From the NCBI RefSeq assembly GCF_000328685.1, contig NC_019974.1:1107001-1171000 (forward strand): a DNA stretch of 64,000 nucleotides. The letters run 5' to 3'. The notes under the pieces are model-generated. The model was given only the letters and a program-made list of their open reading frames with translations. It was not told the origin of the DNA and did no database searches. Numbering within the stretch: position 1 is the stretch's first letter; each line of letters opens with the position of its first letter. This DNA comes from Natronococcus occultus SP4. GTDB lineage: Archaea; Halobacteriota; Halobacteria; Halobacteriales; Natrialbaceae. Position numbers and translations under genes: made by a program. Positions 1 to 64,000 of this stretch are shown here, piece after piece.

Positions 1-136
1 CCGTGCCCGTCGAAAGCCGGCGTTAGCAGTGGGTGCAACTGCCATGAGGTAAACTCGCAAAGGGCCCATCGACGAGAGAAGTTCGCAAATGATAAAGATC
101 GATTGGGTGCGAGCGAAGAGTTCCTTATCGGATTAG

Positions 137-2356
<2,220 letters not shown>

Positions 2357-2377
2357 CCGCTCCAGCCTCGGTTCGTC

Positions 2378-2388
2378 GCTATTTTTTC
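2378..2388 (+). terminator. Putative T-rich terminator after katG
   Basis: A run of six T in a GC-rich context lies about 25 nt after the katG stop. Archaeal terminators are commonly oligo-T tracts on the coding strand. The convergent gene ends at 2394, so the tract sits between two converging transcripts. Confidence 0.4.
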
Positions 2389-2393
2389 GCCGC

Positions 2394-3623
2394 CTACGCG
2401 TCCTCGGGCTCCGGCCGAACGACCAGCTCGTCGTCGGTAATATCGCCGATCCGCGAGCGTCGGACGGGGCGGTCGTCGTCGCGCTCGAGCCAGTTCAGCT
2501 TCGCCTTCAGCCGATCCGCCAGCCCCGGCTCCGGATCGACGTACGCGGTATCGCCCTCGACGGCGGTGACGATCCCGATCCGCTCGTCCGACTCGTCGAC
2601 GACGGTTTTTCCCACGTCGTCGTCGTCGAGCTCGCGCACGATCGGCTCGGTTCCGGGGACCGGTTCACCGGTCGCCGTCGTCTCGGCGTCCCCCGCTCTC
2701 GAGTCGACCGTCTCGTACTCCTCGGGGTCGACGAGCTCGCCCTCCAGCACGTCGCTGTCGAGAACCTCCGAGTCGAGCACCTCGGTGTCTTCGAGCGCGA
2801 ACCGTCTGCGGATGCGTTCCTCGACCCGCTCCTCGACGGTGCGGCGCTCGAGCAGCTCGTTTCGCACGAAATCGCCGTCGCCATCGACGTCCTCGCTCCG
2901 GGCGAGCTCCCTATCGACCGACTCGGCGGTGTCTTCCCAGCGCGGAACGGCCTCGAGGACGGACCGTCGGACGCTCTCGGAGTCGGCCCGTGGCTCGCCG
3001 CGGTCGATGTCGACATCGACGACCTCGCTTTCGACGGTGTAGCGTTCGACCGCCGCGATCGTCTCGAGGCGCGACTCGTCTGCCGTCACCGCGACGACGT
3101 CGTCGCCGACGAACTCGGTGTCGACGACCGCCCGCTCGAGGAGTTCGGACTCGACCAGCTCGCGGTCGACGATCTCGCGGTCGACGACCTCGCTCTCGAC
3201 CGTGTCCCGTTCGACGACCCGGCTCTCGCTCTCGACGTCGCTCTCGACGACCTCGGTCGTCACCGTCTCGCCCCGGCGGAGGGCGTCCTCGAGCTCGCTT
3301 CGTTCCCGCGAGGCCCGCTTGAGGGCTCCCTCTCGCTCGAGTACCTCGAACTCGCCGAGTTCGCCGGGCTCGTTCGTCGGCTGGCCGTCGCGGTAGAGAA
3401 CGACCAGCTCGTCGTCCCGGAGCCGCTCGTCGAACGCCGCCCAGGCGTCCGCCGCGTCCTCGTCCGCGTCGAGCTCCTCCCGTCGAGCGAACGAGTAGCC
3501 GTGTCCTTCGCCTCCGTGGGTCGAGACCGGGACGGCATCGCGTGACTCCGCCCACTCGCGGATCCGCTCGGGATCGGTCGTCAATCGTCGTTCCCGCACG
3601 TCGGATGTCGTATCGTCCGCCAT
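2394..3623 (-). CDS. Acidic repeat protein with PRC-barrel-like C-terminus
   Basis: A 409-aa protein with three parts. Residues about 10-100 resemble a small alpha/beta domain seen alone in many prokaryotic hypothetical proteins (pattern RIREWAE...WAAFDERLRDDELVVLYRD). Residues about 115-300 form a low-complexity stretch of alternating hydrophobic and acidic/basic residues with near-repeats such as VESEVVDREIVDRELVESE, probably an extended beta or helical spacer. Residues about 335-400 (DDDDVGKTVVDESDERIGIVTAVEGDTAYVDPEPG) read like a PRC-barrel, a beta-barrel often used in haloarchaeal stress or RNA-related proteins. No signal peptide or membrane span. Function is unknown; stress protection is only a guess. 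It converges with katG. Confidence 0.8.
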   Translation of the reverse strand: MADDTTSDVRERRLTTDPERIREWAESRDAVPVSTHGGEGHGYSFARREELDADEDAADAWAAFDERLRDDELVVLYRDGQPTNEPGELGEFEVLEREGALKRASRERSELEDALRRGETVTTEVVESDVESESRVVERDTVESEVVDREIVDRELVESELLERAVVDTEFVGDDVVAVTADESRLETIAAVERYTVESEVVDVDIDRGEPRADSESVRRSVLEAVPRWEDTAESVDRELARSEDVDGDGDFVRNELLERRTVEERVEERIRRRFALEDTEVLDSEVLDSDVLEGELVDPEEYETVDSRAGDAETTATGEPVPGTEPIVRELDDDDVGKTVVDESDERIGIVTAVEGDTAYVDPEPGLADRLKAKLNWLERDDDRPVRRSRIGDITDDELVVRPEPEDA

Positions 3624-3670
3624 ACGGCCGTTGGCGCCCGGCCGACGCTTCAGCCCGTTGCCGGCGTCTG

Positions 3671-4261
3671 CTACTCCGACTCGTACTCCGCCCAGATGTA
3701 CCGCGTCGCGACGCTGCGGTAGGGACGCCAGTCCGCGGCGATCTCGCGCATCTCCGCGCGGGTGAGCTCGTCGCCGTCGGCGTAGAGGTTCTCGATCCCG
3801 CGCCGAACCGCCAGGTCACCGAGCGGAAGGATGTCGGGTCGTTCGAGGACGAACAGGAGGTACATCCGTGCGGTCCACTCGCCGATACCCCTGATCTCGG
3901 TGAGGGCGTCGACGACCTCCGCGTTCGTCTGATCGGCGAACCCCGCACGCGTGTAGTCGTTCTCCTGAAACGCCCGGGCGGCGTTGCGGACGTACTCGAC
4001 CTTGCTCGGTGAGAGTCCCGCGTCGCGCAGCGCCGCCTCGTCGGCCGCCAGGACGCTCTCGGGTGTCACCTCGCCGTCGAGGACGTCGAACACCCGCTCG
4101 CGGATGGCGGCGGCGCTCGCGGTCGAGACCTGCTGGTTGATAATCGAGATGCAGAGTCGCTCGTACTCGCTCCAGTCCGGTTCGACGTAGGGGTCGTGCC
4201 GGTCGACGAGCTCCGCCATCACGGGATCTTGGCGGAGTACGGGGGCTGCCTCATCTATCAT
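3671..4261 (-). CDS. DNA-3-methyladenine glycosylase II-like (HhH-GPD)
   Basis: Base-excision repair glycosylase that would remove alkylated purines. The 196-aa protein has the helix-hairpin-helix GPD fold: TEIRGIGEWTARMYLL is the hairpin and the catalytic Asp is D149 in LPLGDLAVRRG, as in AlkA. An earlier ATG at 4285 adds eight residues (MFRIRSLR) not expected for the family, so the start at 4261 (MIDEAAP) is preferred. It lies about 75 nt after the stop of the flavoprotein gene on the same strand, so cotranscription is possible. AlkA rather than MutY/Nth is favoured because no Fe-S cysteine cluster is present. Confidence 0.85.
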   Translation of the reverse strand: MIDEAAPVLRQDPVMAELVDRHDPYVEPDWSEYERLCISIINQQVSTASAAAIRERVFDVLDGEVTPESVLAADEAALRDAGLSPSKVEYVRNAARAFQENDYTRAGFADQTNAEVVDALTEIRGIGEWTARMYLLFVLERPDILPLGDLAVRRGIENLYADGDELTRAEMREIAADWRPYRSVATRYIWAEYESE

Positions 4262-4336
4262 GCGCAGTGATCGGATGCGAAACACGGTGCCGGGGGCGCA
4301 TATGCGTCTCGCTTGCGCGGGGACGACAAGGCGGCG

Positions 4337-6193
4337 TCACTCGAGGTGGTGGTAGTCGAGTTCGTATCCTTCCTCGAGTGCCTCCCGAACCGGCTCGCTC
4401 GGCTCGCCGACGCCGCGGCGCCGAATCGAGAGGTCTCCGTCGTCGACCGAGAGGACGAGGTTGACACGCCAGTCCGTCGCCGTCTCCGGGTGGTCGGTCC
4501 GATAGTGGGCTCCTCGGGATTCGGTTCGCTCGAGGGCCGTCCGGAGCAACGCTTCGGCGACGGTAAGGCTAACGGAGAGATCGACCGCGTACTCGAACGA
4601 CCGCGAGGTGCGGTCGCCGTCGATCCTGAGCTCCGCCGTTCGCGCACGGAGCTCGTCGAGGCGATCGAGCCCTTCGCGGAGTCCCGCCTCGTCCCGGAGG
4701 ATCCCCGCGTGCTCCCACAACAGTTCGCCGAGTTCCTCGAGGATCGCCTCCGGAGTGTGCTCGCCGTCGGCGGCCGAAAGTCCCGCGAGCGCCCGGAACT
4801 CCCGCTCGGCGAACGCGCGCTGTCCGTCCTCGACGGTCGGCTCGCGGTCGTCGGGGATCACCGCGCTTGCGACGTACTCGCCGATGAGCTTCCCGATCGT
4901 GACGGTTTCGGCCAGCGAGTTGCCGCCGAGGCGGTTCGCGCCGTGGACGCCGGCGACGGCCTCGCCGACGGCGTACAGCCCCTCGACGCCGGTCTCGCCC
5001 GTCCGGAAGTCGATGTCGACCCCACCCATCGTGTAGTGGGCCGTCGGTGCGACCTCCATCGGTTCTGCAGTGATGTCGACACCCAGCGACTCGAAGCGCT
5101 CGACCATCGACGGGAGCCGGTCGCGAACGTAGTCGTCGTCTCGGTGGGAGATATCGAGGAAGACGCCGCCGTTCTCCGTTCCTCGTCCCTCACGGACCTC
5201 CCGAGCGATCGCCCTGGCGACGACGTCGCGGGCGTCGAGTTCCATCTGGTCGGGCGAGTATCGTTCCATAAACCGCTCTCCCTCCGCGTTGTAGAGCCGC
5301 CCTCCCTCGCCGCGGACCGCCTCGGTCACCAGGCGGCCGTCCCACTCTTCGCCGTAGCGCTCGCCGACCATTCCCGTCGGGTGAAACTGGACGAACTCGG
5401 CGTCGAGCAGCCGGGCGCCGGCCTCGAGCGCGAGCGCCTGAGCGTCGCCGTTGTTCTCGTCGTCCCGCGAGGAGTGGCGATCGTAGAGCGCGGAGAACCC
5501 GCCTGCGGCGACCACGACGTGCTCGCTCCGGAAGAGCAGGCCGCGACCGGTCTCCATATCGAAGCCGATGGCACCCGAGACGCGCTGACCGTCCGAGAGC
5601 AGCCGCGTGATCATCACGTTCTCGCGGTAGGGGATCTCGAGTTCGCGGGCACGGTCGATCAACGTCTCGAGCATCGCCTCGCCAGTTCGATCGCCCACGA
5701 AACACGTGCGGCGGTACGACTGGGCGCCGAAGTACCGCTGGTTGATCTCGCCGTCATCGGTACGGTCCAGCGGCATCCCCCACTCCTCGAGTTCACGGAT
5801 CCGATCCGGCATATGCCTCGCCGTCAGCTCGACGGCCTCGGGATCGTTCAGGTGATGGCCCTCGTTCAGCGTATCGGCCGCGTGGACGGTCCAGTCGTCC
5901 TCGGAGTCGAGCGAGCCGAGCGCGGCGTTGACGCCGCCGGCCGCCCAGGTCGTGTGGGCGTCGCCGTGGTCGCGCTTGCCGATCACGAGCGGCTCGACGC
6001 CCGCCTCGGCGAGCGCGATCGCGACGCGTGCTCCCGCCGCTCCGGCGCCGATGACGAGCACCGGCGTCGTGACGATGTCGTACTCGATCCCGTCAGCCGC
6101 GGTCTCGTCCGCGTCCTCGAGACGGCGTTCGACGCCACCGAGCTCGGCCGCGGGTACCGAACTGTCGCCTTCGCCGCGTGGTGTTCGAGCCAT
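4337..6193 (-). CDS. Fumarate reductase/L-aspartate oxidase-family flavoprotein
   Basis: A 618-aa FAD-dependent oxidoreductase of the succinate dehydrogenase/fumarate reductase flavoprotein family. The Rossmann motif is VIGAGAAGARVA near residue 45. Substrate-binding and catalytic signatures are TTWAAGGVNAAL, VQFHPTGM, VTEAVRGEGG, HYTMGGVDI and GANRLGGNSLAE, so dicarboxylate chemistry is likely. A C-terminal helical domain (about 470-570) matches family length. No sdhB/C/D genes adjoin it, so it is probably not the respiratory SdhA. It could be an L-aspartate oxidase (NAD synthesis) or a soluble fumarate reductase; sequence alone does not decide. About 40 N-terminal residues before the FAD fold are acidic and may be disordered. 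Confidence 0.85.
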   Translation of the reverse strand: MARTPRGEGDSSVPAAELGGVERRLEDADETAADGIEYDIVTTPVLVIGAGAAGARVAIALAEAGVEPLVIGKRDHGDAHTTWAAGGVNAALGSLDSEDDWTVHAADTLNEGHHLNDPEAVELTARHMPDRIRELEEWGMPLDRTDDGEINQRYFGAQSYRRTCFVGDRTGEAMLETLIDRARELEIPYRENVMITRLLSDGQRVSGAIGFDMETGRGLLFRSEHVVVAAGGFSALYDRHSSRDDENNGDAQALALEAGARLLDAEFVQFHPTGMVGERYGEEWDGRLVTEAVRGEGGRLYNAEGERFMERYSPDQMELDARDVVARAIAREVREGRGTENGGVFLDISHRDDDYVRDRLPSMVERFESLGVDITAEPMEVAPTAHYTMGGVDIDFRTGETGVEGLYAVGEAVAGVHGANRLGGNSLAETVTIGKLIGEYVASAVIPDDREPTVEDGQRAFAEREFRALAGLSAADGEHTPEAILEELGELLWEHAGILRDEAGLREGLDRLDELRARTAELRIDGDRTSRSFEYAVDLSVSLTVAEALLRTALERTESRGAHYRTDHPETATDWRVNLVLSVDDGDLSIRRRGVGEPSEPVREALEEGYELDYHHLE

Positions 6194-6346
6194 ACTCTAT
6201 CTCGGGGCCGAACCGGTTTAGGTGCGTCACCGAACGATGCAACCACCGTCAAGAACGCCTGAAACGCCGCTCCTGTCCCGATCCTGTCGGGGCCGGATGT
6301 CGACGGCCGACCACTTACCACAGTCGCTGCCGTAGTGGATGGTCGG

Positions 6347-6883
6347 ATGCAACCCGTCGTCCACCTCGCGGTCGGCTATCTCTGTTACGCAGCGTACGCC
6401 CGCTGGCGTCGTGACGACGTGCCCGCCGAGACGCCGGCGCTCGTCGCGATCGTCGGCGCGGGACTCGCGGATCTGATCGACAAACCGCTTCACGCCGCGG
6501 ACGTCGTCCCCGTGGGACGGACGATCGGCCACTCGCTGCTGTTTGTCGTCCCGCTCGTCGCTGTCGTCTGGCTGCTGGCACGGCGTCGGGACCGCGAACT
6601 GCTGGGGGTCGCCTTCGCGATCGGTTACGGCTCGCACATCGCGACCGACATCCCCTGGCACGTCCTCTCGGGCGACTACGACGAGCTGGGCTTTTTGCTG
6701 TGGCCGATCACCCACATGCCCGAGTACTCCGGGGTCAAACCCCTCGGGACGGTTCCCGGCCTCGGCATCGAAGCAACGACGCTGTGGCTCGAGGCGGTCA
6801 TCCTCGTCGCAAGCATCGGGCTCTGGATAGCCGACGGCTACCCGGGGACGGCACCGATTCGGCGGGTAGTCCGTCGGTCGTGA
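6347..6883 (+). CDS. YdjM-like membrane-bound metal-dependent hydrolase
   Basis: A 178-aa polytopic membrane protein with four hydrophobic segments (for example TIGHSLLFVVPLVAVVWLL and TTLWLEAVILVASIGLWI). Conserved polar residues include VVHLAVGYL near the N-terminus, DLIDKPLHA, RTIGHSLLF, and YGSHIATDIPWH. These His/Asp positions match the DUF457/YdjM family of predicted membrane metal-dependent hydrolases. The ATG at 6347 is chosen over an in-frame GTG at 6335. It is divergent from the flavoprotein gene with about 150 nt between them. Substrate unknown. Confidence 0.8.
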   Translation: MQPVVHLAVGYLCYAAYARWRRDDVPAETPALVAIVGAGLADLIDKPLHAADVVPVGRTIGHSLLFVVPLVAVVWLLARRRDRELLGVAFAIGYGSHIATDIPWHVLSGDYDELGFLLWPITHMPEYSGVKPLGTVPGLGIEATTLWLEAVILVASIGLWIADGYPGTAPIRRVVRRS

Positions 6884-6946
6884 CGTGATCGACGCTTGCG
6901 GCTGAGACCACACGACAGCCCAATTACCTAAAATCAGGCGCTAAGG

Positions 6947-7005
6947 CCCCGTCCTCAAGGAGCAACGCAGGGAGCGAAGCGACCGAGTAGCGCAGTAGGG
7001 CGGGG
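6947..7005 (+). repeat. Left-end imperfect hairpin of the TnpB element
   Basis: Arms CCCCGTCCT (6947-6955) and AGGGCGGGG (6997-7005) pair with one mismatch around a loop that repeats short GCGAAGCGACCGAG-like pieces. It mirrors the right-end hairpin in stem sequence and in the CTCAAGGAGC motif. This fits the subterminal hairpins of IS200/IS605 elements. Confidence 0.6.
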
Positions 7006-7070
7006 ATACAGCGCCGTCATCGTCTCACATACACCCTGCAACGACCGGCCCACAGGCCTACCGACGCGTT

Positions 7071-7077
7071 TATCAGT
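7071..7077 (+). promoter_or_regulatory. Box A for the DUF2080-tnpB transcript
   Basis: TTTATCA lies 25-31 nt before the ATG at 7102, the spacing expected for a leaderless transcript of the DUF2080 and tnpB genes. Confidence 0.5.
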
Positions 7078-7101
7078 TCCGACAATGTATCTACATCGTA
7101 C

Positions 7102-7245
7102 ATGGAACAGTTCACAATCAACGGCCACGAAGTCGTGGACGGCGACGTGAAAGCCACAGGTAACGGCGCTCACGTCTACGTCCCGAAACGCTGGCGTGGC
7201 GCGGACGTGAAAGTCGTCCGTACTTCTGACCCCGACGACGAATAG
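7102..7245 (+). CDS. DUF2080 transposon-associated protein
   Basis: A 47-aa protein (MEQFTINGHEVVDG...YVPKRWRGADVKVV...DDE) that matches the DUF2080 family, found in archaea directly before tnpB. It has a short beta-rich body resembling swapped-hairpin DNA-binding proteins (phrase AHVYVPKRW). Its TAG stop abuts the tnpB ATG, so the two are probably translated from one mRNA. Possibly a regulator or DNA-end binding accessory; its role is not established. Confidence 0.8.
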   Translation: MEQFTINGHEVVDGDVKATGNGAHVYVPKRWRGADVKVVRTSDPDDE

Positions 7246-8478
7246 ATGAACTACAACTACAGGTATCAGCTAAACCCGTCTGACGACCTCCGCGAGCGAT
7301 TCGCATGGACTGTCGATACCTGTAGGCAGGTCTACAACCATTTCCTCCACCGCCTCAACCGCCACGACGATACGTCGTCGTCGTACTCCGAGCAGAAGCG
7401 TCTGCCGGACCTGAAAGACTGGTGGAATGACCTGCGAGACGTTCACTCGAAGGTGTTGCAGAAAGTCGTTCAGCGGTTGTACGACAACCTCTCGACGCTC
7501 AACAGCCGGAAGCAGAACGGCTACAGCGTCGGGGAGTTGAAGTGGAAAGCACCGGGCGAGTACCAATCGTTCACCTACAGCCAGTCCGGCTTCAAACTCA
7601 AAAACACGAGTGGTCGGACCCGACTGTGGCTCTCGAAGATTGGTGACATTCCCATTACTTTCCACCGCGACCTGCCCGACGACGCCACCATCAAGACCGT
7701 CACTGTCAAACGCGAACCCACCGGCAAGTGGTACGCCATCCTCGGCGTCGAAACCCCCGACGACCCACCCGAGAAGCCCGACGAGGTGACTGACGCTGTT
7801 GGTATCGACGTGGGTATCCTAAAATACGTCCACGACAGCGACGGGACCGCCGTCGAGTCGCCTGACCTTTCCGACGAACGCGAGCGGTTAGAACGCGCCC
7901 AACGTAACCTCTCGCGGAAGGAACACGGCTCGAACAATTGGGAGGAACAGCGCAAGACGGTCGCTCGACGCCACGCTGACCTGAAGCGCAAGCGTCGAGA
8001 CTTCTTGCACAAACTCTCGGCGTACTACGCCCGCGAGTACGACCTTGTCGCGGTCGAGGACTTGGATACGAAAGGACTGGTTGAGCTTCCGGGCAACTCT
8101 CGGAGCCGCGCCGGGGCCTCGTGGGGGATGTTCCTGCGAATGCTCGAATACAAGTGCGAGCGGGAAGGAACGTACTTCGTCGCCGTGGACCCCCGAGGCA
8201 CGACCAAAGAGTGCGCGTCATGTGGCGTCGAGACGGACAAGCCGTTGTGGGTACGCAAGCATTCGTGTCCGTCGTGTGGGTTCGAGGCAGACAGAGACGC
8301 GAATGCGTCGTGGAACATCCTTTCTCGCGGTCTCGAACAAGTAGGGGCGGGCTGTCCCGAATCAACGCCTGTGGAGACTGCGCTCCCTACGGGAACCCAT
8401 TCGGTTCCTGCAAAGCGCGTCATCGAAGCAGGAAGCCCCACCCTCAAGGAGCGAACCGCGTCAGCGGTGAGCGAGTAG
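7246..8478 (+). CDS. tnpB: RNA-guided endonuclease TnpB (IS1341-type)
   Basis: A 410-aa TnpB, the ancestor-like relative of Cas12. In characterised members it is an RNA-guided DNA nuclease that helps retain the element. The RuvC acidic residues are visible: D188 in GIDVGILK, E271 in VAVEDLD and D351 in DRDANASWN. A zinc ribbon (CASCG...CPSCG) lies between the last two. The reading frame is intact and all three catalytic residues are present, so activity is plausible. The stop codon TAG (8476-8478) lies inside the 3' arm of the right-end hairpin. The C-terminus therefore overlaps the region that in related systems forms the guide (omega) RNA scaffold. Confidence 0.93.
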   Translation: MNYNYRYQLNPSDDLRERFAWTVDTCRQVYNHFLHRLNRHDDTSSSYSEQKRLPDLKDWWNDLRDVHSKVLQKVVQRLYDNLSTLNSRKQNGYSVGELKWKAPGEYQSFTYSQSGFKLKNTSGRTRLWLSKIGDIPITFHRDLPDDATIKTVTVKREPTGKWYAILGVETPDDPPEKPDEVTDAVGIDVGILKYVHDSDGTAVESPDLSDERERLERAQRNLSRKEHGSNNWEEQRKTVARRHADLKRKRRDFLHKLSAYYAREYDLVAVEDLDTKGLVELPGNSRSRAGASWGMFLRMLEYKCEREGTYFVAVDPRGTTKECASCGVETDKPLWVRKHSCPSCGFEADRDANASWNILSRGLEQVGAGCPESTPVETALPTGTHSVPAKRVIEAGSPTLKERTASAVSE

Positions 8479-8485
8479 GGTGGGG
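8436..8485 (+). ncRNA. Right-end hairpin, likely omega-RNA 3' scaffold
   Basis: Perfect 9-bp arms CCCCACCCT (8436-8444) and AGGGTGGGG (8477-8485) enclose a second hairpin (ACCGC-GTCA-GCGGT). In TnpB systems the guide RNA scaffold comes from the 3' end of tnpB and ends at the transposon right end, with the guide read from flanking DNA. The guide would then begin near 8490. The structure is seen; that it is transcribed and bound by TnpB is inferred. Confidence 0.5.
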
Positions 8486-8552
8486 AGGAAGTCACCGTCC
8501 GTGGAGGGCATGAATCGTCCAGCTCGGCAACGCAAACACCCGTTGCTGTAAG

Positions 8553-11500
8553 TCAGACGTCGGTCCAGGACGTCTCCAAGCCGCCGTTCTCGTTGGCATC
8601 ATCCTCGCTGTCGTGCTCTTCCGACTGCTGTTCAGGATCCGGCTGAGGCTCTGGCGTTTCGGGCGCAGGTGCGGGTTCCTCAGGTTCCCGAAGCGGCTCC
8701 ACGTCCGGCGAACCGTCGCTTTCGTCGTCAGCAATCCTCGCGTCAGACTTAGGCATACCAGTCTCAACGCTACCGGTCGAGCCATCTAGCCAGGCCTCGA
8801 TCGGAATCGCCTCTTCGGAATCGACGTCAAACATGAGCAGCTCAGTCTCACCCTCGAGGTCACGGTCGTCGTTCGGCACAATAGCGATCCGGAACGCCTC
8901 GGGATCAGGAACCGAATCGTGGCCGTACTCGCGGAACATCGCCTCGGGAATCACGGGCTCGTAGATATACGTCCACTCGTCGGTGAGAGGGCTCTTCGCA
9001 CCGTACTTCCGTTCGACGTCGCCGTCACGTTCAACGACGTAGTTGGTGTCCTCGGGATCGTAGTGAACAGTCGCCGGCGCGTCGCTGGGATCGCGCTTCC
9101 GGTAGTCCTCGGGCCCATCGAACCGAAGGTAGGTCTCGTCGGTGTCCCGGTCGCGACAGACAATCGTTCCGTCCTCAAGCTCGACCCACTTTGTTGAAGC
9201 GTCGCCTGGGACAATCGCGAGCTTCTCAATACCGGTATCGTCACCGGACAGCTCGAGCTGCCCACGAGTGTAGAACTTCCGGGCGACTCCTGTCGGTGTC
9301 CGTACCGATACAAACGGATCGCTACCGTCGGCACCGAAGATTGACGCAAGGCGCTCGGCGTTGTTCGTCAGCCCATCGTCGCCACCGTCACCGACGACGA
9401 AAAGCAGCTGTTCGGGACTCGGGGCCTTCGCCGCGTTCTTGATCGGGCCGCCGGGCTTCGAGAGTCCCTTCGACTCCGCTTCAATATACAATGTATCCGT
9501 TCCCGAGAGCTCGAGGACGTCGGGGTACTCTTCTTCAAGGCGCGAGCGAGCGATCTGCTCGCGCTCGTCGTCCGAGAGGTCGCCATCAGGGACGATCGAT
9601 GGCGGGACCTCACCGACCGCGTCGGGTAACTCATCACCGTCTTGGGTCGGTAACTGCATCTCGTACCCAGACCGTGTCCCCCACTCGTAGACCTCACGAA
9701 GCATATGTCGGTGCTTGCTCTTCCCGCCTGATCCACCCGAGCCAGTCTCGAGACCGATCTGACCGCGACCCTCGGGTGTAACCGTGATCTCCAGCCCATC
9801 GCTCGTACTCCGCTGCTCGAGAGCACCAACCGCCTCAAGCCGTTCAACGATATTCGAGGCCTGCGTATACTCGAGGCCAGTTGCGTCGGTCACTGCCTGC
9901 TCTGCGGCGGGTGTCTCGACCGAGTCAGACTTGGCACGGATCGTCTCGTCGTAGATCGCCTTCAGCGCTGTCTGAGCAGCTTCGACGTCGTCGACATCCA
10001 TCGGTTCCTCGACGTCCGCTTCGGTGTTCTCACGGCCAGCTGCGTCGGCTGCCTCCGACTGTCCAGTGCCGGTAAAGAACAGATCGTCCAGGACCTCCCG
10101 CCCGGACTGGCGTTCGATCCCATAGCGTTCGGTCGACTGTTGGATCAGCTCGAACGCGTCCTCGATCGAGTGCAGCGGCGGGTATGGTGGCGTCAGTTTC
10201 GCCATGAACGAGTCGTCCTCATGACGCAGCTTCGTTTGAGCGTGATAGTCGGGAATCTGTGTCAGGTCCTGTGGATCCTTCCCGCCGAACCGATCGGACA
10301 ACGCTCGAGCTTCGTCGGGTAACAGCGGATTCAGCGAAACTAGCGTGTTACAGTTCGAGAGAATCGCCTGTTGAGCCTCGGCATCCAACTGATGGAGCGT
10401 CTGTGTCGCCAACAGCAATCCAAGCTTCTTCGACCGGGCTTTCGTGAGCATCTTGTCGATCTGTGACGCCTCAGTGAGGACGTCGTCACACTCGTCGATC
10501 ATCAGGAAGTACGGGTCGTAATCCCCGCCGGAGGTGTTCGCCCCTGCAAGCTCGCGAACCTTCTTCTCCGAGGGATTGATCCGGTCGTTCACACAGGTCC
10601 AGACGCGGCGCATGACCGCCGTCGCGACCATCCGCTTTGCTTCACCCGGAAGGTCGTTCTTGCAGATGATGATCTTGCCCTCGTTGACTGCCTCCGCGAT
10701 CGAGACATCGGACTCACGTTGAGCGAGAATCTGGCGCGTGATCGGATTCTCTACCCAGTCCTTTAGCCGACCGACGAGTGCGTCGAGCTCTTGCTCAGTC
10801 AACTCCTCAGCGATCTGTCGCGTGTAGACCTCGAGGAACGCGATGTCATCGTCGTCAGCCGACGCAATGAGATCCGCATACTGTCTCCGATTTTCCTCGT
10901 CAAGCAACGCGTAGTATAGCTCGAGTGGCGTGAACTCGAACTCGTGGCGAATCATCCCTCGGACCATCGTCTTCATCACACGGTCCATCCGGTTCCCCCA
11001 GAAGTCGCCAGCCTTCAACAGCTCCTTGAAGTCGTCGACGATCCCCTCGATCTCCTCGTCGAACCCAGTCTCGTCGGGATCGTGGTAGGTCTCGAAGAGG
11101 TTGAACCCGACCGACTTGTCCAGGAAGTCGTCTCCCGGTGCGATGTAGATCACATCGTCCCAGCGGTCTTCCGGCACCCGCCGAAGCAGATCGTAGATAT
11201 CGTCACCCTTCGGATCGATGATCGTGACGCCGTGGCCGCCGTACATCAATGCGACGGCGTCGTTGTACATCTTCGTCGTCTTTCCGGTCCCAGTTGAGCC
11301 ACCGTAGAAGACGTGTCGAAAGAGTCGATCAAACTCGACCGGCACCTCGCGACCGGAGCTCTCCGAAACGCCGATCCAGAGTGGCTGTCGAGGTTTGGCT
11401 TGTGCGTTCTCGATCATCGCTCGAGGCCACGCGCCGGCGTAGGTTTCGACCTCTTCTTCGACCGGATCGTAGCGTTGTATGGCCCACTCCTTGTTGTTAA

Positions 11501-11600
11501 TCAAAACGGGACTTTTCGGGTCGTCCTCGCCCTCGATCCGAGCGCCAAATTTCTCGAGCTCTTCGACTGGTTCGCCGTCGTCACCGAATGGAAGACTCAT
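8553..11600 (-). CDS. VirD4/TraG-like coupling ATPase of a conjugative element
   Basis: A 1015-aa P-loop ATPase, last gene of the transfer operon. Walker A is GGSTGTGKTTKM (K107). A conserved block IIDPKGDDIYDLLRR follows. Walker B is FLMIDECDDV (D369, E370), and LLATQTLHQL is a sensor-like motif. This order is typical of TraG/VirD4-type coupling proteins and related archaeal HerA/FtsK-like ATPases that feed DNA into a secretion channel. No N-terminal membrane span is present. A winged-helix-like segment lies near 560-620, a domain of unknown type at about 640-930, and a Pro/Glu-rich disordered tail at the end. It starts one base after the preceding gene's stop, so translation is probably coupled. 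Exact role is inferred from motifs and context. Confidence 0.8.
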   Translation of the reverse strand: MSLPFGDDGEPVEELEKFGARIEGEDDPKSPVLINNKEWAIQRYDPVEEEVETYAGAWPRAMIENAQAKPRQPLWIGVSESSGREVPVEFDRLFRHVFYGGSTGTGKTTKMYNDAVALMYGGHGVTIIDPKGDDIYDLLRRVPEDRWDDVIYIAPGDDFLDKSVGFNLFETYHDPDETGFDEEIEGIVDDFKELLKAGDFWGNRMDRVMKTMVRGMIRHEFEFTPLELYYALLDEENRRQYADLIASADDDDIAFLEVYTRQIAEELTEQELDALVGRLKDWVENPITRQILAQRESDVSIAEAVNEGKIIICKNDLPGEAKRMVATAVMRRVWTCVNDRINPSEKKVRELAGANTSGGDYDPYFLMIDECDDVLTEASQIDKMLTKARSKKLGLLLATQTLHQLDAEAQQAILSNCNTLVSLNPLLPDEARALSDRFGGKDPQDLTQIPDYHAQTKLRHEDDSFMAKLTPPYPPLHSIEDAFELIQQSTERYGIERQSGREVLDDLFFTGTGQSEAADAAGRENTEADVEEPMDVDDVEAAQTALKAIYDETIRAKSDSVETPAAEQAVTDATGLEYTQASNIVERLEAVGALEQRSTSDGLEITVTPEGRGQIGLETGSGGSGGKSKHRHMLREVYEWGTRSGYEMQLPTQDGDELPDAVGEVPPSIVPDGDLSDDEREQIARSRLEEEYPDVLELSGTDTLYIEAESKGLSKPGGPIKNAAKAPSPEQLLFVVGDGGDDGLTNNAERLASIFGADGSDPFVSVRTPTGVARKFYTRGQLELSGDDTGIEKLAIVPGDASTKWVELEDGTIVCRDRDTDETYLRFDGPEDYRKRDPSDAPATVHYDPEDTNYVVERDGDVERKYGAKSPLTDEWTYIYEPVIPEAMFREYGHDSVPDPEAFRIAIVPNDDRDLEGETELLMFDVDSEEAIPIEAWLDGSTGSVETGMPKSDARIADDESDGSPDVEPLREPEEPAPAPETPEPQPDPEQQSEEHDSEDDANENGGLETSWTDV

Positions 11601-11601
11601 G

Positions 11602-12954
11602 CTATGCGGACACCTCCTGCTCTCGCTCAGAGCCGCGGTCGTCTAGTTCGCGATCGTCATCGGACTCCTGGCGACCGGCGTCGACTCCCAAATCGTCGTA
11701 CTCCTCGGGATCGGTCCAGGTCGCCGGGATGTCGTACTCCCAGTGGTCGGCGTCCTCGAACTCGACCGACCGACGCTCCTTCTCCCAGGGAACCACCCCA
11801 GCGTCGTGGAACTCCGAAAACCGTGGCGCGTTCGCCGGGACGTCGCCGGCGTGAGACGTCAGCGACCAGTCGACGTCCTGCGTGTTGATATCGTCGTTCG
11901 GGATATGGATCAGCCCCGCAGCGCCGCGGACACCCATGATCATCTTCCGATCGGCCCGAACGCGCCCGTAGGCTCGCTTCAACTCGGCCAGCAGTGGCTT
12001 GTCGTATAGCGGAACGACCTCGAAGCCTTGCTCGGTCTTGCTCTCGTAGTAGCCGTCGAACTGTTGGGCCGTCTCGGCAACGCGCTGTACCGCCGACTCG
12101 GGATCATCAGAAACACCGATGATCCGCAGGTTCAGCCGGAATCCCTTCTCGCCGCGCTGTTCGCGAACGATGTTTGAGGCCTGCTTGTCCTTGTTCGACG
12201 CCTCCCGCTCCTCCCCGACGATTTCGTACTTCTCGGGGAACAACTCGTACTTGAGTGCATGGAGGAACGACTCGTCTTTCCGCGGACTCTTGAGCTCGTC
12301 AGCGATATCGTCAATCGAAGACGACAACAACCCGCCCTTCCACCAGTCGGCCGGGGCCGGCTCGAAGATCGTCTGCACGGAGAGATCAGTCTCGGTATCC
12401 GACTCCCGCTCGCCAATCATCTCCGCGGTGATCGAGCCGTAGGGGTCGTTCTCGAACCCCTCGATGTCCATGTGCTTGATCGGATACAGGTGCTTCCCAT
12501 CCGACCGCTTCCGGAGCCGAAGGTAGGCACCGGCAACGTAGCGTCCCTCTTCCAGCGGCAACAACGCCGGCCGGTCGTGCTCTGATACATCAATGTGAGC
12601 ATCAGGGTAGAACGTCTCGAGCTGGCGCTGCATCTGCTTCTGGGCCTCGGTCGTCGCCATCACCCACTGGAAGCCGACCAGGCCGTTGATGTAGCGCATC
12701 TCAAAGGAATGAGTCGGCCCATCAGCCGATCCGAGGACGCCGCCGCGACCGGGGTTGTGGACGGCCGTCAGCAAGTCGATCGCGTCCTTCGGCCCGCCGC
12801 CGTCTTTGCTCGGTTGCACCGCGATCGACTTGCGTTCCGGGAGCTCGCCGTACAGCTGCTCAATCAGCTCCGGCGTAACCTCGAGAGCCTCGTAGCCGTC
12901 GCCAAGACCGAGCTTCTGCTTCGTGGCACACACGGTCCGCTTGCCAAGCCCCAT
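11602..12954 (-). CDS. Probable N-terminal half of a split coupling protein
   Basis: A 450-aa soluble acidic protein with no P-loop. The part FEMRYINGLVGFQWVMATTEAQKQMQRQLETFYPDAHID resembles the region that precedes the ATPase domain in single-chain TraD/VirD4-like proteins (a probe of the type 'FxxxVPxxxxxxxxxQLYAxYPDAEI'). This is family-level pattern recognition. It overlaps the preceding gene by one base (TGATG) and ends one base before the ATPase, so the two products are likely made together. I infer a two-subunit coupling protein. A DNA-binding or relaxosome role is possible; no relaxase motif (HUH, catalytic Tyr) is seen. Confidence 0.6.
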   Translation of the reverse strand: MGLGKRTVCATKQKLGLGDGYEALEVTPELIEQLYGELPERKSIAVQPSKDGGGPKDAIDLLTAVHNPGRGGVLGSADGPTHSFEMRYINGLVGFQWVMATTEAQKQMQRQLETFYPDAHIDVSEHDRPALLPLEEGRYVAGAYLRLRKRSDGKHLYPIKHMDIEGFENDPYGSITAEMIGERESDTETDLSVQTIFEPAPADWWKGGLLSSSIDDIADELKSPRKDESFLHALKYELFPEKYEIVGEEREASNKDKQASNIVREQRGEKGFRLNLRIIGVSDDPESAVQRVAETAQQFDGYYESKTEQGFEVVPLYDKPLLAELKRAYGRVRADRKMIMGVRGAAGLIHIPNDDINTQDVDWSLTSHAGDVPANAPRFSEFHDAGVVPWEKERRSVEFEDADHWEYDIPATWTDPEEYDDLGVDAGRQESDDDRELDDRGSEREQEVSA

Positions 12955-13232
12955 CAGACATCACCTCCGCGAAGGTGCTCGGCAAGCGACCACGGGAGAT
13001 CACGGACAACGAGCCCAATCACGGCGATGAGACCGATAACATAGAGGCCAACCAGCGTGCGGATGACGTTCCGCAGTCCGGTTTCATAGACCTGCACGGT
13101 CGGACCAGAATGCACACCCGTGTAGAGCAGTGCCCCACACACGGCGAGCACAGCGGCGCTAATCCCAACGACAAACCCGGCTGCGTATCTCGTATCCGGT
13201 CTGATCTGGATCGAATCAAGAGTGCCCCACAT
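12954..13232 (-). CDS. Small two-span membrane protein of the transfer operon
   Basis: A 92-aa protein with two predicted membrane helices (YAAGFVVGISAAVLAVCGAL and LVGLYVIGLIAVIGLVV) and short charged ends. The start MWGTLDSIQI at 13232 overlaps the VirB4-like gene's stop by one base (TGATG), matching the next junction; an alternative in-frame start at 13241 is less economical. A small membrane partner is common in conjugation operons. No family is recognised. Confidence 0.7.
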   Translation of the reverse strand: MWGTLDSIQIRPDTRYAAGFVVGISAAVLAVCGALLYTGVHSGPTVQVYETGLRNVIRTLVGLYVIGLIAVIGLVVRDLPWSLAEHLRGGDV

Positions 13233-16200
13233 CAGGACCACCTCCAGTCACAGATGTCGTCGTACTGCTGTAGATACGACTTGTAGTCCTCGCCGTGCTC
13301 GGATGGATCGTACATCAGCGCGACCGCCTCTCGCGGGTTCTGATCGTGGTCCATCCGGACGCGACCAGGGTAACAACCCTCGTCATCAACCCGGAGCAGC
13401 ACCTCGGAGAACCCATCAGCAAGATTCCCTTTTTGGAGGTTGTCGATCAGCTCCGCTTCATCACTCGAGAGCCCCAGCCGCTTGCCCCACTGCTCGTTCA
13501 TCCCCTCTACGTACTGGTAGAGCTCCATCGACGAGAGTTCGAGCATGACCTCAGCATTATCCGTCAGATGGACATTGCCCTCGCCGTCGGTGCCGAAGAA
13601 GTCCTTATGGCTCTGTGTGCCGGCGCCAATCGACAGATCCCAGTGGCGGTGGTGGCGGTACTTCTGTGACAGCGACTTCACCGTCATGTCGTCACGCAGC
13701 AGGTAGTGGAACTCGTCGGCGAAGATCATCCCCGGTTCCGGGCGCGCTTTGACCTCATTGTACAGCAGGTCCAGCAACAGGTGCATCATGAGCCCGCCGC
13801 CCTCTTCGTCACCCTCCTTGAGCTGCAGGTCGGCGTAGACGAAGTCCGTGTCCTCGAGATCGACCTCCGTTTGGTGAGCGAGGTGCTCCAGGTGGCCGCC
13901 CTCGCGGAACGGCTCGACGTGGTTGTTGATCACCGTCGTCGCCTTCTCCTCGCGATCACGGACCTGGCTCTCGTTGTCGGGGTCTTCGACGTACTCGGCG
14001 CCGTCGCTCGACATCTCATTGACGATCTCCATGACGTCGGTCATGGTCGGCGGCTCGCCATCGTAGCCCTCCTGGCGACGGTACTCGGGGTCGTGGGTCT
14101 TCGGATCCTCAGTGATCCCCTTCTCACGGCCCGCCTGCTTGAGCGCCTTCGTCCAAATCGCCCGGTACTCCGAGAAGTCGAATCCCTGCATCTTGTAGTA
14201 GAGCTCGAGGAAGTCAAGTCCCGAGTCAAGCCACTCACGGTACGGGGCCTCGTGGCCGATCGCGTCGAGCTTATCCTCCGGCGTCGGCTTGATGTCGAAC
14301 GGGTTGATGTACGTCGACCCGACGACGATCCGCTCGCCGCCGAAGATCTCCTGCAAATTAGCGAACTCCTGGAGCGGATCGATCACCGCCACGAACGAAT
14401 CGGGGTTGTCGACCTTGTAGCGCCAGAGGTACTGGCTCGAAGTCACAGTCTTGCCGGCGCCGGTCTTACCGACGATCACCCAATTGTACCCCGCGTCACG
14501 TTTGTACACGTCGACAGCCAGCGGTTCGTTGGTCGCCATGTTCTCGGCGATCTCCACGCCAGAGGGCTCGTGGAGGTTCGTCGTCGTCCACGGGTTCATC
14601 GCCGCCAGCGCCTCGGATCGGACCTTCACCTTCTGATCGACCCGATCCTGACACGCCGGCGCGATTGTCTGGTGGCCGATATCGTGGTTCTGCCGGAGGA
14701 CCGAGACCTTCGCGCTCATGTCCGACATCTTCGCTCGAATCGAGCGGATCGCCCGCTTGAGCGCATCCGGGTTGAACGATCGGACCTCGATATAGGTTTG
14801 GGCTTCGAACATGTCGTGCTCGCTCTGCAAATACGAGTCAAGTGCCGCCTGCGTCTCATCCGCCTCATCCCGGTACCGGCTCGCGAACATCTCTACCCGC
14901 GAGTCCTTGACCCGCTCGTACTTCTTTCGGAGCGCGTCGGCGTAGTCCTCGAGCTCCTGCTCGGCCCTGTCCTGGTCGACAGTCTCGATGTGGGTCGCAA
15001 CGTTCGTCTGAACCTCAGCGTCATCGAACTGGAGAATCGGTTCGAGGAACCCTTCGGGTGGATCCTTCGGGTAGCTCGAGATGAACAGCGTTGCTGCGTA
15101 GACCTCGCCGTCGATTTGGAGGTGATCACCACCGCCGTTCATCCAGGAGCGCTCGATCTCTTCGGGAGCCAGCAGCGAGATGTACTGTTCTTCGAGTTCT
15201 TCATCGGTCAGCGCGATGTCAGCACTGCCCGGACTCTCTGCCGGTGCCGGGTCGTGCGATACCGAGGACGTCGGTTCGTCAGCCGCCACGCCCCCGTCGG
15301 TAGCAGCCTCGGACCGCTCAGGCGAGGACTCTGCCGAGGGATCCGGACCGGTGTTCTCTGCGTGCTGATCGGCGATCGCGAGCTGATTGTGGCGCCGCGA
15401 CAACGTCGTCCGCGGGTCGCGATCGGCTTCAACATCCAGATGAGCGTAGGTCACGTCGTACTCCGGATCGGACACCTCGCCGGTTTCGACGCCGTCCTCA
15501 GTGACCTGTGGCGTCGGAATCGGGTTCTGCCGGACCAGCGACGTGTAGTCCGCGTGGGCGTAGGCATTGGCTGCCTGGTAGTGATCCGCCGCCACCTGCG
15601 ACAGTTCTTCACTCGGGATTGGGTGTCCGCTGACGTCCTCGAGGCGCCGGATCGAATCACTGATCGTGTCGAGTCGGTCCTCGAGGAGCTCGATCATCTG
15701 CGGGATATGCTCGCCCGCTTGCTTGAGCTGGTGGACCTTCCAGTGGGTGTAGAAACGGCCGACGATCGGGACCGACGTCAGCCCACCTTCGACATCGTCC
15801 TCGGTCACCACGTCACCTGGCTCGACCTCCACGATCAGGTAAGGATCGACAGTGTACGTCGACAGATCGTACATCGAGACGACGTCGGCTCGCTCTCGAC
15901 AGAGATCCGCGAGCAGCTTCTTCCCGAAGTCGAGCTCGGTGTAGTCGACCTCGCCAGGCGGAGCTTCGCCATCGGCGGTCGTGACGATTGCCTCTTCGCG
16001 CTGGGTGTAGCGCTCGATCCGAGGCGTGTAGTCGACCATCCGCATGTACTCGGCGATCTGAATATTCCCTTTGACCGCTGTATCGAGCACTTTCGCGTAG
16101 AAGCGCGACTGTCGCTCCCACTCCTCTTCGCTCGAGGTCACCATGTTCGCCGGCGAAATACGCAACGCGCCGACCACACGACCTTCGTCGGTCTCGACTG

Positions 16201-16705
16201 CCGGCGTCCCATGGTAGGCTTTCGTAAACTGGACAAAATCCTGACTTCGTACTGGACCCTCTGATCTGTCATCTGGAGAATCTGGACCGCGGACTGACGA
16301 CAGCAATCGAAGCCCTGCAAGGGGAATTGACGCTGCCGCCCCGAGCAGCGAGTCGTTCGTTGGCTGTTCAATACCAGAATCATCGGGGTTCCTATCGAAG
16401 AGCATGATTGGCTGTTGTGAAAACGATCGGAGGACTGTCTCGGCGTAGAACTGAGCGGTCATCCAGGGATCCTTCGCGACGATAAAGCCGAAGCCGGCGA
16501 TTAGCCAGGCGAACGCCACGAGGTAGGTAAGCGTCCCCAGCGTGCCGCCGATCAGCTGCCGGCCGACGAACCAGATCATCGCCGGCGGCGCGACCGCCGC
16601 GAGGACTTCCATCTTGCTCATCCCGAGGACGACCTGATCGCTCGTCCCGGTGTGGATTACTTTGTGGTCGATACCATCCGAATCGCTGGTACTGTTGTCG
16701 CTCAT
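13232..16705 (-). CDS. VirB3-VirB4-like conjugation ATPase
   Basis: A 1157-aa ATPase expected to power pilus or channel assembly. Residues about 30-75 hold two membrane helices in a VirB3-like arrangement (VLGMSKMEVLAAVAPPAMIW...). A long VirB4-type N-terminal region follows, interrupted by an acidic disordered insert near 450-500 (ESSPERSEAATDGGVAADEP). The ATPase core has Walker A VIVGKTGAGKT (K752) and Walker B MIFADEFHYLL (D997, E998). VirB3-VirB4 fusions are known in bacterial type IV secretion systems. The gene overlaps its upstream neighbour by ATGA. It fits VirB4/TraC better than HerA because of the membrane N-terminus and operon context. Confidence 0.8.
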   Translation of the reverse strand: MSDNSTSDSDGIDHKVIHTGTSDQVVLGMSKMEVLAAVAPPAMIWFVGRQLIGGTLGTLTYLVAFAWLIAGFGFIVAKDPWMTAQFYAETVLRSFSQQPIMLFDRNPDDSGIEQPTNDSLLGAAASIPLAGLRLLSSVRGPDSPDDRSEGPVRSQDFVQFTKAYHGTPAVETDEGRVVGALRISPANMVTSSEEEWERQSRFYAKVLDTAVKGNIQIAEYMRMVDYTPRIERYTQREEAIVTTADGEAPPGEVDYTELDFGKKLLADLCRERADVVSMYDLSTYTVDPYLIVEVEPGDVVTEDDVEGGLTSVPIVGRFYTHWKVHQLKQAGEHIPQMIELLEDRLDTISDSIRRLEDVSGHPIPSEELSQVAADHYQAANAYAHADYTSLVRQNPIPTPQVTEDGVETGEVSDPEYDVTYAHLDVEADRDPRTTLSRRHNQLAIADQHAENTGPDPSAESSPERSEAATDGGVAADEPTSSVSHDPAPAESPGSADIALTDEELEEQYISLLAPEEIERSWMNGGGDHLQIDGEVYAATLFISSYPKDPPEGFLEPILQFDDAEVQTNVATHIETVDQDRAEQELEDYADALRKKYERVKDSRVEMFASRYRDEADETQAALDSYLQSEHDMFEAQTYIEVRSFNPDALKRAIRSIRAKMSDMSAKVSVLRQNHDIGHQTIAPACQDRVDQKVKVRSEALAAMNPWTTTNLHEPSGVEIAENMATNEPLAVDVYKRDAGYNWVIVGKTGAGKTVTSSQYLWRYKVDNPDSFVAVIDPLQEFANLQEIFGGERIVVGSTYINPFDIKPTPEDKLDAIGHEAPYREWLDSGLDFLELYYKMQGFDFSEYRAIWTKALKQAGREKGITEDPKTHDPEYRRQEGYDGEPPTMTDVMEIVNEMSSDGAEYVEDPDNESQVRDREEKATTVINNHVEPFREGGHLEHLAHQTEVDLEDTDFVYADLQLKEGDEEGGGLMMHLLLDLLYNEVKARPEPGMIFADEFHYLLRDDMTVKSLSQKYRHHRHWDLSIGAGTQSHKDFFGTDGEGNVHLTDNAEVMLELSSMELYQYVEGMNEQWGKRLGLSSDEAELIDNLQKGNLADGFSEVLLRVDDEGCYPGRVRMDHDQNPREAVALMYDPSEHGEDYKSYLQQYDDICDWRWS

Positions 16706-18447
16706 TTGCGGTAGTGGTCTAACTGCTGACGGGCCCGGCTAGCCTGCTTCGCGTTCCGAGCGCGATTTTCTCTCTGTTTCGCCGCTTTTCGACGCTGGTT
16801 CGGCGTGACGCCGGTCCCGTCTGTCGAGTTCGGGGGAGATCGCGACGACGTCCTCGAGGTCGACGTTGAGCCCGACTCCGAGGACTGACCGCCGTCGGTC
16901 CGAATCGGTCGACGAGAGTTGACAGACGATTTCGCGCGCTGTGCTGCCGCCTTCGACCGGTTCGCCGCTGCGGCGCCAGCCTTCGACCCACCACGCTTGA
17001 GACGTTCCTTTGCCGATCGAGTCCGGTCGCCGCCGAAGACCGACGCCGGACGCGGCGAGGGTGCGTACTTCGAGATCGCCGAGGACGCGGTCCCGACCGC
17101 AGCCCCACGCATCGAGAGGCCGATCAGGAAGAACGACCCGCTCACTGCGAACGGGATCATGACCGCAAGCGCGAAGATCCCGAGCGTAGCGACGAAGTTG
17201 AGCAGGTCCCACGGAAAGAGCTGCCAGCCAACGGCGTTTGCGAACGCGAGCAGCACCGCTGTCGGAATGTTCATGACCAGCAGGCCGTACCACTGCCAGA
17301 TGAAGAACGAACCGACCTGCTTCACCCGACGGTGGCCGCCCCAGTAGGCCAGGATGAAGAATATCGGCAACACGGCCGGGTAGACGAACAGGAGGACGTG
17401 CCGAGTCGCGTGGATCAACGCCAGGGAAGCGCCACCGACCCAGCCCTTGAAATACAGGATCAACGCACTCGCCACGCCACCGGAGTACGTCGTCACCTCG
17501 GAGTCAAGGACGTCCTCGCCGTCCGGGAGGAACAGCTGTGTCGCTGCGTCGCTCAGCGCGTGCAGCAGCGTCGCGAACTCCCAGATTGCGACAATCATCA
17601 GGACGACGAAGACCCCCGACGCGAGTATCGAGCCGACCTTCCGGCGTGTAATCGCTGTGACCGCTGGAGCGACCAGCATCAACAGCGCCAGGAGGAACAT
17701 GATCGACATCGCCATCGGCATAACCAGCCCGAGGTAGATCTCTTCGTAGACCGTCACGTAGTTCTCCGACGCGAAAGCGTCGTATTGGCCGGCCTCCGTG
17801 TTCGCCGGCGTCTGCTCACCTTCCTCGATGGCTTCCGGCGTGCCGAGGATTCCGAAGGCGCCGTCGTTGTTGATCGTCGGTGTCCCGAGTGCCTGGTTGA
17901 AGACCTCCTCGACGAACATCGTCATAGCCGACGCGAACATCTCGGTCAGCCGCTCCCAGACTTGCTCGGCAGCGTCGGCAGGGTTCAGCGCGCTACTCGC
18001 GGTGTCCCCGATCGTGTCGGTGATCCCGCCACCTAGGGGCGATCGGCTGTCGCCTTCCAGTTGCTCCTGTGCTTCGGAGAGCTCCTGGTATTCCTCCGGC
18101 GTGATCGTACCGTTCTCGAGATCGTCCTGAGTGACGCCGTCGACTGACTCTACGGCTTCAGGATCGAACCCGTCGCCATCGGTCTCGTTCTCCTCGAGGC
18201 TGACGTCGTCACTGGGACCGAAGTCCGAATCACCCGATGCACCAGTTTCATCGTCTTCGTCGTCGGCCTCGTCGGTATCGTTCCCTGGCGGACTCCAGAC
18301 ACTCACATCCTCGTCATCGACGTCCTCGGTCTGGAGTACCACACCGTCCGGCGCCAGGCCGGCGTCAGCAGCAGCGAGGCCTGGTACAGCGAGTGCTCCC
18401 GCAGTACACAGCACTGCGACAACGAGGATGATTCGGAGAAGTTTCAT
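16702..18447 (-). CDS. Secreted-start polytopic membrane protein, VirB6/TrbL-like
   Basis: A 581-aa protein with a clear signal peptide (MKLLRIILVVAVLCTAGALA) and an acidic extracellular stretch rich in D/E (about 40-140). Six or so membrane helices follow at about 240-455 (for example MSIMFLLALLMLVAPAV, LLFVYPAVLPIFFILAY, LGIFALAVMIPFAV). A basic Ser/Arg/Lys-rich cytosolic tail ends the protein. This layout matches channel-forming VirB6/TrbL-type proteins, although primary sequence similarity was not tested. It overlaps the ATPase start by ATGA and begins 12 nt after the preceding stop. Role as transfer-channel component is inferred from context. Confidence 0.65.
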   Translation of the reverse strand: MKLLRIILVVAVLCTAGALAVPGLAAADAGLAPDGVVLQTEDVDDEDVSVWSPPGNDTDEADDEDDETGASGDSDFGPSDDVSLEENETDGDGFDPEAVESVDGVTQDDLENGTITPEEYQELSEAQEQLEGDSRSPLGGGITDTIGDTASSALNPADAAEQVWERLTEMFASAMTMFVEEVFNQALGTPTINNDGAFGILGTPEAIEEGEQTPANTEAGQYDAFASENYVTVYEEIYLGLVMPMAMSIMFLLALLMLVAPAVTAITRRKVGSILASGVFVVLMIVAIWEFATLLHALSDAATQLFLPDGEDVLDSEVTTYSGGVASALILYFKGWVGGASLALIHATRHVLLFVYPAVLPIFFILAYWGGHRRVKQVGSFFIWQWYGLLVMNIPTAVLLAFANAVGWQLFPWDLLNFVATLGIFALAVMIPFAVSGSFFLIGLSMRGAAVGTASSAISKYAPSPRPASVFGGDRTRSAKERLKRGGSKAGAAAANRSKAAAQRAKSSVNSRRPIRTDGGQSSESGSTSTSRTSSRSPPNSTDGTGVTPNQRRKAAKQRENRARNAKQASRARQQLDHYRK

Positions 18448-18459
18448 GGAGTTAAAGAG

Positions 18460-18837
18460 TTAGACGAACGGCGAGCAGCCCTCTCCGACGCCGGGACCGT
18501 CGGCGTAACCGAGAGCGATGTCGATAAACTGGACGAAAAAGATGAACGCAATCACACCGACGATCGGGCCGACCATCATCAGGCTCCCAACCGCCGTCGA
18601 TCCAGTGAACAGCGGGACCGCCCGGAGGACGAGTCCGAGCATGAAGATCACGAACAGCGCCCCGAGCAGGACTTGCCAGGCCATCATCTGGACGTCGAAG
18701 ATCATGAGCCCAAAGCCCTCCCCACAGATGTCCGTCCCATCGTCCTGTGCCGCCACCGACTGGGAAGCGACCAGCGAGACGGCCCCCATGAGGACCGTCG
18801 CTCGAACCGGTGTGAGCAGTCGGCGGTGAATCGCCAT
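18460..18837 (-). CDS. Small exported membrane protein, pilin-like (VirB2-like)
   Basis: From the start MAIHRRLLTP the product is 125 aa. It has a signal peptide ending near SVAAQ, then two hydrophobic helices (WQVLLGALFVIFMLGLVL and VGSLMMVGPIVGVIAFIFFV) joined by a short loop. Cysteines flank the helices (DICGEG near 50 and GEGCSPF at the end). A two-helix core after a signal peptide is the VirB2/TraC pilin layout. A longer frame starting at 18978 (172 aa) would bury the signal peptide, so 18837 is preferred. It is the first gene of the transfer operon. Confidence 0.6.
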   Translation of the reverse strand: MAIHRRLLTPVRATVLMGAVSLVASQSVAAQDDGTDICGEGFGLMIFDVQMMAWQVLLGALFVIFMLGLVLRAVPLFTGSTAVGSLMMVGPIVGVIAFIFFVQFIDIALGYADGPGVGEGCSPFV

Positions 18838-19045
18838 TGCCGACCTCTGGCTCTGGTTTTCTCTGAGTTCCTCGAGTTCCAAACGACTCTCGTGGGCCGA
18901 CCGCAGGACCCACAGCAAGAGCTTCTGCAACAGTATACGATTCTTACTAGCATCCGAATCAGGTGTGTGTCCAGTCATCGTCTTCCTAACCGATGAAGCC
19001 CCACAGGTATAACCCATCTCAAAGCACGTCATTAGTGAGGCTTCT

Positions 19046-19120
19046 CTAGTTGTTATTCGATCTTAGACAATAAATCCATCCCTCATTGGCACCGCTTCAA
19101 CAACTAGTCTTTTATATAAT
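19046..19120. promoter_or_regulatory. Inverted repeat and TATA box between divergent operons
   Basis: Perfect 9-bp inverted repeat: CTAGTTGTT (19046-19054) and AACAACTAG (19099-19107). It is followed at once by TTTATATAAT (19111-19120). The region separates the minus-strand transfer operon from the plus-strand small regulator. A repressor of the element could bind here; that is inference from position and symmetry. Confidence 0.45.
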
Positions 19121-19195
19121 AAGAGTCAACTCAGCGTATCCTGGTATGCACCATAGCAAATTCTCACCCTCATCCATTGGGTACAGGAAAGTACT

Positions 19196-19495
19196 ATGAC
19201 GAGCACTGACAACGAAGACGATCTCAAATCGGTTAACATCGAGGTCCCGGGTGCCGAGAAGAAGCGATACGTCTCAGTCGACATGCCTCGCGATCAGTAC
19301 GAGCGGCTCGACGAACTCAAGAGTCGGAACGGACTCACTTGGCGCGGGCTTCTTATGCATACCCTCCGCAGCCTCGGTTCGTTAGAACCCGACGGGGGGA
19401 GTCAGTACGAACAACTGAACGAGACACGGCAGCGCCACGGATTTACCTGGAAGGGGATGCTCCTGTACGCTGCTCGCGATCTCGAAGACAACTGA
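19196..19495 (+). CDS. Small protein with internal duplication, putative element regulator
   Basis: A 99-aa acidic protein. Two copies of a ~27-residue unit are visible: QYERLDELKSRNGLTWRGLL and QYEQLNETRQRHGFTWKGML. The first part (SVNIEVPGAEKKRYVSVDMP) looks like the beta-strand of a ribbon-helix-helix protein, and each unit like a helix-turn-helix pair. A DNA-binding regulator of the adjacent transfer operon is plausible. It is divergent from that operon across the inverted repeat at 19046-19107. No named family recognised with certainty. Confidence 0.7.
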   Translation: MTSTDNEDDLKSVNIEVPGAEKKRYVSVDMPRDQYERLDELKSRNGLTWRGLLMHTLRSLGSLEPDGGSQYEQLNETRQRHGFTWKGMLLYAARDLEDN

Positions 19496-19514
19496 CCAGC
19501 ACTCTCTTCCGACA

Positions 19515-19760
19515 CTACGAGAGGCCGAACCCGACACCGAGGATCAGGAGAACCATCCAAATTACGCCCCCTGAGACACGCCGGAGCGCACCGTGGTTAT
19601 GTGGATCCCCACTGAGAACCCAGATAGCCACACCGCCTGCAGTGAGGGTGAGCGCTGAAAGAAGTTCGGATGACACAAACGCTGCGTAGGCGGCGAGGAA
19701 CGTCAGCACTGCGGTGAACCTCGCAGCAGCGGCGTTAGATCGTGTGAGTAGTCCTGGCAT
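19515..19760 (-). CDS. Small hydrophobic membrane protein
   Basis: An 81-aa protein with two to three predicted membrane helices (FTAVLTFLAAYAAFV, LLSALTLTAGGVAIWVL, GGVIWMVLLILGVGFGL). It converges with the small regulator, 19 nt apart. No family recognised; surface exclusion or a transfer accessory role cannot be distinguished. Confidence 0.6.
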   Translation of the reverse strand: MPGLLTRSNAAAARFTAVLTFLAAYAAFVSSELLSALTLTAGGVAIWVLSGDPHNHGALRRVSGGVIWMVLLILGVGFGLS

Positions 19761-19995
19761 TTTCTATGACCCACAGTATAGTCTCACTCTATAAAGATAT
19801 TTTCCACACAGAGAGCTAACAGTAGATAGTAGCACGATCGCTTTAGGATGTGAATCTGAACTGGTCGGTTTGTTACGTGCAGATGCGCACCTCACTTCTA
19901 GTAGTTAACAATACTAGTAGAGATTACTGCAAGTTTTAATTAGAACGGATGACTCTTAGACCTGAATCTTCTCATGTATAGATGGACTTGTCACT

Positions 19996-22857
19996 ATGAA
20001 GAGTTCACGGCGTGAGGTTCTTGGTACTATTACGACAGCAGGAGTTGTGGGGTACGTATCACGAAGTAACACTGCTTCCCAAGAGGAGACAAATCAGAAA
20101 ATTGGTTTTCCACTGGAATTTGCATGGGACACAGAATTTAGTGGCGTATCACATCACGTCAGTCGTTCTGAGGAAACGGTGTTTGTTGGAGTTGGCAGGG
20201 AGTCTATCGATGATCAGATCATCGCGCTTGATTTGATGTCAGGGAGGGAACAGTGGACAATTGACGTGTCCTCTATAGTTGGTACTCCGATTTATGATTC
20301 CGACAGTAACTACGTCTTCACTTCTGTCGGTAATGCTGTTGCTGCGTACGATTACGACACACAGGAGCAGGTCTGGCAAACTCAGCTTCAATACGAAACT
20401 ACATATTACATAGTTCATCCTTTCGAAGATTTCGTGCTTGCGGAAAATTACGAGATTGATACACTGGGAAGGGACCGGTACGAGTACAGACATAGCCAAC
20501 TTGTTGCACTTGACAAATCGACCGGGGAAATCAAGTGGCGTATCGAGAGCCAAACACGGTTGATTCTAGTTGGAGAAACCGATGATACGCTTTATTTGAG
20601 CCAGGGCGCGGACGTGTTTGAGACTGATCCGTATCAGCCTCTTGAACTGACACCAGAAATCACTGCCCTCGACAAGGAGACTAAAGATGAACGGTGGACA
20701 AGCCCCCCGCTTGAGGACTTTGAAACCATCCTAGATGGTTTTGACCAAGGAATCGTCTGGTTGGCTACTAATGGTCGTGCCTCAGCCCTTGACAGCCAGA
20801 CTGGTGACACCTACTGGGAAACTCAACTCACGCCTGCCACTCCATCATCTGTTGGGCAAGCCGGACCATATGGATTTGTTCTAGATGAGTCTGATACCAT
20901 CACCGCTTTTGCAGCTAGTGATGGAGAGATTGTGTGGCAACAGTCATACGAGGAAAGTAGTGGCCAGTTCGCGGTCACAGAGGATACGCTAATCAATCAA
21001 ACAGATAGCGGATTTCAGTGCATTGATACAGTGACGGGCGAGGTGATTGATACCTATAGTATCGTTGGGCCGGTAGAAACGGTCTATGGAGACGTCGAGA
21101 CGGTTGCAGTTCAAACAGAAAGTGGTATTCATCTGTATCATGGGCAGCGATACCTGACAGATTCTGCACTAGACGATGCACGGGGTATTGGTCTTTTGCA
21201 CGGATCAGTCCTAGCCACTGTATCTGGATATGGAGAAAAACTTACCGCGGCGGAAATCGCGTTTGAAGAACGACAATACTCACGCGCACAGGAGCTTGCA
21301 GAGTCGGCAGAACGCCGAGGTCGACTCATCACCGGTGGGGCAGGGATAGCAGTTCTAGGGCTTATTGGAAGCATTGGTGCTGGCACCTATCGCCATCTTC
21401 AACGACGGAAGTACTGGAATCAGATTCAGACCGACTACGAAACTACGGTCAAGAAAGCCGTCACCCTCCAAGATACACTCCCTGAGTATAGCGATGCGGT
21501 AGAACATCGGATTGAGGACGGGGCCCCAGACCAGTATGAATCACTCGATGATGCCCGTCAGGCTGTCACTGACCTCGACAGATTTCTCGAGGTACTCGAC
21601 AACTACGCAACTGTCAGAGACCAGATAACTGAATTGCAGAAGAGCACCGACTGTGATATCTGGTACGTCATCAACCAAGAAGAGAGACTCACTGTGGAAC
21701 CATCGACACCAGTCATTGGTCTGGACCAGGATGTCGATCGACTGCAAACCATCGTCGAGGCTACCGCCGAAACTCTCCGGCAGAAAACAAAGGTCGAACA
21801 ACAGGCCGCAGAGGTCGGTAGTGCTGCTGACGACTACGACTGGATGTCGGCAGTAGATCAGGCTGAGCAGGCGCTTCGAGAAGGGGATTTGGACCAGATA
21901 CGGGATGCACAGGAATCGCTCTCGACAATTAACACGACGCTGGAGATGATTGAGCAGCGACAGCAGTTGGTCGCCCGAATTGACTCCGAAGGCCGGGTCG
22001 CAGGAATCAATCAACTACAGCTCCAGAACCGCATCGAAGCAGAGCCGTATCCAGCTGATGTATCGGGGGCGGTTGACCGAATGGAAATCTACGATGACCT
22101 GGTTACATGTATCGAACGGATAGCGGTAGTTGTCCGGTGGGAAAGCAGGGTGGCAACAGATGATATTGTTGATAATATTAACAGTCAAATAGAGAAAAAT
22201 GAACCGGACTCAGATCTGCAAGCGAAGATCGCCGAACAAGTCAACGAACTTGAAACGCTTCGCGAAGCAGCTACTCAAGCCTACGATGCTCTCGACGATC
22301 TTTGTTCGGCACAGGATAGTCAGCAGACAACCCCTGAGGTAAATGAGCTAGAAACGGAGTTACACAAGGCGCTTGTGGCGGGGGATGCCGAACAGGTAGA
22401 CGACATCAGTAAACGCCTCCAGTCTATGGTAGATGCGACGTGGGAACTTAACGATGTGATCGAATTTGACTGGCAGGAATTCGAGAACTTAGTCGCCCGG
22501 CTGTACGAAGACAAAGGATATGACACGAGAGTGACTCAGCGGGCAGATGACCGGGGTATCGACATCATCGCAGAAAATGGACAAAATCAGCTTATCATTC
22601 AGGCTAAACGCCATAGTTTCGGGAATAACGTGGGGCGTCCTACTGTTCAAAAAACAATAGGGGCATTATCCGGAACCTCTGCTAATATGGCCGTTATTGT
22701 CACGACTGCGGGGTTCACTCAATCCGCGAAAGAAGAAGCTGGGCGTCACATAGGACGTATCAAACTGGTGAACGGGCCACAGTTGATAAGTGAATTAAAC
22801 AAATCACATCTGACACCGGTTGCCTACGAAACTCTACAGTCTGACGGCCTGCCATGA
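19996..22857 (+). CDS. Tat-signal PQQ-propeller / membrane span / Mrr nuclease fusion
   Basis: A 953-aa protein. Residues 1-30 carry a Tat-like signal (SSRREVLG then a short hydrophobic stretch). Residues about 40-430 are PQQ/BamB-like propeller blades, with repeats ending like ALDLMSGREQW, ALDKSTGEIKW, ALDSQTGDTYW and AASDGEIVW. One membrane span lies at 444-468 (LITGGAGIAVLGLIGSIGAG), followed by basic RHLQRRK, so the C-terminal side is predicted inside. Residues about 475-820 are helical/coiled-coil. Residues 823-940 are an Mrr-type restriction endonuclease domain: FENLVARLYEDKGY, D856 in GIDII, Q869/K871 in IIQAKR, MAVIVTTAGFT. The gene is visibly more A/T-rich than the transfer operon, suggesting separate origin. 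Mrr proteins cut modified DNA; a membrane-anchored form with an outside sensor is not a family I know. Function is inferred only. Confidence 0.85.
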   Translation: MKSSRREVLGTITTAGVVGYVSRSNTASQEETNQKIGFPLEFAWDTEFSGVSHHVSRSEETVFVGVGRESIDDQIIALDLMSGREQWTIDVSSIVGTPIYDSDSNYVFTSVGNAVAAYDYDTQEQVWQTQLQYETTYYIVHPFEDFVLAENYEIDTLGRDRYEYRHSQLVALDKSTGEIKWRIESQTRLILVGETDDTLYLSQGADVFETDPYQPLELTPEITALDKETKDERWTSPPLEDFETILDGFDQGIVWLATNGRASALDSQTGDTYWETQLTPATPSSVGQAGPYGFVLDESDTITAFAASDGEIVWQQSYEESSGQFAVTEDTLINQTDSGFQCIDTVTGEVIDTYSIVGPVETVYGDVETVAVQTESGIHLYHGQRYLTDSALDDARGIGLLHGSVLATVSGYGEKLTAAEIAFEERQYSRAQELAESAERRGRLITGGAGIAVLGLIGSIGAGTYRHLQRRKYWNQIQTDYETTVKKAVTLQDTLPEYSDAVEHRIEDGAPDQYESLDDARQAVTDLDRFLEVLDNYATVRDQITELQKSTDCDIWYVINQEERLTVEPSTPVIGLDQDVDRLQTIVEATAETLRQKTKVEQQAAEVGSAADDYDWMSAVDQAEQALREGDLDQIRDAQESLSTINTTLEMIEQRQQLVARIDSEGRVAGINQLQLQNRIEAEPYPADVSGAVDRMEIYDDLVTCIERIAVVVRWESRVATDDIVDNINSQIEKNEPDSDLQAKIAEQVNELETLREAATQAYDALDDLCSAQDSQQTTPEVNELETELHKALVAGDAEQVDDISKRLQSMVDATWELNDVIEFDWQEFENLVARLYEDKGYDTRVTQRADDRGIDIIAENGQNQLIIQAKRHSFGNNVGRPTVQKTIGALSGTSANMAVIVTTAGFTQSAKEEAGRHIGRIKLVNGPQLISELNKSHLTPVAYETLQSDGLP

Positions 22858-23276
22858 TTAGTTTCATGTTTCTCTATTCAGGAGGGTGTTCTTAACAAAT
22901 TCTATATATATAGATTAATTATCAATTATCTGCTTGCCCTGTACGGAACGATTGCTCGACTAATCTGGTCGGTACACCTCAATGGCTGTGTTATGTAGGA
23001 TTGCGAACCTAACGATGTGTGTTTACAGAAAAGACAGGCTAAGTGCCTCGGGGCCTGACTCCGAGAGGTTCGCAGCCTTGGCTTAGTCACACCCGTTGTG
23101 AGGACGAAGGTGAACGCGACCGCCGAATCTGTGTTATTCACACTGCTACTACTTCTGAAACAGGAGGCTCCTCCTCATAGTTGTCACTAGAAGAGACAGC
23201 GACGTCGACTGGGAAGTCGACGACCAGGTTCGCTCGTGTCTGTCTTCCTCTCTTATTGGGGCCTATCTTGTCGTTC
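22858..23276. other. Intergenic region with a probable TnpB-element 3' relic
   Basis: No intact gene. On the minus strand, 23072-23043 reads GAACCTCTCGGAGTC...CCCCGAGGCAC, a hairpin (CTCGG/CCGAG) in the position and style of IS1341 right ends. The open frame just before it (near 23141-23040) resembles a decayed TnpB C-terminus. Relic status is tentative. Confidence 0.35.
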
Positions 23277-24098
23277 TCACGCGGTTCCGGCTGTTGGCTT
23301 GGTCACAACAGGTGTGACGCCACCAGCACTCGGTGCACCATCCTCGAGGAGATCGAGGTGACAGTACCGGTCCTCGAGCAGACCGGTTGCGGTCTCGCGA
23401 TCCATGGTCAGAATTTCCTTGGACGGTTGCTTCGGGCTCACCTGTCGTGTTCGTTCTTCGAGGTCCGAGCCACCGAGATTTTGCATCGCTTCCCAGACAC
23501 GCGTGATGGTCGTGCCATGGGGCTGTTCACCCATGATTGCGATTAGGGCCTGGCGCACGTCCTCGCGAGTGAAGAAGACGCCATCACCGGTCGTGCGTTT
23601 GGTCGCGAACTCTTCCCACCGTTTCGCGACCAGTAGCGCCCGGTAGGTGTTCTGTTCGCTACGATCGTCGACGAACCGTTGTTTGACCTTGTACTGACGG
23701 CAGTTCGCGAAGAAATCCAGCGGGCTTGTCGACGGCTCGACGTCGCCGGGCAGCTGTGCCGTCTCACTAGCGGTGTCGGCACCATCGTCCTCTTCGATAG
23801 TGGCTTCGATCTGGCAGGCTTTCGCGCTGGCAGAGCGGGCGATCTCCTTTGCTTCCTCGGCCCGTGATTTGGCCTGGGTGGCGTTTTTCGCGAGGTCCTT
23901 GCGGGTCTGATCGTTCTCGTCGAGTCGCTCTTCCAGATCGTCGATTCGTTCCTGCTGGGTTTCGACCTGCCGTTCGAGCGTCTCCTTTTCGGTCTCGAGT
24001 TCGTCGACTCGCGAGCGGAGTGTTCGTAGTTCCTTGGTCAGGGTCTGGATGATCGTCGACTGTGCGTCGCTGTCGGAAGTCGTGTGGTTGGAAGACAT
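23277..24098 (-). CDS. Coiled-coil protein of unknown function
   Basis: A 273-aa protein from start MSSNHTTSDS. Residues about 15-100 form a strong heptad coiled coil (LRSRVDELETEKETLERQVE). After an acidic linker, residues about 135-270 form a compact domain (FFANCRQYKVKQRFVDDRSEQNTY...FFTREDVRQALIAIMGEQPHGTTITRVWEAM) that may bind nucleic acid through a helix-turn-helix-like fold. Plasmid or element maintenance is possible. It follows the three-gene unknown operon by about 150 nt on the same strand. An in-frame start at 24155 is less likely because it adds an uncharacteristic basic leader. Confidence 0.7.
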   Translation of the reverse strand: MSSNHTTSDSDAQSTIIQTLTKELRTLRSRVDELETEKETLERQVETQQERIDDLEERLDENDQTRKDLAKNATQAKSRAEEAKEIARSASAKACQIEATIEEDDGADTASETAQLPGDVEPSTSPLDFFANCRQYKVKQRFVDDRSEQNTYRALLVAKRWEEFATKRTTGDGVFFTREDVRQALIAIMGEQPHGTTITRVWEAMQNLGGSDLEERTRQVSPKQPSKEILTMDRETATGLLEDRYCHLDLLEDGAPSAGGVTPVVTKPTAGTA

Positions 24099-24249
24099 CG
24101 AGTTAGTGATCGCGAAAAATCGCTGTACGAACGATACGCGTCGCTGTGCGGCCACTGTGGTCGGTCGGCTTGGCAGCCGGGACTCCGGACACGGTGGAGT
24201 CCCTCCACTCGCGGGCTGCTGGCGGAGTGACCGACATTGAGTGCCGTGC

Positions 24250-24768
24250 TTAGTCGGCGTCGGTCTGGGTGGCCTGTTCCTCGGAGCTATTGATGTCAGC
24301 CCCGTCCGGAGTGCTCATCGGTGATCGATGGCTGTCGAATCCGTTGAGACGTGGTGGCAGGGTCTCGATCTCGACCCCGTCCGTCTCCGCCGGCTGGGTA
24401 GTTGGAGGGACGTCCTCGTCGGTCTCGAGTGCGGACTGGCTCTCGGCAGGTTCACTCGCGTCGCGCAGCTCCGGTTCAAGAACGACCAGCTCGGTCTCTT
24501 GCGTGGCCAGATCAGTCTGGGTGCCGAGCCGGCACGTCACTAGGAGCTCCGTACAGCCAAGCGTCGGGCCGGTAATCGCGCTGGGATCACAGCCGGCGCA
24601 GTAGGCACGGTGAACCGTCCAGTGGTCGCTGTCGGCTGGCTTCGAGACCAGGACGGTGGCGACGTCGCCCTCGTAGAACTCGTAGTCACACCACTGGCAG
24701 TGGGTGGCGCCCTGAGTACCGACAGGCAGTCCCGCGGGCAGTTGCGCGGGCGTAGCCTCGAGCAGCAT
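24250..24768 (-). CDS. Zinc-binding-like Cys-rich hypothetical protein
   Basis: A 172-aa protein from start MLLEATPAQLP. It contains two paired-cysteine knuckles, HCQWCDYEF near 24 and YCAGCDPS near 57, then a further Cys pair (LGCTELLVTCRLG), so a zinc-bound domain is likely. The C-terminal half is acidic and probably disordered. It overlaps the upstream gene by one base (TAATG). A much longer frame continues to 25452 but the extension is Arg/Pro-rich and lies antisense-like over the neighbouring genes, so it is rejected. Function unknown. Confidence 0.75.
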   Translation of the reverse strand: MLLEATPAQLPAGLPVGTQGATHCQWCDYEFYEGDVATVLVSKPADSDHWTVHRAYCAGCDPSAITGPTLGCTELLVTCRLGTQTDLATQETELVVLEPELRDASEPAESQSALETDEDVPPTTQPAETDGVEIETLPPRLNGFDSHRSPMSTPDGADINSSEEQATQTDAD

Positions 24769-25079
24769 TAGTCGTGGCCTCCGTGGAAGCGGGTGACCAG
24801 TTCGAGACGGGCCCGTGGAATCGGTGCGATAATGAGTTCCGAAACGCTGGGCGCCGTTGGATTGGGGTAGGCGACCCGGAGGATTTCGCTGGTGGGGTCG
24901 TACTCGGGGTGGACGTCGGCACTGGTCGCGGGCCCCATCCCGATCGGGTACTCGTTGGCGGGGATCTCCGTGTGTTCGAGGACGAGCAGCGTCTGGGTGG
25001 GCATCTCGCGATCGCGGACGTGGTCGCCGACGCGCAGGCGCGGGCGGTCGTCCGGCGTGGTGGTGTCGCTCGAGGCCAT
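24768..25079 (-). CDS. Hypothetical protein of the element module
   Basis: A 103-aa protein (MASSDTTTPDDRPRLRVGDHV...). It has a beta-rich pattern with LRVGDHVRDREMPTQTLLVLE resembling a small SH3-like or DUF-type barrel. It abuts the upstream gene (stop at 25080-25082, start at 25079) and overlaps the downstream one by one base. This suggests the three small genes form one operon. No function can be assigned. Confidence 0.7.
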   Translation of the reverse strand: MASSDTTTPDDRPRLRVGDHVRDREMPTQTLLVLEHTEIPANEYPIGMGPATSADVHPEYDPTSEILRVAYPNPTAPSVSELIIAPIPRARLELVTRFHGGHD

Positions 25080-25373
25080 CTAGATCGCCTCCGCCGTGGT
25101 GAGCGAGTCCGCGAGCGTCTTGTAGAGGTGCTGGGTCGTGAAGCCCCGCTGGGTCTGAATGTAGTCGATCCAGTCGTTGATCGATCGGTTGAGGGCCGCG
25201 AGGTCGTAGCGGTAGGTGCGGTCGGCGTTGTGGATGACGTGGATCGTTTCGTCGGTCGTTCGGTAGATGTGGTGTGCGTCCTCGGTGTCGACGCCGACGA
25301 GAATGTAGTCCGGTCGAGGGTCGGTACGACTGCGAGCCGAAACCGTTTCGGGTGTGCGTGGTTGAATTGACAT
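25080..25373 (-). CDS. Hypothetical protein, first gene of the element module
   Basis: A 97-aa protein (MSIQPRTPETVSAR...) with DYILVGVDTEDAHHIYRTTDETIHVIH, a likely beta-sheet, and a helical C-terminus (LNRSINDWIDYIQTQRGF). The ATG at 25373 is chosen over 25385. It is divergent from the ribbon-helix-helix gene at 25530. No family is recognised. Confidence 0.7.
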   Translation of the reverse strand: MSIQPRTPETVSARSRTDPRPDYILVGVDTEDAHHIYRTTDETIHVIHNADRTYRYDLAALNRSINDWIDYIQTQRGFTTQHLYKTLADSLTTAEAI

Positions 25374-25529
25374 TGGTCTTGCCACAAGACCGAGGTCGGC
25401 TGTGCCACCAGCCGGCCAAGAGTTTCTCGGCGACCCTCGGTCTGTACTTCACAGTTCACGCTCCAAGTGTATAAAAGTATGCAACCATACATGCATACAT
25501 TAATTGTGCTACGTGAGACACGTAGATGT

Positions 25530-25682
25530 ATGGTGGCGGAGACAAAATCATCGGCCATGTCCGAGTACACGAGCATTAGGGTTACTACGGAACTTGCTGA
25601 TGAACTATATGAGCGAAAGTCTCGAGGTGAAAGTTATGAAGACGTCATTTGGCGGCTACTGGAGGAAGAAAATGAGGAATAG
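25530..25682 (+). CDS. VapB/RHH-type small DNA-binding protein without partner
   Basis: A 50-aa protein ending YTSIRVTTELADELYERKSRGESYEDVIWRLLEEENEE. This is the ribbon-helix-helix pattern of haloarchaeal VapB-like antitoxins (YTSIRV strand, then GESYEDVIWRLLEE helix). No toxin gene follows; the next genes are 170 nt away and include the integrase. It may be an orphan antitoxin or a regulator of the integrase. A box A-like cattaattg lies about 25-33 nt before this ATG and supports the start. Confidence 0.65.
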   Translation: MVAETKSSAMSEYTSIRVTTELADELYERKSRGESYEDVIWRLLEEENEE

Positions 25683-25793
25683 TCGGCTTTATTGAAATCA
25701 TTCACTATTAATATCAAAAATAAATAATTTCCATCACTCTCAAGAAAGCAGTTGGGATCAGCTACTATACGCAGATATCCCTTCGAAGACCTT

Positions 25794-25813
25794 GGTTAAA
25801 ATCAGATTTAACC
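25794..25813. repeat. Short perfect palindrome before the integrase
   Basis: GGTTAAA (25794-25800) and TTTAACC (25807-25813) form a 7-bp inverted repeat with a 6-nt spacer, 40 nt before the integrase ATG. It could be a regulator site or part of an attachment site. No tRNA gene or matching direct repeat was found to decide. Confidence 0.35.
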
Positions 25814-25853
25814 ATGGGTGTTTAGGAGGGGCGACGCTGTACCCCACAGACGA

Positions 25854-26990
25854 ATGCCTACTCCGACTGATCGACGGCCTAACTCTCAGGGTTCCGCCGT
25901 CCGAGAAGCGGTCTCTCGCTATCTCGAGCGCTCGATCAAATCCGACGGCTCGAAGGCGACCATGCGGCCAGCACTTGAGCGATTCGCTGCGTTCTGCCAG
26001 CGTGAGGGAATCGACGAGATTCGCGAGCTCGAGGCGGGCGACCTTCGGGAGTTCGGGTATATGCTCCGTGAGGGTCAAATCGACGGCGAGATTGCGGCGT
26101 CGACAGCAAACACGTACTTCGCGTACGTGCGGGCGTTCCTCTCCTTTTGCGTTCGTGAGGAACTCCTTGATGCGAACCCAGCGAAGACCAATAAGGCGAC
26201 TGAGTACCTCCCAGAGGATACAAACGACTCCTCGAGTCAGTTCTGGACACCGGAACAGCGTCAGGCGATCGTGAACTATGCGACTAAACGCGTCGATATG
26301 GCGAACGACGGCACCATCCGAACCGATCCGTTGACGGCCTCGCGAGATCGGACGATCGTAGTATTGCTTGCGGAGACTGGCGCCCGAGGTGCGGAGTTGT
26401 TCGACGACTCCAAGGACGAGAAACGTGACGGCATTACCTGGGGCGACGTCGACCTCGAGAACCATGTCCTGTCCGTCTTTGGAAAGTCTCGCAATCGCGA
26501 AGAGGTTCCGCTACCGAAGGCTGCTCGCGACGTCCTCAAGCGCCACCGCAGGTACACCGATCCGTCGACTGACGAGTGGCCGGTGTTTCCGACCGGCCAG
26601 TTTCAGTCGAAACACGGTGTCCTTGAGGATGAACTCGGTGAAGATCGACTATCGAAGGCGTTTGAGGAGAGAGGCGATATGTCGAAGACAGACGTCCTTG
26701 ACAATCTGCTCCGTGAGCACGAGATTGCACCGCCGTCAATTTCCAAAGAGGGTGCACGGCGAGTGATGAAACGCCTCACAGACGAGGCGAACATCGAACT
26801 CGGCGACGGACACGAGTATCTCAAGCCCCACGGCGCACGTCGTGGACTCGGCGCCGAACTGTACGCGCTCGGTGAATCCGAAAAGGCCCAACAGGTATTG
26901 CGTCACAAATCGATTGAGACGACTCACGAGGCCTACAGCGACCTCAAAACGAAAGACCTTGCTGAGTCAATCGATGAGATTCGGGAGTAG
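25854..26990 (+). CDS. Tyrosine recombinase (XerC/D-type integrase)
   Basis: A 378-aa site-specific recombinase that would integrate or excise the element. The N-terminal SAM-like core-binding domain spans about 15-115 (AVSRYLERSIKSDGSKATMR). The catalytic domain carries the first Arg in ETGARGAEL, His-x-x-Arg in KPHGARRGLG, His in VLRHKSIETT, and the nucleophile Tyr in EAYSDL. All catalytic residues are present. The ATG at 25854 (MPTPTDRR) is preferred over 25818. It lies at one end of the transfer module, as in integrative elements. Confidence 0.93.
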   Translation: MPTPTDRRPNSQGSAVREAVSRYLERSIKSDGSKATMRPALERFAAFCQREGIDEIRELEAGDLREFGYMLREGQIDGEIAASTANTYFAYVRAFLSFCVREELLDANPAKTNKATEYLPEDTNDSSSQFWTPEQRQAIVNYATKRVDMANDGTIRTDPLTASRDRTIVVLLAETGARGAELFDDSKDEKRDGITWGDVDLENHVLSVFGKSRNREEVPLPKAARDVLKRHRRYTDPSTDEWPVFPTGQFQSKHGVLEDELGEDRLSKAFEERGDMSKTDVLDNLLREHEIAPPSISKEGARRVMKRLTDEANIELGDGHEYLKPHGARRGLGAELYALGESEKAQQVLRHKSIETTHEAYSDLKTKDLAESIDEIRE

Positions 26991-27270
26991 TCCTTACGAA
27001 CTCTTTATGTATATTGTCCGTTCGGAACTATAGCTAAATGGTGCGAACCCTTTTTATACCGTGTTGAATACGTGCTGAGTCACAGTTAGAGAGGTTCACA
27101 GTGCGGCTCTATGTTAGAGGGACGAACACCGACCACTCTACGAAACTGTCGGGACCTCCTCTTTATATACTAACTATTTGTCGGGTACAATAATCCTACG
27201 TGCTCACAAATGAGCGTTAGAGAACTGCGGTAGAACTAATTTAGGAGCACTGTCGTCTATACATAAGGAT
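26991..27270. other. Intergenic, likely right flank of the integrated element
   Basis: No gene seen. The DNA is A/T-rich with TATA-like strings (ctttttatacc, ctttatatac). It lies between the integrase and an IS6 scrap. An attachment site could be here, but no direct repeat with the left side was found by eye. Confidence 0.3.
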
Positions 27271-27410
27271 ACTGTCTAGTTGAGCCAGTCTGAGAAATGA
27301 ACAGGTCGTTGAGTGAATCGGTGAGAATGCTCGTAGACCTGCTCAGCGAGAGCTACGACGCGGATTTAGAAGAATGTTGGGAGAACGAGCAGACATCTGT
27401 CAGTGGCTAA
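27271..27410 (+). mobile_element. IS6-family 5' remnant
   Basis: Starts with actgtctagttgagcc, matching the terminal inverted repeat of the IS6 copy at 46146-46889. An ATG at 27297 opens 37 codons (MNRSLSESVRMLVDLLSESY...) that align with the start of that transposase (MSRSLSSLDQMLADLLSESD), then stop at 27410. The rest of the element is missing, so it is a truncated relic. Confidence 0.75.
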
Positions 27411-27441
27411 AATTCTTCACGGATCTGTGCTGATTTCACGC

Positions 27442-28959
27442 TTAAACTGATTCCACATATTCGAGTTCTAAATTACCTTCTAAATATTGTATCCCTTTCT
27501 CAGTTACTTTGAATACACCTTCAGAACATTCTTCTACCACATTTATTTGCTCAAGCAGTTGGATTCGATCTTTTACATACTCTTTTTGGTAAGGTAACTC
27601 ATCAGTCACAACTTCTTCCTTACAATCATCTTTCTCTCGGATCAGCTGAACAATGTAGTAATCTCCAATGTGTTCTGCAGACCGAATATTCTCTACTGTA
27701 TGTAAAGTTTGGAAGAACAACCAGATTAGCTTAGCCGATAGGATCTCATCATCGGAGAAGTCGGTGTTCTTGCCATGAAGGATCTCCACACGTTGCTGCC
27801 AGAGAACACTGGCATAGTAGCTCCTGTAATCATCCTCAATCGCAGGGATGTGTTGAGGACTTCCCTCTCCTTTCGCTACAATCGTCACTCCTGTGGGATC
27901 GTCTTCCTCCGTGTAAAGCCCGAGTTCTACAGCTGCATCTATGAAGATACCATCTAATTGAGAAAGCAGCGTTGGGATCGAAAGAGCATATCGACCTTCT
28001 TGATGTGCATCTAAAGCTTCGTCGACGATAGGCTGGCGTTCCGAGTACTCGTCGAAGGTGGCGAAGTACTCTTTGAAGTCTTCTATGTCGTCCTCGTCTT
28101 GAAGCTGTGCCGCAAGCAATTCAGCTGCTGCCTCATTTCCCTCTTGTTTATAAACTTCGAACAGATCCAAGAAAACCCCGAATTTTACGTCTCTAAGCCA
28201 TTTGAATTCGAAATCAGATTTCTCTATCTCTTGGTACTGCTCCCCGAGTTCACGCAACGGCTCGAGGGTTTCCGCAAACATATTAGAAAAATCGAAGAGA
28301 TGGTCAGGAAAGAGATCTTCCGGCTTTACTACTGGTGTCAAGGTTTCCATTACCATTTGGTTGTAGTCCGGTAGAGCGAATGAGAGTTGTTTGGCGACAC
28401 TTTCTGTCGAGAAGTTCAAAGCGGGTTGTACTGCTTTTGCCATCGCGGAGAGTCCAGGATCAAAATCGAAGTCCTTCATTGCCTCCGCCATCGGATTCGG
28501 CGGGTTCGCAGGTAGTTCTTGATCCAGATCAACGTTTTCAAGACTGATTTCTCTGAGCCGTGAGCCTATGTATGCTCGAATATCACCCTGTGCTTCTTCG
28601 ATTGTTCGATCATTTTTGTCCGCCAACTCCTCAATAGAGGATCCGGTGAAGTACTGAATCCCCATAATAGAGGCTCGGCCAGCTACCTCTCCTTCGCCTT
28701 CTGTAAAAATTGCTGTATAGATGGAAAGCAGCTTTCTGGATTCCTCTTCAGTGATCCCGAGTTTATCGGTGACCTCTTCAACGGCTTCTTCTGGAGTGTT
28801 AGCACTTGTTTCTCGGAATGCCGAGCCTACCTCTCTTACCTTTCTACATTGTTCGTACTCTATTTGTTCCAGATTCTCCTCTCGGCGTTCCTCTGCGATC
28901 CGCTTGAGTTCTTCAGCACTGCTAATCACTTCTTCCTTAGAGAGGTCTTCATCAGTCAT
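27442..28959 (-). CDS. HEPN-type putative defence protein
   Basis: A 505-aa protein, A/T-rich compared with host genes, suggesting acquisition. The N-terminal half is helical, including a predicted helix-rich segment about 60-140. Residues about 330-430 look like an ApeA/HEPN-type domain: ALSIPTLLSQLDGIFIDAA, then QRVEILHGKN, where R390-V-E-I-L-H395 fits the HEPN RNase R-x4-H motif. The tail (about 455-505) resembles a winged helix (RIQLLEQINVVEE...VFKVTEKGIQYLEG). HEPN proteins commonly act in abortive-infection or toxin systems. Its neighbour is a restriction-modification enzyme. The exact target is unknown. Confidence 0.65.
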   Translation of the reverse strand: MTDEDLSKEEVISSAEELKRIAEERREENLEQIEYEQCRKVREVGSAFRETSANTPEEAVEEVTDKLGITEEESRKLLSIYTAIFTEGEGEVAGRASIMGIQYFTGSSIEELADKNDRTIEEAQGDIRAYIGSRLREISLENVDLDQELPANPPNPMAEAMKDFDFDPGLSAMAKAVQPALNFSTESVAKQLSFALPDYNQMVMETLTPVVKPEDLFPDHLFDFSNMFAETLEPLRELGEQYQEIEKSDFEFKWLRDVKFGVFLDLFEVYKQEGNEAAAELLAAQLQDEDDIEDFKEYFATFDEYSERQPIVDEALDAHQEGRYALSIPTLLSQLDGIFIDAAVELGLYTEEDDPTGVTIVAKGEGSPQHIPAIEDDYRSYYASVLWQQRVEILHGKNTDFSDDEILSAKLIWLFFQTLHTVENIRSAEHIGDYYIVQLIREKDDCKEEVVTDELPYQKEYVKDRIQLLEQINVVEECSEGVFKVTEKGIQYLEGNLELEYVESV

Positions 28960-28997
28960 CTAGTTGGACGAAGTGTTTTGACCGGATCTACTTGGCT

Positions 28998-29210
28998 TTA
29001 ATCAGAAGGATTGAAGCTATGTAGAGTAATTAAAGAATTCTGTTTAACGACGTCGACATTCTCCCGGATAACCTGATAGCGAATCCATTGACGTCGAATG
29101 CGATGGATCACGGCGAGCGTCATTTCGGATAGAAACGCCTGATTGCGCTTTGTTGATAGATCGGCGCGCAGTCCCTGTAATCGAACACTTGCCTGCTTAC
29201 AGGGTGAAAA
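28998..29210 (-). pseudogene. Possible C-terminal gene fragment
   Basis: On the minus strand an open stretch of about 60 codons ends at 28998 and reads ...STKRNQAFLSEMTLAVIHR...RRQWIRYQVIREN. It has plausible protein character but no start. It may be a decayed transposase end; I do not recognise it with certainty. It lies between the HEPN gene and the restriction-modification gene. Confidence 0.3.
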
Positions 29211-29316
29211 TGAGTCTTGTTCTTTAAGCTACCCTACCAACCGAGACTATCTTTGTTGATAGGGCCAGTCACCGACACCTATTAGGTGATGTCATGGGCT
29301 GGTTCATACATTCAAC

Positions 29317-32300
29317 ATGAGTCAGGTAACTCTCTCTGAACGACCCTATACAAATTCGAATCTCTTCTCCGGCCACTATCTCGATGAACGGATTTCCTAT
29401 CGAGATGAATGGGACTGTGATGAAGAGGCTCTCGAAGCATTAGAGGAACTGCAGACGCTCTACAATGAGGAACAGCAGCTGGTATCGGGATATCGTGAGG
29501 ATGCACTAGTCGACAATTGGATCGACAAAGTCCTCGAGGTACTTGGATTCGGGACAAACGTCGAAACTACCCTTCCTGACGGGACCGGATACGTTGATAC
29601 ACTTCTCTTTGAAGATACTGAGGCCCGCCGAGACGCCGCAACAGTCTATCTGGATACCGAGGACACAACCGATCTTTTCCAGGGAGGAGTAGGTCTCCTC
29701 GAAGCCAAGCAGTGGGGTGCGGATTTCAGCCAACGATTCAGTGAACAACGTCCGTATCGAAACGCTTCCCACCAAATCAAACACTACCTCGAGCGTACTC
29801 CCGAGAACATCCAATGGGGGATTCTCACGAACGGGAAGAAATGGCGACTCTACGGGACGAAAGACTACGAAACACAGACCTACTACGAGGCTGATCTCCC
29901 GGAACTCCTCGAGCACGGCAGTCTTGAGGCCTTCAAGTACTTCTATGTCTTTTTCCGACCGGAAGCCTTCCAGGGATACGGAGAAACTACGTTTCTCGAT
30001 ACGGTCTGGTCTGAAAGCGAGACCGTAGCGCAAGAGCTCGGAGAAGATCTCCAAGATAACGTCTTTACAGCCCTTCGAGTCCTCGGACGCGGCTTTGTCG
30101 AAACCAACGACCTCGATATTGATCCCGACGATGACGAGGAACTTGACCAGCTCAAAGAGCAGTCACTCGTCCTCTTGTATCGGCTCATGTTCGTTCTCTA
30201 CGCCGAGTCCCGCGGACTAATTCATCCTGAAGGGAAAAAGGCAATCACGGACTATGAGGAGAACTTTAGTCTCGATGAACTCCGGCTCGAAATACACGAC
30301 GAAATAGGCGAGGTCGACAACGACTTTGACACCTACAGTGAGTACTCGACCTCGATGTGGAGTCGCCTCGAGGACCTGTTCCGATTAATTGACGAGGGCG
30401 AGGAAGATTTGGGAATCCCACCGTACAACGGCGGGCTCTTCAACCGAGAGAAACACAAGTTCTTGTCGAACCACGAGGTCAGCAACCGTTACCTTGCTGA
30501 GGTTATCTATCGAATCTCTACGACCGAAAACGACGAAGGACGGTACGTTTTAGCCGATTATGCTGACCTGGATACCCGCCACCTTGGAAGCGTCTATGAA
30601 GGGTTACTCGAGCACCAGTTCCGGATCGCTCCTGAGGACTACGCCGCTGTCGCTGAGGACGGCGGACAGGTTTGGAAGCCCGCAACGGAGGTATCAGTTG
30701 CTGACGCCGTCGAGACAGTCGACGAAGGCGGGCTCTACGTCGTCAACGACGAGGGAGAACGAAAAGCGACGGGAGCGTACTACACTCCCGACTACGTCGT
30801 GACCTATATCGTCGAAGAGACGGTCGGCCCGCTGATTGAGGAGATCCAGAAAGACCTCGAGAATCAAGGCTTTGAGCCTGGAACTCACGAATATCTCGGA
30901 GCGTTCTACAAGCGGGTTAAAGACCTAAAGATCCTTGACCCAGCGATGGGGAGTGGACATTTCCTCACTCGAGCAACCGAGTATCTCGCTCAACAGGTCA
31001 TGGAAGAGGTTCGCGAGCTCGAAGGAGCGACTGCCTTCGACGAACAGAGAGTGCGTCGTGACGTCGCCAAGGAATGTATCTACGGTGTCGATCTGAATGG
31101 GATGGCCGTCGAACTCGCCAAGCTTTCAATGTGGCTCGAGACTCTCGCCGCGGATCAACCTCTTGCGTTCCTTGACCACCATCTCAAGGCAGGGAACTCG
31201 CTGGTTGGGTCCGACATCACTGAGGTGTTGTCGAGTGATACAGAGGACAACGGTGGCCAGCTCACCCTACAGCAAGCGCTAGCCCGCGTTCGCCAGGAAA
31301 CCCTCGAGCATGTTATGGATCAGATGCAGGAATTGCTCGAGATCGACAACGAAACTCTCGAGGACGTCAGGTCAATGGAGGAAATCTACGACGCGGTTCG
31401 AAGTGATCCATTCTATCAGCGCCTGTTCGACCTCACGAACGTCCATACCGCGGAACGGTTCGATATCGAGGTTCCGGAGGGGGCTTATGAACGGATGGCA
31501 CAGGCGATCGACGACGAAGCTGAGTGGGCCGCGGTCCAGGAGGAAGACTGGTTCCAGACTGCGCAGGCAACGAGTACTGAGGAAGAGTTCTTCCACTGGG
31601 AACTTGAGTATCCGGAAGTATTTTTCGATGAGGATGGGGAGAAGCGTGAGGATGCCGGATTCGATGCGGTGGTCGGGAACCCACCGTACGTTACATTCCG
31701 TGATACCCCCGAAAAAGATCGTGATTACTATCGGAACGAATATCAAACCTTCGAGATGAAGGGCGATGTATACGTACTATTTACTGAGAAAGCGACCGAC
31801 ATTCTGAGAGAAGGCGGATACACAGCATATATTATTCAGAACAAATTCATGAGGGCAGGATATGGGTCAACGCTCCGAAAGCGAATTTCTGAAGAGGAAA
31901 CATTGCTTTCAGTGATCGACTTACATGATTCTCCTGTATTCGACGTCACAGCGTATCCAATGATACTGGTGAGACAGCGCTTAGATGCAAAATCAGATCA
32001 TCATGTACAGTGGAAGGATGTGCGAGTAGATACGAAATCTGAAATTGAAGCGGCGCTAGATAATGTGGAATTCCCCCGAGAGATACGTCAAGATGAACTT
32101 GGTGCTGGATTCTGGCATTCATTTGCTGGCACCAACTCATTTGATCGGGAGATAGTTGAACTAGGTGAATTGTGTAATCAAATTGGGAAAGGGGCGGTAT
32201 CAGGCGATACATCAGTATATTTGGTATCAGATGAAGAAATACAGGATCACAACTTAGAAGAAGAGTTTGTAATCCGCGTCCTTCGGGGTAGTGATGTAGA

Positions 32301-33564
32301 CCGATATGATATCAGCTCAGAAGACGAGTTATCAAACTTAATATATCCATATGAAATAAGTGAAGATGGCACGCCAGAACCAGTATCTGAGGAGAAAATA
32401 CCGAATATACTATCATATCTTGGAAACCACCGAGAAAGTCTCGAAGAAAGAAAGAATTATGGAGAGCGACTGATCGATCAGGGATATGAATGGTATGAAC
32501 TTACATACAAAGCACCTGGGATGCTGAACGAGAAAATCGTCTTTCCGGATATTTCTCCAGAAAACCGATTTGCGCTCGATAGAGAGGGTGAATTTGCGTG
32601 TTTAGATACAATCTATTATCTTGTCCGTAATCAGAATGATTTTGGATATCATTCACAATTCATAACTGCAGTACTCAATAGTAGTCTTCTCAATACAATC
32701 TTCGGTAACATATCCCCCCAAGTCCGCGGTGGGTATCGGCGGTACAAAACACAGTATGTTGAGAACCTTCCTATCCCCTACATTGAATTTGAACACGACT
32801 CTCAAAACGAACCTGAAATTGAAGCGTTGAAAAATAGTGTCGATGAGTACCTATATGCGGAATCTACAATACCCAGTCTCACCGACTCAGAGCCAATAGC
32901 GTTGCACGATATACTCGTCTACACTGCGGATGAAATTGAACAACTGATTAAGAAACAAAAATCATTGAACCTCTCTCTGTTAGATTACTTTGGTTCCTAC
33001 AATGATGGGTACACACTGGCAGACATCGGCTTCGCCCAACCTCCAGCAGGTGCCGGCGACTCAATTCTCACCGATACCGCCGAGGACCGTGAAAATCTCC
33101 GAATTGGTGACGTGGAAATAGATCGTGAGTCACCCACATCCCTCGAAATCCGCCTCACTGCCCGCTACAAACCTGAGGACGAAGAAGACTATGAAACCGA
33201 TCGCTGGGGATACACCGAAACCAAACCCTTGCCGGCACTCAATATTTCAGAACTCTCCAAAACTGAGGCCGACTTGGTCGAGGCGTTCGTCCCTGTCGCT
33301 ATTAACGAAGCCGGCGGGTTCGCGAACTTCCGCGAGACGGCTACCAAGACCAACTCACTCGTGGACCGACTCCGGAAGCTCACTCTGCCCGCTATTGGCG
33401 AGGTCCAAGAAGGTCTCGAAAATTACCTTGAGACAAAAGCTCGAGCGGAAGAACTCGCGGAAAAGATTGAGAAAACAGATCAGTTAATCGATGAAATTGT
33501 CTACGAGCTATACGGCCTAACCGAGGAAGAAATCGAGATCGTAGAAGAAACCGTTGACCAATAA
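29317..33564 (+). CDS. Type IIG restriction-modification enzyme (Eco57I-like)
   Basis: A 1415-aa single-chain enzyme expected to methylate and cut DNA. An N-terminal PD-(D/E)xK-like nuclease is visible: D94 in GYVDTLLF and E129-A-K131 in GLLEAKQW. The methyltransferase domain has motif I DPAMGSGHF (D541) and motif IV NPPY (788-791), indicating N6-adenine methylation. A target-recognition region follows (about 800-1180), then a helical C-terminus with coiled-coil (RAEELAEKIEKTDQLIDEIVYELYGL). The nucleotide composition of the target-recognition part (about 31.7-32.95 kb) is visibly more A/T-rich than the rest, consistent with exchange. A separate helicase, R subunit or BREX partners are absent. 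Confidence 0.9.
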   Translation: MSQVTLSERPYTNSNLFSGHYLDERISYRDEWDCDEEALEALEELQTLYNEEQQLVSGYREDALVDNWIDKVLEVLGFGTNVETTLPDGTGYVDTLLFEDTEARRDAATVYLDTEDTTDLFQGGVGLLEAKQWGADFSQRFSEQRPYRNASHQIKHYLERTPENIQWGILTNGKKWRLYGTKDYETQTYYEADLPELLEHGSLEAFKYFYVFFRPEAFQGYGETTFLDTVWSESETVAQELGEDLQDNVFTALRVLGRGFVETNDLDIDPDDDEELDQLKEQSLVLLYRLMFVLYAESRGLIHPEGKKAITDYEENFSLDELRLEIHDEIGEVDNDFDTYSEYSTSMWSRLEDLFRLIDEGEEDLGIPPYNGGLFNREKHKFLSNHEVSNRYLAEVIYRISTTENDEGRYVLADYADLDTRHLGSVYEGLLEHQFRIAPEDYAAVAEDGGQVWKPATEVSVADAVETVDEGGLYVVNDEGERKATGAYYTPDYVVTYIVEETVGPLIEEIQKDLENQGFEPGTHEYLGAFYKRVKDLKILDPAMGSGHFLTRATEYLAQQVMEEVRELEGATAFDEQRVRRDVAKECIYGVDLNGMAVELAKLSMWLETLAADQPLAFLDHHLKAGNSLVGSDITEVLSSDTEDNGGQLTLQQALARVRQETLEHVMDQMQELLEIDNETLEDVRSMEEIYDAVRSDPFYQRLFDLTNVHTAERFDIEVPEGAYERMAQAIDDEAEWAAVQEEDWFQTAQATSTEEEFFHWELEYPEVFFDEDGEKREDAGFDAVVGNPPYVTFRDTPEKDRDYYRNEYQTFEMKGDVYVLFTEKATDILREGGYTAYIIQNKFMRAGYGSTLRKRISEEETLLSVIDLHDSPVFDVTAYPMILVRQRLDAKSDHHVQWKDVRVDTKSEIEAALDNVEFPREIRQDELGAGFWHSFAGTNSFDREIVELGELCNQIGKGAVSGDTSVYLVSDEEIQDHNLEEEFVIRVLRGSDVDRYDISSEDELSNLIYPYEISEDGTPEPVSEEKIPNILSYLGNHRESLEERKNYGERLIDQGYEWYELTYKAPGMLNEKIVFPDISPENRFALDREGEFACLDTIYYLVRNQNDFGYHSQFITAVLNSSLLNTIFGNISPQVRGGYRRYKTQYVENLPIPYIEFEHDSQNEPEIEALKNSVDEYLYAESTIPSLTDSEPIALHDILVYTADEIEQLIKKQKSLNLSLLDYFGSYNDGYTLADIGFAQPPAGAGDSILTDTAEDRENLRIGDVEIDRESPTSLEIRLTARYKPEDEEDYETDRWGYTETKPLPALNISELSKTEADLVEAFVPVAINEAGGFANFRETATKTNSLVDRLRKLTLPAIGEVQEGLENYLETKARAEELAEKIEKTDQLIDEIVYELYGLTEEEIEIVEETVDQ

Positions 33565-33597
33565 CGACTCTTAAGGCCGACAGAACCAATCTGAGCT

Positions 33598-33828
33598 ATG
33601 ACTCGCCGCTTTGATACCGGGGATCGTGTTCGAATTGATATTCCAGACAAGGCAGATCCTGATTTTGAGCAGTACCATGACCGCCGTGGTACGGTCATTG
33701 GAACACTATCCGATGCTGCAGGAACAGAAACAGGTGACAAACGAGACAGCATTCTCTACCGAGTACAGTTCAGTGACGGCGAAAAAATGGACTTTCGTTG
33801 GCGTGATCTAAGACCGACAGAACGTTGA
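33598..33828 (+). CDS. Small SH3/KOW-like protein next to the RM gene
   Basis: A 76-aa protein: RFDTGDRVRIDIPD...HDRRGTVIGTLSD...YRVQFSDGEKMDFRWRDLRP. The pattern VRIDIP...GTVIG...YRVQF...RWRDLRP is that of a small beta-barrel (KOW/SH3 type) found in haloarchaeal hypothetical proteins. It begins 33 nt after the RM stop and probably shares its transcript. A nucleic-acid or protein-binding adaptor role is inferred. Confidence 0.7.
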   Translation: MTRRFDTGDRVRIDIPDKADPDFEQYHDRRGTVIGTLSDAAGTETGDKRDSILYRVQFSDGEKMDFRWRDLRPTER

Positions 33829-33969
33829 AATAGCAGTATTTTGCTCTTCAGAGAGACGTCACTCAAGGGACGCCGTGGTTGGCTCTCCGATGAACAGCAG
33901 AGATTTTGCAGTTGGTCACGCCCTATTTTATACTTCATATGTCTCACCGCCAGTCGTTCATACTGATCG

Positions 33970-33993
33970 TCACGGAAAGGGGGATTTCCGTGA
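33970..33993. terminator. Strong hairpin after the RM operon
   Basis: Perfect 9-bp stem TCACGGAAA / TTTCCGTGA around a G-rich 6-nt loop. It lies 140 nt after the SH3-like gene, in a 670-nt gene-free stretch (33829-34504). A terminator or an operator are both possible. Confidence 0.4.
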
Positions 33994-34329
33994 CACCTGA
34001 TTTCCCCTGTTCGTAGGAATTAGCGGAACCCTCGTTGTAATACTAACACAGCGAGTTCTCATTCAAGCAATTCGGCAGCGTATTTTTCGTTCTCGAAGAC
34101 GGGAAACAGATCACCCTGTAAAGCAAGAATCCCGTCTGCTGTGGGCTCACTGTCCCATCTGTTCCCTGTACGTACCGTTCGTCGGGTAGTCGAAGAGATA
34201 TGTGAACCGTTCTCTAATACCTTCTATACGGATTTGCTTCTCGAAAGTACCGGCACTGTCGTCATCCAGGGCTTATCAACGAGATCTTTTTCAGAGCCAG
34301 GACAGCCTCCGCTACTGAACCGAAAACAC

Positions 34330-34427
34330 GAGAGAACGGCTTCCCGTCATAGCTCTACCTTGTGGCCAGAACCACTTAAAGAACGAATGCTAAAAGGCCG
34401 ATATCGTTTGTGTGAACTCAGAGTTGA
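34330..34427 (+). repeat. Dispersed repeat copy A (~97 bp)
   Basis: Matches 63503-63597 along about 95 bp, with cores such as GTCATAGCTCTACCTTGT and CCAGAAC-ACTTAAAGAACG shared. No gene lies in it. It may be a fragment of a mobile element or a shared promoter (contains CTTAAAGAA). Confidence 0.65.
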
Positions 34428-34504
34428 CCCACTCCCGATGACCGGAAAATCGGCTCCGAAATCACCACAACAAGCGGGAGCGGACACTATAGTTAGACCG
34501 GTTT

Positions 34505-36415
34505 TTAGTTCGAGAGCGCCGCCTCAAGCGCCGACTCGCCGCCGACGACCGGAATCCGAACCGAGCTTCGGTTGAGGTCAAGCGTGATCTCAACGCGGGT
34601 CTCTGGCGGCTGCATCATCCCCTTCCCCGGATCCGTCGAAGCTAGCATGATTCCGAGGCGAGTGCCCGCTTCGAACACGCGATCAGTCGCCTGCAGGTCG
34701 AACTCAAGATGGTACGGACGGTCTGGTGGATGCAGCGCGAACGTCTCGCTCGGCGACTTTCTGTTCTGGGGGTTCATCCAGCCGCGGTTGACGATCTCGG
34801 CGTTGCCGTCTTCGTCATACGCTACGAGCGCGGCAGAAACGTTCGCGGCGGGTTCATCGAACGACAGCGTTAGTTCGGGGAAAACAGTTCCACTGACGCG
34901 AAGATCCTCCTCGAGCGGATCGGTCAAATAACGTAGTCGGTGCTCGGATTCCTCGGCATCCGCGTGAGTCTGAAGCCCAGTTCCGGGATCGTCGACGAGC
35001 GATTCAGTGACGGGTTGGCCCGTTGGCGTCTCGAGTGAGAGTCCACCGGTGGAACGGCCACCTGGCTCGAAGGTGACGTCGACGTGCTCGGCATCGGGAT
35101 CCGGCCAGTCGGCGTACTCGACCAGTTCGTCGTTCTCGCGTTCGATAACCGCCGTCGACTCGTCCATTACGCCGTTGTCGACGCCGAACAGCCAGTACGT
35201 GAACCACTGATTCATCATGTCGATCCAGGTCTCGACGTGGCGACCAAATCGGAGGAAGTCACCGTGACCTTCCTGGTGGAGCCATACCTTGTACGGTTTG
35301 TCGTGAGCCCGAAGCTCGTCGACGAGTTTGGCGGCATTACTCGTCTCAACGTTGAAGTCGTAGATGCCGTGACAGACGAGGACGCCGCAGTCGACGTTCT
35401 CGACGTCGGGGAGGTAGTTTCGTTCGTGCCACCAATCGTTGTAGTTACCGGTCGTACGGTCCTGGTTCTGTTCGACTGCGTCGCGGGCCGGATCGCAGCG
35501 TTCCCCATTCTCGCGGCTCATGATGAAGTCGAAGAGCCCGCCCATGTCCAGTGTCGAACCGACGTGGCCGTTCGCTCGGTAGTAGTCGTACCAGTTCGAG
35601 ATGGCGACCATCGGGATAATGGCCTCCAGCCCGTCGACGCCGGTCGTGGCGACGCCGTTGGCGAGTGTTCCGTTGTAGGAAATTCCGAGCATCCCGGTCT
35701 TCCCGGTCGTCCACGTCGCCTCGACTGTCTCGCCACCCTCGCGCAGGTCGTAGGCATCGGCCCGACCGTTCAGCCAGTCGATAACCGCCTTGATCCCCGC
35801 AATCTCGTCGGGGCCGCCGACGTCAGGACAGCCCGTCGATTGCTCGGTCCCGATCGAGGCGGGATAGGCCCAGATGAACCCACATTGCAATAGCTCCTCT
35901 TCGAACTTCTCTGGGCCGATGTTCGGGCCCTTCCGTCCAGTAAACTCCGCGAGGTGGGAATAGTCGTCATACACTTTCCGCGAGCGCGCGTCTACACTTT
36001 CATCGAGATCCCGTCCCGGTTTGTCGGGTTCGTACAACTCCTCGTCGGACGGATAGCCGTACGCGGGCTGATCTTCGCCGTAGTACGGGCTTGGTTCCAT
36101 AACGACTGGGAGCTCGAGATCCTCGCTTTCAGTCGAAGCGGGACGAGCGATTTCGACATGTACTCGATCCGGTTCGCCCGTTCCGTCCGTATCCAGCGGT
36201 GTTTCCACCCAGTAATCCTCCCTGATCACGTCGTCTTCGGCAAAAACCGGTTGGGCGAGCCCGTCCTCGAACGTCGGCTCGGTAGTACCAGTGGCTGACG
36301 CAGATGTCGCGGCACCGGTTGCGACCACGCTGGTCGCTGCAGTGTGCGTTAGAACTCGACGTCGGGTAAGTCCCTTAGTGAAGGGGTATGACCTTTTGTC
36401 TTTTCTTTGGGACAT
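34505..36415 (-). CDS. Exported S15-family peptidase (X-Pro dipeptidyl-peptidase/CocE type)
   Basis: A 636-aa serine hydrolase. The N-terminus TRRRVLTHTAATSVVATGAA is a Tat-type signal, so the protein probably acts outside the cell, perhaps anchored. The nucleophile is S246 in LGISYNGTLA within the G-x-S-Y-x-G elbow. The Asp/His partners are expected in the later alpha/beta part (VCHGIYDFNV and EGHGDFLRF). The C-terminal jelly-roll domain (about 470-625) is typical of X-Pro dipeptidyl-peptidase and cocaine-esterase families. It may cut Xaa-Pro dipeptides or esters; sequence does not decide. A box A-like attttttaa lies about 30 nt before the ATG. Confidence 0.88.
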   Translation of the reverse strand: MSQRKDKRSYPFTKGLTRRRVLTHTAATSVVATGAATSASATGTTEPTFEDGLAQPVFAEDDVIREDYWVETPLDTDGTGEPDRVHVEIARPASTESEDLELPVVMEPSPYYGEDQPAYGYPSDEELYEPDKPGRDLDESVDARSRKVYDDYSHLAEFTGRKGPNIGPEKFEEELLQCGFIWAYPASIGTEQSTGCPDVGGPDEIAGIKAVIDWLNGRADAYDLREGGETVEATWTTGKTGMLGISYNGTLANGVATTGVDGLEAIIPMVAISNWYDYYRANGHVGSTLDMGGLFDFIMSRENGERCDPARDAVEQNQDRTTGNYNDWWHERNYLPDVENVDCGVLVCHGIYDFNVETSNAAKLVDELRAHDKPYKVWLHQEGHGDFLRFGRHVETWIDMMNQWFTYWLFGVDNGVMDESTAVIERENDELVEYADWPDPDAEHVDVTFEPGGRSTGGLSLETPTGQPVTESLVDDPGTGLQTHADAEESEHRLRYLTDPLEEDLRVSGTVFPELTLSFDEPAANVSAALVAYDEDGNAEIVNRGWMNPQNRKSPSETFALHPPDRPYHLEFDLQATDRVFEAGTRLGIMLASTDPGKGMMQPPETRVEITLDLNRSSVRIPVVGGESALEAALSN

Positions 36416-36597
36416 CTCATCATTAGTAGGAGCCCAGTGTGAGTTAAAAAATAACTATCTTATCTAAATTTGATGTGGGAAGTAAGATATTTAAATAATG
36501 CATGATGATTCGACCCACTCAGTGCCAGTTACGGATCCTTCTAGGATATCAAGAGTCGGTTGGATTGGAGCCCTCTTCGCTTGTAGATGGTCTCTTA

Positions 36598-37986
36598 CTA
36601 CCGTGAGAAGAGAAGACGGAGATCCTCTAAATCGAAGAGTGTCCAATCGCTGCCAAGGTCGTTTTCGAGTCCATCGACAAAACCGCTTTTTGAGAAGAGC
36701 GCAAACTGTTCATCTCGATTAGGTGATCCCCATCGAACGTTCTCGGTCTTCGACCGAAGGTCGTCTACGAGTGCGTGCCCAACTGGCTCATTGGTCCATT
36801 TGCACTCGGCAAGGAGAATCCGATCATCACCAGGAGCGAGGCCAACGATATCGATCTCGGTTTCCCCATACCACCATGGTCCAACCTCCGAGTATGGTTC
36901 GAGATTCTCCTGCCGGATCCCTTCCCAGATCGCTTCCTGACAGATATCCTCAAATGTCCGTGCAGTATGAGTCGAAAGATTCGGTTCGATCGTTCCCTCG
37001 AAAACGACTTGTGGTGCTTCTTCGATACTCGAGCGATTCGGCTCGACGAAGCGAAACCAGAATCGAAGGAACTCGTCGGCGACGTGATAGCGCGAGCGCT
37101 TCGATTTCTTCGCAGACGCCGTCACGGGGATTTTGCGGTCGATGAGCCGGAGTCGGCGGAGTGTCTGGAGATATTTCGAAAGCGGTCCCGAGTCGATTCC
37201 TGTTGCTCCGGAAATTTCATTCGGTGTTGTATGACCAAGCGCGACGGCTTCGAGGATGCTCATGTATCGAGCCGGATTCCGCAGCTCCGTTCGCAAGAGA
37301 AACTCCGGTTCGTTGTAGAGGACGGCCGTTGGCGAAAGAATCCGTGTTTGGATGTTTGTAGCGAGTGAGTCGTCGTAATCAAAGAGCGTGAGATACATCG
37401 GTGTCCCACCGGTGACCGAGTATGATCGAATTGCATCTCCGATATCGTATCCGATGGCTTCTCTGGCCTGCTGAAATGAGAACGGCTGAAGATCGAGCTG
37501 TCCCGTTCGCCGACCGTACAGTGGACTTTCGTGACCAAGCACCTCTGATTCCATCGTACTCACGCTCGAGCCACAGAGAACGAGCATCGAATCTGTGTCC
37601 TGGAGGTGTTCGTCGACAAACGACTGAAGATACGATGGGAGTGAGTCGTTTTCGTCGACCAAATAGGGGAATTCGTCGATAACCACCACGACGGTATCCG
37701 TCGCGAGCTTCTCGCCAAGGTATTCGAAGGCATCGTCCCAGCCATCGATTCGGGGGATTCGATCGTCGAAAGCATCTGCGACTTGTTCGACGAATTTCTC
37801 CCGCTGACGGTGTTCGGCCTCTTGGGCTGCGAGGAAGTATATGTGGTCGTGTCCAGAGCAGAATTCTTTGAGCAGCGCTGTTTTCCCAACTCGACGTCTG
37901 CCATATACGACAGAGAAGGCATGACCGGATGATTTGAAGGCGGTGTTTAATGCGGTGAGTTCGTCATCTCGGTCGTAGAATGTCAT
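36598..37986 (-). CDS. Archaeal AAA ATPase with DUF234 nuclease-like C-terminus
   Basis: A 462-aa ATPase of the archaeal AAA_35/DUF234 group. Walker A is GRRRVGKT (29-36). Walker B is VVVVIDEFPYL (D104, E105). A winged-helix region follows (about 250-300, EAVALGHTTPNEISGATGID). The DUF234 domain (about 325-450) has DIVGLAPGDDRILLAECKWTN, whose D...E-x-K fits a restriction-endonuclease fold. Related proteins are common in archaeal mobile or defence regions. Role unknown. The gene stands alone, with its promoter in 37987-38100. Confidence 0.85.
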   Translation of the reverse strand: MTFYDRDDELTALNTAFKSSGHAFSVVYGRRRVGKTALLKEFCSGHDHIYFLAAQEAEHRQREKFVEQVADAFDDRIPRIDGWDDAFEYLGEKLATDTVVVVIDEFPYLVDENDSLPSYLQSFVDEHLQDTDSMLVLCGSSVSTMESEVLGHESPLYGRRTGQLDLQPFSFQQAREAIGYDIGDAIRSYSVTGGTPMYLTLFDYDDSLATNIQTRILSPTAVLYNEPEFLLRTELRNPARYMSILEAVALGHTTPNEISGATGIDSGPLSKYLQTLRRLRLIDRKIPVTASAKKSKRSRYHVADEFLRFWFRFVEPNRSSIEEAPQVVFEGTIEPNLSTHTARTFEDICQEAIWEGIRQENLEPYSEVGPWWYGETEIDIVGLAPGDDRILLAECKWTNEPVGHALVDDLRSKTENVRWGSPNRDEQFALFSKSGFVDGLENDLGSDWTLFDLEDLRLLFSR

Positions 37987-38616
37987 ACGCTACATAATGA
38001 TTACTGAGGTAATGACTTACCTGTTTTGCCTTTCGGAGCTGGAATTACTAAGCAAACGATCTCGAGAACTACCCTCGGTAAACAGCGAGAAAATCTTGTC
38101 CGTTAGAGTGCATCAGTTCGATGACTGAGTCGGTGCGGCGCCCGAAATTGAACGCGCTTCTTGTCGCTACTTATCATGCGTACGTTGTGAGCCAGCATAT
38201 TTACCCTTTCTCGTGTGTACAGTGTGAGTCTGACCGGGATCGTGTTGTGATTTTCCGCCCGACGGTCGACAGATACACGATACGCTTCGGGGTCGCGAGT
38301 TCAGGCTTGAGCTCACCCAGGGATAGAATCGAGAAAGCAGGACGTTGATAGCAGGTCACAGACTCGAGTTGCCGAACTGTTACGTGAAAATGCCCACGTA
38401 CCTTTTTCTCGTCGGGTTCGCTCGCGTGGCTCGCTCACCACTCCTCCAAAAATCTACGCTAAAAAGCCGCTCGCTCCCGATGGTCGCTCGCGGGTGCCGT
38501 ACTTGAACCGCACCGCAGCGTTACCTGTTCCGCCTGTACCTAGCACACCTGTACCGATCATGAGGTTGTCTCCTTAACCAACAGCGGGCAATAGAGGGGG
38601 ATTCTGTTGGTTAACT
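37987..38616. other. Gene-poor stretch
   Basis: About 630 nt with no supportable gene. A weak frame at 38121-38348 (75 aa) has no recognisable features and is not called. A/T-rich patches such as aaaaagccgctcgctcc are consistent with decayed or intergenic DNA. Confidence 0.3.
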
Positions 38617-38793
38617 ATGCGCGGTAGTAAATCAAGGGTCAAACGGAACTCGGTTGCTACAGAGTTGTGTGAGAAAGCGGCTGCCGCTCAGGTGGTGGCC
38701 TATCAAAATGACTTGGTTGTTCTCGATAGATGCTATCGTTGTGAGTGGAGCTACTACGTACAACCACGAACCAACCATCGCCTGCTCGAGTAA
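38617..38793 (+). CDS. Small CxxC protein, 58 aa
   Basis: The ATG at 38617 opens MRGSKSRVKRNSVATELCEKAAAAQ...DRCYRCEWSYYVQPRTN and ends at 38793. It has a basic start, a short helix (KAAAAQVVAY) and one CYRC pair. Haloarchaea encode many tiny zinc-finger proteins of this size. The frame is intact, which slightly favours a real gene in an otherwise decayed area. No family can be named. Confidence 0.4.
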   Translation: MRGSKSRVKRNSVATELCEKAAAAQVVAYQNDLVVLDRCYRCEWSYYVQPRTNHRLLE

Positions 38794-38857
38794 ATAGCGC
38801 AGTAGAGGAGAGGAGCCGCTGGGATACCATTAAGCAGTTCACGTTGAATGTTGTCAT

Positions 38858-38998
38858 ATGGCATACCAACTACGGTGTGATCGGTGCACACTCGATCAGG
38901 CGTTTACGGACTGGGCCGACGCGAACCAGGCTGCAAGCACCCATGAGGCCGACAATCCAACCCACTGGGTGACCATCTTAGAGGGGCAGCCGGCGTGA
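38858..38998 (+). CDS. Small CxxC protein, 46 aa
   Basis: The ATG at 38858 opens MAYQLRCDRCTLDQAFTDW and ends HWVTILEGQPA. A single CDRC pair near the start and an aromatic/His-rich end fit a tiny zinc-type protein. It lies 65 nt after the other small CxxC gene on the same strand. A ribosome-binding site is not obvious. Confidence 0.5.
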   Translation: MAYQLRCDRCTLDQAFTDWADANQAASTHEADNPTHWVTILEGQPA

Positions 38999-39487
38999 CT
39001 GGCAGTGCACAGATCCATTCAGCAGCCCATCCAATAGAATTTTTGTGAAAGTAGCTTCGTTGGAGCTGGTTCTATGATGCACTTCGACTAGAAGTAACGA
39101 TATTCTAGGGCCGAGATCAACTCAGTTCGAACGAGGAGCTAATCGAGTGGGTACGAAAACGTATGAACGCTATCGTGAGCAATTCGTTTACTCAGGTGGT
39201 CCCTCTATACTGAAGCCATGATCTAGACTTCCATTCTGGTTACGTTGGTCCTGCCCTCGGTCCTAGCGTTTCGCTGGCGTCATGAGAACTTCCACTTGGT
39301 TCGTCACCACTGGAATCGGCGACGTTACTCGAACAAGGCGTCCGCTTGCTTCGAGGTTCGCCTTCTCGTGCTACGCAGCGTTCACCGATGCACTCCGGCC
39401 AGCGTGGGAAACGATGGCAGCAAATCTGGGAGCGTCGTCAGCGACCGCTGTTGGGCTCGCCGATAGTCGGTACCTACAATTAGCCAA
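38999..39487. other. Gene-poor stretch before the monooxygenase
   Basis: No gene is supported. A GC-rich frame at 39282-39572 (MRTSTWFVTTG...) overlaps the convergent monooxygenase and lacks recognisable domains; it may be a remnant. The sequence from 39000-39240 is non-coding in appearance. Confidence 0.3.
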
Positions 39488-40834
39488 TCACAGTGTTGGA
39501 CGGACTACGCGCCACATAATACTGGGTCGGAGGAGCAGCATTGGTGGCTGCTCAAGCCGAAACACGCGATAGAAGGCATCAGTCAAGACGCCGTCGGAAT
39601 GCGCCTGTTGGATCAGGCGCGAGGTATACCGGTTGAAAATATCGGTACCGGTGGGTTTCGGGCCCGACGTCTGCGGGAATTTGAAGTCAGCGCCGACTGC
39701 GATTTTCCAGACCGAATCAATGATCTCTGCTGTCTGATTGAAAAATCGCGGTGCAAGGCGCTCAAGCCCATTCACGGCGAGCGCGTGATGCAGTACCAGT
39801 GCATCCAGCGTCGCAACGGACATGCCCTGGCCATAAATCGGATTGAAACTCGCAATGGCATCGCCAGTAACGAGTAGCCCATTCGGAAAATGAGCGAGCG
39901 CCTCAAAGCGGCGGCGAATACTCGAGGGGAACGGATAACAATGGATCTCATCGGATACCCAGCGACGGCTCGTTACGAGCTGTGCGAAGTTGGGAATCGG
40001 GAGACTCTCGGCGAACTCGATAACGCCACGTTCGTTCGTTGGCACATCATCGCCATGGATCCCCTGAAAGATGACCTCCCACTGATCGTTCTCGACGGGA
40101 ATCGCAGCCCCACCGCGGGTCCGGGGCGGTGTAGGCGGCACGAATAGCGAATAGCGAGCGCTCGGTTGGCGTTCGACACGAATCGTGCCGTACGTCACGT
40201 CGACAGTGACCTTGTCAACCTCCGGTGCCGTGTACCCGTTTGCGTTCAGCCAAGCTGGCGTGCGGCTCGTCCGTCCGGTTGCATCGACGACGAGATCGGC
40301 GGAAAGTGACGTTTCGGTCCCGTTTGCGGTCCGAAAGATAATCCCAGTAACCGCATCGTCCGTCACGATATAATCGAGAAACTGGCATCTGCCGCGCTGT
40401 TGTACGTTGACGAAGGTAGCGATCTGTTGCCGAACGGCATGCTCAAAGAGGGCTCGTGTGGCACAATACATCGGAAGGCGCGCCGGCCCATCGGCGAGGA
40501 AATCCCCGCGCGCGTAGTACTGCATATCTGTCGCTGCGTCGATCATCAGTCCCCCGGCGGACAGCAGGTGTTCACCGAACCCAGGAAAGAAGTCCTCTAG
40601 CGTCGCTCGTCCCGCTTCCAGCATGACGTGTGGATGGGCGCTCTGTGGGACGCCGTCCCGTGACTCGGGTTCCTCCGGCAGCGGATCCCGCTCGAGCACG
40701 ACGACTTCATCGAACCCGTCAGCTAAGACGCGTGCTGCACAGAGCCCGGCCATACTTCCGCCGAGCACTACGGCTCGATCACCAATCGTGGTGATACGAT
40801 CGGAGCTGTATCGTTCTATATTTTGTAATGTCAT
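39488..40834 (-). CDS. FAD-dependent monooxygenase-like protein
   Basis: A 448-aa flavoprotein of the aromatic hydroxylase/geranylgeranyl reductase type. The FAD-binding start is AVVLGGSMAGLCAARVLADG with acidic DEVVVLERD. A central motif DLVVDATGRTSRTP and the second FAD motif VTGDAIASFNPIYGQGMSVA are present. NAD(P)H-dependent hydroxylation or epoxidation of an organic compound is plausible; the substrate is unknown. Its stop is a normal one and length fits the family. It converges with the gene-poor stretch on its left. Confidence 0.8.
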   Translation of the reverse strand: MTLQNIERYSSDRITTIGDRAVVLGGSMAGLCAARVLADGFDEVVVLERDPLPEEPESRDGVPQSAHPHVMLEAGRATLEDFFPGFGEHLLSAGGLMIDAATDMQYYARGDFLADGPARLPMYCATRALFEHAVRQQIATFVNVQQRGRCQFLDYIVTDDAVTGIIFRTANGTETSLSADLVVDATGRTSRTPAWLNANGYTAPEVDKVTVDVTYGTIRVERQPSARYSLFVPPTPPRTRGGAAIPVENDQWEVIFQGIHGDDVPTNERGVIEFAESLPIPNFAQLVTSRRWVSDEIHCYPFPSSIRRRFEALAHFPNGLLVTGDAIASFNPIYGQGMSVATLDALVLHHALAVNGLERLAPRFFNQTAEIIDSVWKIAVGADFKFPQTSGPKPTGTDIFNRYTSRLIQQAHSDGVLTDAFYRVFRLEQPPMLLLRPSIMWRVVRPTL

Positions 40835-40851
40835 TCTATTCGATCACATTG

Positions 40852-41127
40852 CTACCGTTGATCGTCTACGTCTTCTTCAACGATAGTGATGTCCTCAAAG
40901 TAGTCGTCCAGGACTTCGGTACGTTCCATCGCAAGTGGCGGCGAACAGTAGTCCTCCTCGATCCAGACTGCCTCACCGCTCGCTGGATCGAACCGCGCAT
41001 CCTCCAATGCTCGTGTCATAGCACGTCCGAACGGATCCATCGCTTCGATCTCTCCAGTATCGAGCCGTTCGCGTAATTCGACGAGTCGATCCACCTTCGG
41101 GCGAGCACGCACAAGCCGATATGCCAT
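40852..41127 (-). CDS. Haloarchaeal conserved hypothetical protein
   Basis: A 91-aa acidic protein from start MAYRLVRARPKVDRL. It has helical character (LVELRERLDTGEIEAMDPFG) and an acidic end (DITIVEEDVDD). The later start at 41127 is preferred to 41157 (MITERCVLLD...). It lies 17 nt after the end of the monooxygenase's upstream region on the same strand, so it may be cotranscribed with it. Function unknown. Confidence 0.55.
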   Translation of the reverse strand: MAYRLVRARPKVDRLVELRERLDTGEIEAMDPFGRAMTRALEDARFDPASGEAVWIEEDYCSPPLAMERTEVLDDYFEDITIVEEDVDDQR

Positions 41128-41233
41128 ATCCAGCAGTACGCATCGCTCGGTAATCAAGTCCTGGCCGCTGTCGCCTGCTATTCGGACTCCGCTGGTTTCG
41201 AACCGTTATGTAACCGGTAGTACGTACGGACGA

Positions 41234-42091
41234 TCAGTGACTGTCAAGCTGTCCATCCTCAACCGCTTCAAGCACGTCATCCCCGGTTTCTGTCGCCATA
41301 TAGTACATCCGGTCCGCTGATCGACCCTCGCCATCAACCGGCCCACTATCGCACTGCGCGACAAGTCCTACACGTCGAAGTACCCGGCAAAGGTGCCTGA
41401 CGTACTCGAACTCCGTCCCCCACTCTGCAGCAATCGCACGCGGAGAGTCCGGACCAGTGTGGGCAAGTCGCTGGACGATCGTTCGTCCATTCGGCAGGTG
41501 GCGTAAGACGTTCACCTTTCCCTCCCACTCAGAAAGGAATCGCAGAAGGTGATCTCCCTTCCGTGATAACCGGTAGTAGGTGTGGTGCTGGCGAACCTCG
41601 TCAGCTAGCTTCGCCTTGACTCGACGTTGCTTGACGGTTCCAGATTCGACGCGTTCAAGCAACCCTGATTCCTCCATTTCCTTACACAGCGTTCTAATCT
41701 GGTTCCGTTCTGCATCAAGGTGTCCGGCAATCGACTTCGGGTAATTCCCCTCGACAGCATCGAGGTGATAGCAGATCAGATATGCAACCGGGTCTGTCGG
41801 AAGTGGATCCAACTGATCAGCGATTTGTTGTCGTCGTTCACGTTCAGCTTCGAGTTCAGCAACTTGGTCATACCGCGTTTGAGCGTTCTCCGCTGGATTC
41901 ACGTGGAGATCAAGCATGACGTCGATCTCCTCACCATGCGGCGTTTCGAGTGTCATCTCGATTTCTCCCGTCTCCCAGTGTTTCCCCTCCTCGTTGCGTG
42001 CCCGTTCCAACGTCTGCTCAACCTTCTGGTAGCGAGTCATAATTGTGTCCGCCTCCAGTTTGAGCTGCTCAATCTCCGATTGGGAGACCAT
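41234..42091 (-). CDS. DUF2250-family winged-helix protein
   Basis: A 285-aa protein from start MVSQSEIEQL, preceded by an unlikely longer frame. A coiled coil covers about 5-85. The middle (DPVAYLICYHLDAVEGNYPKSIAGHLDAERNQIRTLCKEMEESGLLERVE) matches the archaeal DUF2250 winged-helix family, followed by QHHTYYRLSRKGDHLLRFL. A second winged-helix-like part at about 195-260 (TIVQRLAHTGPDSPRAIAAEWGTE) follows. It is probably a DNA-binding regulator; its targets are unknown. Confidence 0.75.
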   Translation of the reverse strand: MVSQSEIEQLKLEADTIMTRYQKVEQTLERARNEEGKHWETGEIEMTLETPHGEEIDVMLDLHVNPAENAQTRYDQVAELEAERERRQQIADQLDPLPTDPVAYLICYHLDAVEGNYPKSIAGHLDAERNQIRTLCKEMEESGLLERVESGTVKQRRVKAKLADEVRQHHTYYRLSRKGDHLLRFLSEWEGKVNVLRHLPNGRTIVQRLAHTGPDSPRAIAAEWGTEFEYVRHLCRVLRRVGLVAQCDSGPVDGEGRSADRMYYMATETGDDVLEAVEDGQLDSH

Positions 42092-42157
42092 CGTTGCTTG
42101 TCTACTTACTACCGCGCTGGTTGTTTGAACCCACCTGTTTGAGCACAACGTTCCCAA

Positions 42158-42478
42158 TTAGTCCTCACTCGTTCTGGAAGTCCAGGTACCTTTCTAATAT
42201 CTCTGGGTTCAATACTCTCCGAGCAGACTTTTCACCGGTTAATCAAAGAGCTGCCTACTAAAGGGATCTATTGGATAGCCAGGTTGTGATTTGCTCCCTC
42301 TATCTTCAGCGTCAAGGGATGCTACAGAACGGATCTCACAGCTACTATGTGGTGCTCGGGCTCGTAGAGCGTGCGAACTAAACAATGATCGCAGTGATAG
42401 CTAATTCTGACTCCTTGAAATCTCGTTCAGAAAGCACCTCACCGGATCACTTATCCCCTTGACCCCGCTGATTGCCCT
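42158..42478. other. Intergenic, no gene seen
   Basis: About 320 nt between the DUF2250 gene and the response-regulator pseudogene. It is A/T-rich and contains no supported frame. Confidence 0.3.
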
Positions 42479-42680
42479 ATGGGAAGTGGGTCATCAGAAG
42501 CGGAAATATTGCTGATAGAAGACAACCCGAGTGATGTTCTCCTCATCAAAGAAGCCTTTCTCAGACGGCAACATCGCTAACACACTCAACACAGTTACTG
42601 ACGGTCAAGCAGCACTCGATTTCATTAACCAACAGGGAGAATACGAGGACGCACCAGACACGATGAGTATAGTCAAATAG
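42479..42680 (+). pseudogene. Truncated, frameshifted response regulator receiver
   Basis: The ATG at 42479 opens SEAEILLIEDNPSDVLLIKEAF, a receiver-domain start with the acidic pocket (EDNPSD). One extra base near 42557-42562 shifts the frame; in the next frame the same domain continues SDGNIANTLNTVTDGQAALDFI then QQGEYEDAPD and stops at 42680. The phospho-Asp strand, the rest of the receiver and any output are missing. It is therefore a decayed haloarchaeal response regulator. Confidence 0.8.
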
Positions 42681-42682
42681 AA

Positions 42683-42853
42683 ATGGCGTCCAGTACTGAT
42701 TCCTCGACAGCGGTCGACGAAGAAGTTCGCCGGCTGTACGAGCGATATCAGTCGGCCGAAAGTGACGAAGAACGCCATGAAATAGCTCTTGAAATGGGGA
42801 AGCTTGACGGACGCCGTCATGCCGATATTTATGCGGCCCTTGAAGACGAGTAA
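42683..42853 (+). CDS. Small acidic protein, 56 aa
   Basis: The ATG at 42683 opens MASSTDSSTAVDEEVRRLYERY and ends HADIYAALEDE. It is a helical, Glu-rich protein with no cysteine and no membrane span. It directly follows the pseudogene (3 nt). Such small helical haloarchaeal proteins are frequent but unnamed. Confidence 0.45.
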   Translation: MASSTDSSTAVDEEVRRLYERYQSAESDEERHEIALEMGKLDGRRHADIYAALEDE

Positions 42854-43037
42854 CCCCAACTTCGACTACATTCCGTATTTCTAACACCGGGATAGAACAC
42901 ACATGTCGGGATGGTTTCGACCCCTTAGCCTGGAGCAAATCACAGACTCATTCTCGTAGAAGGGATCCGCGAACATATCGATAAACGCCTGCTCATTCGC
43001 TCCCGCGACCAGAAAGGTACGTAGTCCGTGAATGCGG

Positions 43038-43877
43038 CTACTCGTCGCAGAACATCCCTACATCAAATTCAGTTTCCCATTGCGGGCGTTCTGGCCCCGG
43101 CATCTCATCAGCATGATCTCGCAGTTCGGGCATCGTCGTCCAGGGGTGGCACTGGGTCATTGCCTCAAACCGTTTAAAGAAGCTCAGATGGACCCAGCTA
43201 TATTCGGCGGGTGGCTCATCAATGTTGTTTTGACGCTCTTTAATGAGATCGGTGAGTTCTCGCTCGTTGATGTCGATGCCTTCCTCTTGTGCGACTGTCA
43301 GCAGTGATGCGATTTCCTCTTTCTTCTTCTCGGCAACGCTGTGCTCATTATCAAGATGATCGAAGTCAGCGTAGTACACCGCCAGAGCAGCCTGAATGAC
43401 GTCTTCTCGTGTCTCCAGACTATCGCGGGTGAGGCCAGTATAGTCGCGCGGGAACACGAATGTCTTATTCACGAAGAGTGCTCTGACAACCCCGAGTTCC
43501 GGGCTCTCACCACCGCTTTCCTTCTCGTAGACACCAGCGATGTAATCTGCTGCCTCACCGAGGAGGTTGATCTTGATGTCGAATTCGGGGACTACTGCAG
43601 TGTCCAGGTTGATCGTATCCCCGAGAACGATCGATTCGGCGTTCGTTGGCATGTTGAGGCAGTTAGCGAACTCTCGAAGGCGTTGCCCGTACGCGCCGCG
43701 GTAGCTTCCAAGAACCAGGTAGCTACTATTGGCTTGCTCGAACCGGGGAAGCTCTTCGTTCATATAGCGGACGACTTCGTGGTAGTCCCCCTGCGGTGGG
43801 GAGCTAATTCCTTTAAAAATACGGTTGACAGCCCGGTAGATGGCGTATGAATTGCGTGGAACGCGTGGGCCGCTCAT
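43038..43877 (-). CDS. Hypothetical protein of unknown function
   Basis: A 279-aa protein (MSGPRVPRNSYAIYRAVNRIFKGIS...). It has a mixed alpha/beta pattern, for example SSYLVLGSYRGAYGQRLREFANCLN and VVPEFDIKINLLGEAADYIAGVYE, and a helical C-terminal half (EKKKEEIASLLTVAQEEGIDI). The phrase LVLGSYRGAYGQRL and later VVRALFVNKTFVFPRDY suggest a nucleotide or sugar related fold, but I cannot assign one. It is divergent from the winged-helix regulator (115 nt apart), which may control it. Confidence 0.65.
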   Translation of the reverse strand: MSGPRVPRNSYAIYRAVNRIFKGISSPPQGDYHEVVRYMNEELPRFEQANSSYLVLGSYRGAYGQRLREFANCLNMPTNAESIVLGDTINLDTAVVPEFDIKINLLGEAADYIAGVYEKESGGESPELGVVRALFVNKTFVFPRDYTGLTRDSLETREDVIQAALAVYYADFDHLDNEHSVAEKKKEEIASLLTVAQEEGIDINERELTDLIKERQNNIDEPPAEYSWVHLSFFKRFEAMTQCHPWTTMPELRDHADEMPGPERPQWETEFDVGMFCDE

Positions 43878-43992
43878 ACTACTGTCTACAGAAGTGTTCG
43901 TCTTAAGCGTTCATATTCGAGTTGGGAAAGTTCCATCATTCCCAACTTGCCCGTCCCGAACAGTTACGTGAGTGGAGACGAAATAGACACGT

Positions 43993-44631
43993 ATGAGTAA
44001 TAGTGTGGGGGGCGCAGGAAATCCGGTCGGCGGCGAAGCAGACCCATTTGGCGGTGACGATGTTATGCCGATCGAGAAACAGCGACGGGCACACCAATTC
44101 CTCACGCAGGAAACCCGCTACCACATCATCCAAGCCGTGCTTGGGCATCCAACGTACCTGGCGACACTCGACGAGCTCGAATACCTCGTGCCCAAGAATC
44201 GCTCCACTATCCGGGAGCATCTTGACCGGCTCGCAGAGAAGCAGGTGATGGTGAAGTACAAATACCGTGGAGATGAGACCGAGCGTAACGAACCACGGGA
44301 ATTCTGGGGGTTCACCAGTTACGGGATCACCCTCTTAGAGGAGTACAGCTACCTCCGCTACGTCCCGGTTCTGCGTGCCCTACAGGAAAATCTCTATCTG
44401 ACCGAAAAAATCGAACGGCATCAGAATGCACCGCGACCAGAACTGCCAGAAGATGTCAGTGAAGCCCTCAAAATCCCTGAAGTAGACGACGAAACAGAGG
44501 CCATTATCGATGACACGCTCGCTGTCCGGGAGCGCGGTGGTGACCGGCTCTTCGATGCTCCCCCTATTGAACCGGATGAAGACGTTGAAACCGAACCCGG
44601 TGCAGACCGACCTCTCGACGAACTCTTCTGA
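43993..44631 (+). CDS. Winged-helix (ArsR-like) transcriptional regulator
   Basis: A 212-aa protein with a Gly-rich disordered start and then RRAHQFLTQETRYHIIQAVLGHPTYLATLDELEYLVPKNRSTIREHLDRLAEKQVMVKY, a winged helix with the recognition helix NRSTIREHLDRL. The wing is KYRGDETERNEPREFWGFT. The C-terminal part is acidic. It starts 115 nt from the divergent hypothetical gene at 43877. It is a probable local regulator; ligand unknown. Confidence 0.8.
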   Translation: MSNSVGGAGNPVGGEADPFGGDDVMPIEKQRRAHQFLTQETRYHIIQAVLGHPTYLATLDELEYLVPKNRSTIREHLDRLAEKQVMVKYKYRGDETERNEPREFWGFTSYGITLLEEYSYLRYVPVLRALQENLYLTEKIERHQNAPRPELPEDVSEALKIPEVDDETEAIIDDTLAVRERGGDRLFDAPPIEPDEDVETEPGADRPLDELF

Positions 44632-44639
44632 TCTTCTGG

Positions 44640-44768
44640 CTGCTCGTCGTCTACGACCTGCAACGTGAGACAGCGTTACTCGAGGAACAAGCCGAGAGTA
44701 AGATCAAGATCCTGCAGGCCGCTGAACTCGAGAACCAATTAGCACAGGTCCTCGAGCGAAAATTGTGA
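44640..44768 (+). pseudogene. Broken gene end, copy 1 (flanks vapBC)
   Basis: Reads LVVYDLQRETALLEEQAESKIKILQ then AAELENQLAQVLERKL and stops at 44766-44768. It is a C-terminal piece only; it has no start of its own. It closely matches the end of the broken gene at 45691-45993 (LVVQDLPEETASLEEQAESEI). It directly follows the regulator gene, so transcription can run into it. Confidence 0.7.
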
Positions 44769-44792
44769 TTCGATGGCCGCCTTGGGAAGGGT

Positions 44793-44829
44793 GAACATCC
44801 TCCCCGACCTTAAGGGGTGGGACCTCCCC
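44793..44829 (-). repeat. IS200/IS605-style right-end hairpin relic
   Basis: On the minus strand this reads GGAGGTCCCACCCCTTAAGG then TCGGGGAGGATGTTC. It keeps the pattern GGA-stem-loop-stem-GGAGGATGT of TnpB-type element right ends (compare 8431-8490 and 63650-63684). No tnpB gene remains next to it, so it is a relic or solo end. Confidence 0.5.
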
Positions 44830-44971
44830 CAAACCGCCTGTGAAGACGCTAGAAGTATACTACGAGGATCCGTGACCGAGGATGCTATGGACATCCTCGA
44901 AGGCAAATCAGGGGAATCTAGCAATAACAGTGGGAATATTTTTGCCCGTTCCCGCGGTAGTAGAGGATACG

Positions 44972-45223
44972 ATGAGCAAAACGGCAGAGGCTGACGATCG
45001 AGGACGAATCGTTATTCCTCACGAAATCAGGGAGAAACACGGTGATCGATATCGCGTCGTCGAACTCAAAGATCGGATTGAGCTCATCCCGCTCAAAGAA
45101 GATCCCATCGAAGGCCTTCGCGATGCTGTCGGTGATGCCTTCGATGAGAAATCGATCGAAGAAATCAAACAAGAGTCACGCGAGGCTGCTCAAGAAGACG
45201 CCATCAACGAAGCGAGTAAGTAA
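44972..45223 (+). CDS. vapB: AbrB/MazE-type antitoxin of a VapBC pair
   Basis: An 83-aa protein from start MSKTAEADDRGRIVIPHEIREKHGDRYRVVELKDRIELIPL, the swapped-hairpin AbrB/SpoVT fold. The C-terminal part (DAFDEKSIEEIKQESREAAQE) is the toxin-binding helix. It normally binds and neutralises the PIN toxin and represses the operon. The start at 44972 is chosen over an in-frame codon at 44882. A box A-like gaatatttt lies about 30-38 nt upstream. Confidence 0.85.
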   Translation: MSKTAEADDRGRIVIPHEIREKHGDRYRVVELKDRIELIPLKEDPIEGLRDAVGDAFDEKSIEEIKQESREAAQEDAINEASK

Positions 45224-45230
45224 CAGCCAA

Positions 45231-45611
45231 ATGATCTATGCTGACACCGACTTCTTTATTGCGCTCGTGAAAGACGACGATTGGCTCCAGGAGCGCGCAG
45301 CGACAATTGCACTCGAAAACGAAGGAGAGATCTATACCTCGCGGGCGACGCTCCTTGAACTTCTCATGATCTCTGATCGATTCGAATTCGATCGAATGGA
45401 AGCGCTCACCTACGCACTCGAAATTGCATCCATTGCCGAAGATGAAGACGTTCTGTTCCAAGCCGCAGACTACATGGAACAAAATGGACTCACTGCGTTT
45501 GATGCATATCACGTCGCCTACGCAGATGAGGATCCGATCATTTCCTCAGACAAGGCATTCGACGATGTCACGGGTAATCGAATTGCAATAGAAACAGAGT
45601 GTGATACGTAG
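45231..45611 (+). CDS. vapC: PIN-domain toxin (VapC-like RNase)
   Basis: A 126-aa toxin. Acidic PIN residues: D in IYADTDFFIALVKDDDW, E in SRATLLELLMIS, D in LTAFDAYHVAYA, and D in IISSDKAFDDV. PIN toxins cut RNA. It starts 7 nt after vapB, so they are made together. All acidic positions are present, so it could be active. An addiction or stress module. Confidence 0.88.
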   Translation: MIYADTDFFIALVKDDDWLQERAATIALENEGEIYTSRATLLELLMISDRFEFDRMEALTYALEIASIAEDEDVLFQAADYMEQNGLTAFDAYHVAYADEDPIISSDKAFDDVTGNRIAIETECDT

Positions 45612-45690
45612 GAGAATCCCGGAAGAACGGGATCAGTGACGCTACAGACGTCAGTTATGGTGGTTTGGGCTGTTATAATAGCATCAGTAG

Positions 45691-45993
45691 CTTTTCGACC
45701 GTGATCACGAGTATCTAACAGTCGAAGTTAAGAAGAACAATGAGGATACGATCCGACGCGTGATCAAGGAGACACTCGAGTACCTTGCCTTCCTGCGGTG
45801 TAACGACGGGTTCGTCTTCAGGAACGAGGACGATGAAGAGTACTTTGGCGATGGCTGGAACGGCTTACTCGTCGTGCAGGATTTGCCCGAGGAAACGGCT
45901 TCTCTGGAAGAGCAGGCCGAGAGCGAGATCAAGATCTTGCAGGCCGCCGAACTCGAGGAGCAGCTAGCACAGGTCCTCAAACGGAAATTATGA
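45691..45993 (+). pseudogene. Broken gene, copy 2 (flanks vapBC)
   Basis: An open stretch without start codon in the first 69 nt (a TAG precedes it at 45688). It reads LFDRDHEYLTVEVKKNNEDT then GFVFRNEDDEEYFGDGWNGL and ends QAAELEEQLAQVLKRKL. The N-terminus is missing, so the intact gene lies elsewhere or is lost. The last third repeats the fragment at 44640-44768. A GTG at 45760 could start a 77-aa product, but it would lack the conserved first part. Confidence 0.7.
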
Positions 45994-46145
45994 GTCCGAA
46001 CTCAGTGACGCATTGAACAGAGCAGCAACACTCACCACAATCTACTTTGCTCTGTGGATAGTCTCGCTATCCACGGATAACAGTAGTATCCATCAGTCTG
46101 TCTGGCTCTGTTGAAACCTTCTAATAGTGATACAAACAGTCTGCT

Positions 46146-46889
46146 GGCACTGTCTAGTTGAGCACCTCGTCGGCAGGCGTCCGTCCATCAATCGATTGAT
46201 TCGATCTCTGATGGTTGCAGTAATGCACGAATTCCTCAATCCATTCGCGTGCGCTCGCCCGACTGCCCACCCAGGAGTTATGAAAACGGTCGACTCGCAT
46301 TTTGAAGGTATGAAACCACTTTTCGATGAGGTTTCGGTCAGTGTAGTTCACCCGACCGTTCAGCCCTAATCGAGCAAGGGCAGTCCGATAGCCGAATTGA
46401 TCGACGAGAATACAGCCTCGAAGAGATCGTGTTTCTCACGAAGTCCATGCAGAAACGCAGCCGCCGGATCGGTGCCATGCCGACCAAATAACGCGACATC
46501 GAGGATTAACTTTGACTCAGTGTCTATTGCAGCGTACATCCAAGACCACTCGCCGTTAATCTTGACACCGGTCTCGTCAACCGCGACCCGCTTCGGCTTC
46601 GCCTCAGGCGGGTCGCATTCGCTGTCAGCCAGCCGATGTACCCAGTTCCAGACCGCTCCATGAGACCGCTCAACGCCTAATTCAGCGAGAATCGTTGTTG
46701 TCTCTCGAAGCGAACAACCGGTCTGATGGAGGTGGACGGCGAACGTCCTGACAGGCGTCGCCGTCCGCTCGTTCTCCCAAGATTCTTCGAAATCCGTGTC
46801 GTCGCTCTCGCTGAGCAGGTCTGCGAGCATTTGATCCAACGAACTCAACGACCTGCTCACTTCTCAACCTGGCTCAACTAGACAGTGCC
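46146..46889 (-). mobile_element. IS6-family insertion sequence, frameshifted
   Basis: A 744-bp element with perfect 18-bp terminal inverted repeats: ggcactgtctagttgagc (46146-46163) and its complement (46872-46889). Size and ends match haloarchaeal IS6 elements. The 8-bp flanks (agtctgct and cgaagtac) differ, so no target duplication is seen, hinting at later rearrangement or co-integrate resolution. Confidence 0.9.
46154..46860 (-). pseudogene. IS6-family transposase (one-base deletion)
   Basis: The first part (46860-46405) has an N-terminal helix-turn-helix region and the first catalytic Asp in KRVAVDETGVKING. One base is missing near 46411 so that GLREKHDLFEAV jumps frame; the other frame continues FLVDQFGYRTALARLGLNGR and NYTDRNLIEKWFHTFKMRV to LN at 46154. 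The break falls on the second catalytic Asp (VDQFG). The third acidic residue (E in NLIEKW) lies after it. The enzyme is therefore inactive unless decoding slips. Confidence 0.88.
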
Positions 46890-46937
46890 CGAAGTACTAT
46901 GTCCCTAGATAGGAGCGAAAACTGCCACGCTTCTAAC

Positions 46938-47402
46938 TTACTCTTCGTCTTCAGTTTCGAGTTCGAACTGCACGTTTTCGGCAACGTTATTCAGGACGAT
47001 ACTAGTATTCGACTGCTTGATATCCGGATCGGTAACCAGCGCCTTGATCTGATCGTTCATGTCATCGGTATCTTTGAACTTGCCGATAGCGATGATGTCA
47101 TAGTCGCCAGTCACTTCGTAGACGGACATCATCTGGTCATGGTCCTGTAATGTCTCTGTGATTTCACCGAGTGCACTGCCTTCGACTTTAAGCTGCATTA
47201 CCGCGGTGACGTCGTAGCCAAGAGCGTCGTAGTCGACAATCGGCGTATAGCCCTTGATAACGCCCTCGTCCTCGAGGTCGGAGAGATGGTTCGAAACTGT
47301 CGTCACCGAGACGTCAAGGTCTTCAGCGAGACTCCGTAAGCTAGCGCGTCCGTCGCCAAGGAGCTCGTTCATTAGTTCCGTATCCAGGTTTTCGTAGGTC
47401 AT
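46938..47402 (-). CDS. Lrp/AsnC-family regulator, LrpA-like
   Basis: A 154-aa regulator from start [52 protein letters not shown] (helix-turn-helix). The RAM ligand-binding domain follows ([21 protein letters not shown]...[16 protein letters not shown]). Family members sense amino acids and regulate metabolism, as with haloarchaeal LrpA1. The start at 47402 fits the family; a longer frame begins at 47417. It stands alone, about 1.2 kb from the amine oxidase gene. Confidence 0.9.
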
Positions 47403-47640
47403 TAGATAATACAGCACAAGCTCCGTACTAGAAGTTTACGAATGTCCATACTCCCCTCAACGATTTGATCTAATATCAGTAACAGAGGCCGTACTTCTGA
47501 GGACTGACTTCTACCTCCGGATTCGTCAATCGATTCCGCAACGCCTTCCACTTTGATATCCAATACACCGTCTTTGAGTAATCATTACAGAATTTCGAAG
47601 AGGGTAGAACCAAAATTCGGCTACAGCGGGGAGATTCCGC

Positions 47641-47991
47641 TTAAGATTGATTTTGAACCTTGTCTATTTTGCACTGCATACATAAATCGTCAGCAAAGCA
47701 CGAGACACTGTCATAGGGACAATCATATTCCTCGACATCAACTGATTGCCTGCGTTTTTCCTGCCGCCAAGCAGTTACCCAGTCGTCGATATCCATATCG
47801 GCAGATGTGAATACGACGTTGTCTCGGTCTACGATCTTTGCTGCTGTAACGGAGTATTGGTTTTCTTTGACGACTTCGATTGCGTCTTCGTATGAGGAGC
47901 AGTTGATTTCCTCCACGCCAGATTGGTCATCTAAAAGGCGAACAGTAATTGAGCCATCGTATTCTTCTGTCGGATCTAGCCCTGTGGTCAT
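47641..47991 (-). CDS. Hypothetical protein with Cys-rich tail
   Basis: A 116-aa acidic protein from start MTTGLDPTEEYDGSITVRLL. A beta-alpha pattern (INCSSYEDAIEVVKENQYSVTAAKIVDRDNVVFTS) ends with YDCPYDSVSCFADDLCMQCK, a likely metal site of four cysteines. The start at 47991 is favoured by ggttttag about 30 nt upstream (box A), over 48036. No family known. Confidence 0.6.
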   Translation of the reverse strand: MTTGLDPTEEYDGSITVRLLDDQSGVEEINCSSYEDAIEVVKENQYSVTAAKIVDRDNVVFTSADMDIDDWVTAWRQEKRRQSVDVEEYDCPYDSVSCFADDLCMQCKIDKVQNQS

Positions 47992-48312
47992 AGTCGATAA
48001 GCTTGGAATAGCGTCTAAAACCTTGGGATAGGGCATTTTCCTGCTAAGTCACCGCCCCATATATTCGAGTCTAGATCTTGACGCACCTAGTCCGATCTGA
48101 GGACGCCCCTAAGTGCTGTCGGCGACACCAGCACTTCCCGCGTACGGGTGACTCACTCCGGTCGACTCGAATGTTACTGGCGACTATCGGCTACTCGAGC
48201 AATCGAACAGCCCACTCGGAGTGTGTCCAGACTCACCAGCGATTGCGCGGCTAGAACCATGCAACTCGACTCACCTCCGGGTCGACGTCCTCGAACGCAT
48301 AGCTCAACTTAC

Positions 48313-48383
48313 AACCACCAGAGACCGAATCAATCACCGGATGAACGAACGGCAGCCGACAAAGTGCTCAATTAGACGGTGCT
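48313..48383 (+). mobile_element. IS6-family 3' remnant
   Basis: Reads YNHQRPNQSPDERTAADKVLN and stop at 48375, matching the end of the IS6 transposase (HYCNHQRSNQSIDGRTPADEVLN). It is followed by caattagacggtgc, a decayed copy of its inverted repeat. The upstream part (48120-48310) appears to be degraded IS6 in shifted frames. It is in the opposite orientation to the 46-kb copy. Confidence 0.7.
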
Positions 48384-48540
48384 ATGTGCCTATATTTAAA
48401 TACGTCATCATATTCATTATATTCGTGGATGAAGCCTGCATAACTTACTGATGTGTGTTAAGCTCGAGAGTTCTTTCTCTATTAGTTATATATACTCGGA
48501 TAACCTGAACACATGAAGTGTATACAAACCAACCGAAACA

Positions 48541-48554
48541 GTGTTATATCATAA
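48541..48554 (+). promoter_or_regulatory. Box A of the first amine oxidase gene
   Basis: GTTATATCATAACG lies 19-32 nt before the ATG at 48573, the leaderless spacing. The string is itself a near palindrome (GTTAT/ATAAC), so a regulator could also bind it. Confidence 0.55.
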
Positions 48555-48572
48555 CGTGTACGTTGGTATCGT

Positions 48573-50552
48573 ATGGCACAAGTAGAAGCTCCGGCGGTCG
48601 ACCATCCGCTCGACCCACTAACAGCCGAGGAAATTGAAGCCGCTGCCGACATCTTCGAGGCAGAAACGGATCTCGATGGCGAGATCAAATACCACAACAT
48701 CACGCTCGCAGAGCCACCGAAACCCAAGGTAAAGGAGTTCGAACCAGGGGACACGTTCGATCGAAAGGCGGCGATCGTCGCGAGGGAAGACGGCGAGACG
48801 TACGAAGCGACGGTTTCACTCGCTGAGAACACCGTTCTCGAGTACGAGCACCTGCCGGACGTCGAGCCCGCGGTGATGCCGGAAGAGATCGAGGAAGCTC
48901 GCGAGATCGTCAAAAACGATCCCGAATGGCGAGAGGCGGCGGCAAAACGCGGCGTCGAGAATTTCGATCTCGTTATGGTTGACCCCTGGTCGGCCAGCGG
49001 GTTCGAGCCGGAAGAGCACAAGGGGAAACGTCTCTGTCGGGCGCTCTCGTGGATCAAGACGAGCGAGAACGACAACGGTCGCGCGCGGCCGATCGAGGGA
49101 CTGTTCGCGTTCGTTGACCTCGACGAGATGAAGGTCGTAGAGATCGAGGACAACGGCGTTCCGGACGAGGACAGTCCGCTGCCACCCGAGGACGCGGACT
49201 ACCGGGCCGATAGAGTCGAGACGAGAGACGACTACGAACACTTAGACGTCGTCCAGCCCGACGGCCCCAGTTGGGAGGTCGACGGGAACAAGGTCGAGTG
49301 GCTCGACTGGGAGTTGCGCGTCGGCTGGACCGCTCGGGAGGGACTCGTCTTCCACGACGTCAAGTTCAACGACGGCGACGAATCGCGACAGGTCCTTCAT
49401 CGTGCATCTGCCTGTGAGATGGCTGTTCCCTACGGCGATCCGGACCCAAACCACTCCTGGAAGAACGCCTTCGATATCGGCGAGTATCACGCCGGTCGAA
49501 TGGCCAATCAGCTCACTGAAGGCTGTGACTGTCTCGGCGTCATGAAGTACTTCGACGTCGAGATGAATACTATCGAGGGTGAGGCCGAGACCCTCGAGAG
49601 TGCAATTTGTATGCACGAGGAAGACGACGGCATCCTCTGGAAACACACCGAGGAGCGCAAACCCCACACTGAGGTCCGACGACGCCGCCGACTCGTCATC
49701 TCCTTTATCGCGACGGTCTACAACTACGATTACGCCTTCTACTGGTACTTCTATCCCGATGGTGGCATCGAGGCCGAAGTCCGCCTGACTGGCATCGACT
49801 CGAACGGCGTTGTCCCAGCCGACGAGACTGCCGAAGACACCTACGGCCAGTATGCGATCGTCGCGCCCCAGGTGAAGGCTCCGATTCACCAGCACTTCTT
49901 CAACTTCCGACTTGACTTCGACATCGACGACAGTTCGATGCGGGCCTACGAGGTACACAACGAACCGACAGGTAGCGAACGGGATCGGAAGAACGGCTTC
50001 CGGGCAAAGGAGACACTGCTGGAGCGGGAGAACGAGGCCCGACAGGATATCGATCCAAACCGAGGACGCTACTGGCGGATCGCCAGCAGCGAGACCGAAA
50101 ACTCCTACGGGCGGAGCTGTGGCTACAAGCTCGAGCCCCACACCAACGTCTCGGCGCCGATGAAGCCGACTTCGAGCTACATGCGCCGTTCGGGGTTCAT
50201 TCAGAACCATTTCTGGGTGACGCCGTACAACGACAGCGAGCGGTTCGCCGCAGGCGACTATCCGAACCTCAACGACGACACAACCGGACTGACCGAGTGG
50301 ACCGAAGAGGATCGGTCGCTCGTCGACGAGGACCTCGTTGTCTGGTACACCCAAGGGGTCAATCACGTGCCTCGGGCGGAAGATTGGCCCGTTCTACCGG
50401 TCGAGATCGCGAGCTTCCACCTCAAGCCAGAGGGGTTCCTCGACAGCAACCCCTCGATCTCCCTGCCGGCCGAGCCGTGTCACACCGAGCACGACATCAC
50501 TAGTCCCGACAACGGTTCGTCCGGCGACGACTGCTCGTCTGCCGACGACTGA
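48573..50552 (+). CDS. Copper amine oxidase (primary-amine oxidase)
   Basis: A 659-aa quinone enzyme that oxidises primary amines to aldehydes with release of ammonia and hydrogen peroxide. Y385 in VYNYDYAF is the residue that becomes topaquinone (N-Y-D). The catalytic base is D301 in AFDIGEYHAG. The copper ligands are H439 and H441 in IHQHFFNF, with the third at H598 in GVNHVPRAEDWP. No signal peptide is seen, so it probably works in the cytoplasm. It is paralogous to the gene at 61086-63131 (aligned phrases NYDY, VPYGDPDPNH, TEGCDCLG). It converges with the TFB gene. Confidence 0.95.
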   Translation: MAQVEAPAVDHPLDPLTAEEIEAAADIFEAETDLDGEIKYHNITLAEPPKPKVKEFEPGDTFDRKAAIVAREDGETYEATVSLAENTVLEYEHLPDVEPAVMPEEIEEAREIVKNDPEWREAAAKRGVENFDLVMVDPWSASGFEPEEHKGKRLCRALSWIKTSENDNGRARPIEGLFAFVDLDEMKVVEIEDNGVPDEDSPLPPEDADYRADRVETRDDYEHLDVVQPDGPSWEVDGNKVEWLDWELRVGWTAREGLVFHDVKFNDGDESRQVLHRASACEMAVPYGDPDPNHSWKNAFDIGEYHAGRMANQLTEGCDCLGVMKYFDVEMNTIEGEAETLESAICMHEEDDGILWKHTEERKPHTEVRRRRRLVISFIATVYNYDYAFYWYFYPDGGIEAEVRLTGIDSNGVVPADETAEDTYGQYAIVAPQVKAPIHQHFFNFRLDFDIDDSSMRAYEVHNEPTGSERDRKNGFRAKETLLERENEARQDIDPNRGRYWRIASSETENSYGRSCGYKLEPHTNVSAPMKPTSSYMRRSGFIQNHFWVTPYNDSERFAAGDYPNLNDDTTGLTEWTEEDRSLVDEDLVVWYTQGVNHVPRAEDWPVLPVEIASFHLKPEGFLDSNPSISLPAEPCHTEHDITSPDNGSSGDDCSSADD

Positions 50553-50607
50553 GTGACCGATTTTCGGCTCATATACTATTCCTCAAACGTGGTGACTAGA
50601 CGGGATC

Positions 50608-51564
50608 TCAATAGACGTCTAGCATCTCGATTTGTTCCTGATACCGGTTGCGAATGGTGACTTCGGTGACTTGAGCTACATCTGCGACGTCTTTCTGTGT
50701 CCGCTTCTCGTTGCAGAGCAACGTAGCAGCATAGATAGCGGCAGCAGCAAACCCTGACGGACCTCTTCCGGAGAGTAATGGATCGGCCGTTTCGTCGATG
50801 ATTTCCTTGGCTTTCGTTTCGACCTCCTGAGAGAGGTCAAGCTTCGAAGTAAAGCGGGGCACGTACTGCTTCGGATCGATAGGAAGCAATTCGAGACCAA
50901 GTTCGTTCGAGATATATCGATAGGTACGGCTGATCTCGATTCGCTCGATCCGTGACACCTCCGTGACCTCCTCCAATGAACGTGGAATGCCCTCTTGCCG
51001 ACAGCCGGCATACAGCGCGGCTGTGGCCACACCTTCGATTGATCGTCCTCGAATCAGATCTTCCTGCAGTGCTCGTCGGTAAATCACACTTGTGACCTCA
51101 CGAACTGCCTTTGGAACACCAAGCGCACTCGCCATACGTTCGATCTCGCTGAGTGCGAACTGCAGATTTCGCTCACCGGCATCTTTCGTCCGGATGCGGG
51201 TTTGCCACTTCCGGAGTCGGTTCATCTGCGAACGCTTCTTCGAGGAAATCGAGCGTCCGTACGCATCCTTGTTCTTCCAGTCGATCTGGGTAGTGAGTCC
51301 CTTGTCGTGTATCGTCTGGGTTGTTGGAGCACCGACACGCGACTTATTCTGTCGTTCCTGGTGGTTGAAAGCACGCCATTCTGGACCTGAATCGATCATG
51401 CCTTCTTCGATGACGAGTCCACAGTTCTCACAGATCCGCTCACCCGGACTAGGATGTTGGACTACGTCACTTGATCCACATTCGGAGCATGTGGAGAGAG
51501 TTGTTTCGGCCTCGGATTGCTCCGTTTCTTGCTCCTCGTCACGGAGTCGAACAGACCAGACCAT
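50608..51564 (-). CDS. tfb: Transcription initiation factor TFB
   Basis: A 318-aa TFIIB homologue. The zinc ribbon is CSECGSSD...CENCGLVIEEG near the N-terminus, followed by the B-reader/linker (GPEWRAFNHQERQNKSRVGAPTTQTIHDKGLTTQ). Two cyclin-like repeats follow (about 120-205 and 215-310), ending TEVTIRNRYQEQIEMLDVY. Haloarchaea use several TFBs with TBPs to select promoters. The start at 51564 (MVWSVRLRDEE) is chosen over a 65-residue upstream extension that does not look like TFB; a box A-like aactttatg lies about 30 nt upstream. Confidence 0.95.
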   Translation of the reverse strand: MVWSVRLRDEEQETEQSEAETTLSTCSECGSSDVVQHPSPGERICENCGLVIEEGMIDSGPEWRAFNHQERQNKSRVGAPTTQTIHDKGLTTQIDWKNKDAYGRSISSKKRSQMNRLRKWQTRIRTKDAGERNLQFALSEIERMASALGVPKAVREVTSVIYRRALQEDLIRGRSIEGVATAALYAGCRQEGIPRSLEEVTEVSRIERIEISRTYRYISNELGLELLPIDPKQYVPRFTSKLDLSQEVETKAKEIIDETADPLLSGRGPSGFAAAAIYAATLLCNEKRTQKDVADVAQVTEVTIRNRYQEQIEMLDVY

Positions 51565-51624
51565 TGCTATTTGATAGTAGCGCCACAGAAGCATAAAGTT
51601 TGAATACGGGACGAACTGGACAAA

Positions 51625-51835
51625 CTGTGTCGGTTGTGCCAGAAGGCCGTAGTGAACCGCCTCGGAGGCAAGTGGTTCGAGACGGCTCCAGCGCTCGTTA
51701 GCAAGCGAGACCGAAGGTCTTGCGGACCCAGGGAGTGGGTAGACCGGTGCCAACGACACCGTTCGTCACCACGAGACGCCAACACCGTCTCGTACGATTT
51801 CGCTCCGCTCAGTCACGAAAACAGGAAGTTTCGAA
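51625..51835. other. GC-rich block between TFB and the CoA ligase
   Basis: About 210 nt of GC-rich DNA with a hairpin (GAACCGCCTC-GG-AGGCAAGTGGTTC at about 51654-51678), open in several frames but with no family match. It may be relic mobile DNA. The rest of 51565-51954 shows no gene. Confidence 0.35.
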
Positions 51836-51954
51836 CTATCTCGAGGCACTCAGCCTACTCTGCCTGTAGAAAGACACCAGTTGTCAGCAGTGGTGGAATT
51901 GCTCGGGAGCGGGTCTATATCACCCTTGCGACGGGGGAACGTTGTTCGGCGCAG

Positions 51955-53922
51955 TCAGTGCTCATTCCATACTGTGTTGAGTTCACCGACAATTGCTGGA
52001 TTTCTGAGAGAATCGCTGTCCGAATGTGGCCTCGCGTTGACAACATGTTCGAGGACGCGGTACATCGTTTTCCCAGAATAGGTTTCGGGTAGTTCGGGCG
52101 TGAATACGATGGCTGTCGGCCGGGCAAACTCGCCGATCCGTTCAGCAACCGTCTCTGTAATCGTTTTCCGAACGGAGTTCCGATCCTGCGGTCCCTGTGT
52201 GAGCGTTGCGAAGACACAGAGAGCGGTGTCTCCACCGGATCTCTCGGCAACTGCAGCGGCTTCGGTAACGCCATCGACGGTCGTAATCGCAGCTTCGAGT
52301 TCGGCGGTTCCGAGCCGACGGTTTCCGATCGTGATCACATCGTCGTCACGGCCGATGATCCATACATCGCCGTCATCGTCAATGACGGCTTGGTCACCAG
52401 TGAAATACCGCCAGCTATCGGCTCGGGGATCCGAGAAGGTTTGCCAGTATTCCGCAAGAACCCAGTACCAATCGCTCTCGAGAGGAGTGAGCATCGACGG
52501 CCAAGGACGGACGATCGTCAAATAGCCGGGTTCACCCGGTGGAAGCTCCTGTCCGTTCGCGTCTACGATCTCGATTTCAACTCCTGGTAGTGGTTTGCCA
52601 ACCGATCCTGGCTTCATCTCGTCAATTCCTGGGATGGGTGAGAGGAGAACGCATCCGGTTTCAGTCTGCCACCACGTGTTGACGATCGGACATTGCCTTT
52701 CGCCGACGTGAGTATAGAACCACTCCCAGGTATCTGGCCCAATTGGCTCACCGACGGTCCCCAATAGCCGTAGCGATGAGAGATCATGGGCTGCGGGAAA
52801 CGATTCGCCCCACTTCATGAAGGTTCGAACGATTCCTGGGGTCGTGTAGAAGACCTCGACGCTGTTTTGCTCGATCACCTCCCATGGACGGTGTCGATCC
52901 GGATAGTGAAGACTGCCCTCTACGAGGACGACGGTCGAACCCGAGAGAAGGGGTCCATAGACGACGTAGGAGTGCCCAGTAATCCATCCAATATCAGCCG
53001 TACACCAGAGTGAAGTTGCTGACGAGAGATCAAAGACGGTCTGGGCCGTCCAGGCGACACCCGCAAGATAGCCTCCGGTTGCATGAGTCATTCGTCGTGG
53101 ATCGCCAGTTGTCCCCGAGGTATGGATATGGAAGAGTGGATCGGTTGCCTCCCGCGAGACTGGTGGTACGTCCGTGCCACTGTACGTTTCGACGAGAGAC
53201 TCATAGTCATACTGGTCGTTAGTAAGAGTCGTATCGTGACTCTTCCCTAGCCGATTCACAACAAGCGTCGGAATAGATTTCTCGAGCGAGGCGAGTGCTG
53301 CATCGGCCTTCCGTTTCTGGTTGATCACGGCTTCGTCACGGAAACTACCATCGCAGGTGACAAGCGCTTGTGAGTCGATATGCCGCATGCGCTCGACGAG
53401 TGCGTCGGGAGCGAAACCAGCGAAAACAACGTTGTGAAGCGCCCCGATACGAGCACAGGCGAGCATTGTAATTGGCAACTCTGGAAGTTTTGGCAAATAG
53501 AGCGTGACGACGTCACCTTCTTCGACGCCGAGATCTCGAAGAGCGGCCGCAACAGCTGACACCTCGCGATAGAGATCGTAGTAAGTGTATGTTCGCTGCT
53601 CTCCTCGTTTGCCCTCCCACCGTAGTGCGACCTGATTTTTCTGAGTGGAGATATGGCGGTCGATACAGTTTGTGCATGCATTCAACGTACCATCGACGAA
53701 CCATCGGTAGAAGGGCGCGTCCTCGTCGTCGATGAGCGTACTGTACGGGTCGTCCCATGCGAGTAGCGACGCGGCATCCTCCCACTGTCTCGGCCACTCT
53801 TCGTTCGGGTGACCACTAGCAACGAGATCTGTTACGTTCGCATCACGAAGAAACGCTTCTGGGGGCCAGTAGCGATCCGCTGGGATATCGAGGAGCGATG
53901 GCACAGCTCTCGTTTCGTCCAT
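51955..53922 (-). CDS. Acetyl-CoA synthetase-like AMP-forming ligase
   Basis: A 655-aa ligase joining a short carboxylic acid to CoA through acyl-AMP. Signatures are FHIHTSGTTGDPRRMTH (P-loop-like motif with Asp/Arg where Lys is usual), NTWWQTETG, YFTGDQAVID and the C-terminal LPETYSGKTMYRVL, where the Lys is the conserved adenylation-lysine. N-terminal Acs-type extension present (FYRWFVDGTLNACTNCIDRH). It may use acetate or another short acid. The ATG at 53922 is used instead of the TTG at 53931. Oxidation of amines by the nearby amine oxidases could yield such acids after aldehyde oxidation; this link is only inferred. Confidence 0.88.
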   Translation of the reverse strand: MDETRAVPSLLDIPADRYWPPEAFLRDANVTDLVASGHPNEEWPRQWEDAASLLAWDDPYSTLIDDEDAPFYRWFVDGTLNACTNCIDRHISTQKNQVALRWEGKRGEQRTYTYYDLYREVSAVAAALRDLGVEEGDVVTLYLPKLPELPITMLACARIGALHNVVFAGFAPDALVERMRHIDSQALVTCDGSFRDEAVINQKRKADAALASLEKSIPTLVVNRLGKSHDTTLTNDQYDYESLVETYSGTDVPPVSREATDPLFHIHTSGTTGDPRRMTHATGGYLAGVAWTAQTVFDLSSATSLWCTADIGWITGHSYVVYGPLLSGSTVVLVEGSLHYPDRHRPWEVIEQNSVEVFYTTPGIVRTFMKWGESFPAAHDLSSLRLLGTVGEPIGPDTWEWFYTHVGERQCPIVNTWWQTETGCVLLSPIPGIDEMKPGSVGKPLPGVEIEIVDANGQELPPGEPGYLTIVRPWPSMLTPLESDWYWVLAEYWQTFSDPRADSWRYFTGDQAVIDDDGDVWIIGRDDDVITIGNRRLGTAELEAAITTVDGVTEAAAVAERSGGDTALCVFATLTQGPQDRNSVRKTITETVAERIGEFARPTAIVFTPELPETYSGKTMYRVLEHVVNARPHSDSDSLRNPAIVGELNTVWNEH

Positions 53923-53931
53923 AGATACCAA

Positions 53932-54312
53932 CTTCGATACCGAGACACCTGTATATTCTGCTCATTGTCACCATATGTCCTTATAGTTGAAATCCGCTAA
54001 CGAGCAGTGAGAACGATGAGGCCCTTCAGGAATAGAGAGTTGCTAGAGCGACCGACGAGTGAGCAATTAGTGAAAGTTCTCAATTCTCGCTCACGGCTGT
54101 TGGCAAACCTACTAATCCGATCACCGTCCCGTCAACCGCAAGCTCGAGCCCGCCCAGTTTGATTCGACAGCCAAACCGCCGCCCAAGACCGATACCGGTG
54201 GAGTGAACATAATGTCTTTCTGAGTAGTATGAACGTCACGGGAAATCTAAAAAGAAGCGAATCCACGTTTGCTATTCAACGGACTTAAGCAGAGTGCCCA
54301 CCAAGTTCGAAT
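53932..54312. other. Intergenic, promoter region of the HTH gene
   Basis: No supported gene. A minus-strand frame near 54120-54200 (GIGLGRRFGCRIKLGGLELA) is short and lacks a start; it could be a gene fragment. acttaagc about 25 nt before 54313 is a candidate box A for the next gene. Confidence 0.3.
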
Positions 54313-54849
54313 ATGCCGTCGATTGAGCTCACAGCAAACCAGAAGATGGTTCTACGTACGCTGACGAATCTCTACAAGCAATCTGATGGCACAGTCAAAG
54401 GTGATGATATCGCCGATCAGGCCGATCGTAACCCGGGGACAATACGTAACCAGATGCAGAGTCTAAAATCGCTCCAACTGGTTGAAGGGATCCCCGGGCC
54501 GAAGGGCGGTTACAAGCCGACAGCGGCAGCCTATGAAGCTCTCGGAATCCAGCAGATGGACGAACCAGCTACGGTCTCACTCAAACACGAAGGTGAGTCT
54601 GAAGAGACTATTATCGAAGGGATTACCCTTTCAAGCGTTCATCATCCTGAGCTTTGCCGAGCAGAGATCCATATTCAGAAAACGATCGACGGCTTCCAGG
54701 AAGGCGAGCCAGTCAGCGTTGGCCCGACCCCGCTCGCAGAGCTCACGATCAAGGGAGTCGTCGACGGGAAGGACGACACGAACAACGTTCTTATACTCCA
54801 GATTGACGAGATGGTTACAGAAGCGACAGGCGAAACCCCACGACTGTAA
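54313..54849 (+). CDS. Winged-helix regulator with C-terminal sensor-like domain
   Basis: A 178-aa protein. Residues 1-75 are a winged helix (QKMVLRTLTNLYKQSDGTVKGDDIADQADRNPGTIRNQMQSLKSLQLVEGIPGPKGGY). The C-terminal half is beta-rich (ATVSLKHEGESEETIIEGITLSSVHHPELCRAEIHI...EPVSVGPTPLAELTIKGVVDGKDDTNNVLILQID) and may bind a ligand. Rrf2/TrmB-like regulators of this shape are common in haloarchaea. It stands alone. Confidence 0.7.
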   Translation: MPSIELTANQKMVLRTLTNLYKQSDGTVKGDDIADQADRNPGTIRNQMQSLKSLQLVEGIPGPKGGYKPTAAAYEALGIQQMDEPATVSLKHEGESEETIIEGITLSSVHHPELCRAEIHIQKTIDGFQEGEPVSVGPTPLAELTIKGVVDGKDDTNNVLILQIDEMVTEATGETPRL

Positions 54850-54993
54850 CCATGGCTGAAGCCGTCACTGCCGAATTCGTTCACTCAGCTCCGTTTTCTC
54901 AGACGTCCACTTCGCCTACTATGTGAACCCCATTCCTTCAGAATTACGCTGGTAACACAGCTATCTCGTCTCAAACGTATACTGGTCCTCCTG

Positions 54994-55965
54994 TCAGTGA
55001 GCAAACGCGCCCGCCACTAGCAGAGGAAACACGAGCGTCGCCTCTGCTTCCACCTGTGTATAATTCGTTTCGTCATTCTTGATCTTCCCCCATGATACGG
55101 CTTCGTTTGGCGGCGCTCCGGAGAGGGATCCATCACCCTCCATTCCAGTCGATATATATACGACGTAGTCCGCGCCGCCGCGGAACAGATTCGTCATGAT
55201 CGCGTGATGTTTGGGAACGCCGCCACCGACCGCGATGAGCCCCGTCCTGTCCGCGAGCAATCCGTCCTCGATGAGCGAATCGTAATCGTCCAGAATTTCG
55301 ATTCCGACCTCCGAATCGTACCCTTGCCGATAGTAGTAGAGAAAGTTGCCGACCTCGGCGTCCGTCAGTGCCGGACAGTAGACCGGCACGTCGTTCTTCG
55401 CGGCCTGATTCAGGACCGAATCTTCGTCCTCGAGCGTGTGGCCGAGCTCACGGGCGAAGGCCGTCGGCGTTCGAACCTTCTCCTCTGCGAAAAAGTCGTC
55501 GAAGAAGTCGTAGAGGTACTCTTCCAACCAGACGTACCGGTCGGAGGGAACGAAGATGTTTCCGAGTCTGTTGATTCCCCGGTCGCGAAGCGAAGCCTCA
55601 TCAGCGTCCCACTCACCCAGCTTGAAGGGTTTCGCCGTCTTGATGACGTCCTCCGTCAGTGCTCCGGAGGTGGTGATAATGACGTCGACGTACCCCTCAC
55701 GAACGAGATACGCAACGGTCTCACGCAGCCCAGACGAGATGATATTCGAGGTAAACGTCAGATAGACCGTGGCATCGTCTTCCTGCATCTGCTTGGCAAT
55801 CCCAATGGCTTCTGCGAGCTGCGTGGCCTGGAACCCCGTGGTCTCGTAAGACGAGAGCAGTTCCTCGAAGTCAAATTCGCCACGGAAGTCATATCCTTGG
55901 ACGTCTGGCGTATCTAGCTCTGTTTCGCTTCCAGGAACGACGTGATCATGAGAGTCGTCGGTCAT
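54994..55965 (-). CDS. dys: Deoxyhypusine synthase
   Basis: A 323-aa enzyme transferring aminobutyl from spermidine (or making the related deoxyhypusine) on aIF5A. Motifs: YLTFTSNIISSGLRETVAYL, IITTSGALTEDVIKT, PVYCPALTDAEVGNFLYY, AVGGGVPKHHAIMTN, and the catalytic Lys in EAVSWGKIKND. Start MTDDSHDHVVPGSETELDTPDV is chosen because it fits known family starts, and cattcaaaatgg lies about 25-35 nt upstream; longer frames exist to 56049. A core translation-factor enzyme in an otherwise accessory area. Confidence 0.92.
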   Translation of the reverse strand: MTDDSHDHVVPGSETELDTPDVQGYDFRGEFDFEELLSSYETTGFQATQLAEAIGIAKQMQEDDATVYLTFTSNIISSGLRETVAYLVREGYVDVIITTSGALTEDVIKTAKPFKLGEWDADEASLRDRGINRLGNIFVPSDRYVWLEEYLYDFFDDFFAEEKVRTPTAFARELGHTLEDEDSVLNQAAKNDVPVYCPALTDAEVGNFLYYYRQGYDSEVGIEILDDYDSLIEDGLLADRTGLIAVGGGVPKHHAIMTNLFRGGADYVVYISTGMEGDGSLSGAPPNEAVSWGKIKNDETNYTQVEAEATLVFPLLVAGAFAH

Positions 55966-56195
55966 ACCGTACAATTGTGTGGTGACCATTTTGAATGACT
56001 CGGGATCGATCGGAGCTAAGATCACGACACTATCATCGGACGCAAACAAAAGTACTCAGCAGACGTCTGCTTGTGGTCAGTGGTTCGTTCTGTGGTAGAG
56101 AGGGCCGGATTCTGTACCGTGAACGGAATTACTCTCTATCCACCGACGGTAGCCAGAACGGGAGTCCTCGCTGACTCCAATCGCCAGTGGGTGAT

Positions 56196-56327
56196 TCAAA
56201 CCGTCCCATTCGTGATCAAGAGGAGCGTGAACCCGGCAATAACGACGACTGCGAGCCAGGAAAAGAAAATTATCGCTGCTTGCTTGCCAGTGAGCTGGTC
56301 GCCACTAAGGACTCTGTCGAGCTCCAT
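56196..56327 (-). CDS. Small one-span membrane protein
   Basis: A 43-aa protein from start MELDRVLSGDQLTGKQAAII, then FFSWLAVVVIAGFTLLLITNG, a single membrane helix. The longer frame to 56426 is possible. Small single-span proteins of this type are frequent in haloarchaea; function unknown. Confidence 0.5.
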   Translation of the reverse strand: MELDRVLSGDQLTGKQAAIIFFSWLAVVVIAGFTLLLITNGTV

Positions 56328-56482
56328 GATCGAAGGTAATGAGCCAGCAAGCATAAACGGTTTGGTATCTATCTGAGAGGTTCGGACGGTATCCAGACCG
56401 ACTAGTGAAGCGCGTATATCGTCCACAGACGATGGAGTCGCCCGTAATTAGGACGATCACGTATATCTGGCTCCAAACTCCA

Positions 56483-56659
56483 CTACTCCTCTGACTTCAT
56501 CTGCTGTAAGCTTCTGAGGAGGTCCTCGGTTGAGACGTTCTCTTCAAAGATTACCTTACCCTGGTATTCGGTAGGCTGATCTTCGGAACGAGAGTCCACT
56601 TCAGAGATTGCTTGCTCACGGCGCTCGTACTCGCTCTGATCATAGTTGCCCATTCCCAT
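56483..56659 (-). CDS. DUF5786-like small acidic protein
   Basis: A 58-aa protein from start MGMGNYDQSEYERREQAISE...YQGKVIFEENVSTEDLLRSLQQMKSEE. The pattern MGxGxYDxxExERRE...YxGKVxxxxxxSTEDLLxxxxxxK is that of a small haloarchaeal family (DUF5786-like as I recall it). The start at 56659 is favoured over 56692 by that pattern. Function unknown, possibly stress-related. Confidence 0.75.
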   Translation of the reverse strand: MGMGNYDQSEYERREQAISEVDSRSEDQPTEYQGKVIFEENVSTEDLLRSLQQMKSEE

Positions 56660-56692
56660 ACAAGTGGTAGCTTGGCGAGCAAAGATAATCAA

Positions 56693-57150
56693 GATATTGG
56701 CTGCTGAAGTGGCTACTCGTTGATCTAGTGGTTACTTATAAAACAGCAGTATAGCTGTAATATATCGTTCCAGCTACTGACAAGCATATCTGTCGGAGAC
56801 GACCCCCAGAGCTGGTCTCCAGGAGGACTTTTTGACGACACACGGTGTGTTTACACCCGTACTTTTGTATAAAATGTGCTGGCCGTCGGTCAGCGAGTAA
56901 TATAAAAGGACACTATATTCGAACGAAGGGAAACGGTAGTGAGCTAACAAACGGGGTGCCACCAAGACGCTACAACCGAGGGATATTCAGCCAGTCATTA
57001 GTGAAGCGAAATGGAGAATAGATGATAGTAGTAAAGATTCCGAGGACGGAATACTCTCGTCTTTTCGTCGGTCCGAATGTAATGAGAAGAGCATCAAACT
57101 GGTTGAGCTGAAATCAGAAATTCTTAGAGCCACAATCCCTAACGAGAGGT
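56693..57150. other. Gene-poor A/T-rich stretch
   Basis: About 460 nt with several TATA-like strings (cttataaaaca, gtataaaatgtgc, gtaatataaaagg) and no supportable gene. It may hold promoters for the flanking genes. Confidence 0.3.
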
Positions 57151-57435
57151 ATGGCCGAACTCAACCCGATCGCGAAACGGATGCACAACATCAGCCCCGA
57201 TCCCATTGAACTCACGTTTGACGATGGGAGAAGTGCGATCTTCACTCTTTCAGGTGCAGAGTTTTTCCAGCAAGAATTCCAAGCAGAGGGTACCTGCAGG
57301 GACGACGACGCAGCGTATCGATTCATCTCGAGCAGCGATAATGAATCGGTCCTTGTTGGACGACAGGGATCGAACGACTCTGGATGGACGAACGTCGGTA
57401 CGGTTGTTGAGGCGAGTAAGGTCAAAAACGAATAG
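57151..57435 (+). CDS. Haloarchaeal conserved hypothetical protein
   Basis: A 94-aa protein (MAELNPIAKRMHNISPDPIELTFDDGRSAIFTLSGAEFFQQEFQAE...). It reads as a small beta-rich fold (PIELTFDDGRSAIFTL, YRFISSSDNESVLVGRQG, WTNVGTVVEASKV). Similar short proteins occur in haloarchaeal genomes without assigned function. It stands alone on the plus strand. Confidence 0.65.
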   Translation: MAELNPIAKRMHNISPDPIELTFDDGRSAIFTLSGAEFFQQEFQAEGTCRDDDAAYRFISSSDNESVLVGRQGSNDSGWTNVGTVVEASKVKNE

Positions 57436-57542
57436 GAACGCTGCGCTCCAGAAGCCGGGTTCCTCCAATATAGTGCTATTTTAGAACGGGTGCGGTACGA
57501 CTCCAGTCTCGGTCATACCCCGGCAAATCGGGAGACAGATCG

Positions 57543-58343
57543 CTACCGGAAACCGTCCATATACGTTTCCTCGATCGCCGTTTCTAGGTCCTCGACATGG
57601 TTTCTGAGAAGAGTAGGCAGTTCGTCAATAAATCGTTCGCTCGAGAATCTGTACTTCGGCCCGATAATAGCGATCGCACCCAGAACACTTCCATCGGGAG
57701 TCTTTACCCGCCTTCCGACCTCGCGTAATCCGTCTACATACTCTTCGTCGGTAAATGCGATGCCTTCCTCGCGAATCCGCTCCAGTTCATCAAAAAGCGT
57801 CTCCCGATCCGTAATCGTCTGCTCGGTCTGTGCTGGCAGTCCCCACTCGTCAAGGACGTCCTCGACATGATCGTCGGAGAGTTCAGCAAGGATCGCCTTC
57901 CCAGTCGCAACGTTGTGAAGATGATAGTAGATGCCGGCGGAGGTCGCCATATTCGGTGCGTGTTGCTCCTTGACGGGAAATTGGCTATCCTGATGGAACG
58001 ATTCGTGCACCAGAATTCCCCGGTTATTATTCCGGACGACGAATTCGACCTCTTCGTCCGTCTGGTCGGAAATCTTATTTACGGTATTTTTGGCTAACAT
58101 ATACGCCCTCTTTCGCGATCTCGCGTACTCCCCGTGATTCAGAAATCGTAACCCGATATGATACTGTTCCCCCTCTCTTGCGAGGTACCCGTTTTCGAGA
58201 AGTGTTCTGAGATGCACGTGAATCGTACTTTTTGCGATCTCTAATTCGGTAGCCAGCTCACTCGCCGTTGCCCCACCCAGATTCTGAATCGTATTTATTA
58301 TCGAGAGTGATCGTTCTGTTGTTTTCGCCGTTTGTTTCCCCAT
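57543..58343 (-). CDS. IclR-family transcriptional regulator
   Basis: A 266-aa regulator. The N-terminal winged helix is RSLSIINTIQNLGGATASELATELEIAKSTIHVHLRTLLENGYL. The IclR effector domain spans about 75-255 (HAPNMATSAGIYYHLHNVATGKAILAELSDDHVEDVL...ITDRETLFDELERIREEGIAFTDEEYVDGLREVG...). IclR proteins often control catabolic genes for aromatic or organic acids. Box A-like tacatatatg lies about 25-35 nt upstream. Its targets may be the neighbouring catabolic genes, but this is inferred. Confidence 0.9.
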   Translation of the reverse strand: MGKQTAKTTERSLSIINTIQNLGGATASELATELEIAKSTIHVHLRTLLENGYLAREGEQYHIGLRFLNHGEYARSRKRAYMLAKNTVNKISDQTDEEVEFVVRNNNRGILVHESFHQDSQFPVKEQHAPNMATSAGIYYHLHNVATGKAILAELSDDHVEDVLDEWGLPAQTEQTITDRETLFDELERIREEGIAFTDEEYVDGLREVGRRVKTPDGSVLGAIAIIGPKYRFSSERFIDELPTLLRNHVEDLETAIEETYMDGFR

Positions 58344-58817
58344 ATCTTCTGCTCTACCTGCTGGGACATATATGTACGGCCATCCTGTCCTATTAAGTAC
58401 TGTTCGGTGGACGCATCACGCTTCGGTACCCCAAGAGAAATACCACTCGAGAATTACGGAAGCGGTCAATCCGCATTTGAGAGTCTGAGACCACCATCGA
58501 TGAGTCTTGATTGGGGTAGCCGATCCGACCGCTCAGTCCTACTCTGGAGATGGGAGTTCGATAGCCATCTTGATCGGTGAGAAATTCGGCCTCCGAGAGA
58601 TCCACTGGAATGGGGGACGGCGATCTCCCCATCCAACCCATTCTCCACGAGTTTGGTGGCTACCCTCGTTACAGAAAGCAAAAGCCGTGTGACTTCGCCC
58701 CTAAACCGCCATAACCAGGGCCAAGGCTCAGCCAAAGACTCCCAGTCACCACGATAACGTTGTCTATTACGTACGATTCAAAATACAGAAGGCGGAATGT
58801 CACTCTATAAGTACTAG
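58344..58817. other. Gene-poor stretch before the TBP gene
   Basis: Minus-strand frames at 58393-58641 and 58466-58735 share a plausible protein character across a frame change, so a decayed gene may be present, but I cannot identify it. Candidate TBP promoter elements: ttcaaaatac (58777-58786), about 30-40 nt before the ATG. Confidence 0.3.
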
Positions 58818-59375
58818 ATGACTGATCCCACAGACACCATTACTATCGAAAACGTAGTCGCCTCAGGCGATACTGGACGGGAGTTCGATCTCCAGACACT
58901 GGCCGAAGACCTCGACAACGCACAATACGATCCGAAGACGTTTCCAGGTATTGTCTACCGCATAGATGAGCCGAAATCTGCTGGTCTGATATTTCATACG
59001 GGGAAAGTCGTCTGCACCGGATCGAAGAGTGTCGAAGATATCAACAAATCAGTCGAGTCTATTTTCAATGCGTTCGAACGTCTAGGAATTTCAATTGAAG
59101 AAAACCCCTTCACTGTCCAAAATATCGTCTCATCAGCGGATCTGGGATACTCTCTTAACCTCAATGCTGTTGCTGTCGGTTTAGGGCTAGGACAGATCGA
59201 ATACGAACCTGAACAGTTCCCTGGACTCGTCTATCGGCTTGACGAACCGGACGTCGTTGCATTGCTTTTTGGGAGCGGAAAGACTGTCATCACTGGCGGT
59301 ACGGAGGTCCAAGACGCAACAAATGCTGTTAACGTTATTGCCTCAAAACTCGAGGACTTAGGACTTAACTCCTGA
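58818..59375 (+). CDS. tbp: TATA-box binding protein TBP
   Basis: A 185-aa TBP with the two direct repeats of the saddle fold. Repeat 1 is ITIENVVASGDTGREFDLQTLAEDL...FPGIVYRIDEPKSAGLIFHTGKVVCTGSKS; repeat 2 is FTVQNIVSSADLGYSLNLNAVAVGL...FPGLVYRLDEPDVVALLFGSGKTVITGG. Haloarchaea carry several TBPs with different promoter preferences. Its closeness to a TFB paralogue (7.2 kb away) suggests an accessory transcription pair. It starts at a leaderless-type ATG. Confidence 0.95.
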   Translation: MTDPTDTITIENVVASGDTGREFDLQTLAEDLDNAQYDPKTFPGIVYRIDEPKSAGLIFHTGKVVCTGSKSVEDINKSVESIFNAFERLGISIEENPFTVQNIVSSADLGYSLNLNAVAVGLGLGQIEYEPEQFPGLVYRLDEPDVVALLFGSGKTVITGGTEVQDATNAVNVIASKLEDLGLNS

Positions 59376-60291
59376 ATGGATCAACAGGCATGTGATGACT
59401 GTCCATACTACAACACTAGAGGTCAAATATACCCATTCAATTATTATTGGGGATAATACGGACTACTGCCTGCTTTCGAAGTTTCAAATAGACTATCTTA
59501 TAATTATCTATAGATGATAGATAGATGGGAGTATAAGATACACATCACTACATATTCATGTAGAGTATTTGATGGAAACGTCAAGAGCACCACAGCAGGA
59601 ACCGACCTTCAAACATGGAACGATACCCGCGATCTGCCATCGAGCTCTAAGCACGACGCTACTCCCGATTCTTGTTCTCGAGTTGCATAAACCCTGACAG
59701 TTTCAACATAGAGAAATGCCGTTTCGCTTTCTCTTTGATAGATCTATATGAATAACGATACGAGACTGTTCACAATATCGGTATAAGGTTTTTCTTGATG
59801 AGAGTCTGTATAGATAATACTATAGTTCTAGATGCCCCGTTTTCACCTGGAAGATAGCTAACGAGTAGACCTGTCCTGCTGCTCAGAGGAAGGAGCATTG
59901 TCTTGAACCTGTCGTCGAGAGTATTAGTGAACGTTTTCCCACTGACGTCCTTCCACGACTGCAGTCGTGTGGTTCTCGTCACAGACGTGGTCTCATGGTT
60001 GGTGAGGGTCGCGGATTCGCTTTCTCCGCGTCCGAAAGCGACCCGCGTTGTGGGTCGCGCCAGTGCGACCGCCGGACGAGGGCGCGGCTTCATCTACCCC
60101 GTTAGGGTGTGTATCCTTCCCTCGGCCTCGGTACGCGAAAGTACGGTTCGAGGTCGCGTCAAGCTTGCGCGCTTCATTCCACGACTGAAGTCGTCGGCTT
60201 TCGCGCTGTTCAGCAGTAATGTGGATATACGATTATCATTCGCTGGACTAAAGGTGCTGCTCAAGAGTCTGGTAAAGAAGAATCAACGCTC
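59376..60291. other. 900-nt gene-free stretch
   Basis: No gene supported. It contains a roughly 260-nt segment (about 59945-60206) bounded by two IS200/IS605-style hairpins, listed separately. The rest is A/T-rich in the first half. Confidence 0.4.
59945..60206 (-). repeat. Pair of IS605-style hairpins, possible MITE
   Basis: On the minus strand, GAACCACACGACTGCAGTCG then TGGAAGGACGTCA (about 59975-59942) and AAAGCCGACGACTTCAGTCG then TGGAATGAAGC (about 60206-60176) both follow the right-end style (GGAAGCC-stem-GTGG-AA-GA). They flank about 200 bp of GC-rich DNA with no tnpB. This could be a non-autonomous element or two relic ends. Confidence 0.45.
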
Positions 60292-60702
60292 ATGGAGATT
60301 TCTGAAAAGCTACTGTGTGTATTTACCGCTAAGGTCGAAGAACAGGACGATACATACGTAATTGAGGTCCCCAAACGCGAACTCAATGTTGGCGATGTAG
60401 AATTAGCGGAAGGGTATCGGACAGCGCTCTTTCCGTCTCGCTCGTCGGATCGAGGCGACCAGTCGGGGCAGACGCGAGAGTCGTCCAGGGCCCCACATCC
60501 TGAGCCACCGGCCACGGAGGGAGAAACACGGACTGTCGAGATCGAGAACACTGGAGAACAAGGGGATGGGATTACTCGTGTCGAACGCGGTTACGTGATC
60601 ATTGTTCCCGAAACGACACCGGGAGATCGTGTCAAAATCAAAGTCACCGACGTTCAGGAGAACGTGGCCTTCGCCGAGGTCCTCGAGCACGAGGACACGT
60701 AG
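60292..60702 (+). CDS. TRAM-domain protein
   Basis: A 136-aa protein. The C-terminal part (VEIENTGEQGDGITRVERGYVIIVPETTPGDRVKIKVTDVQENVAFAEVL) is a TRAM domain, a small RNA-binding beta-barrel used in archaeal RNA chaperones. The N-terminal part (LCVFTAKVEEQDDTYVIEVPKRELNVGD) and an Arg/Ser/Pro linker are less familiar. It may act as a cold-shock-like RNA chaperone. Length exceeds the usual ~60-aa stand-alone TRAM proteins, so it is a two-part protein. Confidence 0.85.
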   Translation: MEISEKLLCVFTAKVEEQDDTYVIEVPKRELNVGDVELAEGYRTALFPSRSSDRGDQSGQTRESSRAPHPEPPATEGETRTVEIENTGEQGDGITRVERGYVIIVPETTPGDRVKIKVTDVQENVAFAEVLEHEDT

Positions 60703-60911
60703 TACGAGTCGATTCAACTACCATCTTTCCGGAGGGAGCTGATGGGAGAACCGGACTTCGAGAACGACCGCTTGGTATGGGCAGTCAGCCACCGATCACG
60801 ACGGCTGGGTTAGACGAACTCCCGTGAAGTGGCAGCGTCCGTAGTTGCGAACCCGGGACTTCCACTGCTCGGGATTCCTGCGTTACCGTGACGCGTCTCG
60901 ACCGCATCCCA

Positions 60912-60949
60912 GAACGTGAAGCGTTCTGGGGGCGCCTTTAGGCGCAGAA
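60912..60949. repeat. Two adjacent strong hairpins
   Basis: CCCAGAACG-TGAAG-CGTTCTGGG (about 60908-60930) is followed at once by GGCGCC-TTTA-GGCGC. They sit just downstream of the Cys-rich small gene's end and 200 nt after the TRAM gene. They may serve as a terminator for converging transcripts or be a relic element end. Confidence 0.4.
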
Positions 60950-60964
60950 GGGTATCAAAGAGGT

Positions 60965-61093
60965 CTATTCAAGAGTTATGACGATTTGATACGTTTTAAG
61001 ACAGCCTCGACAACAAAAGCGCCCATCAATGTCGGAATCGGTAACTGTCGAGCCAGCCACTGGCAGCCCACAATGGGTGCATGCTTCAGTCAT
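60965..61093 (-). CDS. 42-aa Cys-rich putative metal carrier coupled to the amine oxidase
   Basis: A 42-aa protein: MTEACTHCGLPVAGSTVTDS then DIDGRFCCRGCLKTYQIVIT. Cysteines at 5, 8, 27, 28 and 31 (CxxC and CCxxC) resemble the metal-binding unit seen at the start of haloarchaeal copper-transport ATPases. The start codon overlaps the amine oxidase stop by 8 nt (ATGACTGA), so translation is coupled. A copper-supply role for topaquinone enzyme assembly is a reasonable hypothesis, since the neighbour needs copper. A longer in-frame start at 61204 is less likely. Confidence 0.7.
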   Translation of the reverse strand: MTEACTHCGLPVAGSTVTDSDIDGRFCCRGCLKTYQIVITLE

Positions 61094-63131
61094 CGTCTGA
61101 TTCGGATCCGGCAACAGTGTCGGGATCGTCGTATTTTTGTTCTCGCCGAGCATGGATATCTTTGATCGCGTGTTCCGGTGGAACATCGATGGCCGGGTTC
61201 TCACTGAAGAAGTTCACTGGCTCCAGCTTGAAACTCGCCGGATGGACGGGCAAGACCGGCCAGTCTTCGGGGCGGTCGACGTGGTTGACACCAAGGGTAT
61301 ACCATAGCACGATATCCTCGCCATCGAGCGAGCGATCCTGCTGGGTCCACTTCGGGAGCCCGTCACCACCGGGATTCTGATTCGGATACTCCCCCGCCGG
61401 GAACCGCTCGTCATCCCGATGTGGCGTTGCCCAGAGATGATAGGCGATATAGCCAGCCCGCTCCATAACGCTGGACTGTTGTTGGGCCGCCGCCTCAACG
61501 TTCTCTCCGGGAACGAGTTTGTAGCCGACAGGCTGATCGAGTCGATTCGTATTCTCAACATGCTCGACTTGCCAGTATCGACCCTTCAACGAGTTAATTA
61601 GTTCTCGTGCTTCTTTCTCGGTTTCGAGCGGTGTTTTGTCCGCATAGAAGGCTGCTCCTGTCGGGTTGATATCATCGACCGCTTCCTCGCCATCCCATTG
61701 AATCTGTTTGTTCGGCCCCTTCGGGACTGGCTGGTTTTGCCGTCTGTACAGACGGTTTTTCTCGCCGCCGACTTCCATATCAATCCGGAAATTGAAGAAG
61801 TGCTGGTGGACCATCCCCTTAACATTCGGTGCCAACATCTCGTAATAGCCCGACGTGGGATCCTCGTCAGAGTCAACGAGACCATTGCTGTTGATCCCCG
61901 TTAACCGAACCTGTGGCTCGATCGAGCCGTCCTGATAGAAGTACCAGTTAAATTCGTAGTCGTAATTCCCCACGGTGGCGACGAACGAGACGACGAGTCG
62001 CCTGTTCCGCCTCACCTCGGAGTTTTCGGTCCGCCAGTTCGTATGTTTCCAGAGAGTGCCATAATCCTCCTCATGGACACAGATGGCGTTCGGGACGACG
62101 TTTACCTCACCATCGACGTCGTTCATCACCGCGTCGAAATAGTACATATGACCGAGACAGTCACAGCCCTCAGTCAGCGAGTTCGCCAGTCTCCCGATAT
62201 TGTACTCACCAATGTCACCAGCGTTCTTCCAGTTGTGATTGGGATCCGGATCGCCGTACGGAACGTTCATTTCTGCAGCCGATGCACGGTGGATAATCGG
62301 TCTGACCTCACCGTCGTCCTCGTAGCCGATATTGTAGAGAACGAGCCCTTCGCGTTTTGTCCAGCCAACACGGAGATGCCAGTTTTGCCACTCGATCTTT
62401 CGCCCGTCGATCTCCCAGCTCGGACCTTCCGGTTGGTCGACGTTGTATGGCCGCAGATCGTCACGAAGATCCCGATCCTCCTCACGGTACGGTGCGTCCT
62501 CGAGGTCGGAGACGACATCGTCTACCTTTGTACCCCGGTCGAGGACTTTTACGACTGCCATCTCATCGAGATCGACCCATGCATGGAGCCCGTCCAGGGG
62601 TCGCGCATACCCGTTGTCTGTCTCGCTGGTTCGGATCCACGACATCGCATGGGCGAGCCGACGGTTTCGGTCGACGTTCTCGGGAACGAGATGGTGACCG
62701 ACCGACCACGGATCGACGATTGCGAGGTCGAAATTCTCGACGCCTCGCTTGCTTGCAGCTTCTCGCCACTCCTCGTTGTTTTTGACCGTCTGTTCGCACT
62801 CATCGAACTCTGCAAGCGTGATAGACGGTTGAACGTCAGGCCGCTCCTCTATCGAAGTGAGTTCTTCAGTGTCAAGTGAAACGACGGCTTCGTAGTTCGT
62901 CTTCTCATTGCTGTCTCGAAGGATCACGAACGCTTTCCGTTCTATTTGCGTATCGTTTTTCTCGAAGTCTTTGATCTCGCGCTTCGGTGGTTCCTCGAGT
63001 ACGATCTTTATATACCGATACCCCTCATCGATTGTTTGTTCAGCTTCGAGGATTTCGCGCGCCTGATGGATCTCTTCGGCCGTCAATGGGTCGTACGGAT
63101 GATCCACCGTTGTTGTGGCTTCTGCCGTCAT
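61086..63131 (-). CDS. Copper amine oxidase, second copy
   Basis: A 681-aa copper amine oxidase. Y390 in VGNYDYEF is the topaquinone precursor, the copper His are H442 and H444 in VHQHFFNF, with H617 in GVNHVDRPEDWP. The catalytic base lies in AGDIGEYNIGR. Start MTAEATTTVDHPYDPLTAEE is chosen for its box A (cataatatatag, 63151-63162) about 25 nt upstream; a longer frame to 63173 exists. It differs considerably from the copy at 48573, so substrate ranges may differ. It is transcribed with the 42-aa Cys-rich gene. Confidence 0.95.
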   Translation of the reverse strand: MTAEATTTVDHPYDPLTAEEIHQAREILEAEQTIDEGYRYIKIVLEEPPKREIKDFEKNDTQIERKAFVILRDSNEKTNYEAVVSLDTEELTSIEERPDVQPSITLAEFDECEQTVKNNEEWREAASKRGVENFDLAIVDPWSVGHHLVPENVDRNRRLAHAMSWIRTSETDNGYARPLDGLHAWVDLDEMAVVKVLDRGTKVDDVVSDLEDAPYREEDRDLRDDLRPYNVDQPEGPSWEIDGRKIEWQNWHLRVGWTKREGLVLYNIGYEDDGEVRPIIHRASAAEMNVPYGDPDPNHNWKNAGDIGEYNIGRLANSLTEGCDCLGHMYYFDAVMNDVDGEVNVVPNAICVHEEDYGTLWKHTNWRTENSEVRRNRRLVVSFVATVGNYDYEFNWYFYQDGSIEPQVRLTGINSNGLVDSDEDPTSGYYEMLAPNVKGMVHQHFFNFRIDMEVGGEKNRLYRRQNQPVPKGPNKQIQWDGEEAVDDINPTGAAFYADKTPLETEKEARELINSLKGRYWQVEHVENTNRLDQPVGYKLVPGENVEAAAQQQSSVMERAGYIAYHLWATPHRDDERFPAGEYPNQNPGGDGLPKWTQQDRSLDGEDIVLWYTLGVNHVDRPEDWPVLPVHPASFKLEPVNFFSENPAIDVPPEHAIKDIHARREQKYDDPDTVAGSESDDD

Positions 63132-63150
63132 GGTCCTTGGCACCACACAC

Positions 63151-63162
63151 CATAATATATAG
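63151..63162 (-). promoter_or_regulatory. Box A of the second amine oxidase gene
   Basis: On the minus strand CTATATATTATG lies about 20-31 nt before the ATG at 63131, the spacing expected for a leaderless transcript. Confidence 0.6.
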
Positions 63163-63502
63163 TTTTGGTACACTTCGCAGCTATGGTCCAGTCCGTTGGT
63201 AGTGAGGAGTGATACAGTGCTACTTGGAGGTCAGTCTGATACGATCTCGCTCCCTAGTTGCCGGCGATCGTGACAGCCCGAGCCCACGCGGCCCTACGCA
63301 ACTTCGGATCGGCGTTCTCAAACCCACAGCTCGACGACTCAGCGCTGCAATGCCCACACGTTGTCCTCGAGTGCTGCGTCTGCGTCATCCAGTAGTGGCC
63401 CTGGCCGTGATGCCATCCTCTCCGCCGTAAGCGACGGGATTTTCTCCTCGCAACCACGACCCACACACTAGCGGTAGTTTACGCTACCGAACTGGGTAGC
63501 AG

Positions 63503-63597
63503 GAGAGAACGACTTCCGGTCATAGCTCTACCTTGTAGCCAGAACAACTTAAAGAACGGATACTGGATGTTCGGTCTTCTCGAACGTAGAGTTGACC
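63503..63597 (+). repeat. Dispersed repeat copy B (~95 bp)
   Basis: Matches 34330-34427 (see that entry). It is preceded by a sequence rich in TAGC and followed within about 55 nt by an IS605-style hairpin. No gene overlaps it. Confidence 0.65.
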
Positions 63598-63649
63598 TCG
63601 CTCTCGGCGGCCGGAACCGAATTAGTGGACGGCAGTTGACCCCAGTGGG

Positions 63650-63684
63650 GGAACCCCACGGCTGTAGCCGTGTGGAGGATGTCA
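63650..63684 (+). repeat. IS200/IS605-style right-end hairpin relic
   Basis: GGAACCCCACGGCTGTAGCC then GTGTGGAGGATGTCA. The stem CCACGGCT/AGCCGTG and the ending GGAGGATGTCA match right ends of TnpB-type elements. No tnpB sequence remains next to it. Flanking 63174-63854 holds no supported gene. Confidence 0.55.
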
Positions 63685-63854
63685 GTGTTGAGACGGTCAA
63701 AGATCAGGGTCTGGACGTTCATATCAAGGCACGCTCCACTCAGACAACGGCTCGGGGATAAACACCAACCGAGGTCCAAGCACCGTGATTCCGATTCGAA
63801 GGCAACGATAACGGCCCTACGAACCGCCGGCTAACGCATCCCGAACAGCCGTAC

Positions 63855-64000
63855 TCAGACCGCAGGATACCGATCCGTCCACGGGCGGGCTCGTTCAATC
63901 GCTCCAGCGACACTCAGTATATCGGTTTCGGCAAACCGTCTCCCAACGATCTGTAGTCCGACGGGGAGGCCATCGTCGGTGAAGCCAGCAGGCACCGAGG
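63855..64000 (-). CDS. Amidase family, C-terminal end (partial)
   Basis: The gene runs off the window's right edge. The visible C-terminus reads SVPAGFTDDGLPVGLQIVGR then FAETDILSVAGAIERARPWT and stops at 63855. SVPAGFTDDGLPVGLQIVGRR is a signature of amidase-signature (GatA/AtzF-like) enzymes that hydrolyse amides. It may act with the nearby amine oxidases on amides or amines. Start and catalytic Ser-Ser-Lys lie outside the window. Confidence 0.85.
   Translation of the reverse strand, partial: SVPAGFTDDGLPVGLQIVGRRFAETDILSVAGAIERARPWTDRYPAV

Follow-up and report, generated by a model that had tools for sequence, protein, structure and literature searches.

The six minus-strand open reading frames at 8553-18978 of the window (the whole stretch of 64,000 nucleotides analysed here, located on contig C1 of a 4.31 Mb genome in three contigs) form an operon, F-E-D-C-B-A, whose products probably make up a compact type IV secretion system (T4SS) of the conjugation type, belonging to the haloarchaeal branch. 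The operon sits on what is probably an integrated plasmid, and its presumed role is DNA transfer. This reading was adopted because D and A match VirB4 and VirD4 profiles, because of the gene order, the dN/dS ratios and the homology of D and E to genes of plasmid pNG500, and because relatives are plasmid-borne and the operon lies within a TnpB-bounded insertion with a plasmid-like replication/partition region. The coordinates of all features are collected in Table 1.

Table 1. Features of the window, with coordinates in window numbering and the basis of each assignment.
Feature	Position	Strand	Basis or remark
Left part of ~149.5 kb insertion	6921..64000	.	runs to ~156486 in window numbering (C1 ~1263486)
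Left flanking TnpB insertion sequence	6921..8502	+	tnpB 7246-8478
Gene A, VirD4/TraG-class coupling ATPase, 1015 aa	8553..11600	-	PF12696 and PF10412
Gene B, putative N-terminal partner of the coupling ATPase, 450 aa	11602..12954	-	adjacency, and fusion in a relative
Gene C, predicted two-helix membrane protein, 92 aa	12954..13232	-	95 aa from GTG at 13241
Gene D, VirB4-class ATPase, 1157 aa	13232..16705	-	NCBIfam, PDB and pNG500 matches
Gene E, VirB6-like polytopic membrane protein (predicted), 581 aa	16702..18447	-	hydropathy and pNG500 profile match
Gene F, pilin-like precursor (predicted)	18460..18978	-	leader, cleavage-site-like motif, hydropathy
Divergent 99-aa gene, candidate regulator	19196..19495	+	ribbon-helix-helix-like, weak match
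Tyrosine recombinase, integrase family	25818..26990	+	PF00589, 6e-14

The genes are closely packed, with a 1-nt gap between B and A, a 1-nt overlap between C and B and a 4-nt overlap between E and D, while D and C overlap by 1 nt if C is read from its ATG start and by 10 nt from its GTG start. A preliminary description of this DNA had given six tightly linked minus-strand genes with gaps or overlaps of 1-4 nt, which holds for all junctions except F/E, where the gap is 12 nt. It had also placed the operon at 8553-18837; the end at 8553 stands, and the outer end probably has to be moved. At 18837 there is an in-frame ATG within F, another in-frame ATG is found at 19032, and the part of F upstream of 18837 shows 55% identity over 47 codons in relatives. 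Since these upstream residues are conserved, the start of F is likely at 18978. The divergent gene at 19196 scored below the Pfam cut-off for RHH_1 (E 0.16).

Thirteen related loci (L002-L013 and L015; the more distant L014 was left out) were compared, which belong to Natronococcus, Natrononativus, Halalkalicoccus and Haladaptatus, with the nearest relatives in Natronococcus. B and then A followed D in all 11 loci that extend past D: the two genes were adjacent in nine, separated by ~1 kb in L006, and fused in L015. E preceded D in 12 of the 13 loci (L005 begins too near D), and a homologue of F was found before E in 11, with that of L013 clearly divergent at 23%. A divergent gene of the 19196 type was present in eight of the nine loci reaching that far upstream. 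Pairwise dN/dS against L002 was lowest, at 0.055, in A, B and D and amounted to 0.133 in E and 0.125 in F, and the operon is under purifying selection. A comparison with other haloarchaeal elements had been suggested in the preliminary description; it shows that the gene order is kept for all genes but C, and with order and selection taken together the operon is real and not a chance arrangement. At E <= 1e-30, relatives of D occurred in 80 of 125 family genomes and 24 of 29 genera (five candidates per genome scored), and matches at E <= 1e-100 were confined to eight of the 125. Similar operons are also present on complete plasmids. As a side observation, a gene weakly resembling a beta-helix protein was seen near the operon in six loci.

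Profile searches supported the earlier assignment of one VirB4-like and one VirD4/TraG-like P-loop ATPase. D matched the NCBIfam models conju_CD1110 (6.8e-36) and VirB4_plasma (5.8e-35), both under the strict cut-offs of those models, and a PDB sequence search returned the solved VirB4-like structure 4ag5 at 9e-7. A scored above cut-off for PF12696 (TraG-D_C, 5.9e-8) and PF10412 (TrwB_AAD_bind, 7.5e-8), and matched the NCBIfam TraD model at 1.8e-10, under that model's cut-off. Walker A and Walker B motifs are intact in both proteins. D has a hydrophobic segment at its N terminus, which may be VirB3-like, and hydropathy analysis found no hydrophobic segment in A. The pair of ATPases that marks a conjugation-type T4SS, one of the VirB4 class and one coupling ATPase of the VirD4/TraG class, is thus encoded here.

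B had no Pfam match, either for the window gene or for its relatives. In Haladaptatus halobius (L015), a homologue of B is fused N-terminally to A in a single protein of 1221 aa, in which residues 52-392 align with window B 42-389 and residues 403-1053 with A 61-736. Because of this fusion, B and A together are read as a split coupling ATPase. An AlphaFold model of B, built from five sequences, reached a pLDDT of 29.4 and was too poor for use.

The membrane partners E and F were recognised by their layout. E has a signal-like N terminus followed by about five more hydrophobic segments in the hydropathy profile, and in a profile comparison it matched the pNG500 gene located just before virB4 (probability 95.7, E 8.8e-9). 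Its 13 homologues gave no convincing Pfam match, its alignment returned only chance matches among PDB sequences, and its AlphaFold model (nine sequences) stayed at a pLDDT of 45.5, too poor for use. F has a conserved long leader with a likely signal-peptidase site (SQSVAAQ), two hydrophobic helices and a conserved pair of cysteines in its mature part; a leader followed by two hydrophobic helices is the layout of VirB2-like pilins. Family profiles gave F no support as a pilin, PDB sequences returned chance matches only, and F did not match the pNG500 pilin. The polytopic and pilin-like partners of the preliminary description were therefore retained as descriptions of layout, while neither name has a curated family behind it. 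C corresponds to ~277 extra nt at the junction of D and B, which are missing in all ten unfused related loci, so that among the loci examined C was found only in this genome; it may be an entry-exclusion protein. No gene of the operon matched a VirB1 or VirB8 family in Pfam or NCBIfam.

The closest point of reference is pNG500 of Haloarcula marismortui, a plasmid that Guglielmini et al. (2011; PMC3158045) reported to be conjugative and that carries a run of pilin, VirB6-like, VirB4, two small genes, relaxase and coupling protein. D aligned with the pNG500 VirB4 at E 5.5e-60 over 882 columns, and the two operons share homologous VirB4 and VirB6-like genes in the same order, with an annotated pilin upstream in pNG500. 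They differ downstream of virB4, where pNG500 has the two small genes, the relaxase and a coupling protein with a strong TrwB match, whereas in the window C, B and A follow and a relaxase is absent; the pilin candidates also do not match each other. A reduced set of parts is also shared with the MPF_FATA class (firmicutes, actinobacteria, tenericutes, archaea), and among NCBIfam models D came closest to VirB4 of CD1110-type and Mbov_0397-type integrative and conjugative elements, profile matches that by themselves do not establish class membership. Unlike that class, the window would have a coupling ATPase that is split and free of a hydrophobic anchor, and it lacks a VirB1/VirB8 match. Thermococcus pT33-3 and the Sulfolobus conjugative plasmids resemble the window in having VirB4 and VirD4 homologues and no identified relaxase; the account of them in PMC12857230 names few T4SS homologues beyond these two, to which the window adds VirB6-like and pilin-like genes.

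The DNA around the operon has the features of an inserted plasmid. All six relatives compared (G003-G008) have empty sites, lacking the DNA found here between window positions 6904 and ~156478, and in two of the six the junction could be pinned within tens of bases. The insertion is flanked by two direct TnpB copies, 99.1% identical over 1584 bp, of which the right one lies beyond the window at 154907-156486 in window numbering; they are the only full-length near-identical copies in the genome, where a third copy is partial and 98% identical. GC content drops from ~0.67 outside to mostly 0.45-0.62 inside, with a richer stretch near 64-72 kb. The replication/partition region of the insertion matched 203 plasmid records, and among the matches listed the annotations, where present, were orc1/cdc6 or ParA. 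Replication/partition genes and direct end repeats, as looked for in an integrated plasmid, thus both appear to be in place. Such flanking copies are exactly what would remain after a plasmid had recombined with a TnpB copy in the chromosome, and I infer that the island is a plasmid of ~148 kb that integrated by homologous recombination between TnpB copies and would be able to leave in the same way. Two separate insertions of the same TnpB element would also place a copy at each end, which is a less economical explanation.

How DNA would be processed for transfer was approached by searching for a relaxase. PF03432 and PF08751 had no match in this genome, nor did a haloarchaeal relaxase protein used as query; a profile of nine relaxases run against 2642 six-frame ORFs of 184 kb gave a best E of 0.12, at which divergent relaxases could escape. 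A motif scan of the proteins predicted for the island found no histidine patterns of the relaxase type, and Pfam searches with ten other island proteins gave no relaxase. Gene B had itself been considered as a relaxase and was rejected, as it corresponds to the N-terminal half of the L015 fusion ATPase and gave no useful relaxase match. The earlier observation that no relaxase is present was upheld for both island and genome by profile, protein and ORF searches. It had been worded as a difference from bacterial systems, and this is correct for this genome but too broad for the haloarchaea, whose plasmids do carry relaxases.

Within the genus, PF03432 matched one of nine genomes (G006) and PF08751 none. 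The G006 match is a protein of 183 aa, preceded by a small DNA-binding-like gene, which may be MobC-like, and followed by an ATPase-like ORF. Used as query, it found relatives in six family genomes out of 125, with five at E <= 1e-27 and the sixth at 6.3e-4, and at 27 places on plasmids; the 22 plasmid records concerned are all haloarchaeal. Nine relaxase loci were compared: a tyrosine is conserved, HxH is present in seven and HxQ in two, and in seven of them the annotation of the following gene reads T4SS DNA-binding protein (in L079 this gene has no annotation, and the L096 record ends before it). PF03432 scored above cut-off in six of the eight relaxases scanned and below it in L094 and L096. 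By sequence, a MobA/VirD2-type relaxase family occurs on haloarchaeal plasmids, including pNG500. Archaeal conjugative plasmids are said in PMC9905601 and PMC12857230 to be without recognisable relaxases, a statement that the haloarchaeal relaxase cassette qualifies; according to PMC3158045, VirB4 genes are numerous in archaea and often accompanied by a coupling protein, while relaxases are very few. Twelve plasmids have a best place covering at least 80% of D, and one of these, Halalkalicoccus jeotgali plasmid 2, was relaxase-positive, with relaxase and window-type operon on one plasmid; the coupling gene after this relaxase is annotated as two overlapping ORFs.

In the proposed apparatus, F would supply a pilus or cell-contact piece, E and the N-terminal membrane part of D would form the pore, D would drive assembly and transport, and B+A would hand DNA to the pore. 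The DNA could be processed by a relaxase acting in trans from co-resident plasmids or by an unrecognised enzyme. A bolder version, which I consider unlikely, is that B+A works as a coupling ATPase of two subunits, free of a membrane anchor, and loads DNA into the pore without a relaxase, so that this lineage conjugates relaxase-independently, possibly with dsDNA or host-cut DNA. Several observations count against the proposed apparatus: no relaxase was found, 11 of the 12 D-bearing plasmids are outside the 22 relaxase-positive ones, E and F are without curated-family support, and both structure models were poor.

The missing relaxase is also what would be expected if the T4SS exported proteins such as effectors or toxins, and not DNA, to neighbouring cells, and proteobacterial systems without a relaxase (MOB-less) are argued in PMC3158045 to be mostly protein exporters. 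This explanation appears unlikely here, since the operon is carried by plasmids and plasmid-like DNA, D and E have relatives beside a relaxase and a coupling protein in pNG500, and no conserved effector-like neighbour gene was recognised around the operon in related loci, the weakly beta-helix-like gene of six loci aside. DNA import by a machine like the archaeal Ced and Ted systems was judged highly unlikely: as described in PMC9905601, these share with the window a reduced set of VirB2-, VirB6- and VirB4-like parts without a relaxase, but a VirD4-class ATPase is encoded here and in all related loci reaching that gene, while none is named for Ced in that account, and the location of the operon is a plasmid-like insertion, not a conserved chromosomal locus.

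The preliminary description had further proposed an integrative element, with the integrase at 25854. That the DNA is mobile agrees with the insertion described above; that an integrase built it does not, since the ends are direct TnpB copies. An intact-looking tyrosine recombinase gene does lie inside the same insertion, and fusexin-bearing haloarchaeal integrated elements, as presented in PMC9259645, combine a XerC/D recombinase with VirB4, TraG/VirD4 and insertions of >50 kb, although the window insertion differs from them in ending in TnpB copies. The only direct 11-mer common to both junction regions examined belongs to those copies, which points away from ends made by an integrase at attachment repeats. 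The integrase was moreover absent from the examined flanks of all 13 related operon loci; in two relatives, integrase and operon genes share a contig, where one has a broken integrase copy at a distance of ~10 kb and the other a 57%-identical copy ~42 kb away. An integrase-driven integrative and conjugative element is accordingly a very improbable origin, and an integrated plasmid is preferred.

HerA ATPases of the repair type or a module for viral packaging, named beforehand as what might overturn the transfer reading, were not supported by the profiles and can practically be set aside: D reached only a sub-threshold 17.8 of 23.2 bits for DUF87/HerA (the relative L013 passes with 27.4 bits, as expected because the ATPase core is common to both) and scored far better with VirB4 profiles, A has TraG/TrwB domains, B, E and F had no Pfam match, none of the operon genes was recognised as NurA-like, and two scans with alignments of D and B found no relative in 2.9 million viral contigs.

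The operon is a genuine example of a machine type already known; its coupling ATPase is read as split, and no relaxase was found to go with it. A recent review leaves open how conjugation is initiated in archaea in the absence of a relaxase (PMC12857230). The gene set of the operon is small and conserved and occurs in a genus of which members are in culture, and the relaxase-bearing operon of pNG500 can be compared with relaxase-less ones that have VirB4 and VirB6-like parts in common. Whether a relaxase acts in trans or the mechanism is relaxase-free is thereby now testable in haloarchaeal laboratory strains.

A 953-aa protein at window 19996-22857 begins with a PQQ/beta-propeller part, which a central region connects to a Mrr restriction-endonuclease domain at the C terminus (E 1.5e-28). 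A 1415-aa protein (window 29317-33564), which carries methyltransferase-like motifs and may resemble restriction-modification enzymes, adjoins a 505-aa protein (window 27442-28959) for which the Pfam scan returned no significant match. Six loci with related operons encode a ~440-aa protein upstream of the operon (L003, L004, L007, L009, L012 and, in part, L002); this was weakly beta-helix-like at E 0.48, below the cut-off, and no homologue of it was found in the N. occultus island.

On haloarchaeal plasmids, a cassette joins a small DNA-binding-like gene, a MobA/VirD2-type relaxase and a T4SS DNA-binding ATPase. Its relaxase was present on 22 plasmids, all but one of which (21/22) are typed as non-mobilizable in PLSDB.

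Coordinates of genes and cassettes in the fetched loci
Feature	Locus and position	Window numbering	Source
~440-aa protein gene	L003:5543-6862		
ThiC-type gene	L041:9493-10917	153493-154917	
Relaxase cassette	L079:768-1319; L087:8384-8905; L090-L096		plasmid records

At the right end of the insertion, the ThiC-type gene (E 7.4e-189) lies within the inserted DNA and adjoins the right TnpB copy. Two related large proteins, presumably similar to copper amine oxidases, are encoded on opposite strands at window 48573-50552 and 61086-63173, their genes sharing 64.8% DNA identity over 1027 bp. The segments 23073-24781 and 138799-140501 (window numbering) are also related, being inverted and 73% identical, and this inverted pair suggests that the island is mosaic, with two or more plasmid-like units in it.

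What the first reader, a model, noticed from the sequence alone, without database searches (positions are those of the whole stretch)
19996..22857. Membrane-spanning propeller protein with a cytosolic Mrr nuclease domain
Seen: Tat-type signal, PQQ/BamB-like propeller blades, one membrane span at 444-468 with basic residues after it, long helical region, and a full Mrr motif set (GIDII, QAKR, VIVTTAGFT). Known: Mrr nucleases cut modified DNA in the cytoplasm; propellers bind ligands or proteins. Inference: an outside sensor linked through the membrane to a DNA-cutting domain, in a conjugative element, could act as an exclusion or defence device that responds to contact or transfer. I do not know this architecture.
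Basis: partly seen in the sequence, partly recalled or inferred. Interest (0 to 1): 0.85.

Follow-up and report, generated by a model that had tools for sequence, protein, structure and literature searches.

The report
Outside propeller wired to DNA-cutting domain
A salt-loving archaeon carries, beside a DNA-transfer machine, a single protein whose propeller-shaped head is predicted to sit outside the cell while its tail, a DNA-cutting enzyme, sits inside; relatives across the group keep this layout, so it may be a sensor that turns an outside signal into DNA cutting.

Summary
ORF 19996-22857 (+, 953 aa) encodes a Tat-type signal, an 8-bladed BamB/PQQ-like propeller, one weak span (444-465) followed by basic residues, a helical region, and an Mrr domain with intact E/D/QxK residues. 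Nine further full-length haloarchaeal proteins share this order at 20-23% identity. The twin arginines are invariant, and in all ten the residues after the span are unusually basic. Four of the ten also carry a C-terminal DnaJ domain, which points to a cytosolic tail. Sister proteins join the same helical-Mrr half to other membrane modules, and one haloarchaeal protein joins a Tat-propeller and a similar weak span to a protein kinase. The span is weak in most members; it resembles other haloarchaeal Tat-propeller anchors, but the topology is predicted, not shown. The gene lies next to VirB4/VirD4-like genes and an integrase here; three of ten members lie within 10 kb of a VirB4 gene. It behaves as cargo: sister modules in the same cells lack it, which argues against strict exclusion of kin elements. 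Best reading: a membrane-spanning sensor-nuclease, probably defensive, with logic like that of IRE1. I found no published description of it.

The parts
19996..22857 (+). Propeller-span-helical-Mrr protein, 953 aa (the finding)
19996..20079 (+). Tat-type signal, residues 1-28 (MKSSRREVLG...); no cysteine, so no lipobox
   Evidence: R5, R6, L9 invariant in 10 full-length proteins
20086..21150 (+). 8-bladed BamB/PQQ-like propeller, residues 31-385
   Evidence: Pfam PQQ_2; AF2 model and fold searches
21151..21324 (+). Helices between propeller and span, residues 386-443
   Evidence: AF2 secondary structure; Y428 and A431 invariant
21325..21390 (+). Predicted membrane span, residues 444-465 (LITGGAGIAVLGLIGSIGAGTY)
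   Evidence: charge-free run, hydropathy, conserved position
21391..21435 (+). Basic stretch after the span, residues 466-480 (+4/-1)
   Evidence: net positive in all ten homologues, top 0.4-6% of windows
21436..22440 (+). Helical region, residues 481-815, predicted cytosolic
   Evidence: AF2 models
22441..22815 (+). Mrr nuclease domain, residues 816-940; E830, D856, Q869, K871
   Evidence: Pfam Mrr_cat; invariance; fold match MspJI/AspBHI/AF1548
8553..11600 (-). VirD4/TraD-like coupling ATPase
13232..16705 (-). VirB4-like conjugation ATPase
   Evidence: conju_CD1110 123.8 bits, below its cut-off of 325; the only place in this genome matched by the VirB4 profile at E <= 1e-10
16702..18447 (-). 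Membrane protein of the conjugation cluster
   Evidence: 21-22% similar to proteins beside VirB4 in two other loci
18460..19032 (-). Small membrane protein at the end of the cluster
   Evidence: hydropathy
25818..26990 (+). Tyrosine-recombinase-type integrase
   Evidence: PHROG integrase E 2.5e-26; 58% identical gene near the G516 homologue

Best explanation
A single-protein membrane receptor with a nuclease tail, probably a defence gene carried by mobile elements. The propeller folds in the cytoplasm and is exported by Tat. The weak, glycine-rich span stops in the membrane, held by the basic residues after it, and the helical region and Mrr domain stay inside. I infer that an outside ligand (virus, contacting cell, surface or stress-altered protein) changes the oligomeric state through the span and helices. 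That would switch Mrr on, as a tetramer-to-dimer change does for E. coli Mrr, so that it cuts incoming DNA near the membrane or the cell's own DNA. Supported by comparison: domain order, Tat motif, position and charge pattern of the span, intact nuclease residues, mobility. Inferred: ligand sensing, signal passage, DNA target, defence role.
For: Ten full-length proteins share the order. R5, R6 and L9 are invariant, and so are E830, D856 and K871. All ten are net basic just after the span, although the proteins are acidic overall. Four members carry a C-terminal DnaJ domain with E 2e-10 to 5e-13, whose DnaK partner is cytosolic. L163 has Tat + propeller + an equally weak span + a protein kinase, which needs ATP inside the cell. 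Sister Mrr proteins have clear spans before the same helical-Mrr half: L099 type, L034, L144, L108. Published work shows that Tat-dependent spans are weak and followed by positive charges (PMC5449189), and that Mrr is switched by oligomeric state (PMC12707154). Mobility and defence setting: VirB4 and integrase nearby; L093 lies between two DUF1156/HmaB-type methylases; a 6.2-kb block holding the gene is 93% identical between two families. The sister-element comparison gives the gene as cargo.
Against: The span is weak: insertion energy +0.8 here and +2.9 to +4.5 in relatives. In the relatives with the shortest spans it is not above chance by hydropathy alone. AlphaFold2 gives no confident structure there. 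No member is experimentally studied as far as I could find. Neighbouring genes vary and 7 of 10 members have no VirB4 gene within 10 kb, so defence rests on a few loci. No ligand or DNA target is indicated.
Confidence: 0.5

Rival explanations
1. Same topology, but the job is envelope or stress sensing with controlled self-damage (closer to IRE1 in role), not defence against invaders.
For: The propeller is BamB-like, a protein-binding extracytoplasmic fold. The IRE1 luminal domain descends from a PQQ propeller (PMC3797127). DnaJ domains occur in four members. E. coli Mrr answers to pressure stress.
Against: The gene is patchy (10 of 441 genomes in three families), laterally transferred and linked to mobile and methylase genes, which fits conflict better than housekeeping.
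Confidence: 0.22
2. An exclusion device of the conjugative element: the propeller senses mating contact and Mrr destroys incoming kin DNA.
For: It lies beside VirB4/VirD4-like genes and an integrase here, and 3 of 10 members lie within 10 kb of VirB4.
Against: G246 holds four conjugation modules with VirB4 95-99% identical, of which only one carries the gene; G516 holds two with VirB4 97% identical, of which one carries it. Seven of ten members have no VirB4 gene within 10 kb.
Confidence: 0.1
3. The whole protein is exported and the nuclease acts outside the cell, or the protein is only anchored by an uncleaved signal.
For: The span is weak in most members, while the Tat motif is strict.
Against: DnaJ domains, the kinase analogue, the basic flank in all ten, and sister proteins with clear spans all place the C-terminal half inside.
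Confidence: 0.08
4. There is no membrane span: the protein is cytosolic, the propeller reads a cytosolic ligand, and the twin arginines are fortuitous.
For: Low hydrophobicity of the span in several members. The E. coli phage-defence protein with Mrr and a propeller (PMC9519451) is described without a membrane span in the passages read.
Against: Invariant RRxxL at the N-terminus of proteins only 20-23% identical, against about 6% of neighbouring ORFs.
Confidence: 0.08

Closest known systems
E. coli phage-defence protein with Mrr and a 7-bladed propeller (Vassallo 2022, PMC9519451)
   Same: One protein with an Mrr-family nuclease and a propeller, with proven phage defence
   Different: Mrr is N-terminal and the propeller has 7 blades; no Tat signal or membrane span is mentioned in the passages read; sequence relation not tested
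Membrane-anchored DUF4041 protein with a C-terminal DNA-cutting domain (PMC9519451)
   Different: No outside propeller is described
EcoKMrr and MspJI/AspBHI type IV restriction enzymes
   Same: Mrr PD-QxK catalytic domain; fold match to MspJI and AspBHI (Z 13); EcoKMrr is controlled by oligomeric state (PMC12707154)
   Different: They carry winged-helix or SRA-like reader domains; here a propeller, span and helices replace them
IRE1 (eukaryotic unfolded-protein sensor)
   Same: PQQ-derived domain outside the cytosol, one span, cytosolic nucleic-acid-cutting end (by analogy)
   Different: IRE1 has a kinase and RNase and an altered propeller fold; no common origin of the whole protein is implied (PMC3797127)
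Haloarchaeal Tat-propeller-span-kinase protein (L163, this work)
   Same: Tat signal, PQQ propeller, weak glycine-rich span, cytosolic enzyme
   Different: Protein kinase instead of helical region plus Mrr

Membership tests
Mrr-type PD-(D/E)xK nuclease | Mrr_cat profile above curated cut-off | tested here: met
   99.6 bits against cut-off 21; 75.7-108.6 bits in the eight other homologues scanned
Mrr-type PD-(D/E)xK nuclease | Catalytic Glu, Asp and QxK residues | tested here: met
   E830, D856, K871 invariant; Q869 in 90% or more
Mrr-type PD-(D/E)xK nuclease | Fold of the catalytic domain | tested here: met
   AF1548 Z 16.1, AspBHI 13.4, MspJI 13.2
Type IV (modification-dependent) restriction enzyme | Cuts modified DNA | not testable with these tools
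   needs a biochemical assay
Type IV (modification-dependent) restriction enzyme | Known DNA-reading domain (winged helix or SRA) | tested here: inconclusive
   none found by Pfam; helical region matched only generic bundles
BamB/PQQ-like propeller | PQQ_2 repeats and closed 8-bladed fold | tested here: met
   80.5 bits; BamB E about 1e-16
BamB (equivalog) | Score above the curated BamB cut-off | tested here: not met
   TIGR03300 54.1 bits against cut-off 285.2; not a BamB orthologue
Tat substrate | N-terminal RRxxL with a weak charge-poor stretch | tested here: met
   actual export not tested
Single-span membrane protein with Tat-dependent span | Low-hydrophobicity span followed by positive charges | tested here: met
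   pattern of PMC5449189 matched in ten proteins; membrane insertion itself not tested
IRE1/PERK | Cytosolic kinase and RNase after the span | tested here: not met
   Mrr domain only; analogy, not membership
E. coli Mrr-propeller defence protein (PMC9519451) | N-terminal Mrr then 7-bladed propeller | tested here: not met
   order reversed, 8 blades; works-like claim stays open
Conjugation exclusion protein | Lowers transfer of related elements into the cell | not testable with these tools
   coexisting kin modules speak against a strict form

The most novel reading that the evidence does not exclude
A prokaryotic receptor that reads a signal outside the cell and answers directly with DNA cutting inside, through one membrane-spanning protein: IRE1-type logic with a DNase, and with exchangeable outside and inside modules in haloarchaea.
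Probability: 0.4. Interest if true: 0.88.

Novelty: new variant of a known kind. Interest (0 to 1): 0.7.

Why it matters
The prokaryotic nuclease defences I know of sense something inside the cell; this layout would let a cell act on DNA in response to something still outside. The pieces are swappable in haloarchaea (propeller with Mrr or kinase; helical-Mrr with propeller, other outside domains or multi-span modules). That offers a testable set for asking how signals cross archaeal membranes and how Tat places a folded domain outside while a large enzyme stays inside.

Tried and rejected
The first whole-collection scan with the single protein found no relatives; relatives came from genome searches and the alignment. 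Viral contigs: none. Phage records: one short Mrr-only match. Plasmid records: Mrr-only matches, none over 80% of the query. No sequence relative of the C-terminal half among solved structures. The helical region gave CAMP-factor and designed-bundle matches at Z 9-12, which the tool warns are common for helical bundles, so I drop them. PADLOC gave only Mrr-type matches, no named system for this layout. The Mrr tree places the propeller proteins outside a supported clade of ordinary haloarchaeal Mrr proteins (97/89) but does not group them firmly with each other. No direct repeats of 14 bases or more were found between the left side and the integrase side that would mark the element's ends. Uneven divergence between two near-identical copies (most differences in propeller residues 81-280) could be recombination; one pair is too little to claim selection on the sensor. 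Mean identity is also low in the helical region, so the propeller is not the only fast part. I considered chance fusion or annotation error and rejected it because ten genomes share the order.

Full report
What is there. The ORF at 19996-22857 (+) runs for 953 codons from an ATG to a TGA. It starts MKSSRREVLGTITTAGVVGYV, a Tat-type signal with no cysteine. Pfam finds a PQQ_2/BamB propeller (80.5 bits) and an Mrr catalytic domain at 823-932 (99.6 bits, E 1.5e-28). AlphaFold2 on ten homologues gives a propeller at 41-382, helices to 448, a low-confidence gap at 447-474, then helices and Mrr (mean pLDDT 70.6). The propeller matches BamB and designed 8-bladed propellers. A second model of residues 470-953 (mean pLDDT 80.6) matches AF1548, AspBHI and MspJI over the Mrr domain. 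NCBIfam shows it is not a BamB orthologue (54 bits against a cut-off of 285).

Is the layout more than chance? Genome searches gave nine more full-length proteins: L031, L032, L091/L092 (two copies in one genome, counted once), L093, L094, L095, L141, L142, L143. In the three haloarchaeal families searched as families this is 10 of 441 genomes, patchy in every family. Identity to the window protein is 20-23%. Over that distance R5, R6 and L9 of the signal are invariant, and E830, D856 and K871 of Mrr are invariant. A comparable N-terminal RRxxL motif occurs in 6% of 340 neighbouring ORFs. I found no such protein outside Halobacteria, with the limits of those searches.

The span. This is the weakest point and I tested it several ways. 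In the window protein, 444-465 is a 22-residue run without charged residues (shuffle p 0.0015), and my approximate insertion energy is +0.8 kcal/mol, the best stretch in the protein. In relatives the run is 15-20 residues and the energy +2.9 to +4.5; by hydropathy alone more than half the relatives are not above chance. Three things still support a real span. First, the 15 residues after it are net basic in all ten proteins (+2 to +5), in the top 0.4-6% of windows of each acidic protein. Second, other haloarchaeal Tat propellers have equally weak anchors: L160, L162, L164, L165 at 1.7-3.2, and L163 at 3.6, while controls that look Sec-type or multi-span (L166, L034) are negative. Third, published work on Tat-dependent spans found low hydrophobicity with positive charges on the C-terminal side (PMC5449189).

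Which half is inside? L163 joins a Tat propeller through such a span to a protein kinase (Pkinase E 1e-29), which needs cytosolic ATP. Four Mrr members (L092, L093, L094, L095) end in a DnaJ domain (E 2e-10 to 5e-13), which works with cytosolic DnaK. Sister proteins carry the same helical-Mrr half after other membrane modules: an outside domain between two spans (L099, L100, L102, L103, L146), four or more spans (L034 in this same genome, L144), or two spans (L108). Other sisters look soluble (L096-L098). In the Mrr tree the ordinary haloarchaeal Mrr proteins form a supported clade (97/89) that excludes all of these. This genome has only two Mrr domains, this one and L034, and both are membrane-linked. 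So the predicted topology is outside propeller, inside Mrr; I put this alone at about 0.8.

Surroundings. On the other strand just before the gene lie a VirD4/TraD-like ATPase (8553-11600), a VirB4-like ATPase (13232-16705) and membrane proteins. The VirB4 gene is the only place in the genome that the VirB4 profile matches at E <= 1e-10. To the right, 25818-26990 is a tyrosine-recombinase-type integrase (E 2.5e-26), and the G516 homologue has a 58% identical integrase nearby. GC drops from 0.67 at the left flank to 0.50 in the gene. Three of ten members lie within 10 kb of VirB4 (G000, G246, G516); with zero to about six VirB4 genes per genome of about 4 Mb, I estimate that chance alone would give roughly 1-3% per locus. 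In G246 four conjugation modules (VirB4 95-99% identical) sit on four contigs and only one carries the gene; in G516 two modules (97%) and one carries it. So the gene is cargo, and strict exclusion of kin elements is unlikely. L093 lies between two DUF1156/HmaB-type methylases. A 6.2-kb block with the gene is 93% identical between genomes of two families (G047, f1; G474, f4), with a sharp edge on one side, a sign of lateral transfer.

How it probably works. Shown by comparison: domain order, Tat motif, charge pattern at the span, intact nuclease residues, mobility. From the literature: E. coli Mrr is inactive as a tetramer and active as a dimer, and pressure or methylation shifts it (PMC12707154), so a change in oligomeric state is a ready route for signal passage. 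Inferred: an outside ligand alters the propeller assembly, the helices pass this on, and Mrr cuts DNA. The ligand and the DNA target are unknown. The IRE1 parallel is real at the level of parts: its luminal domain descends from a PQQ propeller (PMC3797127). It is an analogy, not membership.

Compared with what is known. Mrr plus propeller in one protein has a tested precedent in E. coli phage defence, with Mrr first and a 7-bladed propeller (PMC9519451); [quoted passage not shown] Full-text searches found no description of an outside propeller linked through the membrane to Mrr, but only open-licence papers are held. I therefore rate it a new variant of a known kind, with the sensor-nuclease reading as the open, more novel case.

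Noticed in passing
L163:893-3190 (-): Tat signal, PQQ propeller, weak glycine-rich span and Ser/Thr kinase in one haloarchaeal protein: the kinase twin of the finding.
   Followed up: partly
L099, L100, L102, L103, L146: A near-identical locus in five genomes pairs a 683-aa protein (outside domain, span, helical-Mrr) with a divergent 456-aa Mrr-like protein ending in a membrane span.
   Followed up: partly
L092, L093, L094, L095 C-termini: DnaJ domain (HPD motif) after Mrr in four members, preceded by a zinc-finger-like CxxC pair in three of them.
   Followed up: partly
window 29317-33564 (+): Large adenine methyltransferase of DISARM DrmMI / type IIG kind (PADLOC 316.7 bits), beside 27442-28959 with a weak regulator match.
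   Followed up: partly
window 7246-8478 (+): IS605 OrfB/TnpB-like gene at the left edge of the conjugation cluster.
   Followed up: no
L034:8939-11275 (+): Second Mrr protein of this genome, on contig C3, with several membrane spans instead of the propeller.
   Followed up: partly
L032 and L142: Copies 98% identical in two families; differences cluster in propeller residues 81-280 while the nuclease half is nearly unchanged.
   Followed up: partly
L033:5752-8190 (-) and 13883-16798 (-): Two kinase-propeller fusion proteins flank an Mrr protein in G144.
   Followed up: no
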